A stretch of DNA of 64,000 bases from Polytrichum commune (lineage: Eukaryota > Streptophyta > Polytrichopsida > Polytrichales > Polytrichaceae): the NCBI GenBank assembly GCA_950295325.1, contig OX485806.1, forward strand, positions 1,736,001 to 1,800,000. Direction: 5' to 3'. Of this stretch, positions 1-64,000 are shown piece after piece. Both the position numbers and the translations under genes were made by a program. Every line of letters starts with the position of its first letter. Position 1 is the first letter of the stretch. The notes beneath the pieces are model-generated. The model saw only the letters and a program-made list of their open reading frames with translations. It was not told where the DNA came from and did not search any database.

Positions 1-1876
1 ACTGTGTCCCGCAGTTCCATTATCCTCATACCCCGCTACAGAGTTAGCCTGCTCACTTTCAGAAGTGCTCACTGTAAATCACACGAGGGAATTATTGTTT
101 TTGGTATAACAAATTTCTTAAAATTGAAAACAGTGCCTCCTGTAATTTGAGATTCATAATCCTAATTTTCTAGAACAACAACACTTTTGGATGGATATTG
201 CAACATTCACTGAGTCGCGCTGTCGCGGCTATCTAACATTTGTCGTTCCTCATTGGCGAACATTAATGGCCAGGAAAATGTGTCAGGAATTTGCAGACAA
301 TCTTGTGCCTGCACATTGAACAATTCCGGGCCTCTCATCAGTATGATCACTGAAATTATGGACTAAAAAAACTTGCAGAGGGCAACAGTAGGTGCTGCAT
401 TGTATCCTTTAACAACCAAATACTCCAACAGCCCCAACACACAATCATTGAGTTTCGTTTATTCGGTCCTGAGATTGACCCTTGGGATTTCCTATAAGAA
501 ACCTGCGTCCCAATTCAGAATCACATGGGACTCTACGCCATAACATCCAAGTCTGAATACTCTGTTCATCACTGCTCACAGTATAGGGTACTTTCAGTAA
601 AGACATACAGGCAATCACTTCCAAGAGCTGAGTACCTGTAATCCATATCGGCAACTTTCGATGCCATTTACTCCACGCTCACACATCAATCGACCCACCT
701 GCACATTATACATTGGAACATGTCAAATGCCTATGTGAGATTTGGAGGATTTCCAGTACTTGTAATCCTCTTACCATACCTCCCGTACACATCCGGATGG
801 TCCTCATACTGCTTGTCCTACCACCCCCTAACATGTTTCTATTCTATCACGGTTTACCATCCTTCATCACATTATTCCTCGACGATTGCTCCGGCGAGTC
901 CCAAATATCAGGGTCAATCGTCCCTACAAGCAGCAAGCATCTCTGTAGGCAGACAAAAAAATTAGTCCGTCATTAGCGTGTCACCAACACAGTACCACCT
1001 CCCATTGCACGACGCAGCCACCTTCAAGGCAACCTGCAAATAGATTTTGTCCTCCTGAGGTTCACGACACTATGTTAGGAAATATGTCTTCCACTTAGTG
1101 GTCTAACACTTACTGCAGCGTTACATTATGTGCACCCCTCAGATCTTCAGGGGTTTTGCAATTCATCATCCCATTGACGAGGCGGTATTTTCATATCATT
1201 GTTGACTCCATGGACTACGAGGATACGTATTACTGTACGATCCACCTGTCAAATCACATCATCCACTGTTACTACTTACGGTATTGCAAACAAAATGCAC
1301 CATTTCCACCATATAAACTTCCATAACAATGCATGACCACATTAAACATGACATACTTGGCATGATAGAAAACTGTTTGTTGGAGATGTCTTCTCGTGAT
1401 AGCAAACAACTTGTCCTTCTCATCTCTCTGAAGGATTAAAAACAAAACCCGCCTCATTTTCGCACATTTGGTGACCATCCCAGAGTCCAAAAGCCCAAAT
1501 CCCTTTACGCCTAATGCACCACTATGTACTGGTATCAAAACATTGCGTTGAAGCGGTTATAAAAATATTCATAACACAGAGTCTACATTATGTATGACAT
1601 AAAAAACATAACCCATATATTTCCATAATCTTCTCTGCATTCCGTATCTTCAAAGGAGGACCCAGGATCTCCACCGTCGGATTCGGCTCCCGAATACCTG
1701 CGTCTTCCCATGGACCCTCGCCACTGTGTCCTCAATGGTACCCCACGTCACCCCTACCCAACAGGTTCCACTGTCCTCTCCGTCAGAATGAATCCCATAA
1801 ACCCAGTTCAAAGACGCGGAAGTGATAGCGACATTGCAGAGCTTACAAGCTACTTCTCGTAATTTTCATTACTTAC
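1..1876. other. No gene recognised; AT-rich sequence downstream of the CACTA-like gene
   Basis: This stretch lies 3' of the minus-strand gene that ends at 1877. Short open frames exist (for example 445-654 and 1272-1538 on the minus strand), but they have no recognisable domain, no paired splice sites and ordinary chance length. It may be the 3' part of the same element. I found no CACTA terminal repeat here. Confidence 0.4.
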
Positions 1877-4800
1877 CTACTGGCCTGCTGTGCCTCTCTT
1901 CCTTTTTGAAGGGGGTGACTGTGAGTGCATAAACTGTTGCGACGATGACCCTATTCCTTGATCCGCCTTGAGTTGCTCCAGTTCTGCCTGTAGCTTCTTT
2001 ATGTAATCGTCTTTCGATAAACTTCTCGCTCCCCCATCCGGTGAATTCCCACTCCCGCTGCCACCTGTGACTGCTTCTTTCTCCTTCCCTTTTCCCAAAC
2101 CGCGAATAGACCTTGGCATACGCTAATTCACATCACACGGACAACATATCCCATAATTATAAGGAGCCTTCAAGTGTGAAGGAAGCATGCTTCTCACCAT
2201 AATTGCATGTGAGCTCCACTACGAGGCAGACACAAATTTGACTACTTCATATTAGCACCAGTTGCCTACTTCGCTTCAACGAATATTCCACATCCAGCCA
2301 TGACCACTATTAACCCTGGTTGTGTTGTGTAGAGGAACTCATCCTATACAGGGACTCCTGTATGAATATAAAATAAATTGCGATAGAGTCACATCATACC
2401 CAGTTAATTCCACAACCCCCCAGTCATGCTACAAATTTAGAATCAAATTGCATCACACATTGAATATTGCAATTTCATATACATGCCTTCTCCACAGCTC
2501 CCATTGCCACATAATACCCGGTGTTTGTCTGGGTGAAGTGAATATACCTGATCACCTACTGGGAGAGTGGTCACTTGAGATCTGTGGCCAACCCCCTCAT
2601 CGCTGACTGCTCCCTGTATGGAATTCTCCCGCGATTGTTCTTCCCCGTCCTCCTCTGACATGTCCTCCTGTGCACTGCTATCCCATTTTCCAGAGACAAT
2701 GTCCTTCTTCTCCTTCTTCACTCTGGAACCCTTCTCACGATGCGCCTCTGTATACACTTCATCTGGGTCCGGTGACCTCCCCAAAATTTCCCGAAGACTC
2801 TCTCTGACTCCATTCACTCCTCGATTACCCGTTCTGTTTATCGTTTTCCTGCAAGCATTCGCATACCTGCCCTGTTGTGATTTGTCCTCCCATTGCTTGC
2901 TGGCCGCTAGTTTCTGAAGTCGCTCCCATACCTCTGCATCAATGTGCATGGGTTGGATTCCCCCTCTTTTGATCAGGGATATGAGTTCCACCCTCTTCTT
3001 CCTAACAGCCTTACCCATCAATCCTCGCAGGTGTTCCTCATTGAGTTCCCCTGAATACTCAAAACTCTTGTTCAAACGCTCCTTGAATATGCTCACGTCT
3101 TCGTAAGTTTGCTTCTTGATATGGGTGCAAGATGGATCGAGCCCCATCGCTAACTTGTTGATTTCTGCCATCCACGCGGGCTTGCCCGTGCCGTAAGGTA
3201 TCCCATCCTTCTCCCTCTTAGCAGAATCGGCTTCCCGAGCAGCTTGCTTGTAGCGACGCTGCCTCCTTTCATATGCAGGGGACGCCACTGGAATGTCCTC
3301 CAATTTCACGAAGGCCCTTGAATTTCTCGCCCTGACGTCATCGCTCTGGTGTCTGGCATAGGGAATAGGCGGTGATCTCGAACGCGACGTTCTCGGGCTC
3401 CTCCCCTGCCTCTTCCAGTGATGCCTTTTACTGTTGCCCCCAATTCTGCCATATGACGATTCACTTCCTGAAGATGTCGCAGAGTGCCGCCTTTGAAGAT
3501 GTCCATCCTTTGATGATGGCCGCCTATAATCTGGACCATCTGTGGTACTTGAAATTAGCACGAATCGATTCATCTTCACTGTAATAAACGGAGAAACCCT
3601 GAATTGTTACCCCCAATTGCATAATCCCATGTGTATGTATGAGGGTACAGTGCTCACCACGATAATGAGCTTTCGGGGATAGAAACCGTTTCGGTTTTTC
3701 CTGGCCATGTCGACTCCACTTCTTGTGATGATCCTCTCTTCGTTTCGCCGGGCTCCAAGACCTACTACGTCGAGGGCTCCTTGAATCGCAATGGCGGGAG
3801 GACCTTGAATAGTACTGCTTGGGACTTCGAGTACGCCAGTCTCTTGCGTGGCTACGACGTGGTCCCCGTCCATACGCAGGTGATCCGCCCATTTCCCTAT
3901 CGGGGCCTCTGGTCCTCTGCAATAAACGTATATCATCATTCATTATGATCCTTAGAATTCAATTTATGTGGTATACAAAACAATTCATACACTTGTTTAG
4001 GGTGCCTGGTTAAATTGGAGAAGCCACACCCCTATCTCCATTTGGGAGAATTCCAAAGTTGCATTACATCATGCAACTGAAAGGGATATCTGCAAAATCT
4101 CAATCACACTTGAATATTAAACAAGGCAGCCATGCAGGAGAACTGAAACGTAACTTACCCGTTCCTTCAGTATAATTGGAGAAGGACTCGTGTCGATCCG
4201 TCGGTACTTCTGTGCACTTTCTTCTGGATCCGAACGTCCGGAACTTGGGGAATTCACGTTTGCATTCCCCACTCCTTTCCGCTTCCCTCTTTCCTGCAAG
4301 CCAGCTCCACAGTCTTCTGCTCGTTGTCTCTCTTCATGAACCGACTCCTTCCCTGATCTGGCACCTGAAGGGGTTATTCTTACTTTGTTGGCAGCCTCAA
4401 TACCACAGTCCTCAGCATGTATATCTATGCCCTCCTTTGCAGCGGGAATTCCAGGATCTGCAGATTCGGGTTGCTCCATGATAACTGGGAGTTCCCCTGT
4501 CACCGTCTCTGCATGCACTCTCTCTTCTGATGTCTCAATTACAGACGTCGTTGGGCATGACTTTCGAGTTGCGGGTTGATGCAAAGAATTGACCACCCGT
4601 CCACAGGCTGCAGCATCGGCTACAATCTTGCGTCTCGGCTCTTCAGGATCTGGCGCGGCATATTTAGATCTGCCCAAAACCACATCTGCAGTTGCAGGCG
4701 CCACTGCTTTCGCCTTTTTCCTCCCCTTCAGATTCACATCTTCCTTGCCTTTACCCTTCTCCCGTGCCTCTCCCCTCCCACTGGGCTCCTCCACGATGTC

Positions 4801-4932
4801 ATCCTCAACTGGCTGTTGTTGCGCCATCTGTTTGGAGGCTGCCCTGGTCTGTTTTGGTGTGAATGTACCATGTTTGGATTTCTTCCCAAACCATGGTTCT
4901 GGAGCATCCTTTTCTTTCAACGTTTTCACCAT
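1877..4932 (-). CDS. CACTA second ORF-like protein (plant transposase Ptta/En/Spm family), four exons
   Basis: Four exons join without breaking frame: 4932-4159, 3916-3658, 3578-2548 and 2122-1877, each with GT and AG borders, giving about 769 residues. Exon 1 is lysine-rich and charged. Exon 2 is rich in RS and SR dipeptides (RSPRRSRSWSPAKRR). Exon 3 carries the diagnostic block: an arginine-rich helix, then W-x-x-L, then YANACRK, then GRSPDPDEVYTEAH, the layout of the Transposase_24 (PF03004) domain found in the second protein of En/Spm CACTA elements. Exon 4 has a short coiled coil (YIKKLQAELEQLKAD) and a basic tail. In known CACTA elements this protein accompanies TNP2, but the only TNP2 here is 7 kb away on the other strand, so the two probably belong to different insertions. 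A possible additional 5' exon lies near 5148-5380. The family call rests on motif layout, not on a search. Confidence 0.6.
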
Positions 4933-7900
4933 TTCGGCGACCTCGACCTATGGTCACAGTGAAATCCATGCTTAGTTCACTATAGTGACACTTTATACAT
5001 AACCCAGTTTCACAAAAGTACTGGAATTCCCATCTAACAACTTTACCACCCTAAACATCCAAAACCGGATTGGTCACTCTCTTCCAGCACTTGCCTGCAT
5101 CGCCTGAGTGAGTTGTTTTAATGAGAACCAGTTTCTAGTAAACTTACATGCAGATCTGTAATGAGACGTGAAATGTCCATGCACATGACCAGGTACCTGT
5201 TCAACGAGCTTCTTTGTGCCGTCGGGGAGGATCCGTGAACACCTTTCCTCTCCTTCGCACTGACAATAGGCAGTGTTCTTCCTCCTCTCACCAGCATGAG
5301 TGCCGTCTTCCGAGTCACTCAGAACTATTACAACATTGAGGACTCCATGTCGCAGGGCACTCTTCTTCGGTGCTTCGTGTCTACACGGCCATGATAGCAA
5401 ACAGTTAACGAAACCGCAATAGGGCTCCACTTAAGTTGTGCACAGCGTGAACCTGCAGCACCCAAACACACAGCCAACAAAACGACGAAGGAACAGGACA
5501 CAGCTGAATTGTCTACAAGAAACACGTAGCCCGACTGTGGAAGGCCGATGATTTTCATCCAAAGTCATGAATTAGGTTTTTACTTAGGTAAAGTAACGGA
5601 TTTACTCGCCAATTACCCTGCCGCGTTACGGCAGGCTGCCCACCCACCACCAAGCCAATTGTGCCACTGCGATAGTGTATGCCTCTATCTAGCAACGACA
5701 ACATGAATGTCATGCTGAAATCCATGCATTGAGTGAGAGAAGCCCTGAATCTGCTGAAGATACTACATTACGGTGCCCATGCAGCAACCGGCATGGCAGC
5801 AATTGCTCCGATGAACATGGAGCGTATTGAGATAGTTTTTGTGATTTTCGTACATCATTTCAGAACCCTGTCCACATACACATTGTCTACAACAGCAACA
5901 AAACCTGGTTAGCACCACTCACACAGAGGGCCTCTGTTGCAATTCATGATCAATCCGGTAGAGTGTGTTCGAAATGTTTTGCACGAGAGCTTGATAGTCG
6001 ATGGGTACTAACATGTTGGGTCGTTGCGACCAGGTGCGGAGCACACACTCGGCACAGACAGCAGAGGAGCATGCGGATAGCGCCACGCTTTCTGACAGAG
6101 GCTTTTGCTAATTACCACGCCTCGGCCTACCAGAATTATAATCACCTACGAATAACGACCATGACACTGTTGTGGCCAGCAGTTATCTGTATTCAATATC
6201 ATCACTCGTGCGCAACAGGGTCTTCAGGTAAGTCTATCAATCTGTGGTTGGGTAAGCTGTATTCCTATTTTTTTTCACTCATAGTATATGCTTAATGACA
6301 GAGTATGAGTATTCTATGCAACCTCTCATCTTAGCAGCGCCTCATAAATGCCTGAGTAATGACGATTGTCATTGCCTGACGTGATGTGCGGCATTCATTG
6401 TCTGCCAATTGGCCCACTGCCAATTGGTCATTGTCTGCACTCATGTTAGTAATTAAGTCAATATACATCAGAAAGGTAATGAGCTCCAAATTTGCATATC
6501 AATTACTTCAAGTAGTCGGTGTAGTATATAACAACATAGGTATGGACAGGCAGTTGCGAAAACCAATGTTCCAATGACGTTTGAGGGAAAAGTACTCATC
6601 TCTGTAAGTTTTCCCACAGTCTCAATTCCTCCATTGATGAATAGAAGTCCACTGTCCATGGAAAACCTATTTTAACAGAGGAAATCATCTTTTGGCTTCC
6701 CGTGGTCCATTCACAAATATCCTCATATCTCAAGGACAGATTTTAATAGAATTATTCTACAAGACCCTTCCTGGTTTGAGATTCGAATTTCTCTTCTGCC
6801 CTTTGTGCAGGCGATGGATTTGTTGATGTCCAACAGAAATTCATAAATGTTAGTGGCAGTTGGGTCTGTGTCATTTTGTGGATTCTGCAGTGGTAATCAC
6901 GCTCCAAAATTACCAAATGGCAAACTTATAATGTGTACATGTACGTACTGCAGAACACAGAGACAGAGTATACCTTGCACCATCATGTGGCTTGCTCTGC
7001 TACCTGCTTCAAAGCTAACAACAAACACTGCTTGTTCACATTGGAATCTATACTTTTCAGTGCAGTATGAGATTTCCATGGCCAGTCATACCTGTGTGTT
7101 TTAATGTATATCTCACACAGTTCTGTTTTAAGATACATGTGTGTTGTAATGAATATACATAATGTAAGGTATCAATTGAATCTCGCATAAATACATGCAG
7201 TTCACAACAAATGTTCAGGTATAGTATGTCCACATCACACATTCCACCGTGTCTTGGAAGTTTGTTGTACGCGGCACTCTCATATAATTTGGACGTAGGC
7301 TTCTGGATTAGGGACTCACAATTGATAACTGAAATCCCATTCCATGTCATAACATACCACCTATTCGGTTTTGTGGAGTGTGTGGCAGGTTTGGTGCCTG
7401 CTAGCAAGTGATTTTTGAACCTTGACAGAGTGATGTACAGTTCTCACCAGGATTTACAGCCAAAGGACTAGCATATCTATCAAAAAGTAAGATAATCCAC
7501 GATGTTCGGCGTCAAATACTCAAATCCCTTTGCTTTAAACAATGACCTTGCCCCTAATCAACCAATGATGATGATTGTGAGGACCAAATATTTTCTGAGC
7601 TTGTTCGCTTTGCTTCATGATGCTGTTATTTAATGTTAGGACCCCAATTCAGTTGGGGATGAATTAGATTAGGGTGCATCTGAAATGATCATGGATTAAT
7701 ATTGGGAGTGTGCTGTTAAGAGCTAGAGCTTTCCCATACATTGCAAAGAGAATATTGACTGATGAGGCTGAAGAGCATCGAGGGGCACTGGAAGAGTTTC
7801 TCAATTAAGGATGGCTCGTTCAGGTCAATGCACACTTCACTCTGCCTTGCGCTTAAATCATTTGTTTTGTTTCACTCTTCATGCAACAAACCTCAAATCC

Positions 7901-8936
7901 ACTGCACACAACTGCTTTAAAATTACTTCATCCAGGATAGTTAATGACTGTACAGTTCTTCTGCTATTGATTTACTCGTTTTAGAATATATGCAGGTGGG
8001 CTCGACTTGAGGAGCACTATAAGAGAGGGACGTAAAGTTGGAGGCTACCTATTGCTGTATCCATATCTGCTTTCAAGAAATTGATTTCACCTTGTCTTGC
8101 AAAAGAACAAGGTAAAGAGCCAATGAATCACAGCTCCTTGACTACGTATAAACTGCAACAGGCGGGCTTGCTCACCCGTCTTGGTTATTTGTAAATCCTA
8201 GATTCTTTCTTCCCCCTTGCTGGAATTACAAAAAAGAAATACATTAAAGAATACCCTAGTCCTAAACCTCTACTGCCACTTTTCCATTTTTCCATTTTTC
8301 TATTTTTCCAATTTTGCATTTTTCCACTAGAAGTTACCTCCCTAAATAACCTGAACACCTGCATTTCTTCATAATCCTACCGTCTTGTAGGAGAGGAAGT
8401 ATCTCCGATGAAGAATGCAATCCACGTGCGACCGTCACGGTGGGCTGATGTGGGTTCAAATGTTGCAGGAGCACAGTTGTAATTGGTGAACTGGAAACTG
8501 TGAATTTGAGGGAGTGTCACCTTAATTTCAACATCACTCCAAGGAAAGATGCGTCGCAGATTGTGTGCTGCCTACCATATTGAGCGCTCAATAGCTCATA
8601 GATTGGGCTTGCCTGAGTACCCATGTGCATGTAACCGATGCTGAGGCGCTATGATCAAGAAGGTGGAAACCGTGGCGAGACACCACAGTGCATATGGTCG
8701 CGATCCGTATTTGATATACCCAATCATGGTAGGTATTTATACTAAAATTTCCATACATGAAAGTGAATACATTGATGTTTTTCTAGATCTCCTCTTCAGT
8801 GCGCCTTGGAGGCATATTGCGATCATTATTGGTACTTTGAAGTTGAGTCTGTCTGCCAACTCTACTAATGTGTGCTAGTATACCTGTGAACCCTTTGAGT
8901 GGTCCACCACTCTGCGGGATCACTTTTAGTTAGAAT
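4933..8936. other. AT-rich region without a supported gene
   Basis: Only short frames are present. The best candidate for coding is 5148-5380 on the minus strand (it contains VVIVLSDSEDG and CQCEGEERCSRILPDG, followed by a GTAAGT donor). It could be an upstream exon of the gene ending at 1877, but its splice phase does not match the next exon with the sites I can see. Another frame at 5963-6295 on the plus strand is unrecognised. A degenerate TTTTTCCA microsatellite sits at about 8281-8330. Confidence 0.35.
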
Positions 8937-11674
8937 GTTAGCATTAAAAGTTAGAATTGATAGGGAATTTAGGAAAAATTAGTTCATTTAGCATTTAGCC
9001 TAGAAGAAGGAAGGTCAAAATGAAACTAAGTAGTGCTAGAAGATAGCAAAGTAGAAAAAATGTGCTAGCTAGTAAAAACAACTAGCTAAGCAAATATTAG
9101 TAGATGCTAGCTATTAAGCAAATGTTAGTAGATGCTAGCTAAGCAAGTGTTAGTTTATTAGTTAGTGTGAGGCACACAAGACTATTGGAGGTGTTTTACG
9201 TAAGAAGATAAAATCGGCGTGAAGAATTTTGAAGACAAAAAAGAAAGAGAGCAAGGGGGATACTTGCCCACTTGCCCCCTTGCCAACTCGATGGCGGAAA
9301 AATTAGAAAGATTTCTAAAGGTTTTTTGTCGGAGCCACCTCGGCGAGAGGGTGGCAACCTCAACCGGGAAAACCCCCGAGCCAAAATTTCGGGAAAGGGT
9401 TTGAAAAATGGATCCGGTGGAGGAGGGGTCCAACCCTTTTGTGAGAGGGTTTAAAAACCCCTCCTTCCACCTTGTAGCTCTTTCTCTTTCTCTAGTTTTT
9501 TGGCGAAGCCCTGCTTCAATGTAGTTAGGAAAAAATCCTTTAGCATGTATTCTCAATGGTCTAAAAGAAAGGCTTGACAACCTCCTCTACTCTCTCTCCT
9601 AGTTAGAATGTGTGTTTATTAACACACCAACAAAATGATTCCTTCTTTTGTAGAGGTAGGTTGGATGGTAGAGTTTTGAGTGGAGGCATTGTAGACCTCA
9701 TCTGCCAATGCCCTGAAGGCTTAGTTCAGAAGCTAGAACAAGATACTTATCATTTTTCTCTTAGAGAGATTTCCTATAGCTATCCATAGCCGTTTCCCAT
9801 TTGTGATTTGGTTAAGATGACAATTAGTTATGAATTTTCAAAGATGGAGTAGAAAAACTGGGTGGTCTTGTGGGTAGCGGCTGCTGGATCAGACCTGCGA
9901 GCCCAATAGGAATTTTAATTCCAAGAAATTATATTTTTCCCAAGTAGAACTTTTGTGTAGCTTTCCAAAATGGCTTAGAACATTTGATTTGAGCATGATT
10001 TGAATTAGATATGAATTGTGCAAGATGGGACACATAGTTTGAGAACTTTTGGTTGACTGCTGCATTACAGAGGACCTGCTGGGTTCACTTCGGCTTACCT
10101 TTCTAATCACATATTTTTATCAAATACATCTTTTTAATATCTCTCCAGGGTCATATAGAACGTTTGATTTGACTAAGATTTGAATTAGATATGAATTGTT
10201 GAAGGCGAGATACATAGTTTAAGCCTTCTTGATTGACTGCTGTGTTACAAGGAGTCCGCTGAATTTCTATTAGCTTAACCTGCTGATGTCATAATTTTTT
10301 CTAGTTAGAGCTTATTCATAGCTTTCCAATGGTATAAGGAAAGCCTAGATCCAAGTAGTAAGGAATGTGCTATGAATTTTTGAAGTTAGAAGGTAGATAG
10401 GTGGGTTGGAAGGGTCGGTTGAATCGACCTCACACTTCCAACCCTCATAACTTTTGCATTTCTTATCCGATTAGAGTGATTTTTAGATCATTGGAAAGAT
10501 AATTTGGTGCACTAAGTATAAATATTATGCTTAGGATTAAATTACAGGGCAGAATAACACTTTATATTTTAATTGTTAACTAAGGTACGCTTATTACCAA
10601 ACTAGTTACAAAGAAGGAGGCAAGGTCGACGCTCGGAAAGTGGAGCAAGGAAGGAGGTAGCGGCTCGGCCTACATCAAGCCCAAATCAACCGAGGAAAAT
10701 TGAGGTAAATTAACTAACCTTAAGCCTTCCATTTAGGATTGGAGGGAGCACGGCTAAGGTACGCATCTCTAAACCCACTCACCTATCTCGTAAGGTCAAG
10801 TGGCTTGACCACTTGACCGCCAAGGGAGTACCCAATTCCATTGTTTTCAGGGCCCTTGGTATGTTTTGTGGTAGTAGCTTCATTTATTAGCAAGTTTCGT
10901 GTGTGGTAAGTCGGATTAATCATCGACACGACCACTCTGAATGTTGTTGGTGGAAAGGTGGGGTTAATGACCCGCGAATCCACTATTATGTTGTTGGCCC
11001 CATAGATTGGGAGTAATGGTCCCAATTTATGAAGATTGCGCAACAGGTTGAACCTACAGGTCGCCCGTCACCCTGGTCCCATTGAGTTGCATTTCGTGGT
11101 CTATCCAGTGTAAACACATTTAACAATCAAAACATACAAAATAAATCGTAAACCCTTGTTGGCAAGAGACCCGAGGTAAGGGGTGATGCCTAATATGTTA
11201 ATGTAGTGAGTTAGGACGTGCAAACAAAAGTAAGTAATTAAGAAGGAATTTGTGTGAAGGGTGGGACTTAGGCCAAGTTCCCCCGCTTAGAAAACTAAAT
11301 AGAACTAAATAAAGAAATATGAAGAATTGAATGGTCCATCAAATTGTCGTTATTCCGTTCGTTGAGTTAGGGTGGTATGAGTCACACCCGGTTGGATGTA
11401 TCAGAACCATCCCAATTCACAAATTAGGATTGCCTTGGTTTCAAGGCTGGTGCGTCTGCGCGTAGAATAGGTTGTAGGTTAAGGTTAGAACTAGATATGA
11501 AATTGGTTAGTGGAGTTTAAAGCCACACTAGTAAAAAACTAAGGCCTAACCTCCGGAGGTACTACGACGTATATTTAATCTCCCTTAAAAATCTAACTAC
11601 TCACGTTATACACCTATCATCCGGGTTCGGCTTGGGCGCCTGCAAATGCAGGCCACCTTCACCGAAGGGCTTGT
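8937..11674. other. Non-coding, repeat-like sequence upstream of the TNP2 remnant
   Basis: No open frame here resembles a protein. There are short tandem repeats of a GCTAGCTA/TTAGTAGATGC motif at 9057-9160. The text resembles LTR or untranslated leader sequence of old retrotransposons, but I found no pair of ends with a target duplication. CACTAGTAAAAAAC at about 11526 resembles a CACTA terminus only weakly. Confidence 0.35.
9960..10265 (+). repeat. Diverged tandem duplication, ~180-bp period
   Basis: Two related copies start near 9976 and 10154. Both contain TTTGAATTAGATATGAATTG, a shared ACATAGTTT block and a TTGATTGACTGCTG-like block in the same order. A third, weaker copy may begin near 10320. 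Its function is unknown; such repeats are common inside LTRs and retrotransposon leaders. Confidence 0.5.
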
Positions 11675-13192
11675 GTGATACTTTTAGGCTCCCTCGAAAG
11701 GGGGTGGCCCAAAAGTACCACAATACCACAGACTGTGGATGGACAGAATGTACGAGGTCCAACCCTGGTTGCAGATACAGATGGAGAGCAGTACCGAAGA
11801 CATCGACATCGCCATAGACAGGACGGATTCACCTGGCCAAGGAGGACGGCAGTTGACGTGGAAAACATGGCCAGGGATGCCTTCGCTCGAGTCGACGAGA
11901 TTCACAACAACAGCGGTCAGGAAGATGACGACACAGGTATGGAAAATGGCTCAGGTGAAATTGATGGGAGGCTTGATGAGGCGAATTTGGAACATATGAT
12001 ACGTGAATCAACAGAAACAGTCTATGAAGGAGGCACTCAGAACCGTTTGCAATGCGCCATCGTTTTATTTACACTCTGCTCTCTTTACTCAGTCCCGCAC
12101 ACGTTCCTGGACGCCCTGCTCACGTGGATAGCCGGAGACCTGTTGCCAACCTCAAACAGGTTCCCCAGAATTGCCTATGAGGTGAAATCTTTGCTCATGA
12201 AATTAGGGCTGAAACATGACCAAGTCCATTGTTGCCCTGACGGTCATGTTCTCTACGAAGGCGACAATGAACATCTCACGGAGTGTCCAATATGCCATCA
12301 ACAACGATACATTCCAGGGAGCAATAATGTTCCTCGGCGTGTGGCCAGGTATTTCGATGTCATCAAACATCTGCAAAGACTGTTTAAGTGTCTACAAGTA
12401 GCACAACACATGACATGGTACGATTCCCATAGATCTCATGGTCAGTTGATGAGGTCCGTAGCTGACAGTGAGCAATGGAAGGCCATAGATCGCAACGAGC
12501 CAGAATTTGCAACAGTACCTACGAATCTTCGGCTTGGACTAGTAGGGGATGGAATTATTCCTTACAAAAACAATACTATCAAGCACTCAACTTGGGTGTT
12601 GTTGATAACAATCTACAATCTCCCTCCATGGCTACTGACGAAAAAAAATTTCATATCACTGGCTCTACTTATTCCTGGGCCGAAATCCCCCACATCTGAA
12701 AACATAGATGTATATCTAGCTCCTATAATCCGTGACTTGCTGAGACTATGGCATGGAGTCCCAGCTATAAATATGGCGAAGCCTGAGGGGAGTAGACGTT
12801 TCACGCTTAGAGCAATGTTAATTTGGACTGTGAACGACTTTCCTGCATATGGACTTCTATCAGGACAACAAGTTCATGGATATAAAGGATGCCCGTTGTG
12901 TGGTCCTGAGACTTGTGCGGAGCATGCACAACTCTTGAACAAAATGATATACCTAGGGGGGCGACGTTTTCTAGCACCAGACCACAGGTCCCGCAGGGCG
13001 AGGGCTGCATTCAATAATCACCAAGAGTGGCAGGTGGGCCCTGATAGACCAACCGGGGAAGAAGTCCTAGCATGGGGTACGGCACGGTCAACGTTTATCA
13101 CAGATGGAGGAGTTGAGAATTCGAATGCTGACCCTGCGAAATTGCATGGCGTGAAGAGGCGGAGTATATTCTTCGACCTTCCCTATTGGAAG

Positions 13193-13670
13193 GTACATTT
13201 TCTGGCATGACTGGATTTGATGTGGTGTCTTAGGCTGGTCGAGGAGCAAGCAATGTGTACAGAGATTGTTATATGTGTAGAGCTCCCTGGATGGAGTGAA
13301 CATAACAGTTCGGGTATGGTATGTATCGCATGGGTCATTGATTTCCTAATGCTCATGAAGACACTAATTTTGGGGACATGGGTCTGTATCTAAATATAGA
13401 CTATATTATCTAAATATAGCCTTTAGTTACCATGTTATACCCAGAGCAGTAAACCCAACTCATTACCCATGTTCGACCCCAAATATAAAAGCCTTTAGAT
13501 ACAGGCTATATTTAGATACTACAGGCTGTATCTAAATATCGACTGCATACAAATTGAGGGTTGTATGAGGTAGTTACTGCCCCTATAGTTTACCAAAATA
13601 ATTTCAGCGTTCTTAGCCATTGAAGTGCTGCTATCACTAATATTGATTCGTGGACTTGCAAACCGTACAG
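13193..13670 (+). other. Intron 1 of the TNP2 remnant
   Basis: The donor follows the codons for LPYWK and the acceptor precedes those for DLPVRHVLDVMH, which are contiguous in TNP2 proteins, so the intron limits are well supported. Inside are several inverted and direct copies of a CTATATTTAGATA-type motif (13380-13540). Confidence 0.7.
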
Positions 13671-15714
13671 GACCTGCCCGTGCGCCACGTTCTGGATGTG
13701 ATGCACTGCGAAAAGAACATCTCAGAGAACATATTGAAAACAACCTTTGGTGAGAAGGACAGCCCATCTGTGCGAGCAGACATGCAAGCACGGGGTATCC
13801 GAGCACATCTCCACTTACAACCTACTGGCCCTAATCGAGATCAATTTTACATGCCTGACGCCCCGTACGTGTTGTCTGCCACAGATCAGGCCAAAGTTCT
13901 GCGTGTGCTAAAGAATTTGAGGACTCCAACAAACTATGTTGCATCCCTGCACACCAAAATTAGCAAAGGTAAATTGAGTGGTCTAAAATCACATGATTAC
14001 CATATTTTGATGCAACAAATATTGCCGCTTTGTTTCCGGAAAGTGGCTAACAAGGCTCTGGCAGGAGCGGTAATTCGTTTGAGCAGGGTTTTTAGAAAGT
14101 TGTGCGCCAAAACAATTAATAGGGCCGAGAAACAACAAATGCTTGCAGATTGTGCAGAGACGATGTGCATGCTTGAAAAAGAAATGCCCCCATCATTTTT
14201 TGACATCATGTCACACTTGCCATATCATCTGGTAGAAGAGGCATTCTTGTGCGGACCAGTCCACACTAGATGGATGTACCCTTATGAGAGATATTTTAAG
14301 ACAGTGAAAGGTTATGTGAGAAACTTGGCGAAACCATAAGGAAGCATTGCCCAAGGGTACCAAGTAGAACAGGCTCTAGGTTTTATTACAGAGTACATGT
14401 CGGAGTACAATGTCACGACACGTAGGGTATGGGATGACAAAGAGGAGCCGTCGATGGTGGACGAAATTTTAGAGGGCAAAGGTAAACCTAAACTTTTGTC
14501 AGAGGAATTAAGAAGTGCAATGCATGATTTTGTGTTGGACAACTCAGCACACGTCGAGCCATATCGACTGTAAGTTTTGCACTCACATTCTTGATTTCTC
14601 AATTTCAGCAACATGCCGTATTCATTGAATATTATTATATATGAGGGGGTTGCATGTCTGCCATACTAGGGAGAAAACCAGGGATCCACATCAGCTCATG
14701 GAGATGTATTTTTGACACAAGTATTGAAACTCAGATTTGGTAGCGAGATTTGTGGATATTGAGTACGTTTTAACCTTTAATGACGAAGGAACCTGGATGA
14801 TATCCTTGGATTAAAATTTTTAATGAGTAATGAAGTTTAATGTATCCCTCCAAGTCCCAGAGCAAACGCCTCATATTAAAAAAATCTAGAATTTTGATAA
14901 CACTATTTTTATATTTGTGTAAATTGAAGTTATGAATTTGGTCCGAGATAATGTTGTAAATTCTGGAATACTGAACCATGGTGGTGCGAAACAGCCGGTA
15001 TGAGGAGCTGTGGCAAGAAAGGACAAACGCACGGGCTGCATTCCGTGGCAGCCATCCTCGGAGAAATGGGAGGAGAGTGATATCGTATCCAGAGGAATTG
15101 CAGGTGATGCCCTCATTGGCAGAATGGTTTCGCACGGAGATTGAAGCCCGGAAACAAGAAGGGTCATCGATTCCAGAGGATGTTGAAGACTCATCAATAC
15201 TACCATCATTGCAGGCTCAGAGGTTCAAAAGCATGTACGCATACGGGTACCACTACAGGGTGAAAAGCGCGGAGGAAAGCATTACGAAAACCTGTGACTC
15301 AGGGGTTGCTGCGTTTTTCCGTCGCCCATGCAGGTCGGGGAGGCGGGATGAACACGTTGTTGATGCGAACTTGGAATACATTGGCCAAATACACTACTAG
15401 AAAATCATGACCAAATCAACAAAAAATAAACAGATCTTTGTCGATCCGGGCACTGCAATGACCGATTTCACTGATTTTTGAATTTTTGTAAAAATCAACA
15501 GTTTACTGCCTACATTTTTGTTGATTAGAATAGTACAATGACCAAATCAACAAAATTTTAGTAAATGTGAAATCTTTTTTGAATCTTTTTTTAATATTCT
15601 AGGATCTATTGGAATATTGTAAAATCTTTTTAATTTTTTGCAATTTATGGACTTGTAAGTGTATGGGTATGGAAATAATTACGAATTCAAAGGTGTTTAA
15701 ATATTATAAATATT

Positions 15715-16212
15715 ATATTAGTTGATAGTTAATAATATATATATTAATATGTATAATATGTATATAATATATGTAACATATAATATATATATGTATGTAT
15801 ATATGTATATATATGTCTGTATATATGTCTGTATATGTATGTATATATGTATATATATAATATATGTAACATATATGCATATAATATATGTAAAATATAT
15901 GTATACAATATATGTAACATGTATGTATATAATATATAATATATAAATATGTATACATTTATAGTAAATATATACAGTATATATTTACTGTAATTATATA
16001 CAGTATATATTTACTGTAATTATATACAGTATATATTTACTGTAATTATATACAGTATATATTTACTGTAATTATATACTGTAATTATTTACTGTATATA
16101 TTTACTGTAATTATATACTGTATATATTTACTGTAATTATATACTGTAATTATTTACTGTAATTATTTACTGTAATTATTTACTGTATATATTTACTGTA
16201 ATTATATACATC
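15715..16212. repeat. AT-rich microsatellite and 26-bp minisatellite inside the CACTA element
   Basis: 15715-15960 is a run of degenerate TATATG/TATGTA units. 15960-16212 is a tandem repeat with a 26-bp unit built on TATACAGTATATATTTACTG, itself partly palindromic. Long open frames across the first part on both strands are artefacts of the repeat. Confidence 0.8.
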
Positions 16213-16284
16213 AAGTAGGTAGTAAAGAGAAATTAATGGCCTTATTCTAGAAAGGTTTAAAACACTCAGTTTATATCATGTGTG

Positions 16285-16490
16285 ATGTGATGACCTAGTG
16301 GTTAAGGCACATGTGTGGGTATCACTAGGTGCAAGGTTTGATTCCCGTGGCCGACACCTTCGGCCTTGGCCTTGCCACCTATGTGAGTGGTAGGTAGTCT
16401 ATACTTGTAGGTGAGGTATATGTTGAGGGTTACTTGGGAGGGGTTAGGAATTGCAGATCTGACATTTATTCATTTTTTATTTTTTAATGT
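16285..16490 (+). mobile_element. tRNA-derived SINE
   Basis: The segment starts with a tRNA-like head containing an RNA polymerase III A box (TAGTGGTTAAGG at about 16296-16307) and a B box (GGTTTGATTCC at 16335-16345) at the spacing expected for a tRNA promoter. A tRNA-unrelated body and a T-rich tail follow (about 16465-16490). No acceptor stem can be formed, so this is not a functional tRNA gene. It lies inside the non-autonomous CACTA element, which lies inside TNP2. Exact ends and target duplication were not determined because the right flank is a TA microsatellite. Confidence 0.65.
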
Positions 16491-17148
16491 TATATATATA
16501 TATATATATAATAAGTTTTTTTTAAAAAATATTTTTGTGACCATATCAACAGAAAAAATCAACAAAATTGTGTTACATCATGTCCAGGTCAACGCGTCCT
16601 AAGTAACAACCGCGACCAACGCCTTTCTGTTGATCCGGACGCAAAATTTTCTACTAGTGATATTGGAGATTGTGGAGCTCAATTATGGACGTCACTGCAC
16701 GGTGTTGTTGGTGTGCGACTGGGTGAAGGCGAACTACATGGGAAGGAATGCCACAGTGAAAAAAGATGAATGGGGTTTTACAATGGCTAATTTTAACGTG
16801 ATGGTCCCATTCGGTTACGAATCATTTGCTTTCCCCATTCATTGTGACCAAGTGTTTTTCTCGGATGTGGAAGACGAGCCAGGCTGGAAAGTTGTGTTGC
16901 GAACAGAGGTTCGGGGACGTAGAATTGACCATGACACCGAGGAAGACGATGGTATCCCCATGTTTGCCATGGGGTCAGATGTTGATTTTGCAGGACTACG
17001 GGCACTAGATGTAATACCTGAGACACATCCCGATCCTCTCCCAACAGGCAGAAACATTCGATTGAATGAAATTCTAAATGAGGTTCTGGGAGAACCGACA
17101 TTAGTAAATGACAGAGATGTAGGCGAATCGTCTGAAGATGGCGAATGA

Positions 17149-18163
17149 TCATGTTTCTTTTTTATATGCAGGGACTGCTTGTTATATGTGACAGTGAGGC
17201 AAGTGCAAAGTAAAAAGATTGGAAAGTAGGCAGGCAGGTGTTGCACGTCATCACCGTAGTGCTAGTGGGTATTAGGGGTACATGGTTGTTCACCTACCTA
17301 GGAGTAAATTAGATTTATGCTGCCAATATATGTTGCACATATTTGGGTTGTAAGGATAGTCACAGGTATGACAGTAGATATTACAGCACTGAACGCGTGA
17401 TGTTTAAATAATGTATGAAAGCAAAGACAGTTTACCTTCATGTGTGACCCTTCCTGCCCAATAGTTTACAGGCCCTCAGGAGAGTGTGAAAATTTTAAGA
17501 GGTGGTCAGTTTTTAACACTTCGCATGTGGAGTGTATTCCTTTAAAGCAATACAATATTGTAGGGCTTTGTAATTCTGAAGTGCATTTGCAGGCGACGTC
17601 TGAACCCATTTGGGTGGAAGCACTTTAACTGCTAACAGGGGAGGTAGATCCTGCACATATTGCGACACTCCATTTTATTTAGAGGATACATAGTGAGAAC
17701 AAATTATCCTGAGGATGAGAATTTTCATGTTACTGTGTTGTTGATAGATTTGTAATGAAAATAAAATGTCAGACAGTATGTGGCAAAGTTTTTTATTGGT
17801 ACGTAAGCCCCTACCAAATACCACCTTTCGGGTCCCTAATTATCCATTTAAATAAATATCCTATATCGATTAGCCAGCTGTCATACATGTAGATCATTGA
17901 ATTGCGTACAGGACAGTAAACCAACCCAAATTGCAATGTTCATAATTGCCACCGTACAGTACTGACACACGACCATTGCCATGTCATCACGTTCATGCAA
18001 TCAGCTACCTCGTGACACAAGCATCAAAGTCAACAAAAACTAGGTAGGTACTGTACACCGTATAACAAGGATTTGTGGAAGAAACCAACTTCTGACCGCA
18101 ACTGCCCGAAACAACAGAAATTTGTTGAATTTCTGTTGATCTGGTCGCAATTTTCTAGTAGTG
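17149..18163 (+). mobile_element. 3' region and right terminus of the TNP2-bearing CACTA element
   Basis: After the TNP2 stop codon about 1 kb of non-coding sequence leads to a terminus ending ATTTTCTAGTAGTG at 18163, the inverse of CACTACTAGAAAAT. Subterminal copies of a TGTTGATCTGGTCGC-type motif and its inverse lie at 18085-18150. Satellite begins immediately after it. The matching left terminus was not found upstream, so the element is truncated or rearranged on its left. Confidence 0.7.
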
Positions 18164-19608
18164 ATAACTTACACACATATCCAAAAACAACAAAAAGATT
18201 AAATTCAAGTGTCAAGGGGCGACCCCTCAAGCCTAGTAGAAATACATTCATAGCTTACACACATATTCAAAAAGAACAAGAAGAGGAGAATCTGGTGTCA
18301 AGGGCCGATCCCTCAAGCCTAGTAGAAATACATTCATAGCTTACACACATATTCAAAAAGAACAAGAAGATTAGAATCTGGTGTCAAGGGCGGACCCCTC
18401 AAGCCTAGAAGAATTACATTCATACCTAACACACATATTCAAAAACAAGAAGAAAAGGAGGATTTGGTGTCAAGGGCGGACCCCTCAAGCCTAGTAGAAT
18501 TACATTCATAGCTTACACACATATCCAAAAACAACAAAAAGATTAAATTCAAGTGAGGGCCGACCCCTCAAGCCTAGTAAAAATACATTCATAACTTACA
18601 CACATATTCAGAAACAACAAGAAGAGGAGAATCTCGTGTCAAGGGCGGACCCCTCTAGCCTAGTAGAAATACATTCATATTATACACACATATTCAAAAA
18701 CAACAAGAAGACGAGAATCTGGTGTCAAGGGCGGACCCCTCAAGCCTAGTAGAATTACATTCATACCTAACAAACATATTCAAAAAGAACAAGAAGAGGA
18801 GAATCTGGTGTCAAGGGCCGACCCCTCTAGCTTAGTAGAAATACATTCATATTATACACACATATTGAAAAACAACAAGAAGAGGAGAATCGGGTGTCAA
18901 GGGCCGACCCCTCTAGCCTACTAGAAATACATTCATAGGTTACACACATATTCAAAAACAATAAGAATATTAGAATCTCGTGTCAAGGGCGGACCCCTCA
19001 AGCCTAGAAGAATTACATTCATACCTAACACACATATTCAAAAACAACAAGAAGAGGAGAATCAGGTGTCAAGGGCCGACCCCTCTAGCCTAGAAGAAAT
19101 ACATTCATATTATACACACATATTCAAAAACAACAAGAAGAGGAGAATCTGGTGTCAAGGGCCGACCCCTCTAGCCTAGTAGAAATACATTCATATTATA
19201 CACACATATTCAAAAACAACAAGAAGAGGAGAATCTGGTGTCAAGGGCGGACCCCTCAAGGCTAGTAGAAATACATTCATAGCTTACACAGATATTCAAA
19301 AAGAACAAGAAGAGGAGAATCTGGTGTCAAGGGCCGACCCCTCAAGCCTAGTAGAAATACATTCATAGCTTACACACATATTCAGAAACAACAAGACGAG
19401 GAGAATCTCGTGTCAAGGGCTGACCCCTCAAGCCTAGTAGAAATACATTCATAGCTTACACACATATTCAGAAACAACAAGAAAAGGAGAGTGTCGTGTC
19501 AAGTGCGGACCCCTCAAGCCAAATACAATTACAGTCATAGCTTACACACATATCCAAAAACAACAAAAAGATTAAATTCAAGTGTCAAGGGCCGACCCCT
19601 CAAGCCTA
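18164..19608 (+). repeat. ~86-bp satellite array, left block
   Basis: The unit is about 86 bp and includes AAGCCTAGTAGAAATACATT, a CTTACACACATATTC block, an AACAACAAGAAGAGGAG block and AAGGGCCGACCCCTC. About 17 copies are present. Variants alternate, for example AAGAAGAGGAGAATCTGG with AAAAAGATTAAATTCAAG. Frames open across several units have no protein features. Confidence 0.95.
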
Positions 19609-21133
19609 TGTGAGGCCAAATCCACCACCCTTAAGCGTCCTAGTCCGGGTGATGGCTTTTAGAATCACACGTATCTCTGACAACCTTGAACCATGTACAA
19701 AGAACGCATATTGTTTTCACTCATCGTGCTTTATTAATGTTAGCCTCTTGGCTTGTGCTAGAGGTGGCCTTCTCAAGAGTCCACCCCGCGGCTTTAGCCA
19801 CACATGCCCTTAAGGACATTCCCCTTGCTCGTTTAACCTTCACTTCTTTTTTTCTTGTCATCGCAAGAGTCTTCCACCTTCTCCATTAATAATGCAAGTG
19901 AGTTATTTTGACCGGGAGCTTCAAGTGTTGAAAAACACTTTACTCAACGGCTACACACACTCATACCATCCCACACGTAGCACAACTAGCCTAATAGGTC
20001 TAACTATTTATCCACCCCTAAAGTGGTCTAATGTAATCTAGTTTTTTTATATGCTAACACCCACTAATTGGGTGTAGCCTTGCTAACCCCTAATTATCAT
20101 TAATGATAGTTTGTTGTTAAGCAACTCCAAGCCAGTTGGCCGAGGCCGTTGCTGCCTAGTAACCAGAACTCCACCAGTTGGCCGAGGCCGTCGCTGCCTA
20201 GTAACCAGAACTCCACCAGTTGGCCGAGGCCGTCACTGCCTAGTAACCAGAACTCCACCAGTTGGCCGAGGCCGTCGCTGCCTAGTAACCAGAACTCCAC
20301 CAGTTGGCCAAGGCCTTGCTGCCGAGTAACCCGAACTCCACCAGTTGGCCAAGGCCTTGCTGCCTAGTAACCAGAACTCCACCAGTTGGCCGAGGCCTTC
20401 AATTACCCGAATGGGTAACCCCCTACTAGTTGCGCCTTAACACAACCACCTTCATTCACTAACCAAATGTTTTCTAAGTTTCTCTTACTCTCTCCTTTCC
20501 CTTGCTCCTAATGAACTAATCTAACACACTAGTTTCACTAACTACTAACTAATCAACACATGCAACCCTACTCCTAAGAGCTCACTCACTTGGGAGGTAT
20601 TGAGAGAGAGAGTTATCCAATTAACTTCACTAAAAACTAATCATCCACACACGTGGCTCAAGCTCTTAAGAGCTTGCTCCCTAGAGAGCACTTGATGGAG
20701 AGAGAGGCAAATGAGAGAAAAAACACCTTAAGTAGCAAAGAGGAAGAGAGGGAGAGAGGGAGAGAGAGGTGAGGATAGGGTGAGAGGATTAGCACCTCCA
20801 ATCACAATCCTTTAACCCTCTCCTCCAAAGTAGGGACTAATCCCCATCCACCAAGCTTCCTTCTTCCTAAACTACCAAGGTGGATCCAAAAGTGGGCATT
20901 TAACCCGCGGAGCTCACCTTGCTTCACCTTACCCCCCACTCACATAATCAAGGCATCCTCTTATTGAAATCAAACCTTGAAATAACTACACAACACATTC
21001 TAATGCCTAAAGTTAAATCCACACCACACTTCACTATTTTTATGTTTTGTGAACAATCATAACACATCAAAGTCGAACTAAAATTGGTTTCGAAGAGTTA
21101 ATCACCACATGTGGGCACCATTTTGGGCTCACA
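19609..21133 (+). mobile_element. Solo LTR (1525 bp) inside the satellite
   Basis: The insertion starts TGTGAGGCC and ends GGCTCACA, with 5'-TG and CA-3' ends and a 6-bp terminal inverted repeat TGTGAG/CTCACA. It is flanked by a perfect 5-bp target duplication GCCTA (19604-19608 and 21134-21138), which belongs to the satellite unit. There is no internal retrotransposon sequence, so this is a solo LTR left by recombination between two LTRs. A related copy in inverse orientation lies at 43787-45751. Confidence 0.9.
20130..20401 (+). repeat. 42-bp minisatellite in the solo LTR
   Basis: About six and a half copies of a 42-bp unit containing CCAGTTGGCCGAGGCCGTCG and CTAGTAACCAGAACTCCA. The unit is a multiple of three, so frames stay open on both strands; these are not genes. 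Confidence 0.9.
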
Positions 21134-24100
21134 GCCTAGTAGAAATACATTCATAGCTTACACACATATTCAAAAAGAACAAGAAGAGGAGAATCTGGTG
21201 TCAAGGTCGGACCCCTCAAGCCTAGTAGAAATACATTCATATTATACACACATATTCAAAAACAACAAGAAGAAGAGAATCGGGTGTCAAGTGCCGACCC
21301 CTCAAGCCTAGTAGAGATACATACATATTATACACACATATTCAAAAACAACAAGAAGAGGAGAATCTGGTGTCAAGGACCGACCCCTCAAGCCTAATAG
21401 AATTACATTCATATTATACACACATATTCAAAAAAAATAAAGAGAGGAGAATCTCGTCTCAAGGGGCGACCCCTCTAACCTAGTAGAAATATATTCATAT
21501 TATACACACATATTCAAAACCAACAAGAAGAGGAGAATCTGGTGTCAAGGGCCGACCCCTCAAGCCTAGTAGATATACATACATATTATACAGACATATC
21601 CAAAAACAACAAGAAGAGGAGAATCTGGTGTCAGGGGCCGACCTTTCAAGCGTAGTAGAATTATATTCACAGCTTACACACATATTCAGAAACAACAAGA
21701 AGAGGAGAATCTCGTGTCAAGGACGGACCCCTCAAGCCTAGGTGAATTACATTCATAGCTTACACACATATCCAAAAATAACAAAAAGATTAAATTCAAG
21801 TGTCAAGGGCGGACCCTTCAAGCCTAGTAGAAATACATTCATGGCTTACACACATATTCAGAAACAACAAGAAAAGGAGAATGTCGTGTCAAGGGCGGAC
21901 CCCTCAAGCCAAGTACAATTACATTCATAGCTTACACACATATCCAAAAACAACAAAAAGATTAAATTCAAGTGTCAAGGGCCGACCCCTCAAGCCTAGT
22001 AGAAATACATTCATAGCTTACACACATATTCATAAACAACAAGAAGAGGAGAATCTAGTGTCAAGGGCGGACCCCTCAAGCCAAGTACAATTACATTCAT
22101 AGCTTACACACATATCCCAAAACAACAAAAAGATTAAATTCAAGTGTCAAGGGGCGACCCCTCAAGCCTAGTAGAAATACATTCATAGCTTACACACATA
22201 TTCAAAAAGAACAAGAAGAGGAGAATCTGGTGTCAAGGGCCGACCCCTCAAGCCTAGTAGAAATACATTCATATTATACACACATATTCAAAAACAACAA
22301 GAAGAGGAGAATCTGGTGTCAAGGGCCGACCCCTCAAGCCTAGTAGAAATACATTCATAGCTTACACACATATTCAAAAACAACAAGAAGATTAGAATCT
22401 AGTGTCAAGGGCGGACCCCTCAAGCCTAGAAGAATTACATTCATACCTAACACACATATTCAAAAACAACAAGAAGAGGAGAATCTGGTGTCAAGGGCCG
22501 ACCCTTCTAGACTAGTAGAGATACATTCATATTATACACACATATTCAAAAACAACAAGAAGAGGAGAATTTGGTGTCAAGGGCGGACCCCTCAAGCCTA
22601 GTAGAATTACATTCATAGCTTACACACATATCCAAAACAACAAAAAGATTAAATTCAAGTGAGGGCCGACCCCTCAAGCCTAGTAGAAATACATTCATAG
22701 CTTACACACATATTCAGAAACAACAAGAAGAGGAGAATCTGGTGTCAAGGGCCGACCCCTCTAGCCTAGTCGAAATACATTCATATTATACACACATATT
22801 CAAAAACAACAAGAAGAGGAGAATCTGGTGTTAAGGGCCGACCCCTCTAGCCTAGTAGAAATACATTCATATTATACACACATATTCAAAAACAACAAGA
22901 AGAGGAGAATCTGGTGTCAAGGGCCGACCCCTCTAGCCTAGTAGAAATACATTCATATTATACACACATATTCAAGAACAACAAGAAGAGGAGAATCTGG
23001 TGTCAAGGGCGGACCCCTCAAGCCTAGTAGAAATACATTCATAGCTTACACACATATTCAAAAACAACAAGAAGAGGACAATCTGGTGTCAAGGGCCGAC
23101 CCCTCAAGCCTAGTAGAGATACATTCATATTATACACACATATTCAAAAACAACAAGAAGAGGAGAATTTGGTGTCAAGAGCGGACCCCTCAAGCCTAGT
23201 AGAATTACATTCATAGCTTACACACATATCCAAAAACAACAAAAAGATTAAATTCAAGTGAGGGCCGACCCCTCAAGCCTAGTAGAAATACATTCATAGC
23301 TTACACACATATTCATAAACAACAAGAAGAGGAGAATCTCGTGTGAAGGCGGACCCCTCAAGCCAAGTAGAACTACATTCATAGCTTACACACATATCCA
23401 AAAACAACAAAAAGATTAAATTCAAGTGTCAAGGGCCGACCCCTCAAGCCTAGTAGAAATACATTCATAACTTACACACATATTCAAAAAGAACAAGAAG
23501 ACGAGAATCTGGTGTCAAGGGCCGACCCCTCAAGCCTAGTAGAAATACATTCATATTATACACACATATTCAAAAACAACAAGAAGAGGAGAATCTGGTG
23601 GCATGGGCGGACCCCTCAAGCCTAGTAGAATTACATTCATAGCTTACACACATATCCAAAAACAACAAAAAGATTAAATTGAAGTGTCAAGGGCCGACCC
23701 CTCAAGCCTAGGAGAAATACATCCATAGCTTACACACATATTCAGAAACACAAGAAAAGGAGGATGTCTTGTCAAGGGCGGACCCCTCAAGCGTAGTAGA
23801 AATACATTCATATTATACACACATATTCAAAAACAACAAGAAAAGGAGAATCTGGTGTCAAGGGCGGACCCCTCAAGCCTAGTAGAAATACATTCATAGC
23901 TTACACACATATTCAAAAACAACAAGAGGAGGAGAATCTGGTGTCAAGGGCCGACCCCTCAAGCCTAGTAGAGATACATTCATATTATACACACATATTC
24001 AAAAACAACAACAAGAGGAGAATTTGGTGTCAAGGGCCGACCCCTCAAGCCTAGTAGAATTACATTCATAGCTTACACACATATCCAAAAACAACAAAAA

Positions 24101-25205
24101 GATTAAATTGAAGTGTCAAGGGCCGACCCCTCAAGCCTAGTAGAAATACATCCATAGCTTACACACATATTCAGAAACACAAGAAAAGGAGGATGTCTTG
24201 TCAAGGGCGGACCCCTCAAGCCTAGTAGAAATACATTCATAGCTTACACACATATTCAAAAACAACAAGAAGAGGAGAATCTGGTGTCAAGGGCGGACCC
24301 CTCAAGCCTAGTAGAGATACATTCATATTATACACACATATTTAAAAACAACAAGAAGAGGAGAATTTGGTGTCAAGGGCGGACCCCTCAAGCCTAGTAG
24401 AATTACATTCATAGCTTACACACATATCCAAAAACAACAAAAAGATTAAATTCAAGTGAGGGCCGACCCCTCAAGCCTAGTAGAAATACATTCAAAGCTT
24501 ACACACATATTCATAAACAACAAGAAGAGGAGAATCTCGTGTGAAGGCGGACCCCTCAAGCCAAGTAGAACTACATTCATAGCTTACACACATATCCAAA
24601 AACAACAAAAAGATTAAATTCAAGTGTCAAGGGCCGACCCCTCAAGCCTAGTAGAAATACATTCATAACTTACACACATATTCAAAAAGAACAAGAAGAC
24701 GAGAATCTGGTGTCAAGGGCCGACCCCTCAAGCCTAGTAGAAATACATTCATATTATACACACATATTCAAAAACAACAAGAAGAGGAGAATCTGGTGTC
24801 AAGGGCGGACCCCTCAAGCCTAGTAGAAATACATTCATAGCTTACACACATATCCAAAAACAACAAAAAGATTAAATTGAAGTGTCAAGGGCCGACCCCT
24901 CAAGCCTAGTAGAAATACATCCATAGCTTACACACATATTCAGAAACACAAGAAAAGGAGGATGTCGTGTCAAGGGCGGACCCCTCAAGCCTAGTAGAAA
25001 TACATTCATATTATACACACATATTCAAAAACAACAAGAAAAGGAGAATCTGGTGTCAAGGGCGGACCCCTCAAGCCTAGTAGAATTACATTCATAGCTT
25101 ACACACATATTCAGAAACATCAAGAAGAGGAGAATCTCGTGTCAAGGGCGGATCCCTCAAGCCTAGTAGAAATACATTCATAGCTTACACACATATTCAG
25201 AAACA
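21134..25205 (+). repeat. ~86-bp satellite array, right block, with higher-order structure
   Basis: About 47 more copies of the same unit. Diagnostic variants recur at long intervals: the GTGTGAAGGCGGACCCC and CAAGTAGAACTACATT combination appears at 23341 and again at about 24539, about 1198 bp apart, and the intervening variants match. A shorter variant with AACACAAGAAAAGGAGGATG recurs near 23745, 24175 and 24950. The array therefore grew by copying multi-unit blocks. Confidence 0.95.
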
Positions 25206-25807
25206 ACCAACGACGCTACCGTGTGAGCGGTGGGACGCGAGCGGTGAGCAGAAAAAAGTCAACGCTTTCCAATTATAGTAATAAAATTTCCAAATTTAGA
25301 ATCCATAAATAGAAAATAAATCGTGGGACCTCTTTTTTAAGTAAAAATGATGGACCTATTTCCATGGAAATTTTGAGGGATTTAAGGACAGAGACTTGGT
25401 TTTAGGGTACCTTTCAGAGAGACTAATTCACATGATTTACTTAAACCAGGGAACTTTGGACTGTCCATATTATGGTGAGAGCCGCTTAATCATAGGCTAT
25501 GGTCACAACGTAAGAGAAAATTCTAAGTCATAAAATTAAAGCATTCAAGCATTCAAGCAAAGTAGCAAAACTGGTACCATTCAATAACATCTAAAACTAC
25601 TGTTGGAAGGAGAGACCCATAAATATTTAGAAACCTTTATAGATATTTAAAAACGATTACAATTCACATCATGTAGATAATGATAGGTCTGAAATATCAG
25701 CGATATTTTCGGAAAACGTGCACTCATACTATAGTATACTCAACGCAATAATACTTAGCGACAAATTATAAATAAGGGGGGCAGCCTAGCTCCTATAGGT
25801 ATCCATG
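25206..25807. other. 3' flank of the MULE-like transposase gene; putative element end
   Basis: The satellite stops at about 25205 and is followed by CGACGCTACCGTGTGAGCGG, then GAGCGGTGAGCAGAAAA. A similar block occurs at 55595-55645 next to a second copy of the transposase, in the same orientation. It is therefore a good candidate for one end of the element. I could not find an inverted copy beyond the other end of the gene, so long terminal inverted repeats are not shown. The remainder is AT-rich and non-coding. Confidence 0.5.
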
Positions 25808-28800
25808 CTAAGGTCCCACATGCTTCATGATGCCACTTTCGAGGAGGTGCTTCACTTCATTGAAACTAAGACTCGGAGCATGGATGAAAGTGTCTTCGTA
25901 TTGATCCAAGTTGCAGGTCACACGGAAGATGAAGTACAAGTGCTTGCAGTTCACCCAAGTGCGCCGCTTTCCAAGTGCTCTCGCTGACATCTCCACGAAA
26001 TCTGGGCAGGTGCACGACGGGAAGGTGCTGATAGTGATACGGTACTCTTCAACCTTAGCCTTCTTTCGGGACTGGAAGAGAATGATGCAGCCGATCCCTG
26101 GGTGAGGTATCATTGTGACGGAGGTGATTTGTCCGTCGACGTCGAGGGTTGACTCCCACTTGTTGCGTTGTTGGACGCATGGTCCGTTGTTACTGCGTCG
26201 GATCTTCTTTCCAAACCTCAGCGTAGGGTATTGATCGGCTTGGGCCGGGGTAGGGAGTTCGGCCATGGATGAGGCAACATTGGAAGAGTCGCCGAAGAGT
26301 CTTCTGGGTGACACATCTTGACGATGCTGAAGTTGGAATCCCCCTTCTTCAAGGGCCAGAACGTCCTGGAGAGTGAGGTTTGTCCCAGTGAGGACAGGCC
26401 AGACGTCCGGGACATCCGGACGGTGCTGCACCCACTTCCTCCTGGTGCCTTTGACACATCTTTCAATGTCGTCATTGCAGAAGAAGAATTGTGTCAAGAA
26501 TTCCTTGTTCTTCTTGTAGTCGCGCATGTAGCCGGTGTACGTAGGAGCTGGAGTACTTTTACCATGCCGAACGATCTTCTGGGTGCACTTGGTCTTTGTG
26601 CGAGCTTGCATGGCGAAGCAGGCCTTGGCGGAAGTCTTGGGCAGTCTAGAAATGTGCCACTTGGAGACATCGCAGTGGGTCTCCTGAATGTTATTGACGT
26701 GGGTGACCCGTTGTGGAATCGATTTCTCGGGTGATTGTGCTAGGGGCAGGTCTGATGGTGTGGAGGAATCCGTACGTGCCTTGGTTGACCTAGTGCTCAC
26801 TCGTGGATGAGAGAAGCTAACCTTGTCGGGTCTATGTGAATCATGATCAGAACCAGGGGGCATATCAAGTTTGCGCTTGGTGGTGCCAAAGACCTCCTCT
26901 CCTTCGAGTTGGGGTTTGCGGGTGCACCAATGCTCTGCTCCAGGCATGTGCTCGAGTGCTGCAACAATTCTCTTGGCGTCACCGGATCGTTGTGCAGCAC
27001 GAAGGCGGAGTTCTTCCTTTCCTGGGCCAGTACCAGAGCGATCACCCTTCAAGTAGGCGTAGTAGTTCGTACATTGCATGAACGCCCTCACAAAATCATC
27101 GACGGTCGCAACATACAGATCAGAGCCACGGTTTCCAGACTGCTGAAGCCATTTGTTAAGGACTGTCTCGGAGAGGTTGCAAGATGGCATCTCTGCCAAC
27201 TCAGAATCTGTGAAATTCTGAGAGAAATCAAGAAAATGTAGTGAGAACGCTTTGTACAAAAACAGGCTAAAATCCTAAACTGACACCCACAAACAAAAAA
27301 ACCCACAAAAACAAAACAAAATCCAAAAAAAAATTCGGACCAAAAAGCGAAACACACACTGTGGGTGGGTACTCACTAGTTGCATGAAACCACCCCATTG
27401 ACGGTAACGAAAGTGCCAGAATGCAAGCCATGTATCAAGGTCTTTGATTCCTTCCTCGGATGCAGCTCCAGAGGATAGCCACCAAGCCCGGATGGCAAGA
27501 TAACGGGACTCGGACTGCTCGGGAGTCTTGGCATCCTTGTACTGCTTGCATAACAACTTGTGTTGCTGTTGGAGGTCGGGCTTGATATGGGTGGCGGTGT
27601 GGCGCTCCATAGACACTGTCCAATGCAATAGACATGTCCTCTCGCGAGACTCCATAGGAACCTTGGGATCACCGTTGCCATAGATAATCCTAACTGCATT
27701 CCAATTGGCTTGTGCACTGTCCGCCATGAACCCTTTGAAGTTAACTTTAGCAATGCCATGTTTGAGCATAACTTCATTGAGCCCATGCCATAGAAGGCTC
27801 TGCGCCGCGACATCCTCAGACTGCATATCACAAACCGCAATAGTCATAACCCGGCAGTAGGCCGAGTCATAGACATGGCAAGCCATGGTCGTCCACCCCT
27901 TGACACGCTTGACATGGTCAAACATGACCCAAGCATCCTGCAAATCACCGTGTGGTTGCATTCTCCTGACAAGGTCCACTCCAGACACAGGGCCCACCTC
28001 GGACATCTTGAAGACGTAGACTTTCTCCAACAGCTTTCCTTGGCCTGGGAATTTATTTTCTTGCACATAGGGCCAACTGCTATGACCTCTAAGTCCGGTG
28101 ATGCTGTCAATGATCCCCCCTCGGCCAATGCGCTTGAAGGAAGTGACAGTGTTTCCAATACTCGGGGTGCTGAGGTGTTGGTACCTGTCCATGACAAACT
28201 TCATGGACTCGAGGTCCATAACTTTATTGGGATCAGATCCCGTGCGTAGAAGATACTTGGCCAGGAACTCTTTACTTGCAGCCAATGCAATGGCAGAGTT
28301 GGTGGCGGTGGGAGTCCGCTCAACCTCTCTACCAATGAGATCATGAATTTCGACCTTAGACTCTCTACAGACACCTTGCGAAACGGGGTGATGGTGATGA
28401 CCCATATGGATGCATGCACGAGTCATGTCACCTCTGCCAAGAACATAGTACATCTTAGCCTGGCAAGTATCAAGACAATAGGGTGGTGTCTTACAGACCT
28501 TACAAACGAGAGATGACCCAGCTGGGGGATCAGCATCTGCGGTGAAGGGTGAGGGGGTACAGCCTTCCCATTCGGTCTCGTTGACGTCAGTGGCTCGATT
28601 GGGGCGGTTGAGATAATCACATCCCTCGTTATGACAGCAGAGATGGCCAACACAAGATGAAAACCGGAAGGTCAAGCCGAGATCATTAGTAATGTTAGAG
28701 GTCTTTGTCCTACACCAAGCATGACCGTCGAAACGCTTGTCCATACCGAACATGAGTCTAGCATGGGAATGGGGAGCATCAGCTCCGAGAGGAGGAAACT

Positions 28801-29476
28801 CAAAGATGACGTCGCCGACAAAAACAGAGGGGAGGAAGTCAACCTTCTCATGCCTAACGGATTCATAATCAATACTCTTGAGGATGTTCTTGGACCCTGG
28901 TCGGGTTGCAAGCAACTTCAATTGCTGGACAACACTGGGACGATCTATGGAGACACCTGGGTGAACTGGGGGTCTGGAAGTAGGTGGTTGACTCACAGTA
29001 GGTGAGTGTGGAATCCTGAGAGGATTGATGAAGGGTTGATCTTGCGATGGAGGTGGGGTAATGTCTGAGGCAGGTGGCACATCATCATCAGAGTCATCGC
29101 TGAGCAAGGTAACCTCTTGGATGTCGGGCTCCTTCTTGACCGTCGCCAGAAGAGGAGCCTGCGTGGTGGAGGTGAGGGACACGCCTGGTGTAAGCAACAC
29201 AGTTGTGGTGGCCATCTCCGACTCGGTGACGCCTATGGCCTTGTACTTTGCAGGGAGCAAAAACCAAACCCTACCATCGTCAATGCGAAAGGACATCTGA
29301 AGGACAGTGTGACTCAAGTCACCGTTGTCATCAAAGACCTCTTCCTCGACATGAATTGAGTCTGGGTGGAATCTAAACCTCAGACTAAGGAACGACTCCG
29401 CGACTTTGGCTAGACCATCATCTCCTAGAGGGATCATAAGGGGGATGGAATGGTGCAGTGCTCGGATGGTGGCCAT
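25808..29476 (-). CDS. MULE-like transposase with GCM/WRKY-like zinc cluster and SWIM finger, two exons
   Basis: Exon 1 runs 29476-27377 (700 codons) and exon 2 27217-25808, joined in phase 0 across a 159-bp GT-AG intron, giving about 1169 residues with no internal stop. The first 230 residues are acidic, with an LLSDDSDDD segment. Residues about 270-365 hold a Cys/His cluster (CCHNEGCDYL, CKVCKTPPYC, HMGHHHH) like the GCM1/WRKY-type fingers known from some Mutator-like transposases. The catalytic core follows, with Asp in WVMFDH (about residue 520) and in FMADSAQANW (about 586); the third acidic residue is uncertain. RTCLLHW after it fits the Cys/His insert typical of MULEs. A SWIM zinc finger near residue 1100 reads CTCPDF, then NCKHLYF. 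Intactness suggests an active or domesticated copy. A broken paralogue is at 56245-56400. Family assignment is from motifs only. Confidence 0.8.
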
Positions 29477-29560
29477 TGTAGAAGGAATGTAAATGCGAGC
29501 ATACAGAAGGGAGTGGCCAAATGGGCAATGGAATTAAGCTGAGCAGAAAGTGGGGCGGTG

Positions 29561-29566
29561 TATATA
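29561..29566 (-). promoter_or_regulatory. Candidate TATA box of the MULE-like transposase gene
   Basis: On the minus strand TATATA lies about 85 bp upstream of the ATG at 29476, in the context CACTATATACACC, a suitable place for a core promoter with a short leader. No transcript evidence is available. Confidence 0.4.
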
Positions 29567-29942
29567 GTGATGTGGTTAGAAGGGCATGGCAAGATGGAAT
29601 CTATGAAAGACGGCGGAGACTTGGATTAGTAGTGGAATAATAAGCGGACTCATGATAGCAACATGATTAAGAACTGAAAATGCAATGCAACAATTACTTA
29701 AGTTAGTCATGAACATATGCCAATCCAATGTAGATATATTAAGAACAAACATGAGGCTGAATGCCGAGAGCCGTAATTATAAATACACCAGAGACCACGT
29801 GAACCATTTAGTGGATGTAAGCGACATTAAAATAGATATTGGCAAATAAGGTCATAAGAATGACAGCCGCCACGAATAATGTGGAGAGCATGATAGTAGC
29901 TATGCAATAATAAATTCTAACAAATAGAATGCAACAATGTGA

Positions 29943-30368
29943 TTAACGACGAAGACGCTTATGGGGACCTTTGCCATTTTTGTCACCGTCATGTTTATGA
30001 CAATGGTCAATCCCTAAACTATGAACTGCAATGCATCCTGCGCAACCGAGTCCTTGATGTTTGGGACGTGGGGCACCCCTTGATAGAGATCTAGAGTAAG
30101 TTCCCGGTTTAATAACCCCTACTTTAGAATAGGCATGATTCTGGAAAGTAGACTTGTCCTCTATCATCTTTGCATCATCCGCCTGCAAAGATGGAGACCG
30201 TGGATGTGGAGTGTGATCTGCGACTGCCGGAGTAACGGAGCAGTCAGGGGGGTTGGCAATCTTCATGTTGTTGTCGACTGCAGAACCATCGATGGACAAC
30301 GTGGTGTGAATTTGAGATGAAATAGGAGCACCTAAAGGAGCAAGACTTGGGAGACCATCAGTACCCAT
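29943..30368 (-). CDS. Small basic protein with Cys/His tail, upstream of the transposase
   Basis: An open frame of 141 residues from ATG 30368 to the stop at 29943. I prefer this ATG because the frame further upstream is hydrophobic and AT-rich, unlike the rest. The body is rich in Ser, Pro and Asp. The C-terminus has two Cys and several His (CAGC, then HSLGIDHCHKHDGDKNGK) and ends in basic GPHKRLRR, compatible with a small metal-binding and nuclear-targeting tail. It is on the same strand as, and about 470 bp upstream of, the MULE-like transposase, so it may be a second gene of that element, as some MULEs carry accessory genes. No family was recognised and it could still be a chance frame. 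Confidence 0.4.
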   Translation of the reverse strand: MGTDGLPSLAPLGAPISSQIHTTLSIDGSAVDNNMKIANPPDCSVTPAVADHTPHPRSPSLQADDAKMIEDKSTFQNHAYSKVGVIKPGTYSRSLSRGAPRPKHQGLGCAGCIAVHSLGIDHCHKHDGDKNGKGPHKRLRR

Positions 30369-30739
30369 TGGAGAAGGATATGATGATATGACATGAAGGA
30401 ATGGGTACAAGTAATGGGGTATTATATACACTAAGGGTAGACACCAATACCCGAATATTTGACAACCTGGTAGATCAATTAATAGACAATATATATTCAT
30501 GTAAATAGTGGACAACATGTTTCATTTAGGATTAGATGTACTACCATAATAGTCATTACTTTATCAAAACAATATAGCTGACACCGATTAGGTAGATTAG
30601 ACACTAGCGGCGCCTTTTGTAGTGTTTTAATGCAGTGTGGATAAACCGAGGAATAAATAAAGAAATTGCAGGTTAATTATCTAAATCCAAGATAATAGGA
30701 ACATAATCATGGCGCCTAGATGCTTGAGTATGGTAAGAG

Positions 30740-33700
30740 ATGAACACTCGGTCGAGAGCGAGAGCAGAACGAGAAGTGAGGAGGAGTATTGAGAAACAGA
30801 GGCGGATTGAGAGAAATGAGAGGTTCGCTACTAGAGATAACGTAGTGACCCCGTACAAATTGAGGTCAACCATGGGAAGAAAAGGAGATAATTCAAAAAA
30901 AACTACTCACAGTCGTTCAAAGCGATATGTTGAGTCATTTGAAAAGGCGGAGGTTGCTCCCATTAGGTTATTCTCTTTAGGAGAGGAAGACAACTCTGTG
31001 GAAAACGAAGAAATTCAGGTATGCTCTGGTTACATTACATTCATGTTGAATTTATTCAAAGTTTATGAGTCCCCGGCATAGTTGGCTTGAAAGGGAATCA
31101 TTATGTCTTTAGAGGCAGCTCCCCTATACAATCAACATCAATTGTTGAAGATACTTTGTCGCATCATTGCAAGTTTGGAACCAAACCTAAACCTGGTTCC
31201 GGGCAGAGGCAACAACAACCAGGAAGCGCAGCATCGAGTGAATCTACTTCGGAAAACACTAGGCAACAGATCATTCGGAACAGTGAGGACGTTGAGTGCG
31301 AAGAGGAAAGATTGGGTCGAGAGGAAGCCAACATGGAGACCGATGGCGAGTACTCTACAGAAGAGGTCAACCAGTTAAACCAATGAAAATTATTTCAATT
31401 TGTCTTGTTGTTTGGAATGTAAATAATGAAGGGTAGGGTTTCATTCCCCGAACCCTGATTGTTTTCCTAAATCTAAATCGTAGAAGGTGGGCTATAGGTT
31501 TAGATTTCAGGTTCTCCCATTATGTGGTTGTTGAATATATGGGGTTCGGGACCGAACCCTTCATTTGGAGGTCCCTAAGTGGCCTCATTTCAAGTTAGAA
31601 TCTTACACTTTGAAGCCTCGGCTCTACATTGAGATTTCGGGTGCTCACTTTATATATGTGTAGTTGGCCTCAATTCAGGTTAGAATCTAACACCTTGAAG
31701 GAAGGCTATAGGCTCATATTTCAGGTTCTCGCATTATGAGGCTATCCAATATATGGGGTTCGGGACCGAACCCTTCATTTGCAGGTGAATAAGTGGCCTC
31801 ATTTCAAGTTGGAAGCTAACGAATGAAGCCTCGGTTCTAGGTTGAGATTTCGGGTGCTCACTTTATATAAGTCCAGATGGCCTCATTTCAGGTTAGAATC
31901 TAACACTTTGAAGCCTCGGCTCTACATTGAGATTTCGGGTGCTCACTTTATATATGTCTAGTTGGCCTCATTTCAGGTTAGAATCTAACACTTTGAAGCC
32001 TCGGCTCTACTTTGAGAATTCGTGTGCTCACTTTATATATGTCTAGTTGGCCTCATTTCACGTTGGAATCTTACAATTAGAGGCCTCCTCTCTAGGTTCA
32101 GATTTTAGGTGATCAATCTATGTTGTCTTAGTTGGCCTCATTTCGGGTTAGAATCTAAGTTTTTGAAAGTGGCATATAGGCTTAGACATCAGGTTATCAC
32201 TTTATGTGGAAGTCCAATATATGGGTTTCGGGACCGAAACCTTCCTTTGGAGGTCCCTGGGTGGCCTCATTTCAACTTTGAAACGAACACTTTGAAGCCT
32301 CGGCTCCACTTTGAGATTTCGGGTGCTCACTTTATGTATGTCTTGTTGGCCTCATTTCATGTTAGAATCTTGATTTTGAAGGTGGGCTATAGGCTAAGAT
32401 TTCAGGTTCTCACTCTATGTTGATTTAGTTCGCCTCATTTAAGGTTAGAATCTAACTCTTTGAAAGTGGCCTATAGGCTTAGATCTCTGGTAGTCACTTT
32501 ATGTGGGTGTCCAATATATGGGTTTCGGGACCGAAACCTTCCTTTTGAGGTCCCTAAATGGCCTCATTTCAAGATAGAATCTTACATTTTGAAGCCTCGG
32601 CTCTACTTTGAGAATTCGGGTACTAAGTTTATATAAGTCTAGTTGGCCTCATTTCAGGTTAGAATCTAACACTTTGAAGCCTCGGCTCTACATTGAGATT
32701 TCGGGTGCTCACTTTAGATAAGTCTACATGGCCTCATTTCAGGTTAGAATCTGACACCTTGAAGGAGGGCTATAGGCTCAGATTTCAAGTTCTCATAATT
32801 ATGTGGCTGTCCAATATATGGGGTTCGGGACCGAACCCTTCATTTGGAGGTGCCTAAGTGGCCTCATTTCAGGTTAGAAGCTAACGAATGAAGCCTCGGT
32901 TCTAGGTTCAGATTTCGGGTGCTCACTTTAGATAAGTCTACATGGCCTCATTTCAGGTTAGAATCTCACACCTTGAAGGAGGGCTATAGGCTCAGATTTC
33001 AAGTTCTTATAATTATGTGGTTGTCCAATATATGGGGTTCGGGACCGAACCCTTCATTTGGAGGTGCCTAAGTGGCCTCATTTCAGGTTAGAAGCTAACG
33101 AATGAAGCCTCGGTTCTAGGTTCAGATTTCGGGTGCTCACTTTAGATAAGTCTACATGGCCTCATTTCAGGTTAGAATCTCACACCTTGAAGGAGGGCTA
33201 TAGGCTCAGATTTCAAGTTCTTATAATTATGTGGTTGTCCAATATATGGGGTTCGGGACCGAACCCTTCATTTGGAGGTGCCTAAGTGGCCTCATTTCAG
33301 GTTAGAAGCTAACGAATGAAGCCTCGGTTCTAGGTTCAGATTTCGGGTGCTCACTTTATATAAGTCTACATGGCCTCATTTCAGGTTAGAATCTCACACC
33401 TTAAAGCCTCGGCTCTTCTTTGAGAATTCGGGTGCTCACTTTATATATGTCTAGTTGGCCTCATTTCAGGTTAGAATCTCACACCTTGAAGGAGGGCTAT
33501 ATGCTCAGATTTCAAGTTCTCATAATTATGTGGCTGTCCAATATATGGGGTTCGGGACCGAACCCTTCATTTGGAGGTGCCTAAGTGGCTTCATTTCAGG
33601 TTAGAAGCTAACGAATGAAGCCTCGGTTCTAGGTTCAGATTTCGGGTGCTCACTTTATATAAGTCTACATGGCCTCATTTCAGGTTAGAATCTCACACCT

Positions 33701-36700
33701 TGAAGCCTTGGCTCTACTTTGAGAATTCGGGTGCTCACTTTATATATGTCTAGTTGGCCTCATTTCAGGTTAGAATCTGACACCTTGAAGGAGGGCTATA
33801 GGCTCAGATTTCAAGTTCTCACATTATCTGGTTGTCCAATATATGGGGTCCGGGACCGAACCCTTCATTTGGAGGTGCCTAAGTGCCCTCATTTCAGGTT
33901 AGAAGCTAACGAATGAAGCCTCGGTTCTAGGTTCTGATTTCGGGTGCTCACTTTATATAAGTCTACATGGCCTCATTTCAGGTTAGAATCTCACACCTTG
34001 AAGGAGGGCTATAGGCTCAGATTTCAAGTTCTCATAATTATGTGGCTGTCCAATATATGGGGTTCGGGACCGAACCCTTCATTTGGAGGTGCCTAAGTGG
34101 CCTCATTTCAGGTTAGAAGCTAACGAATGAAGCCTCGGTTCTAGGTTCAGATTTCGGGTGCTCACTTTATATAAGTCTACATGGCCTCATTTCAGGTTAG
34201 AATCTCACACCTTGAAGCCTCGGCTCTACTTTGAGAATTCGGGTGCTCACTTTATATATGTCTAGTTGGCCTCATTTCAGGTTAGAAGCTAACGAATGAA
34301 GCCTCGGTTCTAGGTTCAGATTTCGGGTGCTCATTTTATATAAGTCTACATGGCCTCATTTCAGGTTAGAATCTCACACCTCTAAGCCTCGGCTCTACTT
34401 TGAAAATTCGGGTGCTCACTTTATATATGTCTAGTTGGCCTCATTTCAGGTTAGAATCTCACACCTTGAAGGAGGGCTATAGGCTCAGATTTCAAGTTCT
34501 CACATTATGTGGTTGTCCAATATATGGGGTTCGGGACCGAACCCTTCATTTGGAGGTGCCTAAGTGGCCTCATTTCAGGTTAGAAGCTAACGAATGAAGC
34601 CTCGGTTCTAGGTTCAGATTTCGGGTGCTCACTTTATATAAGTCTACATGGCCTCATTTCAGGTTAGAATCTCACACCTTGAAGCCTTGGCCCTACTTTG
34701 AGAATTCGGGTGCTCACTTTATATATGTCTAGTTGGCCTCATTTCAAGTTAGAATGTAGTATTTGAAGCTGGGCTCTAGGCTTAGATTTCACGTTCTCAG
34801 ATTATGTGGCTGTCAAATATATATGGGGTTCGGGACCGAAACCTTCCTTGGGAGGTCCCTAGGTGGGCTCATTTCAAATTATAAACTAACACTTTCAAGC
34901 CTCGGCTATACTTTGAGATTTCAAATGCTCACTTTATATGTGTGTAGTTGGCCTCATTTCAGGTTAGAATGTAGTACTTGAAGATGGGCTATAGGCTAAG
35001 ATTTCAGGTTCTCACATTATATGGCTCTAATGGTTAGAAGTTAATTACAAAGCAACATTATCAATTTGGGTCAAATGATACCTACTTTGATCTACAATGT
35101 GTTGACTCTTTGGTAGGTGCATGCTATATCTTCGCCACCTTCGACACAAGTATCGGAGGGAAAGCTTCCAGATATGGATATACTAGAGGACGAGCATGAG
35201 ATAGAAGAAGAGTCTCTTAGAGATAATGCTCACTTTCTAGGTAGTGAGGATGAGATTCGGACCAGGCAAAAAGTTAACTCTGTGGCCACGATTACAAGCT
35301 TGATATTTCAACCAAACAGTTCTTCGCGATTTAATATTCCGTTGTGCAGATTGATGGCAATGCCAATGGTACGGCCAACTCTGGCATCCGATCTTGCTAA
35401 GCTCGAGCAAGAATTTGTGCATGGATACAGGGAATGCGCTTCGGTCTTTTATGTTACAATCACCAATAAAGACGGAAATACCCATGAAGTGACGGAAGCT
35501 GATAAAGCTTCTTGGGGTCCTATTTGGGACGCCAAAAACGCCATTTTCAAGTCATTTCTCCTCTCGGATCCAGCGTTGGCTCCATTCACAAATTTGATGT
35601 TTTTTGTGTGCGACGGTAACCATAGGCGTCAAGCTTGGTTAAATCACATTGACAGACTTCACCGAACTGATGAGGATTGGCATTATTTGGTGGATTCAAT
35701 TCTCCTGGACACAAAGGGGAAAAATGGACTTGTTATACAAATCATGCACAACATAAACAAGTATGTTCATTCTCTTTTGATATATAATCTTTCATTGAAA
35801 ATTCAATATGATTTCACTTTCTTTCTTACTACGATAATCTAATATCTTCCATTTGATTTTTGTATTTAGACATACAGAGGACTCTCATGTGAAGACCAAC
35901 ATTGTCCATACCCTCTTCAGGGTTCAGAAGTATGGTCTTATGTCAATTGAACAATTCAATGACATTTTGAGTCCAACCGACCTCAAAAAGTACAAGAAGT
36001 CTCAGAAGACTTGGTATTCGTTACCATTACATGTATTTACAAATTTCATATTTCAGGTGCGTCACGGAATAGTCCTAATGATTTTATAAAATATGTAAAC
36101 TTTGATGGTGGGCTATAGGTTAAGATTTCAGGTTCTCACATTTTGTGGATGTCCAATATATGGGGTTCGGGACCGAACCCCAATTAGAAGGTTCCTAAGT
36201 AGCCTCATTTTAGGTTAGAATCTAACACTTTGAAGCCTCGGCTCTAGTTTGATTTTTCACATGCTCACTTTATGTTGGTTTAGTTACCTTCATTTCATGT
36301 TAGAATGTAAATCTTTGAAAGTGGCCTATAGGCTTAGATTTCAGGGTCTCATTTTATGTGGGTGTCCAATATATGGATTTCGGGACCGAAACCTTCCTTT
36401 GGAGGTCTAGAAGGTCACATTTTGAAGCCTCAGCTTCAAGTTTCACATTACAGGTGCTCACTTTATATTTATCTAGTTGGCCTCATTTCACGTTAGAATC
36501 TAACAATAAGAGGCCTCGGCTCTAAGTTCAGATTTAAGGTAAACACTTTATGTTGTTTTAGTTGGCCTCATTTCAGGTTAGACTCTACCTCTAAGTGGCC
36601 TCATTTGAACTTAGAAATTGGCACTTTGAAGCCTCCGCTCTAGTTTGAGATTTCAGGTGCTCACTTTATGTAAGTCTAGTTGCCACATTTCAAGTTAGAA

Positions 36701-39700
36701 TCTAAAATTTTGAAGCCTAGGCTCTAGTATGAGAATTCGGGTGCTCACTTTATGTTGGTTTGGATGGCCTCATTTCAGGTTAGAATCTAACACTTTGAAG
36801 CCTCGGCTCTTGTTTGAGATTTCAGGTGCTCACTTTATATAAGCCTAGTTGGCCTCATTTCAGGTTAGAATCTAACACTTTGAAGCCTAGGCTCTAGTAT
36901 GAGAATTCGGGTGCTCACTTTATGTTGGTTTGGATGGCCTCATTTCAGGTTAGAATCTAACACTTTGAAGCCTCGGCTCTAGTTTGATTTTTCACATGCT
37001 CACTTTATGTTGGTTTAGTTACCTTCATTTCATGTTAGAATGTAAATCTTTGAAAGTGGCCTATAGGCTTAGATTTCAGGGTCTCATTTTATGTGGGTGT
37101 CCAATATATGGGTTTCGGGACCGAAACCTTCCTTTGGAGGTCTAGAAGGTCACATTTTGAAGCCACGGCTTCAAGTTTCACATTACAGGTGCTCACTTTA
37201 TATTTATCTAGTTGGCCTCATTTCAGATTAGAATCTAACAATAAGAGGCCTCGGCTCTAAGTTCAGATTTAAGGTAAACACTTTATATTGTTTTAGTTGG
37301 CCTCATTTCAGGTTAGACTCTACCTCTAAGTGGCCTCATTTGAACTTAGAAACTGGCACTTTGAAGCCTCCGCTCTAGTTTGAGATTTCAGGTGCTCACT
37401 TTATGTAAGTCTAGTTGCCACATTTCAAGTTAGAATCTAACATTTTGAAGCCTAGGCTCTAGTATGAGAATTCGGATGCTCACTTTATGTTGGTTTGGAT
37501 GGCCTCATTTCAGGTTAGAATCTAACACTTTGAAGCCTCGCCTCTTGTTTGAGATTTCAGGTGCTCACTTTATATAAGTCTACTTGGCCTCATTTCAGGT
37601 GCTCACTTTATATAAGTCTACTTGGCCTCATTTCAGGTTAGAATCTAACACTTTGAAGCCTAGGCTCTAATATGAGAATTCGGGTGCTCACTTTAAGTTG
37701 TTTTAGTTGGCCTCATTTCAGGTTATAATCTAAGTCTTTGAAAGTGGCCTATAAGCTTAGATATCAGGTTCTCACATTATGTGGCTGTCCAATATATGGG
37801 TTTCGAGACCAAAACCTTCCTTTTGAGGTCTAGAGGGTCACACCCTGAAGCCCCGACTTCAAGGTTCAATTAAAGGTGCTCACTTTATATATATCTAGTT
37901 GGCCTCATTTCAAGTTATAATCTAACACTTTGAAGCCTCGGCTCTAATTTGATATTTCGGGTGCTCACTTTATATATGTGTGTTTGGCCTCTTTTCAGGT
38001 TAGAATCTAACACTTTGAACCTTCGGCTCTAGTTTGATTTTTCACATGCTCACTTTATGTTGGTTTAATTAGCTTCATTTCAGGTTAGAATGTAAATCTT
38101 TGAAAGTGGCCTATAGGCTTAGATTTCAGGGTCTCATTTTATGTGGGTGTCCAATATATGGGTTTCGGGACCGAAACCTTCCTTTGGAGATCTAGAAGGT
38201 CACATTTTGAAGCCTCGGCTTCAAGTTTCACATTACAGGTGCTCACTTTATATTTATCTAGTTGGCCTCATTTCAGGTTAGAATCTAACAATAAGAGGCC
38301 TCGGCTCTAGGTTCAGATTTAAGGTATACACTTTATGTTGTTTTAGTTGGCCTCATTTCAGGTTAGACTCTAACTCTAAGTGGCCTCATTTGAACTTAGA
38401 AACTGACACTTTGAAGCCTCCGCTCTAGTTTGAGATTTCAGGTGCTCACTTTATATAAGTCTAGTTGCCACATTTCAAGTTAGAATCTAACATTTTGAAG
38501 CCTAGGCTCTAGTATGAGAATTCGGGTGCTCACTTTATTTTGGTTTGGATGGCCTCATTTCAGGTTAGAATCTAACACTTTGAAGCCTCGGCTCTAGTTT
38601 GATTTTTCACATGCTCACTTTATGTTGGTTTAGTTAGCTTCATTTCAGGTTAGAATATAAGTCTTTGAAAGTGGCCTATAAGCTTAGATATGAGGTTCTC
38701 ACATTATGTGGGTGTCCAATATATGGGTTTCGGGACCGAAACCTTCATTTTGAGGTCAAGAGGGTCACATTTTGAAGCCTCGGCTTCAAGGTTCGAATTA
38801 CAGGTGCTCACTTTATATATATGTAGTTGGCCTCATTTCAGGTTAGAATCTAACACTTTGAAGCCTCGGCTTCAAGGTTCGAATTACAGGTGCTCACTTT
38901 ATATATATGTAGTTGGCCTCATTTCAGGTTAGAATCTAACACTTTGAAGCCTCGGCTTCAAGGTTCGAATTACAGGTGCTCACTTTATATATATGTAGTT
39001 GGCCTCATTTCAGGTTAGAATCTAACACTTTGAAGCCTCGGCTCTAGTTTGAGATTTCGGGTGCTCACTTTATATAAGTCTAGTTGGCCACATTTCAGGT
39101 TAAAATCAAAGACATTGAAGCCCTGGATATAGGTTCAGATTTCAGGTCTCACTTAATGTTTTGGATTTGATGGCCTCATTTCAGGTTAGATTCTAACAAT
39201 GTGAAGCCTCGGCTCTAGGTTCAGATTTCGGGTGCTCTCATTTGTCTAGCTCTAGTTCAGTTCTTTTGTCCAAAACATCTTGTCCAACTTATTAATTTCA
39301 TTTTCATTTCAAAATTTGGTTTCCTCGTTCTTGTTCTCTCTTTGTGCAGCATGAGCTGGGTCTCGCTGCCGACGAGGGTGCACGTCAGCTTGTGGAGCAA
39401 TCAAAAGGAGAAGTCTCCCCTGCTGACAAGGCGGCTGCGATGAAAGCCGCAGTTGAGAAGAGATCTCTGGCACTTCGCATGAAAATGGGAAAATTGGTTG
39501 CTGTGGCGAACCCGGAGCTTACCGACGGTTGGCTACGTGAGGTACGCACCCTGATCCTTTGTCCATATCAATCTTTTAAGCTTCTCCGTTTGACTGAGGA
39601 ATTCACAAGAGCTCTGTCTTTCAGATTGAGCGACATTACACGTTAAACTCACTTTCCCCGGACCTCAACTTAGAGAAGTTGCAGCTCATTGCAACTTCAA

Positions 39701-41028
39701 GGGCGTCTCCGGCAATGAAAATAAAATGGCTAGAGTACTTTAATTCATCTGCTTCCACTCGTGAGGCCCGAAAGCTACCTCCCAAGCCTATCAACGAAGA
39801 TAAATTGGCAAATTTCTTGGCAAAGGCTTGTTTCTGGGCAGGAGTAAGTCCACTGCTTCTATTCAATTTTCAGTTCATTGAATTCATCTTTGGCATGTAA
39901 TTTACACAACTATCATTCTTTATTTCATCGACTTGATTTAGAAATTGGTCCAGCTGATGCTTATTTTCTTGCTTAACAGATCTCAGAACAGGCCAGTCTC
40001 ATTTTTGACGAGACCATGCGTCAAGACCGAGTTCCTATCAACATGAGTATTGCCAGTGAGCCCATGTTATTGCCAGTGTATATCGAAGACTGTCGCATGA
40101 AGTTATGGGACCATGCCTTCAGCACCTACTTCAGAGGACAAGATTCCTTCAAAAAAGGTGACGAGTTTGTTGGATTTAACGAAGCTGACCTAGTTGTCCG
40201 CCGAGTTCTTTTTCGGTGCGTCTCTAATCTATAAGGACTTTTCATTAATTTCAGTAATTGGTTCAGTCCATATTCTTTGTTTTGCTAGTTCGGAAGTTGT
40301 TGATGTTAATGTTATGTGCTATTTCGTAACACAGGTACTTTAAGTACGAGCTTTTGGCCAAAGGAACTATTTCCAAAGATGACCTTCCTGTATTCTTGAA
40401 CACATGGCTTGATAGATCAAACTCAGCGTGCATGTTCTCGGCTCTTCAAGAACGCACGTGGACAAGTTCTCACCTTACCAGCGGTGCCTGGTCTCTTGAT
40501 TGCGCTTTAAGTTTCACTCCTTCTTTTGAGACTGAGCTCAGGAAATCAAGGGAGGCTGTAGGTGAGTCTGGAATTGAAATGGTTGACTTACAGGCCATAG
40601 AAGATGAAAATAAGAGGGCAAAGGCAATGAAACGACGCATTGAAGAGGACCGAAAGAAAGCGCTGAGGGTCAAGGAAGCTGAGGAGAGAGCTGACCAAAA
40701 AGAGCGGGAGAAGGTGCAGAATTCGTTGGATAAGTCCACTAGAAAGGGGAAAAATAAGATGAACCCCCCTCCGGAGCCACAAGGTAAGAGTCCGGTTGCT
40801 CCAAGTCCCACATATGAATCTGGTTCTCATGCTCCAACATTTTCTAGAGGCACAAAACGCGACTCGTCCTACGAGCAGTTGAGTCAAATACCTATTATGA
40901 CATCTGGGGAGGAGCTCGACATCCATATTGAAGAGCTCATTCTCAACTCCTCATTGGACGACGTTCTTGGCGGTGACACGGATGAATTCACCCCTTCCTA
41001 CAACGACTTGAAAACATTCATGCTCAAG
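30740..41028 (+). CDS. Gene A: unknown multi-exon protein with ParB/DGxHR-like domain, 3' end missing
   Basis: Seven exons join in consistent phase: 30740-31018, 35117-35760, 35870-36056, 39350-39541, 39625-39843, 39980-40215 and 40335-41028, about 817 codons with no stop. Exon 1 is basic and helical (RSRARAEREVRRSIEKQRRI). Exon 2 starts acidic, then has a region like the N-terminal domain of ParB and its relatives: FNIPLCRL, an Arg, a DLAKLEQEF helix, FYVTI, then FFVCDGNHRRQAW (about residues 259-264). The DGNHRR box is where ParB and DGQHR proteins have their nucleotide or DNA-contacting motif. Exons 3-6 are mainly helical. Exon 7 has a long charged coiled coil (RAKAMKRRIEEDRKKA) and a Ser/Pro-rich acidic tail. 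A good donor at 41029 means at least one further exon, which is not visible before the LTR at 43787. Introns 1, 3 and 7 are filled with tandem repeats. Host gene or transposon gene cannot be decided. Confidence 0.65.
31087..31386 (+). CDS. Possible alternative terminal exon or small ORF after gene A exon 1
   Basis: The frame ending at 31386 encodes about 90 polar, acidic residues rich in Ser, Glu and Gln, similar in character to the start of gene A exon 2. A candidate acceptor (TTTAG) lies near 31107, but its phase does not match exon 1 as called. It may be an alternative last exon, an untranslated exon, or a relic. Confidence 0.25.
   Translation: MKGNHYVFRGSSPIQSTSIVEDTLSHHCKFGTKPKPGSGQRQQQPGSAASSESTSENTRQQIIRNSEDVECEEERLGREEANMETDGEYSTEEVNQLNQ
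31480..35030 (+). repeat. ~85-bp tandem repeat array filling gene A intron 1
   Basis: The main unit contains TGGCCTCATTTCAGGTTAGA, CTTTGAAGCCTCGGCTCTA and GGGTGCTCACTTTATATA. It alternates with a second unit carrying CCAATATATGG followed by the dyad GGGTTCGG-GA-CCGAACCC or its T/A variant. Larger blocks of about 210 to 300 bp are repeated almost identically at 32880-33300. Units further left and right are more diverged. Dyads lie near 31542, 31756, 32224, 32521, 32821, 33035, 33249, 33548, 33845, 34060, 34527 and 34826. Confidence 0.92.
36090..39240 (+). repeat. ~85-bp tandem repeat array filling gene A intron 3
   Basis: The same repeat family and orientation as in intron 1, with a block of about 700-900 bp duplicated (compare 36240-36900 with 36985-37560 and 38030-38590). 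Dyads of the GGTTTCGG-GA-CCGAAACC type lie near 36163, 36376, 37111, 38161 and 38726, and a decayed one near 37799. Confidence 0.92.
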
Positions 41029-41094
41029 GTACTGCTCTTCCTTTAAATTTATGCATTTCAATCTTGTCAATCCAATGGTGTGATCAGTAGAGTT

Positions 41095-43530
41095 AGAAAA
41101 TTTGAGTATTTGCTCAACCTAGAACCGAGACTTCAAAATGTTTGATTCTAACCTGAAATGATGCCGACTAGACTTATATAAAGTGAGCACCCGATATATG
41201 AATTTAGAGCAGAGGCTTCAAATTGTTAGATTACAACCAGAAATGAGGCAAACTAGATATATAAAGCGAGCACCTGTAATTTGAACCTTGAAGCCGAGGC
41301 TTCAAAGTGTTAGATTCTAACCTGAAATGAGGCCAACTAGATTTATATAAAGTGAGCACCCGAAACCTCAACATAGAACCGAGGCTTCAAATTGTTAGAT
41401 TATAACCTGAAATGAGGCCAACTACATATATATAAAGTGAGCTCCTGTAATTTGAAGCTTGAAGCCGAGGCTTCAAAATGTGACCCTCTTGACCTCAAAA
41501 TGAAGGTTTCGGTCCTGAAACCCATATATTGGACAGCCACATAATGTGAGAACCTCGTATCTAAGCCTATAGGCCACTTTCAAAGACTTAGATTCTAACC
41601 TGAAATGAGGCCAACTAAATCAACATAAAGTGAGCACCTTTAATCTGAACCTAGAGCCGAGGCCTCTAATTGTTAGATTCTAACCTGAAATGTGGCCAAC
41701 TAGACATATATAAAATGAGCACTTGAAATCTGAACCTAGAGCTGAGGCTTCAAATTGGTTGATTCTGACTTGAGATGTGGCCAACTAGACTTATATAAAG
41801 TGAGCACATTAAATCTGAACCTAGAGCCGAGGTCTCTAATTGTTTGATTCTCACCTTAAATGTGGCCAACTAGACATATATAAAATGAGCACTTGAAATC
41901 TGAACCTAGAGCCGAGGCTTCAAATTGGTTGATTCTGACCTGAAATGTGGCCAACTAGACTTATATAAAGTGAGCACATTAAATCTGAACCTAGAGCCGA
42001 GGCCTCTAATTGTTTGATTCTAACCTGAAATGTGGCCAACTAGACATATATAAAATGAGCACTTGAAATCTGAACCTAGAGCCGAGGCTTCAAATTGGTT
42101 GATTCTAACCTGAAATGTGGCCAACTAGACTTATATAAAGTGAGCACCCGATATATGAGCTTAGAGCTGAGGCTTCCAATTGTTAGATTATAACCTGAAA
42201 TGAGGCTAACTACATATATATAAAGTGAGCTTCTGTAATTTGAAGCTTGAAGCCGAGGCTTCAAAATGTGACCCTCTTGACCTCAAAATGAAGGTTTCGG
42301 TCCCGAAACCCATATATTGGACAGCCACATAATGTGAGAACCTCATATCTAAGCCTATAGGCCACTTTCAAAGACTTAGATTCTAACCTGAAATGAGGCC
42401 AACTAAAACAACATAGAGTGAGAACCTGAAATCTTAGCCTATAGCCAACCTTCAAATTCTAGATTCTAACCTGAAATAAGGCCAACTAAAACAACGTAAA
42501 GTGAGCACCCTAAATCTGAACCTAGAGCCGAGGCCTCTAATTGTTAGATTCTAACCTGAAATGAGGCCAACTCTACATGTATAAAGCGAGAACCTGAAAT
42601 CTCAAAGTAGAGCCGAGGCTTCAAAGTGTTATATTCTAACCTGAAATGAGGCCAACTAGAACAACATAAAGTGAGAGCACTTGAAATCTGAACATAGAGC
42701 CTCGGCTTCAAAGCTTTAGATTATAACCTGAAATGAGGCCAACTAGATATATATAAAGTAAGCACCTGTAATTTGAACCTTGAAGCCGAGGCTTCAAGGT
42801 GTGACCCTCTAGACCTCAAAAGGAAGGTTTCGGTCCCGAAACCCATATATTGGACACCCACATAAAGTGAGAACCTGATATCTAAGCCTATAGGCCACTT
42901 TCAAAGACTTAGATTCTAACCTGAAATGAGGCCAACTAAAACAACATAAAGTGAGCACCTTTAATCTGAACCTAGAGCCGAGGCCTCTAATTGTTAGATT
43001 CTAACCTGAAATGAGGTCAACTAGATATATATAAAGTGAGCACCTTTAATTTGAACCTTGAAGCCGAGGCTTCAGGGTGTGACCCTCTTGACCTGAAAAT
43101 GAAGGATTCGGTCCCGAAACCCATATATTGGACAGCCACATAATGTGAGAACTTGAAATCTAAACCGAAAGCCACTTTCAAAGAGTTAGATTCTAACCTG
43201 AAATGAGGCCAGCTAAAATAACATAAAGTGAGCACCCGAAATATGAATTTAGAGTCGAGGCTTCATATTGTTAGATTCTAACCTGAAATGAGGCCATGTA
43301 GACATATATAAAGTGAGCACTTGAAATATGAATTTAGAGCCGAGGCTTCATATTGTTAGATTCTAACCTGAAATGAGGCCACGTAGACATATATAAAGTG
43401 AGCACTTCAAATATGAATTAAGAGCCGAGGCTTCATATTGTTAGATTCTGACCTGAAATGAGGCCACGTAGACATATATAAAGTGAGCACTTGAAATCTG
43501 AACTTAGAGCCGAGGCTTCAAAGTGTTGAT
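41095..43530 (-). repeat. ~85-bp tandem repeat array downstream of gene A exon 7, inverted orientation
   Basis: The same family, but reverse-complemented relative to introns 1 and 3: units read TCTAACCTGAAATGAGGCC and AGAGCCGAGGCTTCAAA, with dyads as GGTTTCGG-TC-CCGAAACC near 42293 and 42826 and decayed copies near 41505 and 43105. Confidence 0.92.
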
Positions 43531-43786
43531 ATGAATTTGAGCTTGACTGTGGGTTGAGGGAATCTGGTTTGGGGGTTAGGAGTTGATATTTGACTGATTA
43601 TGATTTGAGTCTAAGGGTGGGTGAGGGAAGAGGGGATTCTGGTAGGGGGTAGATGTATAAAGTTTTGATTTTTCTAAGACTCTAAAATTGAAATGTAGGA
43701 CTCGTAAGAGGTCTCTCGGCCCCAACACACTCTGTTTAGGGTCTAATATGTTAGTGATTTTGATATGAATTTGAGCTTGACTGTGG
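43531..43786 (+). repeat. 25-bp direct repeats flanking ~205 bp
   Basis: The motif GATATGAATTTGAGCTTGAC plus CTGTGG occurs at about 43531 and again just before the LTR at 43762-43786. The sequence between them is unrelated to the arrays. It could be the footprint of an earlier insertion or of the rearrangement that placed the LTR here. Confidence 0.55.
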
Positions 43787-45751
43787 TGTGAGCCCAAAAG
43801 GGTGCCCACATTTAGTCTTAGACCCTTGAAACGTTAGTTGATGCACTTTGAAGTAGCATGTTACTTCACAAAAATATAAAAAGAGTGAAATGTTAGTCTT
43901 AGAAGTACCATGTTGTAAGAGGCTAGGATGTGAGTTGTTATTGTGTTTTTACCTTCGGAAGGATTTGAGTGAATGAGGATAGGTAAGGAGAACTTGGATT
44001 GAGTAGTTAGTAAGTAGGCTAGTACAAATGGATGGAGACAACCAAAGTGACTCAAGAGGCAAGTGCATTCGAATTGGGATGAATGGAGGATCACATGGAG
44101 CGCACAAGTGGACCACCTCATCATGGCCACTTAATGGGGAAGGCCCAAGGAAGAATGCAAGGTGGAGGATAAGCAAATTCTCAAAGCACCAATCAAATCA
44201 CGAGTTAAGCATCGTGGTTTGAATTAAGTGGTGAGCGACGATTTGGGAAAGTAAGGGGAGAAAGTTATGGCGGCGGAAAGCGAAGGAGGCTAAGTTTGGG
44301 TTGAAGCATCCCAAGTTTGGTAAAGTGTGGTAGGTAGAAAGCCAAGGCTAGTTAAATGTTCGAATTAGGATCCTTGTTGATCATTTGAGGGAGGAAGGCT
44401 TAGAAGATAGGATTGGCGCCTACTAAGTAGGAGGAAATCTCAAGGGCTTATCGTGAGCCTTGAGGGTGCTCACCCCCTCAAGCTTACTATATAATCCCTC
44501 ATTCTTCCCTCACTCATCCTCTCTTTCCTTTGTGCTCCAAGGCACCCCACGAGTTATAAGTGTGGGTGTGGGAAGCCATATTGGAGCACATGTGTGTGCT
44601 TAGTTTTTAGTTTGAGAGCCAAGGCTTGTTAGCCTTGAAGAGGGCTTGACCTCTTGGTAGAATTAGTGTTGACGTGAAGGATTTTAAAGTTAATTCATGA
44701 TTCCAATTTGTGGTACTTAAAGTTCATGTTTTGAATACACGTGGTTGCAAGTTCCATGTTTAAGAGTTGAGCACTTGATGTTGTGATGAGTGCAAAAATA
44801 TACTTGTGTGGATTAGTTAGTCTTAGTGAAGTTAGGAAATTCTCTCTCCCCCTCTCCTCTCTAGGATTTTAGGATTTTAGGATTAGAGAAGAATTGTGTG
44901 ATTAGAAAGGGGTTGTTAGTAGAATTAGGGAAATTAGGTAGGAAGATTAGTTAAGGGCTTGAATAATTAGTGAGGTAGTTGGGGATTACAACTACAAAGT
45001 TGTGGGTTCATGAAGGAGCTGGGTTTATGAAGGAGCTGGGTTTGTTTAGTTAGAAAGTAAAGAGCTGGGTTTATGAAGGACCTGGGTTTGTTTAGTTAGA
45101 AGCTAAGGAGCTGGGTTCATGAAGGAGCTGGGTTTATGAAGGAGCTGGGTTTGTTTAGTTAGAAAGTAAAGAGCTGGGTTTATGAAGGACCTGGGTTTGT
45201 TTAGTTAGAAGCTAAGGAGCTGGGTTCATGAAGGAGCTGGGTTTATGAAGGAGCTGGGTTTGTTTAGTTAGAAGCTAAGAAGCTGGGTTTATGAAGGAGC
45301 TTAGTAGATAGCCTACCTAATTAGCTCATAGACAAGTAGTTAGTTACATTATGCTAGTTAGTGTTATGTGTGGCTTTCACAAGTAAATGTATTTGAGATT
45401 GACTATAGAGAATAGTGTTTTTTTTAACACTTGCATCCTCTCTCTAAAAATAAACCACGTGCACAACTTAATGGAGAATGTGGAGCACTCTCGCGATGGC
45501 AAGACAAAGGAAGCAAAGACCAAAGGTGCGAGGGAGAGATTGACATAAGTCACATAAGTATTTCTTAATACTTAAAGGCTTATGTACGGTATGGAGACAC
45601 CAATGAAATTCTAGTTAAATCCAAGACCACTTGAAGGGTGAACCTTGCACTATGGACTCATCCAAGTCCAAATCCAATACCGCGGAGGAATGTGAGCCCA
45701 AACCCACTACTCGGACTACGGACGCTTAAGGGTGGGGGGTTTGGCCTCACA
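43787..45751 (-). mobile_element. LTR of the same family as 19609-21133, inverted, without matching target duplication
   Basis: It starts TGTGAGCCCAAAAGGGTGCC and ends GACGCTTAAGGGTGG...TTTGGCCTCACA, the reverse complement of the ends of the solo LTR at 19609-21133. The interior is related but carries a different minisatellite. Flanking pentamers differ (TGTGG on the left, GCCTC on the right), so it is not a simple insertion. Confidence 0.75.
45008..45300 (+). repeat. Minisatellite in the inverted LTR
   Basis: Repeats of AAGGAGCTGGGTTTATG and GGGTTTGTTTAGTTAGAAG units form a higher-order unit of about 110 bp. It sits in a position comparable to that of the 42-bp minisatellite in the other LTR copy but differs in sequence. 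Confidence 0.8.
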
Positions 45752-48700
45752 GCCTCCCAGAGTCGGTGTTAGACGATAACGGCAACGACAACTATGTCCC
45801 CAAGGAAGACTTCATGGGGGAGTGGACGGCACTGCCAGAGAAGATCGGGGACGGCCTCTTCTGCATGCGCTTCACCTACGAGCTGGAGACAAGACCGGAC
45901 CAGCCCGAACAGTGGGTTCAAATGAAGACGTGGGAGATAGAGTCCATAGAGGCCCAGGGGGAGTATGTAATTCTGGACATGAAGAACAAGAAGGATCATA
46001 TCAACCTCTTGTTACATTTTCAGAAAAATACCTTCTCCTACCAATACGCCACCAATAACGTAGCGGAAGATGCCAAGCACTTCGACCTGGACGGCCTCTT
46101 CTCCAAATATGCGTTGAGCCCATACTGGACTGCAAGGAAATTGAACGCCCTGGCATTGAACATCTCCAAATACAACAGTGTGGTCACTGAGGCAAACAAG
46201 AAGAAGAAGAGCCCCAGGAAACCATCCACATCAGGGGCAGGAGGATCTAGAAGTGCACCCAGGCCTGTGCCTTCCGCTAGCAGGGCGACGGAGGGCCCCA
46301 GTAGACACTCCACGCCATCGAAGAGGACAAGGGAGGAGATGGAGAAATCGGGAGTAACGGAGACCGCAGAGGTGACCTCGCCTGTCGTAATGCCCACCCC
46401 CTTGAAAAAGGGTGAGAACCCTGACGCTGTGAAGGCCACGAGGATCCTTCGAGACTTCAACAACTACTCGAAGGATTGCTGGCCCATGGGACGCCACTTC
46501 ACATTCAACGTGGACTGCTTCAAGTGCGAGATGTCCCCCAACAAATGGGTGGTTCGCTCTCGCGAAAGCGGTGGTGTGAAGTGGCAGATAAATAATCTAA
46601 TGAACAACGTCAAGTGGGACAGGCAGACCGTCTGCGTCATGCCGAAGGGGCTGACATCCCGTCCGACGGAGAAGGACTGGCCACGGATCCAGAATGGAGA
46701 GTTCTGGATCATAGACGGCCAACACAGCTTGGAGGCGTCCCAAATAATTCTCAAGGACGACAACTTCCAGCATGAGCTGAAGGAGGACTTGCGCTACTGG
46801 AAGGCGTTCTTGGTGTGGTCGGACGATTGGGACAAGCTGCGGAAGATATCCACCTTCCTCAACTCCGGCAACAAAATCAAGGCCTTCGAGGCGTCGTGGG
46901 CAGCCAACATAGTGGCTGCAAGGGACGTCTGGGTCGCCCACGGGTGCCCCCCTAAAGAAAGGGAGAACGCGAAGACGCCGTCTCCACAATGGAAGGTGAG
47001 TTTACGAACGAACGTTCGTAAATATCTTTGACATTCAAATTTTCAAGTTCTTTGACATTCAAACTTACGAACGTGCGTTCGTATTTTGTGCGTTACTGAT
47101 GTTTTTCTTGCTGCAGGCATTCTGCGACGCGATGGTGGACAAGTTCTCCTCCATCGACATGAAGTCTACAACAACCAAGTCTGTCCTGGAGCTCAAGGGT
47201 GAGCTCCGCCTCATCTGTTGCAACAGGGACACTTGGGAGTTGTGGACACAATTTTTTGATGCGCACAGCTCGGGCGATCTGGTCAACCCCGACACCGAGG
47301 AGAAGTACAGCGCGGAGAAGACCGGGGAGGCCCCTCCACTACTGAGGGAGTTCTTCAGGTCCCTTCAAGGGTTAACAGAGTCCGAGTTGCAGAGGTGCGC
47401 GGTGCATCTTCTTGGGAACACTGTGGGAAGAACCATCCCATACCCGAAGATATTTTTGAAGAGGCCAAGACACAAGCCCGGCACGTATTCCATCAAGGAA
47501 TGGTGCGAACACCGCAAGCTGAAGACTGCTGCAATGAGGGAGTTGAGCGCCCTAATACCAGAGTACGCACTCATCCTAGCCGACGGGGACATTAATTGGG
47601 CCAGCTGGAAGATGTTCAAGGTCGACTACAACATCTCCGGACCCTCAATGCGTTGTCTTGTCAAGGAGCACGCCTCCATTTTGAAGCAGAAGGGGAACAA
47701 GAGGACAAAGAAAACCGAGACGGATCCCCAAGAGGTGGAGCAATACAGAAGCTTTTTGACGCGGAAGAGGTTGGCCACATTCGAAGGAGTGGCCAGATTT
47801 TGTCTGTTGACAAAAGGAGTGGAGAGGGTGACATTTTCCAAGTGGGACCGGACCATGAGCAGGGCCGAGGTGAGGGAGGATCGACGGGGGTGCCCATTTG
47901 CCCTGATCGATTTCAGGGGGATCCCCGGTGCGTCGAGGCAGGGGGGGAAGGACATACCTTTCTACGACCCCTTCATGGCCAAGTTCAAGGAGCACAAGTC
48001 TCCGGACATGAGGGAGCCTCACGTTTGGCTGTGGATAGTCGAGCAGGAGAAGCTCTCTGCTGTAGTCGACCTGTACGAGAAGTCGATCAAATTTGAGTAC
48101 AGCATCTTCCACAGCACTTACGTGCCCGCCAAGACGGAAGGGATCGTGGCCATCAACGAGGCCAGGGGGAACAAACAGGTGGGGGCGGTCAGCCTCGTCT
48201 TCTTGACGTACAACGCGCTGCGGAATGGGCGAGCCCCTGTCAAGGCGAACACTACGTTCAAGAAGATCTACAGCATCCCCCATCCCCCTCCCAAGGATCT
48301 GCTGCAGGAGACCTTGTACACTGTCTTCCCGGCGATGGAACTCAGGTTGGAGTTCTACGTCTCCGTTTTGCAGAGCGTGGCAATAAGCGGAGAGACCGTG
48401 TACAACGTTTGTGGCGGCAGCAAGTTCATGTACGCTGCGATGGTAAGCTCTCCAACTAATATTTACGAACGCTCGTTCGTAAAGTTCACCTCAACTTGTC
48501 TTGGGTTTGATGACATTGTTTCTCGTCGTTGATGTTTACGAACGCACGTTCGTATTTTCTAACGTATTTGCTTGAATCTCAGATGCTGGGGCTGGTCGTC
48601 AACAGCTTCATTGAAGCCATCGACGAGGAGGACTTCCACGTGCACAGGGCGAAGGCCTCCACGATGGACCTGGAGGACATGTCCCTCCCGAGGACGGACA

Positions 48701-51403
48701 TCAACATGCCCGTCGACGAAGGCATGCCCGCCATGGAGACGGACGACGACGAGCCCGCGCCCTCCTACAACGTCGAGGCGATCCTCCGATCCTTGGACGT
48801 CACTCCTCTCCGCATTTTGGCGCCGTCGGGAAATCCATCCGACGTGCAAGGGACTCCGGGTGGATACACGGGGTCGTCGGCGGGGACAACCCAAGATGTC
48901 CTCCCCGCGAGAACGTCTGGAGCGGAGGCATTCGGCACTCCCGGGGGATGCTCGACATCCGTGTCGCCCAGGCCGATCGTGGTTCCCAAGATGGAGAACC
49001 TCGACCTTCTGGACCAACGGTCCCGACCGACGTTGGACCAGTACCGCAACACGAGGCGGAGGATGAAGAAGACCCCCTACGTGGAGCTGCCTCCGGGGGC
49101 AATCATCGAGGTCTCCGATGAGGACGAGGGCGACATGGAGATCATGGTCGAGCTGGGGGTAGACTTCGACAAGAACAAGCGGGTCAAGGAGGAGGCGTTG
49201 TCCGTCGCCGAGCTTAACGCCAAGCTCGAGCAAAAGATGAAGGAGGACATGGCGAAGGCGGCAGAGGAGAATGCCAAGAAAATGTTCGCAATTCAGGAGG
49301 AGCTGAGGCAGTCCAACGAGAAGATGGACGCCATCCTCGCCATGCTCCAGCGTATGCAGAGCTTCTCGGCGCCCCCCCCAGCCGGCCTACCCCTTCACTG
49401 GAGGATACCCCTCCCAATCCCCTCCACCGGGCATGTTCACCGGAGGGCCTTCCCGCCAGCAGGCGCCCCACCCCACGCCTGTTGGCACTCCTCCGCCACC
49501 AGAGGTTCCCTCGACCACCTCCCACGATGCTGTGGCGGCGGCCATCCAGGAGGACGAGGATTTACGAACGCGCGTTCGTGAATCTTCAGGTCCTCCAGTC
49601 CTCACCCCTCCCCCTTCAAGGGTAGGACTGCCCTCATACACCGATGCATCGTCTTTCACCGTCGTCCCCAGGGTAGTAGACAGACATGGCGATGACTCTG
49701 CGCGACACACTGACATGGTCATTGTGGAGGACACGCAGGGGAGCCCCAATGACGCACCAGGGGTGCATGGGATGGACGTGGAAGAAACCCATGCGGCGTG
49801 GATGGAGGATGTCAGGATGGACGCGCTCGACCTGGGCGCCGAGGAAGAAGACGCGCTGCGCATCCAGGCGACACAGGCCTCTCAACCGGAGCGTGAGGCA
49901 GAGGCCATGGAGACAGAGGCGGCTGCAGCTGTGGAGGTTACGAACGCGCGTTCGTTAATCGTTGAGGAGGGACCTGCTGCTCGGTCCAGCGCCGCTACCC
50001 CTCCCCCCGATGACGAGGTAACTCTCCTCTGAGAATACCATTTTTTAACGAACGCGCGTTCGTAACCTCTCTAACATCGCGATGTTTTTATCTTCATCGA
50101 CATCCAGTGGCCTTGCGAGAGCCCTCTTCAGCGGTCCCCCTTAGGGCCGAACAGTTTTGTAGGACACGGCATCATTTTGCCTTAGGAAAATGTGATAGAC
50201 TATCACGTGAGAAATGTAAATATTCAACGGATTAATATATGAGCCTATGTTATCTGCATCGCGTTGCTTCAAATTCTCTGCCCTCGACCCCTTCTCGTAT
50301 GTTGTATATGTTGATGAGATTATGTTGATTCTTGCATACCCACCTCATTCGCGAACGCTCGTTCGTGAAAGGTTGCGACCCACTGTCCACCTCATTCGCG
50401 AACGACCGCTCGTAAATGTACGTGTAGCCGCGCTCACGAACGAGCGCTCGTAAATGATGCGCACCGCCCCCGCAGCCTTCATTCACGAACGCTCGTTCGC
50501 AAGTGTGCCCTTGAGCACATTTTCCTTGCACTCTCCTCACTTCCTCGTCTTTCCCCATAATGCACCGTCTTCATTTTCTACGCAAAATTTCATTATTGGA
50601 TCATAGAATTAAACTAGTCGCGTTGTTCATCACAGGACCCCCCGGAGATTGGTCGCAACCCCTCTACCAGTGGACCTCCCAACCGGAACAAACCTTTCAT
50701 CGTTTTTGACCTCAACGGGGTGTTGTGTCACACCCAACACATCCCAAGGGTCCCCACGCGTCCCTTCCGTCACCCCGACGAAAGGGACTACGACGGCGAG
50801 CTCGACACCCTCATTAACCGCAAGGCTGTCCGCGCCCGTCCCGGCTTGCGTGACTTCCTTCGCGAGGTGGTCGAGTTCGCTCACGTCATTGTGTGGAGCT
50901 CCATGGTCATGGAGAACACCGAGCCCGTCGTGCACTTCTTGTTCCGCGATCTCCCGAGCCCTTGCCTCGTCCTCGGCCAAGAGGACTGCGACGAGCTGCT
51001 CGACGAGAAAGGTCAACCGGTGCCCAAGTTTGGCGGTCGGGGCGGAGGACAACAGTTCCTCAAGGTCCTCCGCTCGAGACTCTGGCGAGGCGTCCCCCGT
51101 CTGCAAGGGACGCCGCACGGGTGGTGGCCGACTCCAGAGAACACCGTCCTCATCGACGACAGCCCCACCAAGAGCGTCTTGAACCCCCCGGGCAACGTCA
51201 TCTTCCCGGACACTTGGACCGGCGATAGGCAAGACACATTTTTGGTCGATAGGCTAGCCCCCTACCTTAGAAGGCTCGTGCTCCACGCCGGTAGCATCCC
51301 ATTTTTTGTTAGGTCCAACCCCTTCGGCAATGCGGCGCTAAGCCCCCGCGATAATGTATTCAAGAGCATCATGAGGCTAGCCAAACTCAATAAATTGATT
51401 TGA
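45752..51403 (+). CDS. Gene B: ParB/DGQHR-like domain protein, probably fused to a FCP1/NIF-type HAD phosphatase domain
   Basis: Exons are 45752-46995 (5' end cut at the LTR border), 47117-48442, 48583-50017 and 50636-51403, all joined in phase 0, about 1585 codons. Exon 1 has a Lys/Pro-rich linker, then a ParB-like stretch ending FWIIDGQHSLEAS (near codon 317), followed by helices. Exon 2 is helical. Exon 3 is acidic with a coiled coil (LNAKLEQKMKEDMAKAAEE) and a Pro-rich tail. Exon 4 is a HAD domain: FIVFDLNGVLCHT (the second Asp of DxDx is Asn, as in many plant-specific NIF-like proteins), VIVWSS, and LIDDSPTKS. Inside exon 3 the frame shifts by one at a run of eight C (49372-49379); downstream the Pro-rich frame continues to the next donor. 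This is a real mutation or a sequencing error. The HAD part could instead be a separate gene. GC content and codon use are far higher than in gene A. Function unknown. Confidence 0.65.
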
Positions 51404-51780
51404 AATGCCTCCATGTCTTTGCTTGTATCATGTGGTTCACATTTACTAATGCTTGCTTCGTTTTTGGATGTCTTTTGTTGTTGTGATTGTTGTTGTTGTT
51501 GTTCTTGCCCATAGTCTGCCCCCATATGCGACGCCCCTGTGGTCGACGGCCCTTCCCGTCTCCTCTCGCCCCCTGCCTCCCCTTCCCGCGACGTCACGGG
51601 CTTCCAAATGCCATCCCTCTACCAGTTCTCGGCGGTCGACGCGGCCTCGGCCGTGGATTACTCCCGCGACGTCGGCATCGACGACGGCGTCGTCAACAGC
51701 CCGCCCCCACCACTTGTCGCCCGCGCCTACGCCCCGTCGCCCTCCCCCCTCTCCAAGGAGAAACGGACGCTCGTTCGTTT
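47001..51780. repeat. Twelve dispersed ~16-22-bp dyads, ACGAACG-nn-CGTTCGT, in and around gene B
   Basis: Copies start near 47001, 47065, 48462, 48535, 49561, 49938, 50046, 50348, 50395, 50433, 50482 and 51761. The arms are ACGAACG and CGTTCGT, often extended by TTT/AAA, around a variable 2-nt centre (AA, TG, CT, CA, CG, AC, AG). Nine are in introns, two within exon 3, and one in the GC-rich region after gene B. I saw none elsewhere in the window. Confidence 0.93.
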
Positions 51781-52515
51781 GGGACACCTCTCGCCCTCGA
51801 GGGACGACGCCGTCGCTCGTCGCGGGCCGAGCCGGCGTCTCCGCATGGAAGGCCCCCGTTGCCACACCTCCCCCGCCGACTCCGTTCCTCCCCCCGCAAC
51901 GTCCTCCGCGATCGTGGGCCCTCCACGCCTCGACTCCCCCCCGCCATCCAACATAATTGCAATAGTTCCATCGGCTCCGGATGCTCCCGTCGACGCCCCC
52001 CTCGTTCCCACCGTTCCCCGCATGGACGTCCCCAAAGCCAAGGTGCCCTCCTCAACCCTGAACCCCTTTCTCGCTTTTGCTTTCCTTGTCTTCCGTTTGC
52101 GTGCCGTTCTCTTTACGAGCGCCCATCCCAAACCGCCCTCATTATTTTCCCCACTCCATTCCTATTCTTATCTTCCTATGACGTTGTTTCGCAGGTGGTT
52201 ACCCGCTCGCTTGGTGCCCGGCCCTCCTCCACGTCCTCCTTGGATAGGCACGCCCTCAAGGCCGCATCTTCCGAGTCCGATCGTTGTCTGGCCCTCCGGA
52301 GAAGCGCAAGACGTTCCCTTTCGCAAACACCCTCGCATTCTACTTATAATACCACCTCTTACAATTCGGGAGCGCGTCCTGAAACATGCAAGAACGACAC
52401 ATATTCCTGTCCAGGCAACACACAAGGATACAGTCGTGGGCCTGAGATTTTTAGAGCCATGGAGGCCGCCAAAAAAAAGGGCTTAGCCGCAAAAAAAAAT
52501 AATGGGTCGGACTAG
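51515..52515 (+). CDS. Possible Pro/Ser-rich coding region downstream of gene B
   Basis: A GC-rich stretch has long overlapping open frames. The frame ending at 52486 contains FQMPSLYQFSAVDAASAVDY followed by Pro/Ser-rich, low-complexity sequence and looks the most protein-like up to about 52040. A splice acceptor (CCCATAG) precedes it at 51514 and another (TTTCGCAG) lies at 52195. It may be a further exon of gene B or a separate gene. No family was recognised. A one-mismatch copy of the gene B dyad is at 51761. Confidence 0.3.
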
Positions 52516-53338
52516 TGTGACGTCTAGAAGCGTACTAGTGGGACGGACTCCCTAAATGGGCTTAGGTGTAGAACATATTTAAGTGCTTACTTTCTATGCT
52601 ATTCCAAGTTACTCAAGACATTGATGGTATTTCCATTATAATTGTATTTCAATCCCAATTAATTCATTCAACTTCCATTCATTCTTCGCACCTTCCCTTC
52701 CATTCATAACGAGTTGTGATTTCATACGCAACTATTTTCATGTATGCCTCACATTTTTGTTCACTTCCATGCCTTTATGTATAATAATAGTAGCATACCA
52801 TTATACATATGGAATTTTTAGTCGTCATTACTGGTCCAATTTTGAAAGGTGCATCCTTATATAGTCTCATAATCAACAAAAAGTCTCCAAATACCGAATA
52901 TAGTGTTCTCTCAAAAATTCATATGAAGTCCAAAAAATGAGTTCTTGGTATCCATGGATAGGTAATGAAGTCTTCTACATTAATATGCAATAATATTTCT
53001 ACTGCACATTCCCGTGTCCCCCCATCCGCACCCCATCTAACTTACGCCCTTCGCAAATAATATATGTGACACTAAATATCATTACCGGTGTACTTATCCA
53101 CACAAAACTAATGAAGGATACCTCAAGCAACAAAGTAACCAATGTAGTATGATGACCAACAAATTATCACCCCTATGGAGATTTTTTATCTATACAACAA
53201 TTTGTGGTAAGGACAAATACACTAAAATACACATATTTGTTACTCTATATATAATATTAAAATTTCAAAATTTGTAAGACAACGATGTACAAGTGATAAC
53301 TTTATTATTGCGACGACGGTATAAATGCCCTTTATAAA
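52516..53338. other. AT-rich intergenic stretch
   Basis: I see no open frame of note, no repeat and no element end here. Confidence 0.5.
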
Positions 53339-53956
53339 TCACATACATGAACAAACCATACACGATTTAATATTCCACTTCATTCCGTCAACTTGACTTC
53401 CGTCATGGCAACCTCGTAGATGCTTGTGGCTTCCGTCGAGGGTTATTTTTGGGATAGGATTCGGTCGAAGTAAATCAACATAGCTAATCGTTCGGTCTTT
53501 CATCCGTTCCTTCAATGGTAGCCGATGAGGCGATAATCCTCTCCTCTTCTTACGAAAAGGCAAAGTCCTTGAAGATTCTCCCGCTACCTTGACATCTTCA
53601 ATGTCGATTGAATTGTCATCCACATCCCCGGGGTTCACCCAAATATCCACGCTCAAATCAACCACATCATTTGGATCTCCACCCACGCTTTTTGTTAGGT
53701 CCTTCTCCTCTGCATTGATCTCGAATTTCGCCGCATATCGTCGTTGGTCCTCCTCCGCCCTCAACTTCCATGTTTGTGTAGATTGTGAGAAGGGGGTCAT
53801 GATATAGTCATCACGAAATCGATCTCTAGCACTTCTCTCATCTCTCTCACGCTCGGGTGATGGATTGAATGGAATATCAGGTTCATCTAAATTTGCTATC
53901 TCCTCATCATATCCTAGATCCTCAAACAAGTCTCTCTTCTCTCCCATCCTATCCAT
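53339..53956 (-). CDS. Unknown acidic protein of 205 residues
   Basis: A single open frame with ATG at 53956. The first two thirds are strongly charged, with RERDERSARDRFRDDY, many Asp and Glu, and a DVDDNSIDIEDV segment. A basic, nuclear-signal-like PFRKKRRGLSPHR follows, then a short tail with several Cys. The composition is clearly non-random for the AT-rich surroundings, which supports real coding, but I recognise no domain. There are no visible splice sites. It may be a small transposon-borne or orphan gene. Confidence 0.4.
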   Translation of the reverse strand: MDRMGEKRDLFEDLGYDEEIANLDEPDIPFNPSPERERDERSARDRFRDDYIMTPFSQSTQTWKLRAEEDQRRYAAKFEINAEEKDLTKSVGGDPNDVVDLSVDIWVNPGDVDDNSIDIEDVKVAGESSRTLPFRKKRRGLSPHRLPLKERMKDRTISYVDLLRPNPIPKITLDGSHKHLRGCHDGSQVDGMKWNIKSCMVCSCM

Positions 53957-54232
53957 GATATTCTACCCTCGTTATATGTATGAGTCTAAATGCTCTACTT
54001 ATATATTGAGGTCAAAGGACTTTATGAAATATACAATATTTGATGTAATCCAAGATGTAGAGGATTCAATTCCCGTTGGTAAGATAAAGACAACACAATA
54101 GGAATAAAAAAAAGTTGGTGAAGTCAAAAAGTTAGTTGCACTTTTTGAAAAAGTCCCCCGACACCCGTATTGGAAACCTCTTTGATATCTCTTTGAAGCT
54201 TCTATATTTGATGGGTTGTCCTTTCATTCAAT

Positions 54233-54763
54233 AAATCACATAGTTGTGCTTCAACCTTAGTGGTTCGTATGGTTTCACAACCCACACGCATTCGAATGCC
54301 ATTTTAATTCAACAAAGTACATATTTGTGCTTCAACCTTTGTGGTCCATATGGTTTCACAACATATATCAGGCATCCGAATACCATTTTCATTCAACAAA
54401 TCACATATTTGTGCTTCAACCTTAGTGGTTCGTATGATTTCACAACCCACACGCATTCGAATGTCATTTTAATTCAACAAAGTACATATTTGTGCTTCAA
54501 CTTTTGTGGTCCATATGGTTTCACAACACATATCAGGTATCCGAATGCCATTTTCATTCAACAAATCATATATTTGTGCTTCAACCTTAGTGGTTCGTAT
54601 GGTTTCACAACCCACACGCATTCGAATGCCATTTTAATTCAACAAAATACATATTTGTGCTTCAACCTTTGTGGTCTATATGGTTTCACAACACATATCA
54701 GGCATCCGAATGTCATTTTCATTCAACAAATCACATATTTGTGCTTCAACCTTTGTGGTTCAT
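54233..54763 (+). repeat. Alternating 81/84-bp tandem repeat
   Basis: Two related monomers alternate, both starting CATATTTGTGCTTCAACCTT: one continues with GTTTCACAACCCACACGCAT, the other with GTTTCACAACA and TATCAGGCATCCGAAT. The pair is about 165 bp and is repeated about three times. Both lengths are multiples of three, so one frame stays open over the array (54244-54765), with a repeated CFNLxGxYGFTTH peptide. I treat this as satellite rather than gene. Confidence 0.85.
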
Positions 54764-54791
54764 AAACCCTAAACCCTAAACCCTAAACCCT
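54764..54791 (+). repeat. Four plant telomere repeats (AAACCCT)
   Basis: Four exact copies of AAACCCT directly abut the end of the alternating repeat, then unique sequence resumes with ACGTCATTCC. This is the Arabidopsis-type telomere unit. With only four copies it is an interstitial tract, not a chromosome end. Confidence 0.95.
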
Positions 54792-55594
54792 ACGTCATTC
54801 CAAATTGCTACCATATATGTGCCGTTGTTTTGTTCTCACACTCATGTAGAAGTGTTTCCATACATGGTTTGAGGGTTTAGGTTCCCAGCTTTCCAACGAA
54901 CCCACCCGCTTTTTTTTACGATGCCTACAACGAAAGTTAAACGTTCGCAAATCGCGAGGACTACTTCAAGTTAGCACAATCGCTACTTAGACATATAACT
55001 TATGGTATACATTGGGGTTTTTAGAAGGGGTCATGAACGCACGTGATTCTCAAACATAATGTAGAGTGCATCCCCCGAGTTCCTATAGGCTTCATAAAGA
55101 TATCTTACCAACACCTTACACAAATTAGAACATTCTAGAAAAACAAATTAATATGGTCCACATTGATATTAAACTAGGGATTTGGTGTGGGCTTAAATTT
55201 AATGTGGCCCACATTAGTGATCATTTGGGGGGGATGCACTATACTAAATCCGTATGAGTATATGTGAGTGCACAAAAGAGGTATTGATTTGAACTTTGTT
55301 ATATTATGTATACATATTCTTCACAAAATTATAAGTTGTAGTTATGTAAATATATAGAATAATTTTAAAAAATATACAACATCTCTACTAACTTGTATGG
55401 TAGTGTCACTAGATTTTATAGAATAAGGTTTATTTTATTTTAGTATTGGCTTAAACTGGTACATAAAAAGAACCAACTACAAATGAACATACGATCTTAC
55501 ATATCATTTGATGGTAGACTTCAAAACAATAATTGCATTAGCTTTTATGACATGTATTACAAATCAGAGTATGGGAGGATTGAATGGAAACCAG
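54792..55594. other. AT-rich sequence without recognised features
   Basis: No coding frame, repeat array or element end is evident between the telomere-like tract and the MULE remnant. Confidence 0.5.
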
Positions 55595-56492
55595 CGACGC
55601 TATCTTGTGAGCGGTGAGCAGTGAGCGGCGAGCGGTGAGCAGAAAATTTGAAATTTTTGAAAAAAAGAAAAGAATATTTTACTTAATTCTTACACCGAGT
55701 AGGACTCTTCGTATAGTTTCTTTACAAATATGACTAAAAGTAGATGGTACGTTTAACTGTGGATGGTGCCTATAACCGTGGAGTGGAAGAAATTATAAAC
55801 TTTTGAAAAAACCATCCACAAAAAGAAACGGAAGAAAACGAAAAAAAAAATTTAGAAAAAAAACTTCCAAAATAATAGGGAACATAAAATAAGGGAATAA
55901 GAATGTAAATTAAAATTTTAAGTATTATCCATGAAAACTCAAAAAAAATAAAACAGATAATAAAATAAATGAATTTTTTTTGTCCATGTCCTTTCGGATC
56001 CGAGACAAGAATATTCTATAGTCACAATTGAGAATAAAAAATAGAGAAAAATAGTCATTTTCATGGCAATCCTTTTGTATCCAAGATTGGAAAATTCATG
56101 GTTTCATAAATATGATCTTTTAATAATGTGCAGATTCAAATACAAATCAAAGGCAATTCAAATCAATTCCGCTATTTGAAGATGGGATTCACGAACTAAA
56201 AAGATCACTACCAAGCACCTTGAAGCATGAAGGAAGTCAAGGAACTACACAAGTGGTTCAGCAACTTTAGCAAGTTCTAAAATATGCATAACCTCATTGT
56301 AGCTAAAGCTGGGTGCGTGCATGAAAGTGTCCACTTTGTAATCCATCTTGCAGAAATAGCGAAAGATGTAGTACACATGCTTGCAATACCTCCATTGACC
56401 AAATCAAAAGAAAGAAAGAAAGAAATAATATCTTTTTTGTTGAGAGAATGAGCCCATCTTTGGTGGACTCAAGTTGAGGTTGATAGAGGTAC
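55595..56492 (-). pseudogene. Remnant of a second MULE-like element, cut by the gypsy insertion
   Basis: The block at 55595-55645 resembles the sequence at 25210 beside the intact transposase (CGACGCTA, then repeated GAGCGGTGAGC). Minus-strand positions 56400-56245 encode a peptide homologous to the end of that transposase: CKHVYYIFR, DTFMHAPSFSYNEV and a stop at 56245-56247. The CxC half of the SWIM finger is missing and the frame is broken before the CKH, where a GAAA microsatellite lies. A possible further fragment is at 56440-56490, immediately before the retrotransposon. The rest of the gene would lie beyond the retrotransposon, outside the window. Confidence 0.75.
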
Positions 56493-57147
56493 TGATATCC
56501 CTAGTTTTTTACCACTTACTTTTTACTTCTACGCATGATAGTTTACTTTCCTCTTCCCTTCTCCTTACCTCTCACTCCAAGATCCCGCTTGTTGGAGAAG
56601 GAAACCCGAACTACATCCAATCTTCTCAACCCTTTCCATTTCAAAATCACAAGCAATCGGTAACCACCGTGCCTTGGCAAGAAAGCAAACGGCACTACCA
56701 TCGTGCCAAGAAACCACTACCAAGAGGATTTATAGGACTCCTCTTGCAGTCCAGACCATCTCTCTTTTTTTCGGCTTTAGGCTCTCTCTCGCAATCTCGC
56801 CGGTGGGCTCTTTTTTCTCTTTAGTTCTCTCTCAGTCTTTTTAGGAGCTCAACTCTTCCATGTGATATGGTTGAGTTCAAGATGATAGTCCCTTGATTTT
56901 ATTTCGATGAATAAAGAGTTACCTTTGCTTGCAATATGAGGTGATCACATAGTTCAACCAACTTTTTGTAATGTACTGGATGCGGCCGGTGCGGTGTGGC
57001 CGGTCGGTGTTCGATCTTGGTAGTATATTTCGGATTATGAGTGAAGTCGTTTGATGGGAAAGAGGATTAAGTATGTGCGAAGTGATATGTCTTGAGGTAT
57101 GTGTGGAACAGTCTGTGATATTCTCTATAAAAATTCTACGTGTTTCA
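56493..57147 (+). repeat. 5' LTR, 655 bp
   Basis: It starts TGATATCCC and ends GTGTTTCA, immediately before the primer-binding site. The start is fixed by the matching start of the 3' LTR at 63614 after the polypurine tract. Confidence 0.92.
56910..56915 (+). promoter_or_regulatory. Possible polyadenylation signal in the LTR
   Basis: AATAAA in the context GATGAATAAAGAG, about 235 bp before the LTR end. It is the only exact signal I saw in the LTR. Confidence 0.35.
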
Positions 57148-57150
57148 TTT

Positions 57151-57168
57151 TGGTTCCGTTGCCGGGAC
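57151..57168 (+). other. Primer-binding site of the gypsy element
   Basis: TGGTTCCGTTGCCGGGAC begins three bases after the LTR end. It matches the TGGCGCCGTTGCCGGGGA-type site common in plant Tat and Athila elements except at a few positions. The tRNA was not determined. Confidence 0.75.
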
Positions 57169-57415
57169 CTCAGAATTTAAGCATAAGGGTGAGAGCACGA
57201 AATTATTAATATGTCTGGATAATTTTAGAGTTTAAGTCCAACTGAGTAACTTTCTCTAATGTGGGAGACGTTTTTGAGGGAACTAAGCATAAAGATAAAA
57301 TCTTTCAAGCTGTCTGTAAGCTTGATTCTTGATTCCTTGTCATGTTGATAACGTCTGACTGAGTGGTGTTTTCATTTTATTCACACTATACGAGGCATTA
57401 TGTCACTCTATCAAA

Positions 57416-57703
57416 ATGGTGATCAAACTTCATCAATCACCCTCAAACCTTGAAGAGTTGTGTGATTTCATTCAGTACGTGTCAAACATTGAGTCCACCT
57501 TTGGAAAATTAAAAAGAGTCAACGAACCGATACACAGTTTGATAGAGCACGCTAAGAGGAGAAGCAGAACTTGGTCTCTCCAAGAAGAATACCATTATAA
57601 CAAAATACATAGCGAAATTACGAGAGTCATAAGTCTACCTGCCAAGAAAATCAAGAAAAGTCGTGATGGGAGGAGAGGGGTCTGTAGTATTGTCATTGGT
57701 TGA
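57416..57703 (+). CDS. Gypsy leader ORF a (95 residues), unknown
   Basis: The first ORF after the primer site, starting with ATG. It is helical and basic toward the end (LIEHAKRRSRTW, PAKKIKKSRDGRR). No family was recognised. It overlaps the next ORF in another frame; the two could be one protein of about 190 residues separated by a frameshift or recoding site in the purine-rich overlap at 57663-57703. Confidence 0.45.
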   Translation: MVIKLHQSPSNLEELCDFIQYVSNIESTFGKLKRVNEPIHSLIEHAKRRSRTWSLQEEYHYNKIHSEITRVISLPAKKIKKSRDGRRGVCSIVIG

Positions 57704-57992
57704 TAGCAGTCGGAGGAGAGTAATACTGCAAGACCTCATCACCTTGAGAGCTCGTTTTGCTTCTTTTTTTCGATGCAAATTAGATAGTTACAAACACATC
57801 TTTGAGAATCTTTTTGAAGTAATAGAGACACCTCAATGGAATGAAGAGTCTACATTAGTCTTTGATCAGTTAAAAGAATACGCAGACGAGTTACACCGAC
57901 TGTACACGAGTAACACCGGATTTGTTTTAAACCCTCACTGTCCAAATTGTGCCACAACCACCAGAGAACTCACGTGTCCTTGGTTACAATAG
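57666..57992 (+). CDS. Gypsy leader ORF b (~108 residues), unknown
   Basis: Starts at ATG 57666. It contains a helical segment (DLITLRARFASFFRCKLD) and a C-terminal CPNC with a further Cys, a possible small metal site. No family was recognised. Confidence 0.4.
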   Translation: MGGEGSVVLSLVDSSRRRVILQDLITLRARFASFFRCKLDSYKHIFENLFEVIETPQWNEESTLVFDQLKEYADELHRLYTSNTGFVLNPHCPNCATTTRELTCPWLQ

Positions 57993-58029
57993 CCATACTC
58001 TTGTGAAATGATTTCATAAAATAGTCAGC

Positions 58030-58284
58030 ATGCCTGGGCGTCCTTTGTCTGATGTAGAGTTGTCAACAGTCCTTAGAGAAGCCTTATCACGCATAGCAAA
58101 ACGATACCATCCTGGTGACGATACTACTGAAGATGCAGACTTTGCAATCGTCCAATGTTTGGTTAGCCTCTACCCGGTAGGACCAATGAGAGATATAATA
58201 GATGAAGAATTGATTCGAGTTACTTTGCACAGTGACGAAGCATCCACAGAGGAGGCAGACAGAGAGGCGGAAAACGAATGCTAG
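58030..58284 (+). CDS. Gypsy leader ORF c (84 residues), unknown
   Basis: A short acidic ORF starting at ATG 58030 (LSDVELSTVLREALSRIAKR, then many Asp and Glu). It lies between leader ORF b and the RNase H ORF. Unrecognised, but its position in an otherwise compact, young element argues that it is retained. Confidence 0.45.
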   Translation: MPGRPLSDVELSTVLREALSRIAKRYHPGDDTTEDADFAIVQCLVSLYPVGPMRDIIDEELIRVTLHSDEASTEEADREAENEC

Positions 58285-58353
58285 CGAGTAATGACACTGT
58301 ACATGCTATAGGAAAATATACATAAATTGGAACCAGTAATCCATCAGTGAGAA

Positions 58354-58764
58354 ATGACCGATGAGAAAGAAGAATGGAAACTTTATTTTGACGGGTCTTG
58401 CTCCAAAGAATTAGGCTCCGGGGCAGGAGTCATTTTAGAAGATAGTGCAGGTAAACAAGACAAATATCACAAAGACTTGGGTCAAGATCTCACTTGCAAT
58501 CAATCAGAGTATGCCGCTTTAATCACGGGTCTAGAAATAGCGAAAGGAAAAGGGATCACCCGCCTCACTGTATCAGGTGACTCGCAGTTAGTCTGCAAGC
58601 AAGTAGCAGGCGACTGGCAAGTAAAGTCTGGAAATTTAATTCCGTACCATCAAGCTGTGGAGAACCTAAAATCACAGTTTGAGTCAGTCAGTATTACCCA
58701 CATTCCTCGTGATCAAAATACAGAAGCTGATAAATTATCAAAGTTCAGAGTCCATAGACGTTGA
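58354..58764 (+). CDS. Stand-alone RNase H encoded upstream of gag
   Basis: A complete ORF of 136 residues with all four catalytic positions of type I RNase H: Asp13 in YFDGSCS, Glu52 in NQSEYAALITGLE, Asp76 in SGDSQLV and Asp126 in RDQNTEADKLS. The look is that of the archaeal/plant-like group (aRNH) which plant Tat elements are known to have acquired. In those elements it normally sits inside pol, next to the original RNase H. Here it is a separate ORF 134 nt before the gag start and in a different frame. It should degrade the RNA strand of the RNA-DNA hybrid during reverse transcription. How it would reach the particle is unknown: no fusion with gag or pol is visible. Confidence 0.85.
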   Translation: MTDEKEEWKLYFDGSCSKELGSGAGVILEDSAGKQDKYHKDLGQDLTCNQSEYAALITGLEIAKGKGITRLTVSGDSQLVCKQVAGDWQVKSGNLIPYHQAVENLKSQFESVSITHIPRDQNTEADKLSKFRVHRR

Positions 58765-58897
58765 GATACATGCACGATAAGTTCACTCAGTTTGACGGAC
58801 TTTCAAAAACACATAAAGATTTGTAAGTTTAGCAGAAGCTTGTGCCAAGCCAAAGCAGAAACGAAGGAGATACCCAAGAGCGGAACGAGGAACAACC

Positions 58898-61800
58898 ATG
58901 GTGACGATTCCGGTGTTCGATGGTGCGAGCAAGGCAGATCCGGAAAAATTTCTTCGCCAGTTCAAACGTGCATGCATGGCAAATGGCGATCGTGATGAAG
59001 AAGCTTGGTTAGAGATGTTACCGATTCATCTAGATGATGAAGCCTCATGGTGGTATGAGGCCCAGTCAGCAGAGGTCAAGGCCAGTTGGTCCTCTCTGAC
59101 CAAGGAATTGTTGAATGAGTTTCAGGAAAAAGAAAGCTACCATGCTCTGTTGGGGGCACTTAACCTAATGAAGCAGAAGACCAACGCGTCGGGTGGGGCA
59201 ACAGAAAATGTGCGTGAATTTGTGACGAGGCTCAAAGAAGTACGATCTCGTATTTTGAGGAGTTTGAGAAAGACTCCAAATACTGAGGGATCGTCAGGCT
59301 TGACGCCAGCTAGTTCGGCCGCTACTGTTGCCAGCATTGATGCTTTGGTATTACGAACCTTCATTCGAGGATTGATATTACCCATTCAAGAGATAGTAGC
59401 ATGGAAAGAGCCTGAGACTTTGGAAGCGGCAATTTCTTGGGCCCAGAGAAAAGAAGCCAATCTGGCAGACATGGCACAACCCGACGTGGTGGTGATCGCG
59501 ACACCCACAGCTGCACCCACACGAGCAAACGTCCCAAGCGGTGGACCCACACCATTAGTCCCGGGTAGTACTCAGACAGATTACTTCACTGTGAACAAAC
59601 TTGTAGAAGAATTCAAGGACCTCAAATTGTTTCTAGTACAAGGGCAAAACTTGCGCAGTAAAAGCCCAAGCCAAGAAAGACCAGTACTCCAAAGGTCGGT
59701 TCAATTTGTCACGTGCCACGGATGCGGAAAAAAAGGGCATTACAAGTCCGATTGTCCTGACCATGTAGATGCACATTCAAGAGGAGGAGGAGGAGGAAGC
59801 ACTTCTTCTGCCAAATTAACGGAAGTCAACCTGTTGGAATTTGATGACGGCCGAACCAATGACCAAGTTCCAGAGGTCATGGTAGCCAAACGATACCGCC
59901 CAATGCAGGACATTGAGCCCCCGATGAGAGCACATCACAAAAGGAGAAAGAACAAAGCTACTGATGCCCCAGGCACCAGTAGGGGAACGGAGAAGCGACA
60001 CCGGAGGAAGATCGGAATTGAGGACATGTTGTTGAGTAAGGGGCAGCATGACTACTCCATAATTGCTGATTTGGGTAAGCAACCCGCCAACATTACAGTG
60101 GGACAATTAATTGCCCGTTGTCCCTCGTTGAGAAGAGAATTGAGGCAGGGGATAAGCACAAGGAGAAGCAACCGCTCAACAGCCGAAATCCGAGTTACAG
60201 ATTCTGGTCGAGAGGACATGCAGTCACCACAAGTTCAAGCCACTATTGCTGGGAGAGACGTCAGTGGTTGCCTAGTAGATGGCGGGGCAGCGGTCAACAT
60301 CATCTCTAATTGGTTGGTGGACGATTTGGAACTCACACCCACACACTCCTCGCCGTTGCGACTTAAAGTTGCAGATCAAAGGTGCGTGAAATCCGTCGGT
60401 ATGTTAGCCCAACAACCCATCACAGTCCAAGGAGTCACAGTGAAGGTCGATTTTCACATTTTGGATATCTCTGAAGCAAGGGGCGGGTATCCCATCATTC
60501 TTGGGAGGCCGTGGCTGAAAGAGGTGAAAGCTGTAGACTACTGGGAAAAAGGTAACATGAGAATTGGCCCCCATATGAATAGGGTCAACGTGAAGGTAAT
60601 ACCGAATTGCAAGAAATCCTACAACAACTCTCCTGAAGATACATCAGACGAAGAATATGACTCGACTTGGACATCAGAAGTCACCACTTCTGATAGCGAA
60701 AGTGAAACGGAGGTGGACTTGTACGCGCTAGATCTTCTTCCCCAAGTGCTAACAAGTTCTATGAATCACCTAGATGATCATACTGTGGTTCCAAGTCGGC
60801 ATGAGGAATTACTACGTCTTGTCCAGTTCGGCCCCACCCTGACGGAAAGAGAGAAATCAGAGTTGCAAGAACTGGTACTAGAATACTCGCATCTCTTTGT
60901 CTCGCACCATCATGACCTACCTGCAATCACATTAGAGGAGCACCGCATCGAATTATTTCCTGGAGCAAAGCCGGTGCGTGCCCGACAGAAGAGAATGGCA
61001 CCCGACAAAGTTCAAATCCTCAGGAACGAACTCGACAAGCTCCTGGAGGGTGGTTTCATCACTCAAGTCCACAACACAGAATGGGTCTCACCTGTTGTAA
61101 TAGTGCCAAAGAAGGGAGGCAAATGGCGTGTATGTATTAACTACCGCGCTCTGAATCAAGTGACGAAGAAGGACAGACAACCGCTACCCCACATCGATGA
61201 GCTTTTGGATAATGTGGCGGGTCATGATTTATACACTTTTTGTGACGGGTATAGCGGTTACCATCAAATACGTGTTCACAAGGAGGACGTCCTTAAAACA
61301 ACGTTCTCGACCCCTTGGGGGACATTTGCATACTTGCGAATGCCCTTCGGGTTGTGCAATGCGGGAGGTACTTTCCAAAGGGTACAGATGCACATCTTTG
61401 GACCATACATCGGACGGTTCATTAGGGTATACCTTGATGATTTTGCTGTCTTCAGCGACCGACACCTCCACATCAGTCATGTCAGGACGGCATTTAATAG
61501 ACTTGCAGAGCATGGTTGCTCCTTAAGTCCTGAGAAATGTCGAATCGGTTTTGAAGAGGGACCACTACTGGGGCACATCGTTTTCCGTGGAGGATTACGC
61601 GTCGACCCTGATAAAGTCCAACGTATCCGAGAGCTAAGAATACCAATAAAATCTGCTGAAGCATCAACGTTGTGGGGAATAATCAACTACCACAACCGGT
61701 TTATTGAGAACCTGGCAGGAGTAGCGCGGCCAATCACTAATCTTATCAGGAAAGGCACCCCATTTACATGGACCGCTGAATGCTGCAAAGCCCTTGAGCA

Positions 61801-63577
61801 TATCAAGAATTGTCTCTCGGATGATCCAGTCATGAGACATCCAAATTGGGATCTTGCGTTCACTATTAACCCCACTGTATCAGACATCGCGGTCGCAGCA
61901 GTGCTCATGCAGAACGATGAGGCTGGACGTGCACATCCCATTTACTACGCGAGCAGGTTACTGACCAATTGTGAGCTAAGATATTCTTCACCTGAGAAAT
62001 TAACTACGTCATTATTATTTGCTTGCACAAAATTCCGCCACTACTTACTGTCCAACCCCTTCCCAGTGGTAGTTCTGTGTGAGACCGACGAGCTCAAGAG
62101 AGTAGTGCAACAGACTGAACCCACGGGAAGGGCAGCAAGGTTCTTAGCTGCTCTACAACAATACGATCTGTTTTTCAAAACTACGAAGACCCAGAGATCT
62201 GCGCACGCCAAGCTACTCCTAGAGCTCGGATCTCCTCCAGAGTCCACCGAAGGGGCCATCTCAGATGAGGCAGAATGTTACACAATCACAAGAGCCGAAG
62301 ACGAACCTGATTTCGGGTACCCAACAATTGCAAACTACCTAAGGGACTTGGTGTTCCCTTCCAATTCAAGTGCTCAACAACGCAAGGACATCCGTAGGCG
62401 AGCGCTCCCGTTCACCTTGATCGGTGATACACTTTACAGGAGGGGACGTGACGGAGTTTTGAGAAGAGCAGTCAATAAGGAAGAAGCAAGAAAAATCCTG
62501 CCAGAATGCCACGAAGGAGTCTGTGGGGGCCACTTCGCCACCGACTCAACTGCACGTAAGATACTCACAGCCGGATATTTTTGGCCAAGCATGTTTAAGG
62601 ATTGTGCTAAATATTGTCAGAGTTGTCCCACATGTCAAGCCTATGGGAGGAGATTATTCGCCCATACTGAATTGCATCCAATCCTCCCTACCGGAGCTTT
62701 CGAAAAGTGGGGACTCGACTTCGTCGGGGCACTTCCAAAAACATCACGAAGAAACGAATATCTCATTGTGGCCACAGACTACTTGACCAAGTGGTGCGAA
62801 GCTGCTGCAGTGAAGAAATGTACCCAGGACGTGGCAGCAGATTTCCTGTTTAACCAAGTGATTTGCCGATATGGTTGCCCACTTGAGGTAATCACTGATC
62901 AAGGATCCCACTTCACTAGTGGTGTCATCACCAAACTTTTGAGCAAGTTGTCGGTGAAACATAGGAGGGTTACACCATACTACCCCCAAGCAAATGGCAT
63001 GGTTGAGAAAACCAATGGAATTCTCACAGGTATCATTTCCAAAATAATTTTAGACAAACGTCATACATGGGACGATCATGTGGGAGAAGCTCTCTGGGCA
63101 TACCGCACGACTCATAAATTAGTCACTGGGTACACTCCTTTCCAGCTTGTATTTGGATTTGAAGCAGTCGTTCCCATCGAGCTCGAAATCCCATCTTTGC
63201 GCCTTGCAGTTCAACACGGGTTAGGAGATCATGAATCTGTCGAGGCCAGACTCATGACTCTCGAACGACTCGATGAAAACAGAAGACGCGCTTTGTGGAA
63301 CATTGAAGTCATACAGCACCGCCGGAAGGAAAGGCATGACGCCCGAGGTAAGAAAACTACCTACCCGGCCGGAAGCCTTGTGATGCTCATCGACAGTTGG
63401 TTACAAAAGCAACACGGGCAGAAGTTTCGTCCAAAGTGGAAGGGTCCATTTGTCATTCATCAACAATTTGACAATGGCACTTACAAACTCAGCACGCCAG
63501 ATGGGAGGATCATTACTAAAACATACAACGGGTCGAAGCTCAAGGCGTATAAGCACATGGAGCATTTACAGGGATGA
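58898..63577 (+). CDS. Gag-pol polyprotein of the gypsy element (1559 residues)
   Basis: A single uninterrupted ORF with a strong start context (CAACCATGG). In order: capsid-like gag domain (about residues 10-200); zinc knuckle CHGCGKKGHYKSDC (about 273-286); aspartic protease with VDGGAAVNI (Asp461, Gly instead of the usual Ser/Thr after Asp); reverse transcriptase with YLDDF at 845-849; RNase H-like region (about 985-1110) lacking the usual acidic residues; integrase with HHCC finger from His1205 and catalytic Asp1274, Asp1334 and Glu1370 (DD35E). The C-terminus ends soon after a KWKGPFVI segment with no chromodomain. Gag and pol are in one frame, so particle stoichiometry must be set by processing or another mechanism. 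The ORF appears intact apart from the RNase H degeneration. Confidence 0.95.
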   Translation: MVTIPVFDGASKADPEKFLRQFKRACMANGDRDEEAWLEMLPIHLDDEASWWYEAQSAEVKASWSSLTKELLNEFQEKESYHALLGALNLMKQKTNASGGATENVREFVTRLKEVRSRILRSLRKTPNTEGSSGLTPASSAATVASIDALVLRTFIRGLILPIQEIVAWKEPETLEAAISWAQRKEANLADMAQPDVVVIATPTAAPTRANVPSGGPTPLVPGSTQTDYFTVNKLVEEFKDLKLFLVQGQNLRSKSPSQERPVLQRSVQFVTCHGCGKKGHYKSDCPDHVDAHSRGGGGGSTSSAKLTEVNLLEFDDGRTNDQVPEVMVAKRYRPMQDIEPPMRAHHKRRKNKATDAPGTSRGTEKRHRRKIGIEDMLLSKGQHDYSIIADLGKQPANITVGQLIARCPSLRRELRQGISTRRSNRSTAEIRVTDSGREDMQSPQVQATIAGRDVSGCLVDGGAAVNIISNWLVDDLELTPTHSSPLRLKVADQRCVKSVGMLAQQPITVQGVTVKVDFHILDISEARGGYPIILGRPWLKEVKAVDYWEKGNMRIGPHMNRVNVKVIPNCKKSYNNSPEDTSDEEYDSTWTSEVTTSDSESETEVDLYALDLLPQVLTSSMNHLDDHTVVPSRHEELLRLVQFGPTLTEREKSELQELVLEYSHLFVSHHHDLPAITLEEHRIELFPGAKPVRARQKRMAPDKVQILRNELDKLLEGGFITQVHNTEWVSPVVIVPKKGGKWRVCINYRALNQVTKKDRQPLPHIDELLDNVAGHDLYTFCDGYSGYHQIRVHKEDVLKTTFSTPWGTFAYLRMPFGLCNAGGTFQRVQMHIFGPYIGRFIRVYLDDFAVFSDRHLHISHVRTAFNRLAEHGCSLSPEKCRIGFEEGPLLGHIVFRGGLRVDPDKVQRIRELRIPIKSAEASTLWGIINYHNRFIENLAGVARPITNLIRKGTPFTWTAECCKALEHIKNCLSDDPVMRHPNWDLAFTINPTVSDIAVAAVLMQNDEAGRAHPIYYASRLLTNCELRYSSPEKLTTSLLFACTKFRHYLLSNPFPVVVLCETDELKRVVQQTEPTGRAARFLAALQQYDLFFKTTKTQRSAHAKLLLELGSPPESTEGAISDEAECYTITRAEDEPDFGYPTIANYLRDLVFPSNSSAQQRKDIRRRALPFTLIGDTLYRRGRDGVLRRAVNKEEARKILPECHEGVCGGHFATDSTARKILTAGYFWPSMFKDCAKYCQSCPTCQAYGRRLFAHTELHPILPTGAFEKWGLDFVGALPKTSRRNEYLIVATDYLTKWCEAAAVKKCTQDVAADFLFNQVICRYGCPLEVITDQGSHFTSGVITKLLSKLSVKHRRVTPYYPQANGMVEKTNGILTGIISKIILDKRHTWDDHVGEALWAYRTTHKLVTGYTPFQLVFGFEAVVPIELEIPSLRLAVQHGLGDHESVEARLMTLERLDENRRRALWNIEVIQHRRKERHDARGKKTTYPAGSLVMLIDSWLQKQHGQKFRPKWKGPFVIHQQFDNGTYKLSTPDGRIITKTYNGSKLKAYKHMEHLQG

Positions 63578-63603
63578 GTGTTCATTCGATGAACCCTAAT
63601 CCT

Positions 63604-63613
63604 GGGGAGGAGA
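63604..63613 (+). other. Polypurine tract
   Basis: GGGGAGGAGA directly precedes the 3' LTR start at 63614, the expected primer site for plus-strand synthesis. Confidence 0.85.
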
Positions 63614-64000
63614 TGATATCCCTAGTTTTTTACCACTTACTTTTTACTTCTACGCATGATAGTTTACTTTCCTCTTCCCTTCTCCTTACCTCTCACTCCA
63701 AGATCCCGCTTGTTGGAGAAGGAAACCCGAACTACATCCAATCTTCTCAACCCTTTCCATTTCAAAATCACAAGCAATCGGTAACCACCGTGCCTTGGCA
63801 AGAAAGCAAACGGCACTACCATCGTGCCAAGAAACCACTACCAAGAGGATTTATAGGACTCCTCTTGCAGTCCAGACCATCTCTCTTTTTTTCGGCTTTA
63901 GGCTCTCTCTCGCAATCTCGCCGGTGGGCTCTTTTTTCTCTTTAGTTCTCTCTCAGTCTTTTTAGGAGCTCAACTCTTCCATGTGATATGGTTGAGTTCA
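63614..64000 (+). repeat. 3' LTR, partial (387 bp in window)
   Basis: Begins TGATATCCC and matches the first 387 bp of the 5' LTR; I saw no differences by eye. Confidence 0.92.

Follow-up and report, generated by a model that had tools for sequence, protein, structure and literature searches.

The closest described systems come from transposable elements and from bacterial partition. VANC, encoded by the Mutator-like VANDAL elements of Arabidopsis, binds motifs located in introns and other noncoding parts of the element that encodes it, and the passages that describe it place these motifs in fast-changing tandem repeats, with separate target spectra for related families (PMC5735166; PMC10398659). 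Sola1-1_Ec32 of Ectocarpus encodes an accessory protein with a ParB-like region and an N4/N6 DNA methyltransferase, relatives of which are cited in green and red algae, and its authors suggest that the transposon encoding this protein is also what it binds and modifies (PMC12477816). The occurrence of ParB-methyltransferase genes in algal transposons is already published. TnpA of the maize CACTA element Spm is described as activating the element that encodes it, with accompanying demethylation of the DNA (PMC10398659).

Here we examine two adjacent genes, A and B, in a 64,000-nucleotide stretch of Polytrichum commune DNA (the window). As with VANC, the genes are borne by mobile elements, the noncoding parts hold arrays of a short motif specific to the element, and the clades of A and B can be likened to VANDAL families with their own targets. 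The VANC domains are given as DUF1985 and DUF287 (PMC5735166), whereas a Pfam search found neither in genes A and B. The VANC21 motif YAGTATTAY is no dyad, unlike the motifs here, some of which are exonic and whose change can be traced within a single genome across three clades of gene B. For VANC, the work cited demonstrates both binding and hypomethylation; for A and B, we infer their counterparts from sequence. Like the Sola1-1_Ec32 gene, gene B is transposon-borne, with a candidate ParB-like region and an exon that by eye resembles a methyltransferase, but the catalytic DPPY motif appears, by eye, to be replaced by DFR, and an FCP1-type phosphatase domain follows. The passages on Sola1-1_Ec32 describe no binding sites (PMC12477816), whereas the A and B elements carry dyads. 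Many palindromic sites beside the gene, and a GxxR motif in gene A, recall bacterial ParB/parS and P1 ParB; against this stand a eukaryotic host, a gene B that lacks GxxR, the lack of a significant sequence match, and a Pfam search of nine frames in which no ParA appeared. TnpA sites are subterminal, whereas the A and B dyads run through the element.

Results

The DGxH box reported for both genes in the initial annotation was found as FFVCDGNHRRQAW near 35600-35640 in gene A and FWIIDGQHSLEAS near 46697-46736 in gene B. The gene models (Table 1) are putative ones, drawn by eye from splice signals in the sequence. Genes A and B belong to two separate dispersed families of high-copy mobile elements, which lie side by side here. 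Integrated copies occur on each of the seven large contigs; these measure 42-78 Mb, make up 406 of 408 Mb, and suggest a plant with seven chromosomes. At least 75 genomic copies of gene A exon 3 were scored. Besides the window copy, the gene B element was found 18 times at 99-100%, with one of these copies split into two pieces; 17 start at 45752 and 14 stop at 52907. The common 3' end, ...ATATAGTGTT (...TAGTGTT), could be of the CACTA type. Exon 3 of the window copy has one extra base relative to most forward-oriented copies; a dyad lies at position 3951 in L045, L066, and L068, at 3950 in most others, and at 3932 in L049. The likeness of exon 2 to a methyltransferase, judged by eye from the order of its motifs, had no support in Pfam, NCBIfam, PHROG, or PDB profile searches.

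Table 1. Features of genes A and B and their dyads, in window coordinates
Feature	Position	Strand	Basis
Gene A (3' end not found)	30741..41028	+	By-eye model from open frames and splice signals
Gene A exons	30741-31019; ~31069-31370 (uncertain); 35117-35760 (DGNHR box); 35870-36056; 39350-39541; 39625-39843; 39980-40215; 40335-41028	+	By eye
Tandem arrays (units ~84-86 bp) in gene A introns, 17 dyads GG[G/T]TTCGG-GA-CCGAA[A/C]CC	31435..39240	+	Pattern match
Gene A array, inverted orientation, 4 dyads	41113..43527	-	Pattern match
Degraded unit with decayed dyad, resembling array of gene A subfamily L036	43530..43800	+	By eye, no program alignment
Gene B element copy	45752..52907	+	Departs from other copies at 45752 (5' side); common end 52907
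Gene B exon 1 (DGQHS box)	45730..46995	+	Open frames
Gene B intron 1 dyads 47004, 47067	47004..47082	.	Pattern match
Gene B exon 2, like degenerate beta-class DNA methyltransferase (DFR in place of DPPY)	47117..48442	+	By eye
Gene B intron 2 dyads 48465, 48538	48465..48553	.	Pattern match
Gene B exon 3, two exonic dyads, frame change between 49307 and 49581	48583..50017	+	Open frames
Gene B exon 3 dyads 49564, 49940	49564..49955	.	Pattern match
Gene B intron 3 dyads 50048, 50351, 50398, 50436, 50485	50048..50500	.	Pattern match
Gene B exon 4, NLI-interacting-factor-like (FCP1-type) phosphatase domain	50636..51403	+	PF03031, E 1.8e-16
Dyad ACGGACG-CT-CGTTCGT, downstream of gene B	51763..51778	.	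Pattern match

Gene B holds 12 irregularly spaced dyads at two or fewer mismatches, seven of them exact, against 0.03 expected from shuffles. The initial annotation had counted 12 and placed them all in introns; the count stands and the placement is partly right, since nine are intronic, two are exonic, and one is downstream. For gene A, where about 20 dyads had been noted, GG[G/T]TTCGG-nn-CCGAA[A/C]CC has 21 matches at two or fewer substitutions, 17 in the intron arrays (31542-38726) and four in the inverted array (41505-43104), and none in the rest of the window. Both strands are used, conservation in the window is about equal for the dyad and its neighbouring bases, and the outer arms are not always symmetric, mixed GGGT/GGTT being common.

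The dyads are associated with their genes across the genome. The B1 dyad ACGAACGnnCGTTCGT occurs 5,602 times, compared to 4 for a reversed control, and all 30 excised gene B loci, the window copy included, have five to seven exact dyads. The core TCGGnnCCGA is kept in 33/33 gene A loci. The region C1:2235508-2244533, chosen solely because of its dyads, turned out to encode gene B, with 85-86% amino acid identity in exons 1 and 2. No cross-occurrence was seen: 32 B1 loci contain 203 B1 dyads, 0 B2 dyads, and 0 A cores, and the 33 gene A loci contain 231 A cores, 0 B1 dyads, and 0 B2 dyads. These counts, with the copy numbers above, support the earlier proposal that the genes are borne by elements and that either gene has a separate family of dyads. 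Dyads without a link to the genes were not the pattern in the loci examined, with the exception of the dyad cluster L001, whose 3,016 bases gave no match to gene B. A chance origin of the dyads is ruled out by the shuffles, the reversed control, and the gene A locus counts.

The gene B dyads are conserved beyond their surroundings. For the seven exact window dyads, 97/98 arm bases are identical in L070 and likewise 97/98 in L069, both from other subfamilies, in an alignment that may be drawn to the dyads. Intron 2 of L069 has three dyads rather than two. The identity to the window gene B is 62.9% (L070) and 57.9% (L069) in the remaining intron sequence, 80.6% and 76.5% in exon 2, and 77.8% and 73.9% in exon 3. 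For gene A, array amplification alone would keep dyads alike, so that the argument depends on comparing subfamilies. The arrays of the window, L034, and L037 have the TCGGnnCCGA core in every unit despite having no mutual blastn match at E 0.01. The dyads of L036-L038 have one mismatch in the arms, and in L073, the TCGG..CCGA core alone is left.

The dyad changes with the protein clade, as the following observations support. Elsewhere in this genome, gene B clades that are more distant have a different dyad where the B1 intron has its own. In clade B2, the dyad is TGGGTCGnnCGACCCA, with four exact copies each in L074, L077, and L078 and one in L079, and these loci have neither B1 dyads nor TCGGnnCCGA; metagenome members of this clade stand at ~30-35% to P0002. 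In clade B3, it is ACGGACGnnCGTCCGT, with one exact copy in L080 and two in L081, and no B1, B2, or A sites in either locus. Before the B3 dyad was read in the genome, the read-through tails of metagenome ORFs had served to predict it; dyad classes of metagenome ORFs were set after the tails had been seen. Of 51 ORFs, 14 could not be classed, 8 had insufficient length, and 1 was ambiguous. On a 22-tip B tree, the dyad class changes 5 times, compared to a mean of 13.1 and a minimum of 10 in 2,000 shuffles, and on a 33-tip A tree, it changes 4 times (shuffle mean, 11.3; minimum, 8).

The initial annotation had read both DGxH regions as ParB-like, and the searches did not bear this out. No significant profile or sequence match to the ParB fold was found for either gene, and no profile match was significant enough to establish a DNA-binding domain in their proteins. 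The gene B box gave weak matches to PF20188 (E 0.012-0.03) and to phrog_1033, "ParB-like partition protein" (E 0.056-0.096); the gene A region gave none. PDB profile searches gave weak matches, none of them to ParB or a methyltransferase, and no PDB match for A2; PADLOC and NCBIfam gave nothing useful, and a phage tblastn search gave a single match at E 5. In profile-profile comparison, gene B against phage P1 ParB had a probability of 0.5, and genes A and B, whose boxes align, had a probability of 1.2. GxxR, the P motif of the ParB-CTPase fold in the passages on it (PMC12704722), is kept in gene A (GNHR in 4/4 aligned proteins) and is absent from gene B (GQHS in 25/25). ParB membership of these domains is unproven.

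Discussion

Our preferred explanation is that two mobile-element families carry genes A and B as accessory genes and that the protein of each element probably binds the dyads found on that element. The likeliest purpose is epigenetic marking or sequence-specific anti-silencing. Each protein, probably a symmetric dimer, would recognise a short dyad whose two-base centre is free, and many copies of this dyad are carried across the introns, exons, and flank of its element. By binding these, the protein could find all copies of its own family and act on their chromatin, the likeliest action being comparable to that of VANC and, more loosely, to that of TnpA. As the protein diverges, its dyad would change along with it, and sister families would stop recognising each other. 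A literature search found no report of dyads diversifying along with their protein.

If binding is confirmed, one genome would offer several protein-dyad pairs, some of them one symmetric base change apart, with arms ACGAACG, ACGGACG, and TGGGTCG for gene B and a TCGG core with changing outer arms for gene A. How a DNA-binding protein changes together with sites dispersed in large numbers would then be directly testable, VANC-like self-recognition would have arisen with an unrelated protein, and sites would be at hand for the ParB-methyltransferase accessory genes reported in algal transposons. A bolder version, which we regard as rather unlikely, makes gene A, with its GxxR motif, a nucleotide-switched clamp that loads at the dyads, spreads along the element, and keeps the silencing machinery off. 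This would be a eukaryotic, transposon-borne counterpart of ParB-parS, with several mutually blind protein-dyad pairs co-diversifying in one genome, and it would provide a natural series of orthogonal DNA-recognition codes.

The dyads might instead serve transposition, as subterminal repeats at which a transposase or its helper brings the ends into register, in the manner of the TnpA sites of Spm. L069 and L070 each have an upstream 5' cluster of seven dyads, and the possible CACTA-type 3' end would suit such a role. We nevertheless find it unlikely: the dyads spread over introns and exons, the final 1.1 kb up to the 3' end holds none in the window and none in L076, and no transposase was recognised in the 9.3-kb L070, where the profile search covered the longer frames. 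A small chance also goes to another factor, host or element coded, as the binder, the DGxH genes being mere passengers. Gene B does have a phosphatase domain and an N-terminal region besides, and binding by A and B is putative. However, dyads specific to the clade occur within one genome in three clades of gene B and in several of gene A, a pattern not expected of a shared host factor; this argument does not reach another gene on the same element.

A role in RNA, with hairpins that aid splicing or mark transcripts, would agree with the first intronic dyad lying soon after the 5' splice site in B1, B2, and B3. It is quite improbable, as dyads also lie in exons and the 5' flank and the gene A arrays use either strand. 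A hairpin loop, moreover, needs more room than a two-base centre gives.

Partition, a role entertained at first and one that would act on an extrachromosomal form, would account for palindromic sites clustered beside genes with a DGxH box, as in ParABS, but is highly improbable because the elements are integrated in the chromosomes; in addition, no ParA was among the Pfam matches of nine frames, and the ParB assignment is the unproven one discussed above. Anti-silencing or marking fits integrated elements better. Functionless repeats, produced by tandem duplication alone, would explain dyads within the gene A arrays and have next to no likelihood either: for gene B, a simple tandem-repeat artefact is ruled out by the irregular spacing, the exonic sites, and the arm bases kept in diverged introns, and for gene A, the dyad core outlasts the replacement of the arrays.

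Results

The adjacent DGxH-box genes of the window (C4:1736001-1800000), A and B, each carry their own dyad, with the core TCGGnnCCGA in gene A and the arms ACGAACG-nn-CGTTCGT in the gene B clade that includes the window copy (B1). The initial annotation had placed both dyads in introns, which holds for most of them: 17 gene A dyads lie within tandem arrays of the introns but 4 more lie in an inverted array downstream of the gene, and of the 12 gene B dyads found at up to two mismatches (7 exact; 0.03 expected), 9 are intronic, 2 exonic and 1 downstream. Among the neighbors, the Ty3/gypsy-like retrotransposon recognized by eye has a frame repeated at 56444 and 63553, which suggests long terminal repeats.

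Genes A and B and neighboring features of the window
Feature	Position	Strand	Evidence
Gene A, spliced gene	about 30741-41028	+	model by eye
Gene B, spliced gene	about 45730-51403	+	model by eye
CACTA-type transposase (Transposase_21), then DUF4218	11597-14339	+	Transposase_21 E 2.7e-62
Plant Ptta/En/Spm transposase domain PF03004	2443-3606	-	E 8.6e-8
Two long frames, no Pfam match; transposase-like with zinc-binding C-terminal part	25808-29533	-	by eye
Ty3/gypsy-like retrotransposon; 1,586-aa frame and RNase H-like frame	56444-63945	+	by eye
Long tandem arrays with 86-bp units in 17 and 48 copies, another family	18164-25207		
Short TAAACCC repeat, plant telomere type	54763-54792		

Profile searches assigned gene A to no family. 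The DGQH box of gene B weakly matched PF20188 (E 0.012-0.03) and the ParB-like family phrog_1033 (E 0.056-0.096). GxxR, called the P motif in PMC12704722, is kept in gene A, and GQHS takes its place in gene B. By eye, gene B exon 2 looks like a beta-class methyltransferase with the motif order IV to I: within "DFR", D and F are shared by 12/12 rows and R by nearly as many, and a GETVYNVxGG stretch stands at the expected motif I place; the Pfam, NCBIfam, PHROG and PDB profiles gave this reading no support. Exon 4 encodes a NIF/FCP1 phosphatase domain (E 1.8e-16).

Both genes are mobile elements. With scoring limited to the best candidates, there are at least 75 scored copies of gene A exon 3 (2,932 candidates) and at least 65 of gene B exon 2 (1,953 candidates). 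The first 20 gene A copies listed have 88-99% identity, 12 of them without a stop in the stretch, and the first 30 gene B copies listed have 98-99%, with a stop in one. Window DNA 45752-52907 recurs in at least 18 other places with 99-100% identity (once in two pieces); of these 18, 17 start at 45752 and 14 end at 52907. These near-identical places with their common start indicate recent movement of the gene B family and a window copy cut or joined at 45752. The one place that starts elsewhere, C4:1881627-1890522 (minus strand), lies about 100 kb off, matches window 44000-52907 almost identically in inverted orientation and looks like a duplication of the window locus.

ACGAACGnnCGTTCGT has 5,602 exact places in the 407.8-Mb genome, against 4 for the reversed control; about the first hundred were listed, and two listed clusters were examined. 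The cluster at C1:2235508-2244533 codes for gene B (85-86% amino acid identity), with dyads at intron and exon positions matching those of the window gene. The proposed tie between dyad and gene was borne out, as 5-7 exact dyads were present in 30/30 gene B loci cut out (the window copy being one), and dyads and genes occur together. Seventeen exact dyads, 7 of them in a 5' cluster, are present in L069, whose exon 2 is 76% identical to that of the window gene. The other cluster examined is locus L001 (C1:639147-642162; dyads from C1:640647), where a gene B match was not found in the 3,016 bases compared. Its 12 exact B1 dyads are densely packed and adjoined by decayed ones, some with C-to-T-like changes at CpG.

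The gene B dyads appear to be under selection. The arms of the seven exact window dyads total 98 bases, of which 97 were identical in the alignment to L070 and likewise in that to L069. The remaining intron sequence, drawn from introns 1 and 2 plus roughly the first 100 bases of intron 3, was identical at 173/275 and 158/273 positions, respectively. The alignment could favor the dyads, yet the gap is large and exonic sites are included. Identity was 1069/1326 and 1014/1326 in exon 2 and 1088/1398 and 1013/1371 in exon 3. The dyad centers were freer than the arms (12/14 and 10/14), and L069 has one dyad more than the window in intron 2.

A profile search gave 48 relatives. One of their clades, B2 (P0041-P0053; 30-35% to P0002), has at least 92 copies in the P. 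commune genome. Intron 1 of these copies contains GTTTGGGTCG-nn-CGACCCAAAC, as does intron 2 of L074; exact TGGGTCGnnCGACCCA matches numbered 4 each in L074, L077 and L078 and 1 in L079, whose stretch ends inside the intron. Read-through turns the dyad into peptide sequence in metagenome ORFs that are unspliced, and B1-dyad peptides gave 23 matches in 12/54 proteins (0.27 expected). By rules drawn up after the tails had been seen, 51 gene B relatives were sorted according to their tails: 29 received a dyad class (one ambiguous, ACGRACG), 14 had none and 8 were too short. The rules forecast ACGGACG or ACGGCCG for the P0021 clade (B3; at least 97 copies in the genome), and two copies examined afterwards, L080 and L081, carry TTTACGGACG-CG-CGTCCGTAAA in intron 1 (1 exact, and 2 exact plus 1 with a mismatch, respectively); B1, B2 and A sites were sought in both and zero found. 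The step from ACGAACG (B1) to ACGGACG (B3) is one base per arm and symmetric. At 51763-51778, the window holds a mixed dyad, ACGGACG-CT-CGTTCGT, with one arm B3-like and the other B1-like.

The dyads showed no cross-occurrence: 32 B1 loci hold 203 B1 dyads and no B2 or A sites, and 33 gene A loci hold 231 A cores and no B1 or B2 dyads. On the gene B tree (22 tips, with unclassed tips and one ambiguous tip removed beforehand), six dyad classes gave 5 changes (shuffles, at least 10) and three classes gave 2 (at least 6); the 33-tip gene A tree, with classes merged by hand, gave 4 (at least 8).

The gene A core is present at 4-13 per locus in 33/33 loci (at most 0.03 expected), a set that includes the window and the near-identical L037 and L038. 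Its outer arms vary by clade (GGGT/GGTT, AGTT and GGCC, TGTC). Against the dyad reading count the many gene A dyads one base off symmetry and L073, which kept the core alone. Dyad likeness within a single array is no proof. Compared with one another by blastn at E 0.01, the window, L034 and L037 arrays show no similarity, so the core, present in each, outlived replacement of the array around it. A degraded unit at 43530-43800, by eye of the array type of L036, adjoins the present gene A array and hints at such a replacement.

Discussion

Taken from sequence, the likely picture is one of self-recognition, in which each element's protein would bind its own dyads; by analogy, binding would probably lead to anti-silencing or marking of the element. 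The targets of the VANC anti-silencing proteins of Arabidopsis VANDAL elements are described in PMC5735166 as motifs that lie in noncoding sequence, in introns and within tandem arrays and that show clade-specific change, the same placement and change as seen here. TnpA of maize Spm and MURA are given as other cases beside VANC in PMC10398659, and in the Ectocarpus paper (PMC12477816) ParB-methyltransferase proteins are proposed to bind the transposon that carries them and to modify it. The literature searched yielded this Ectocarpus protein and no report of cognate dyads or of dyad change with the protein; self-recognizing transposon factors as such are already known. Because symmetric CpG pairs are present in every dyad found, binding could also sense methylation.
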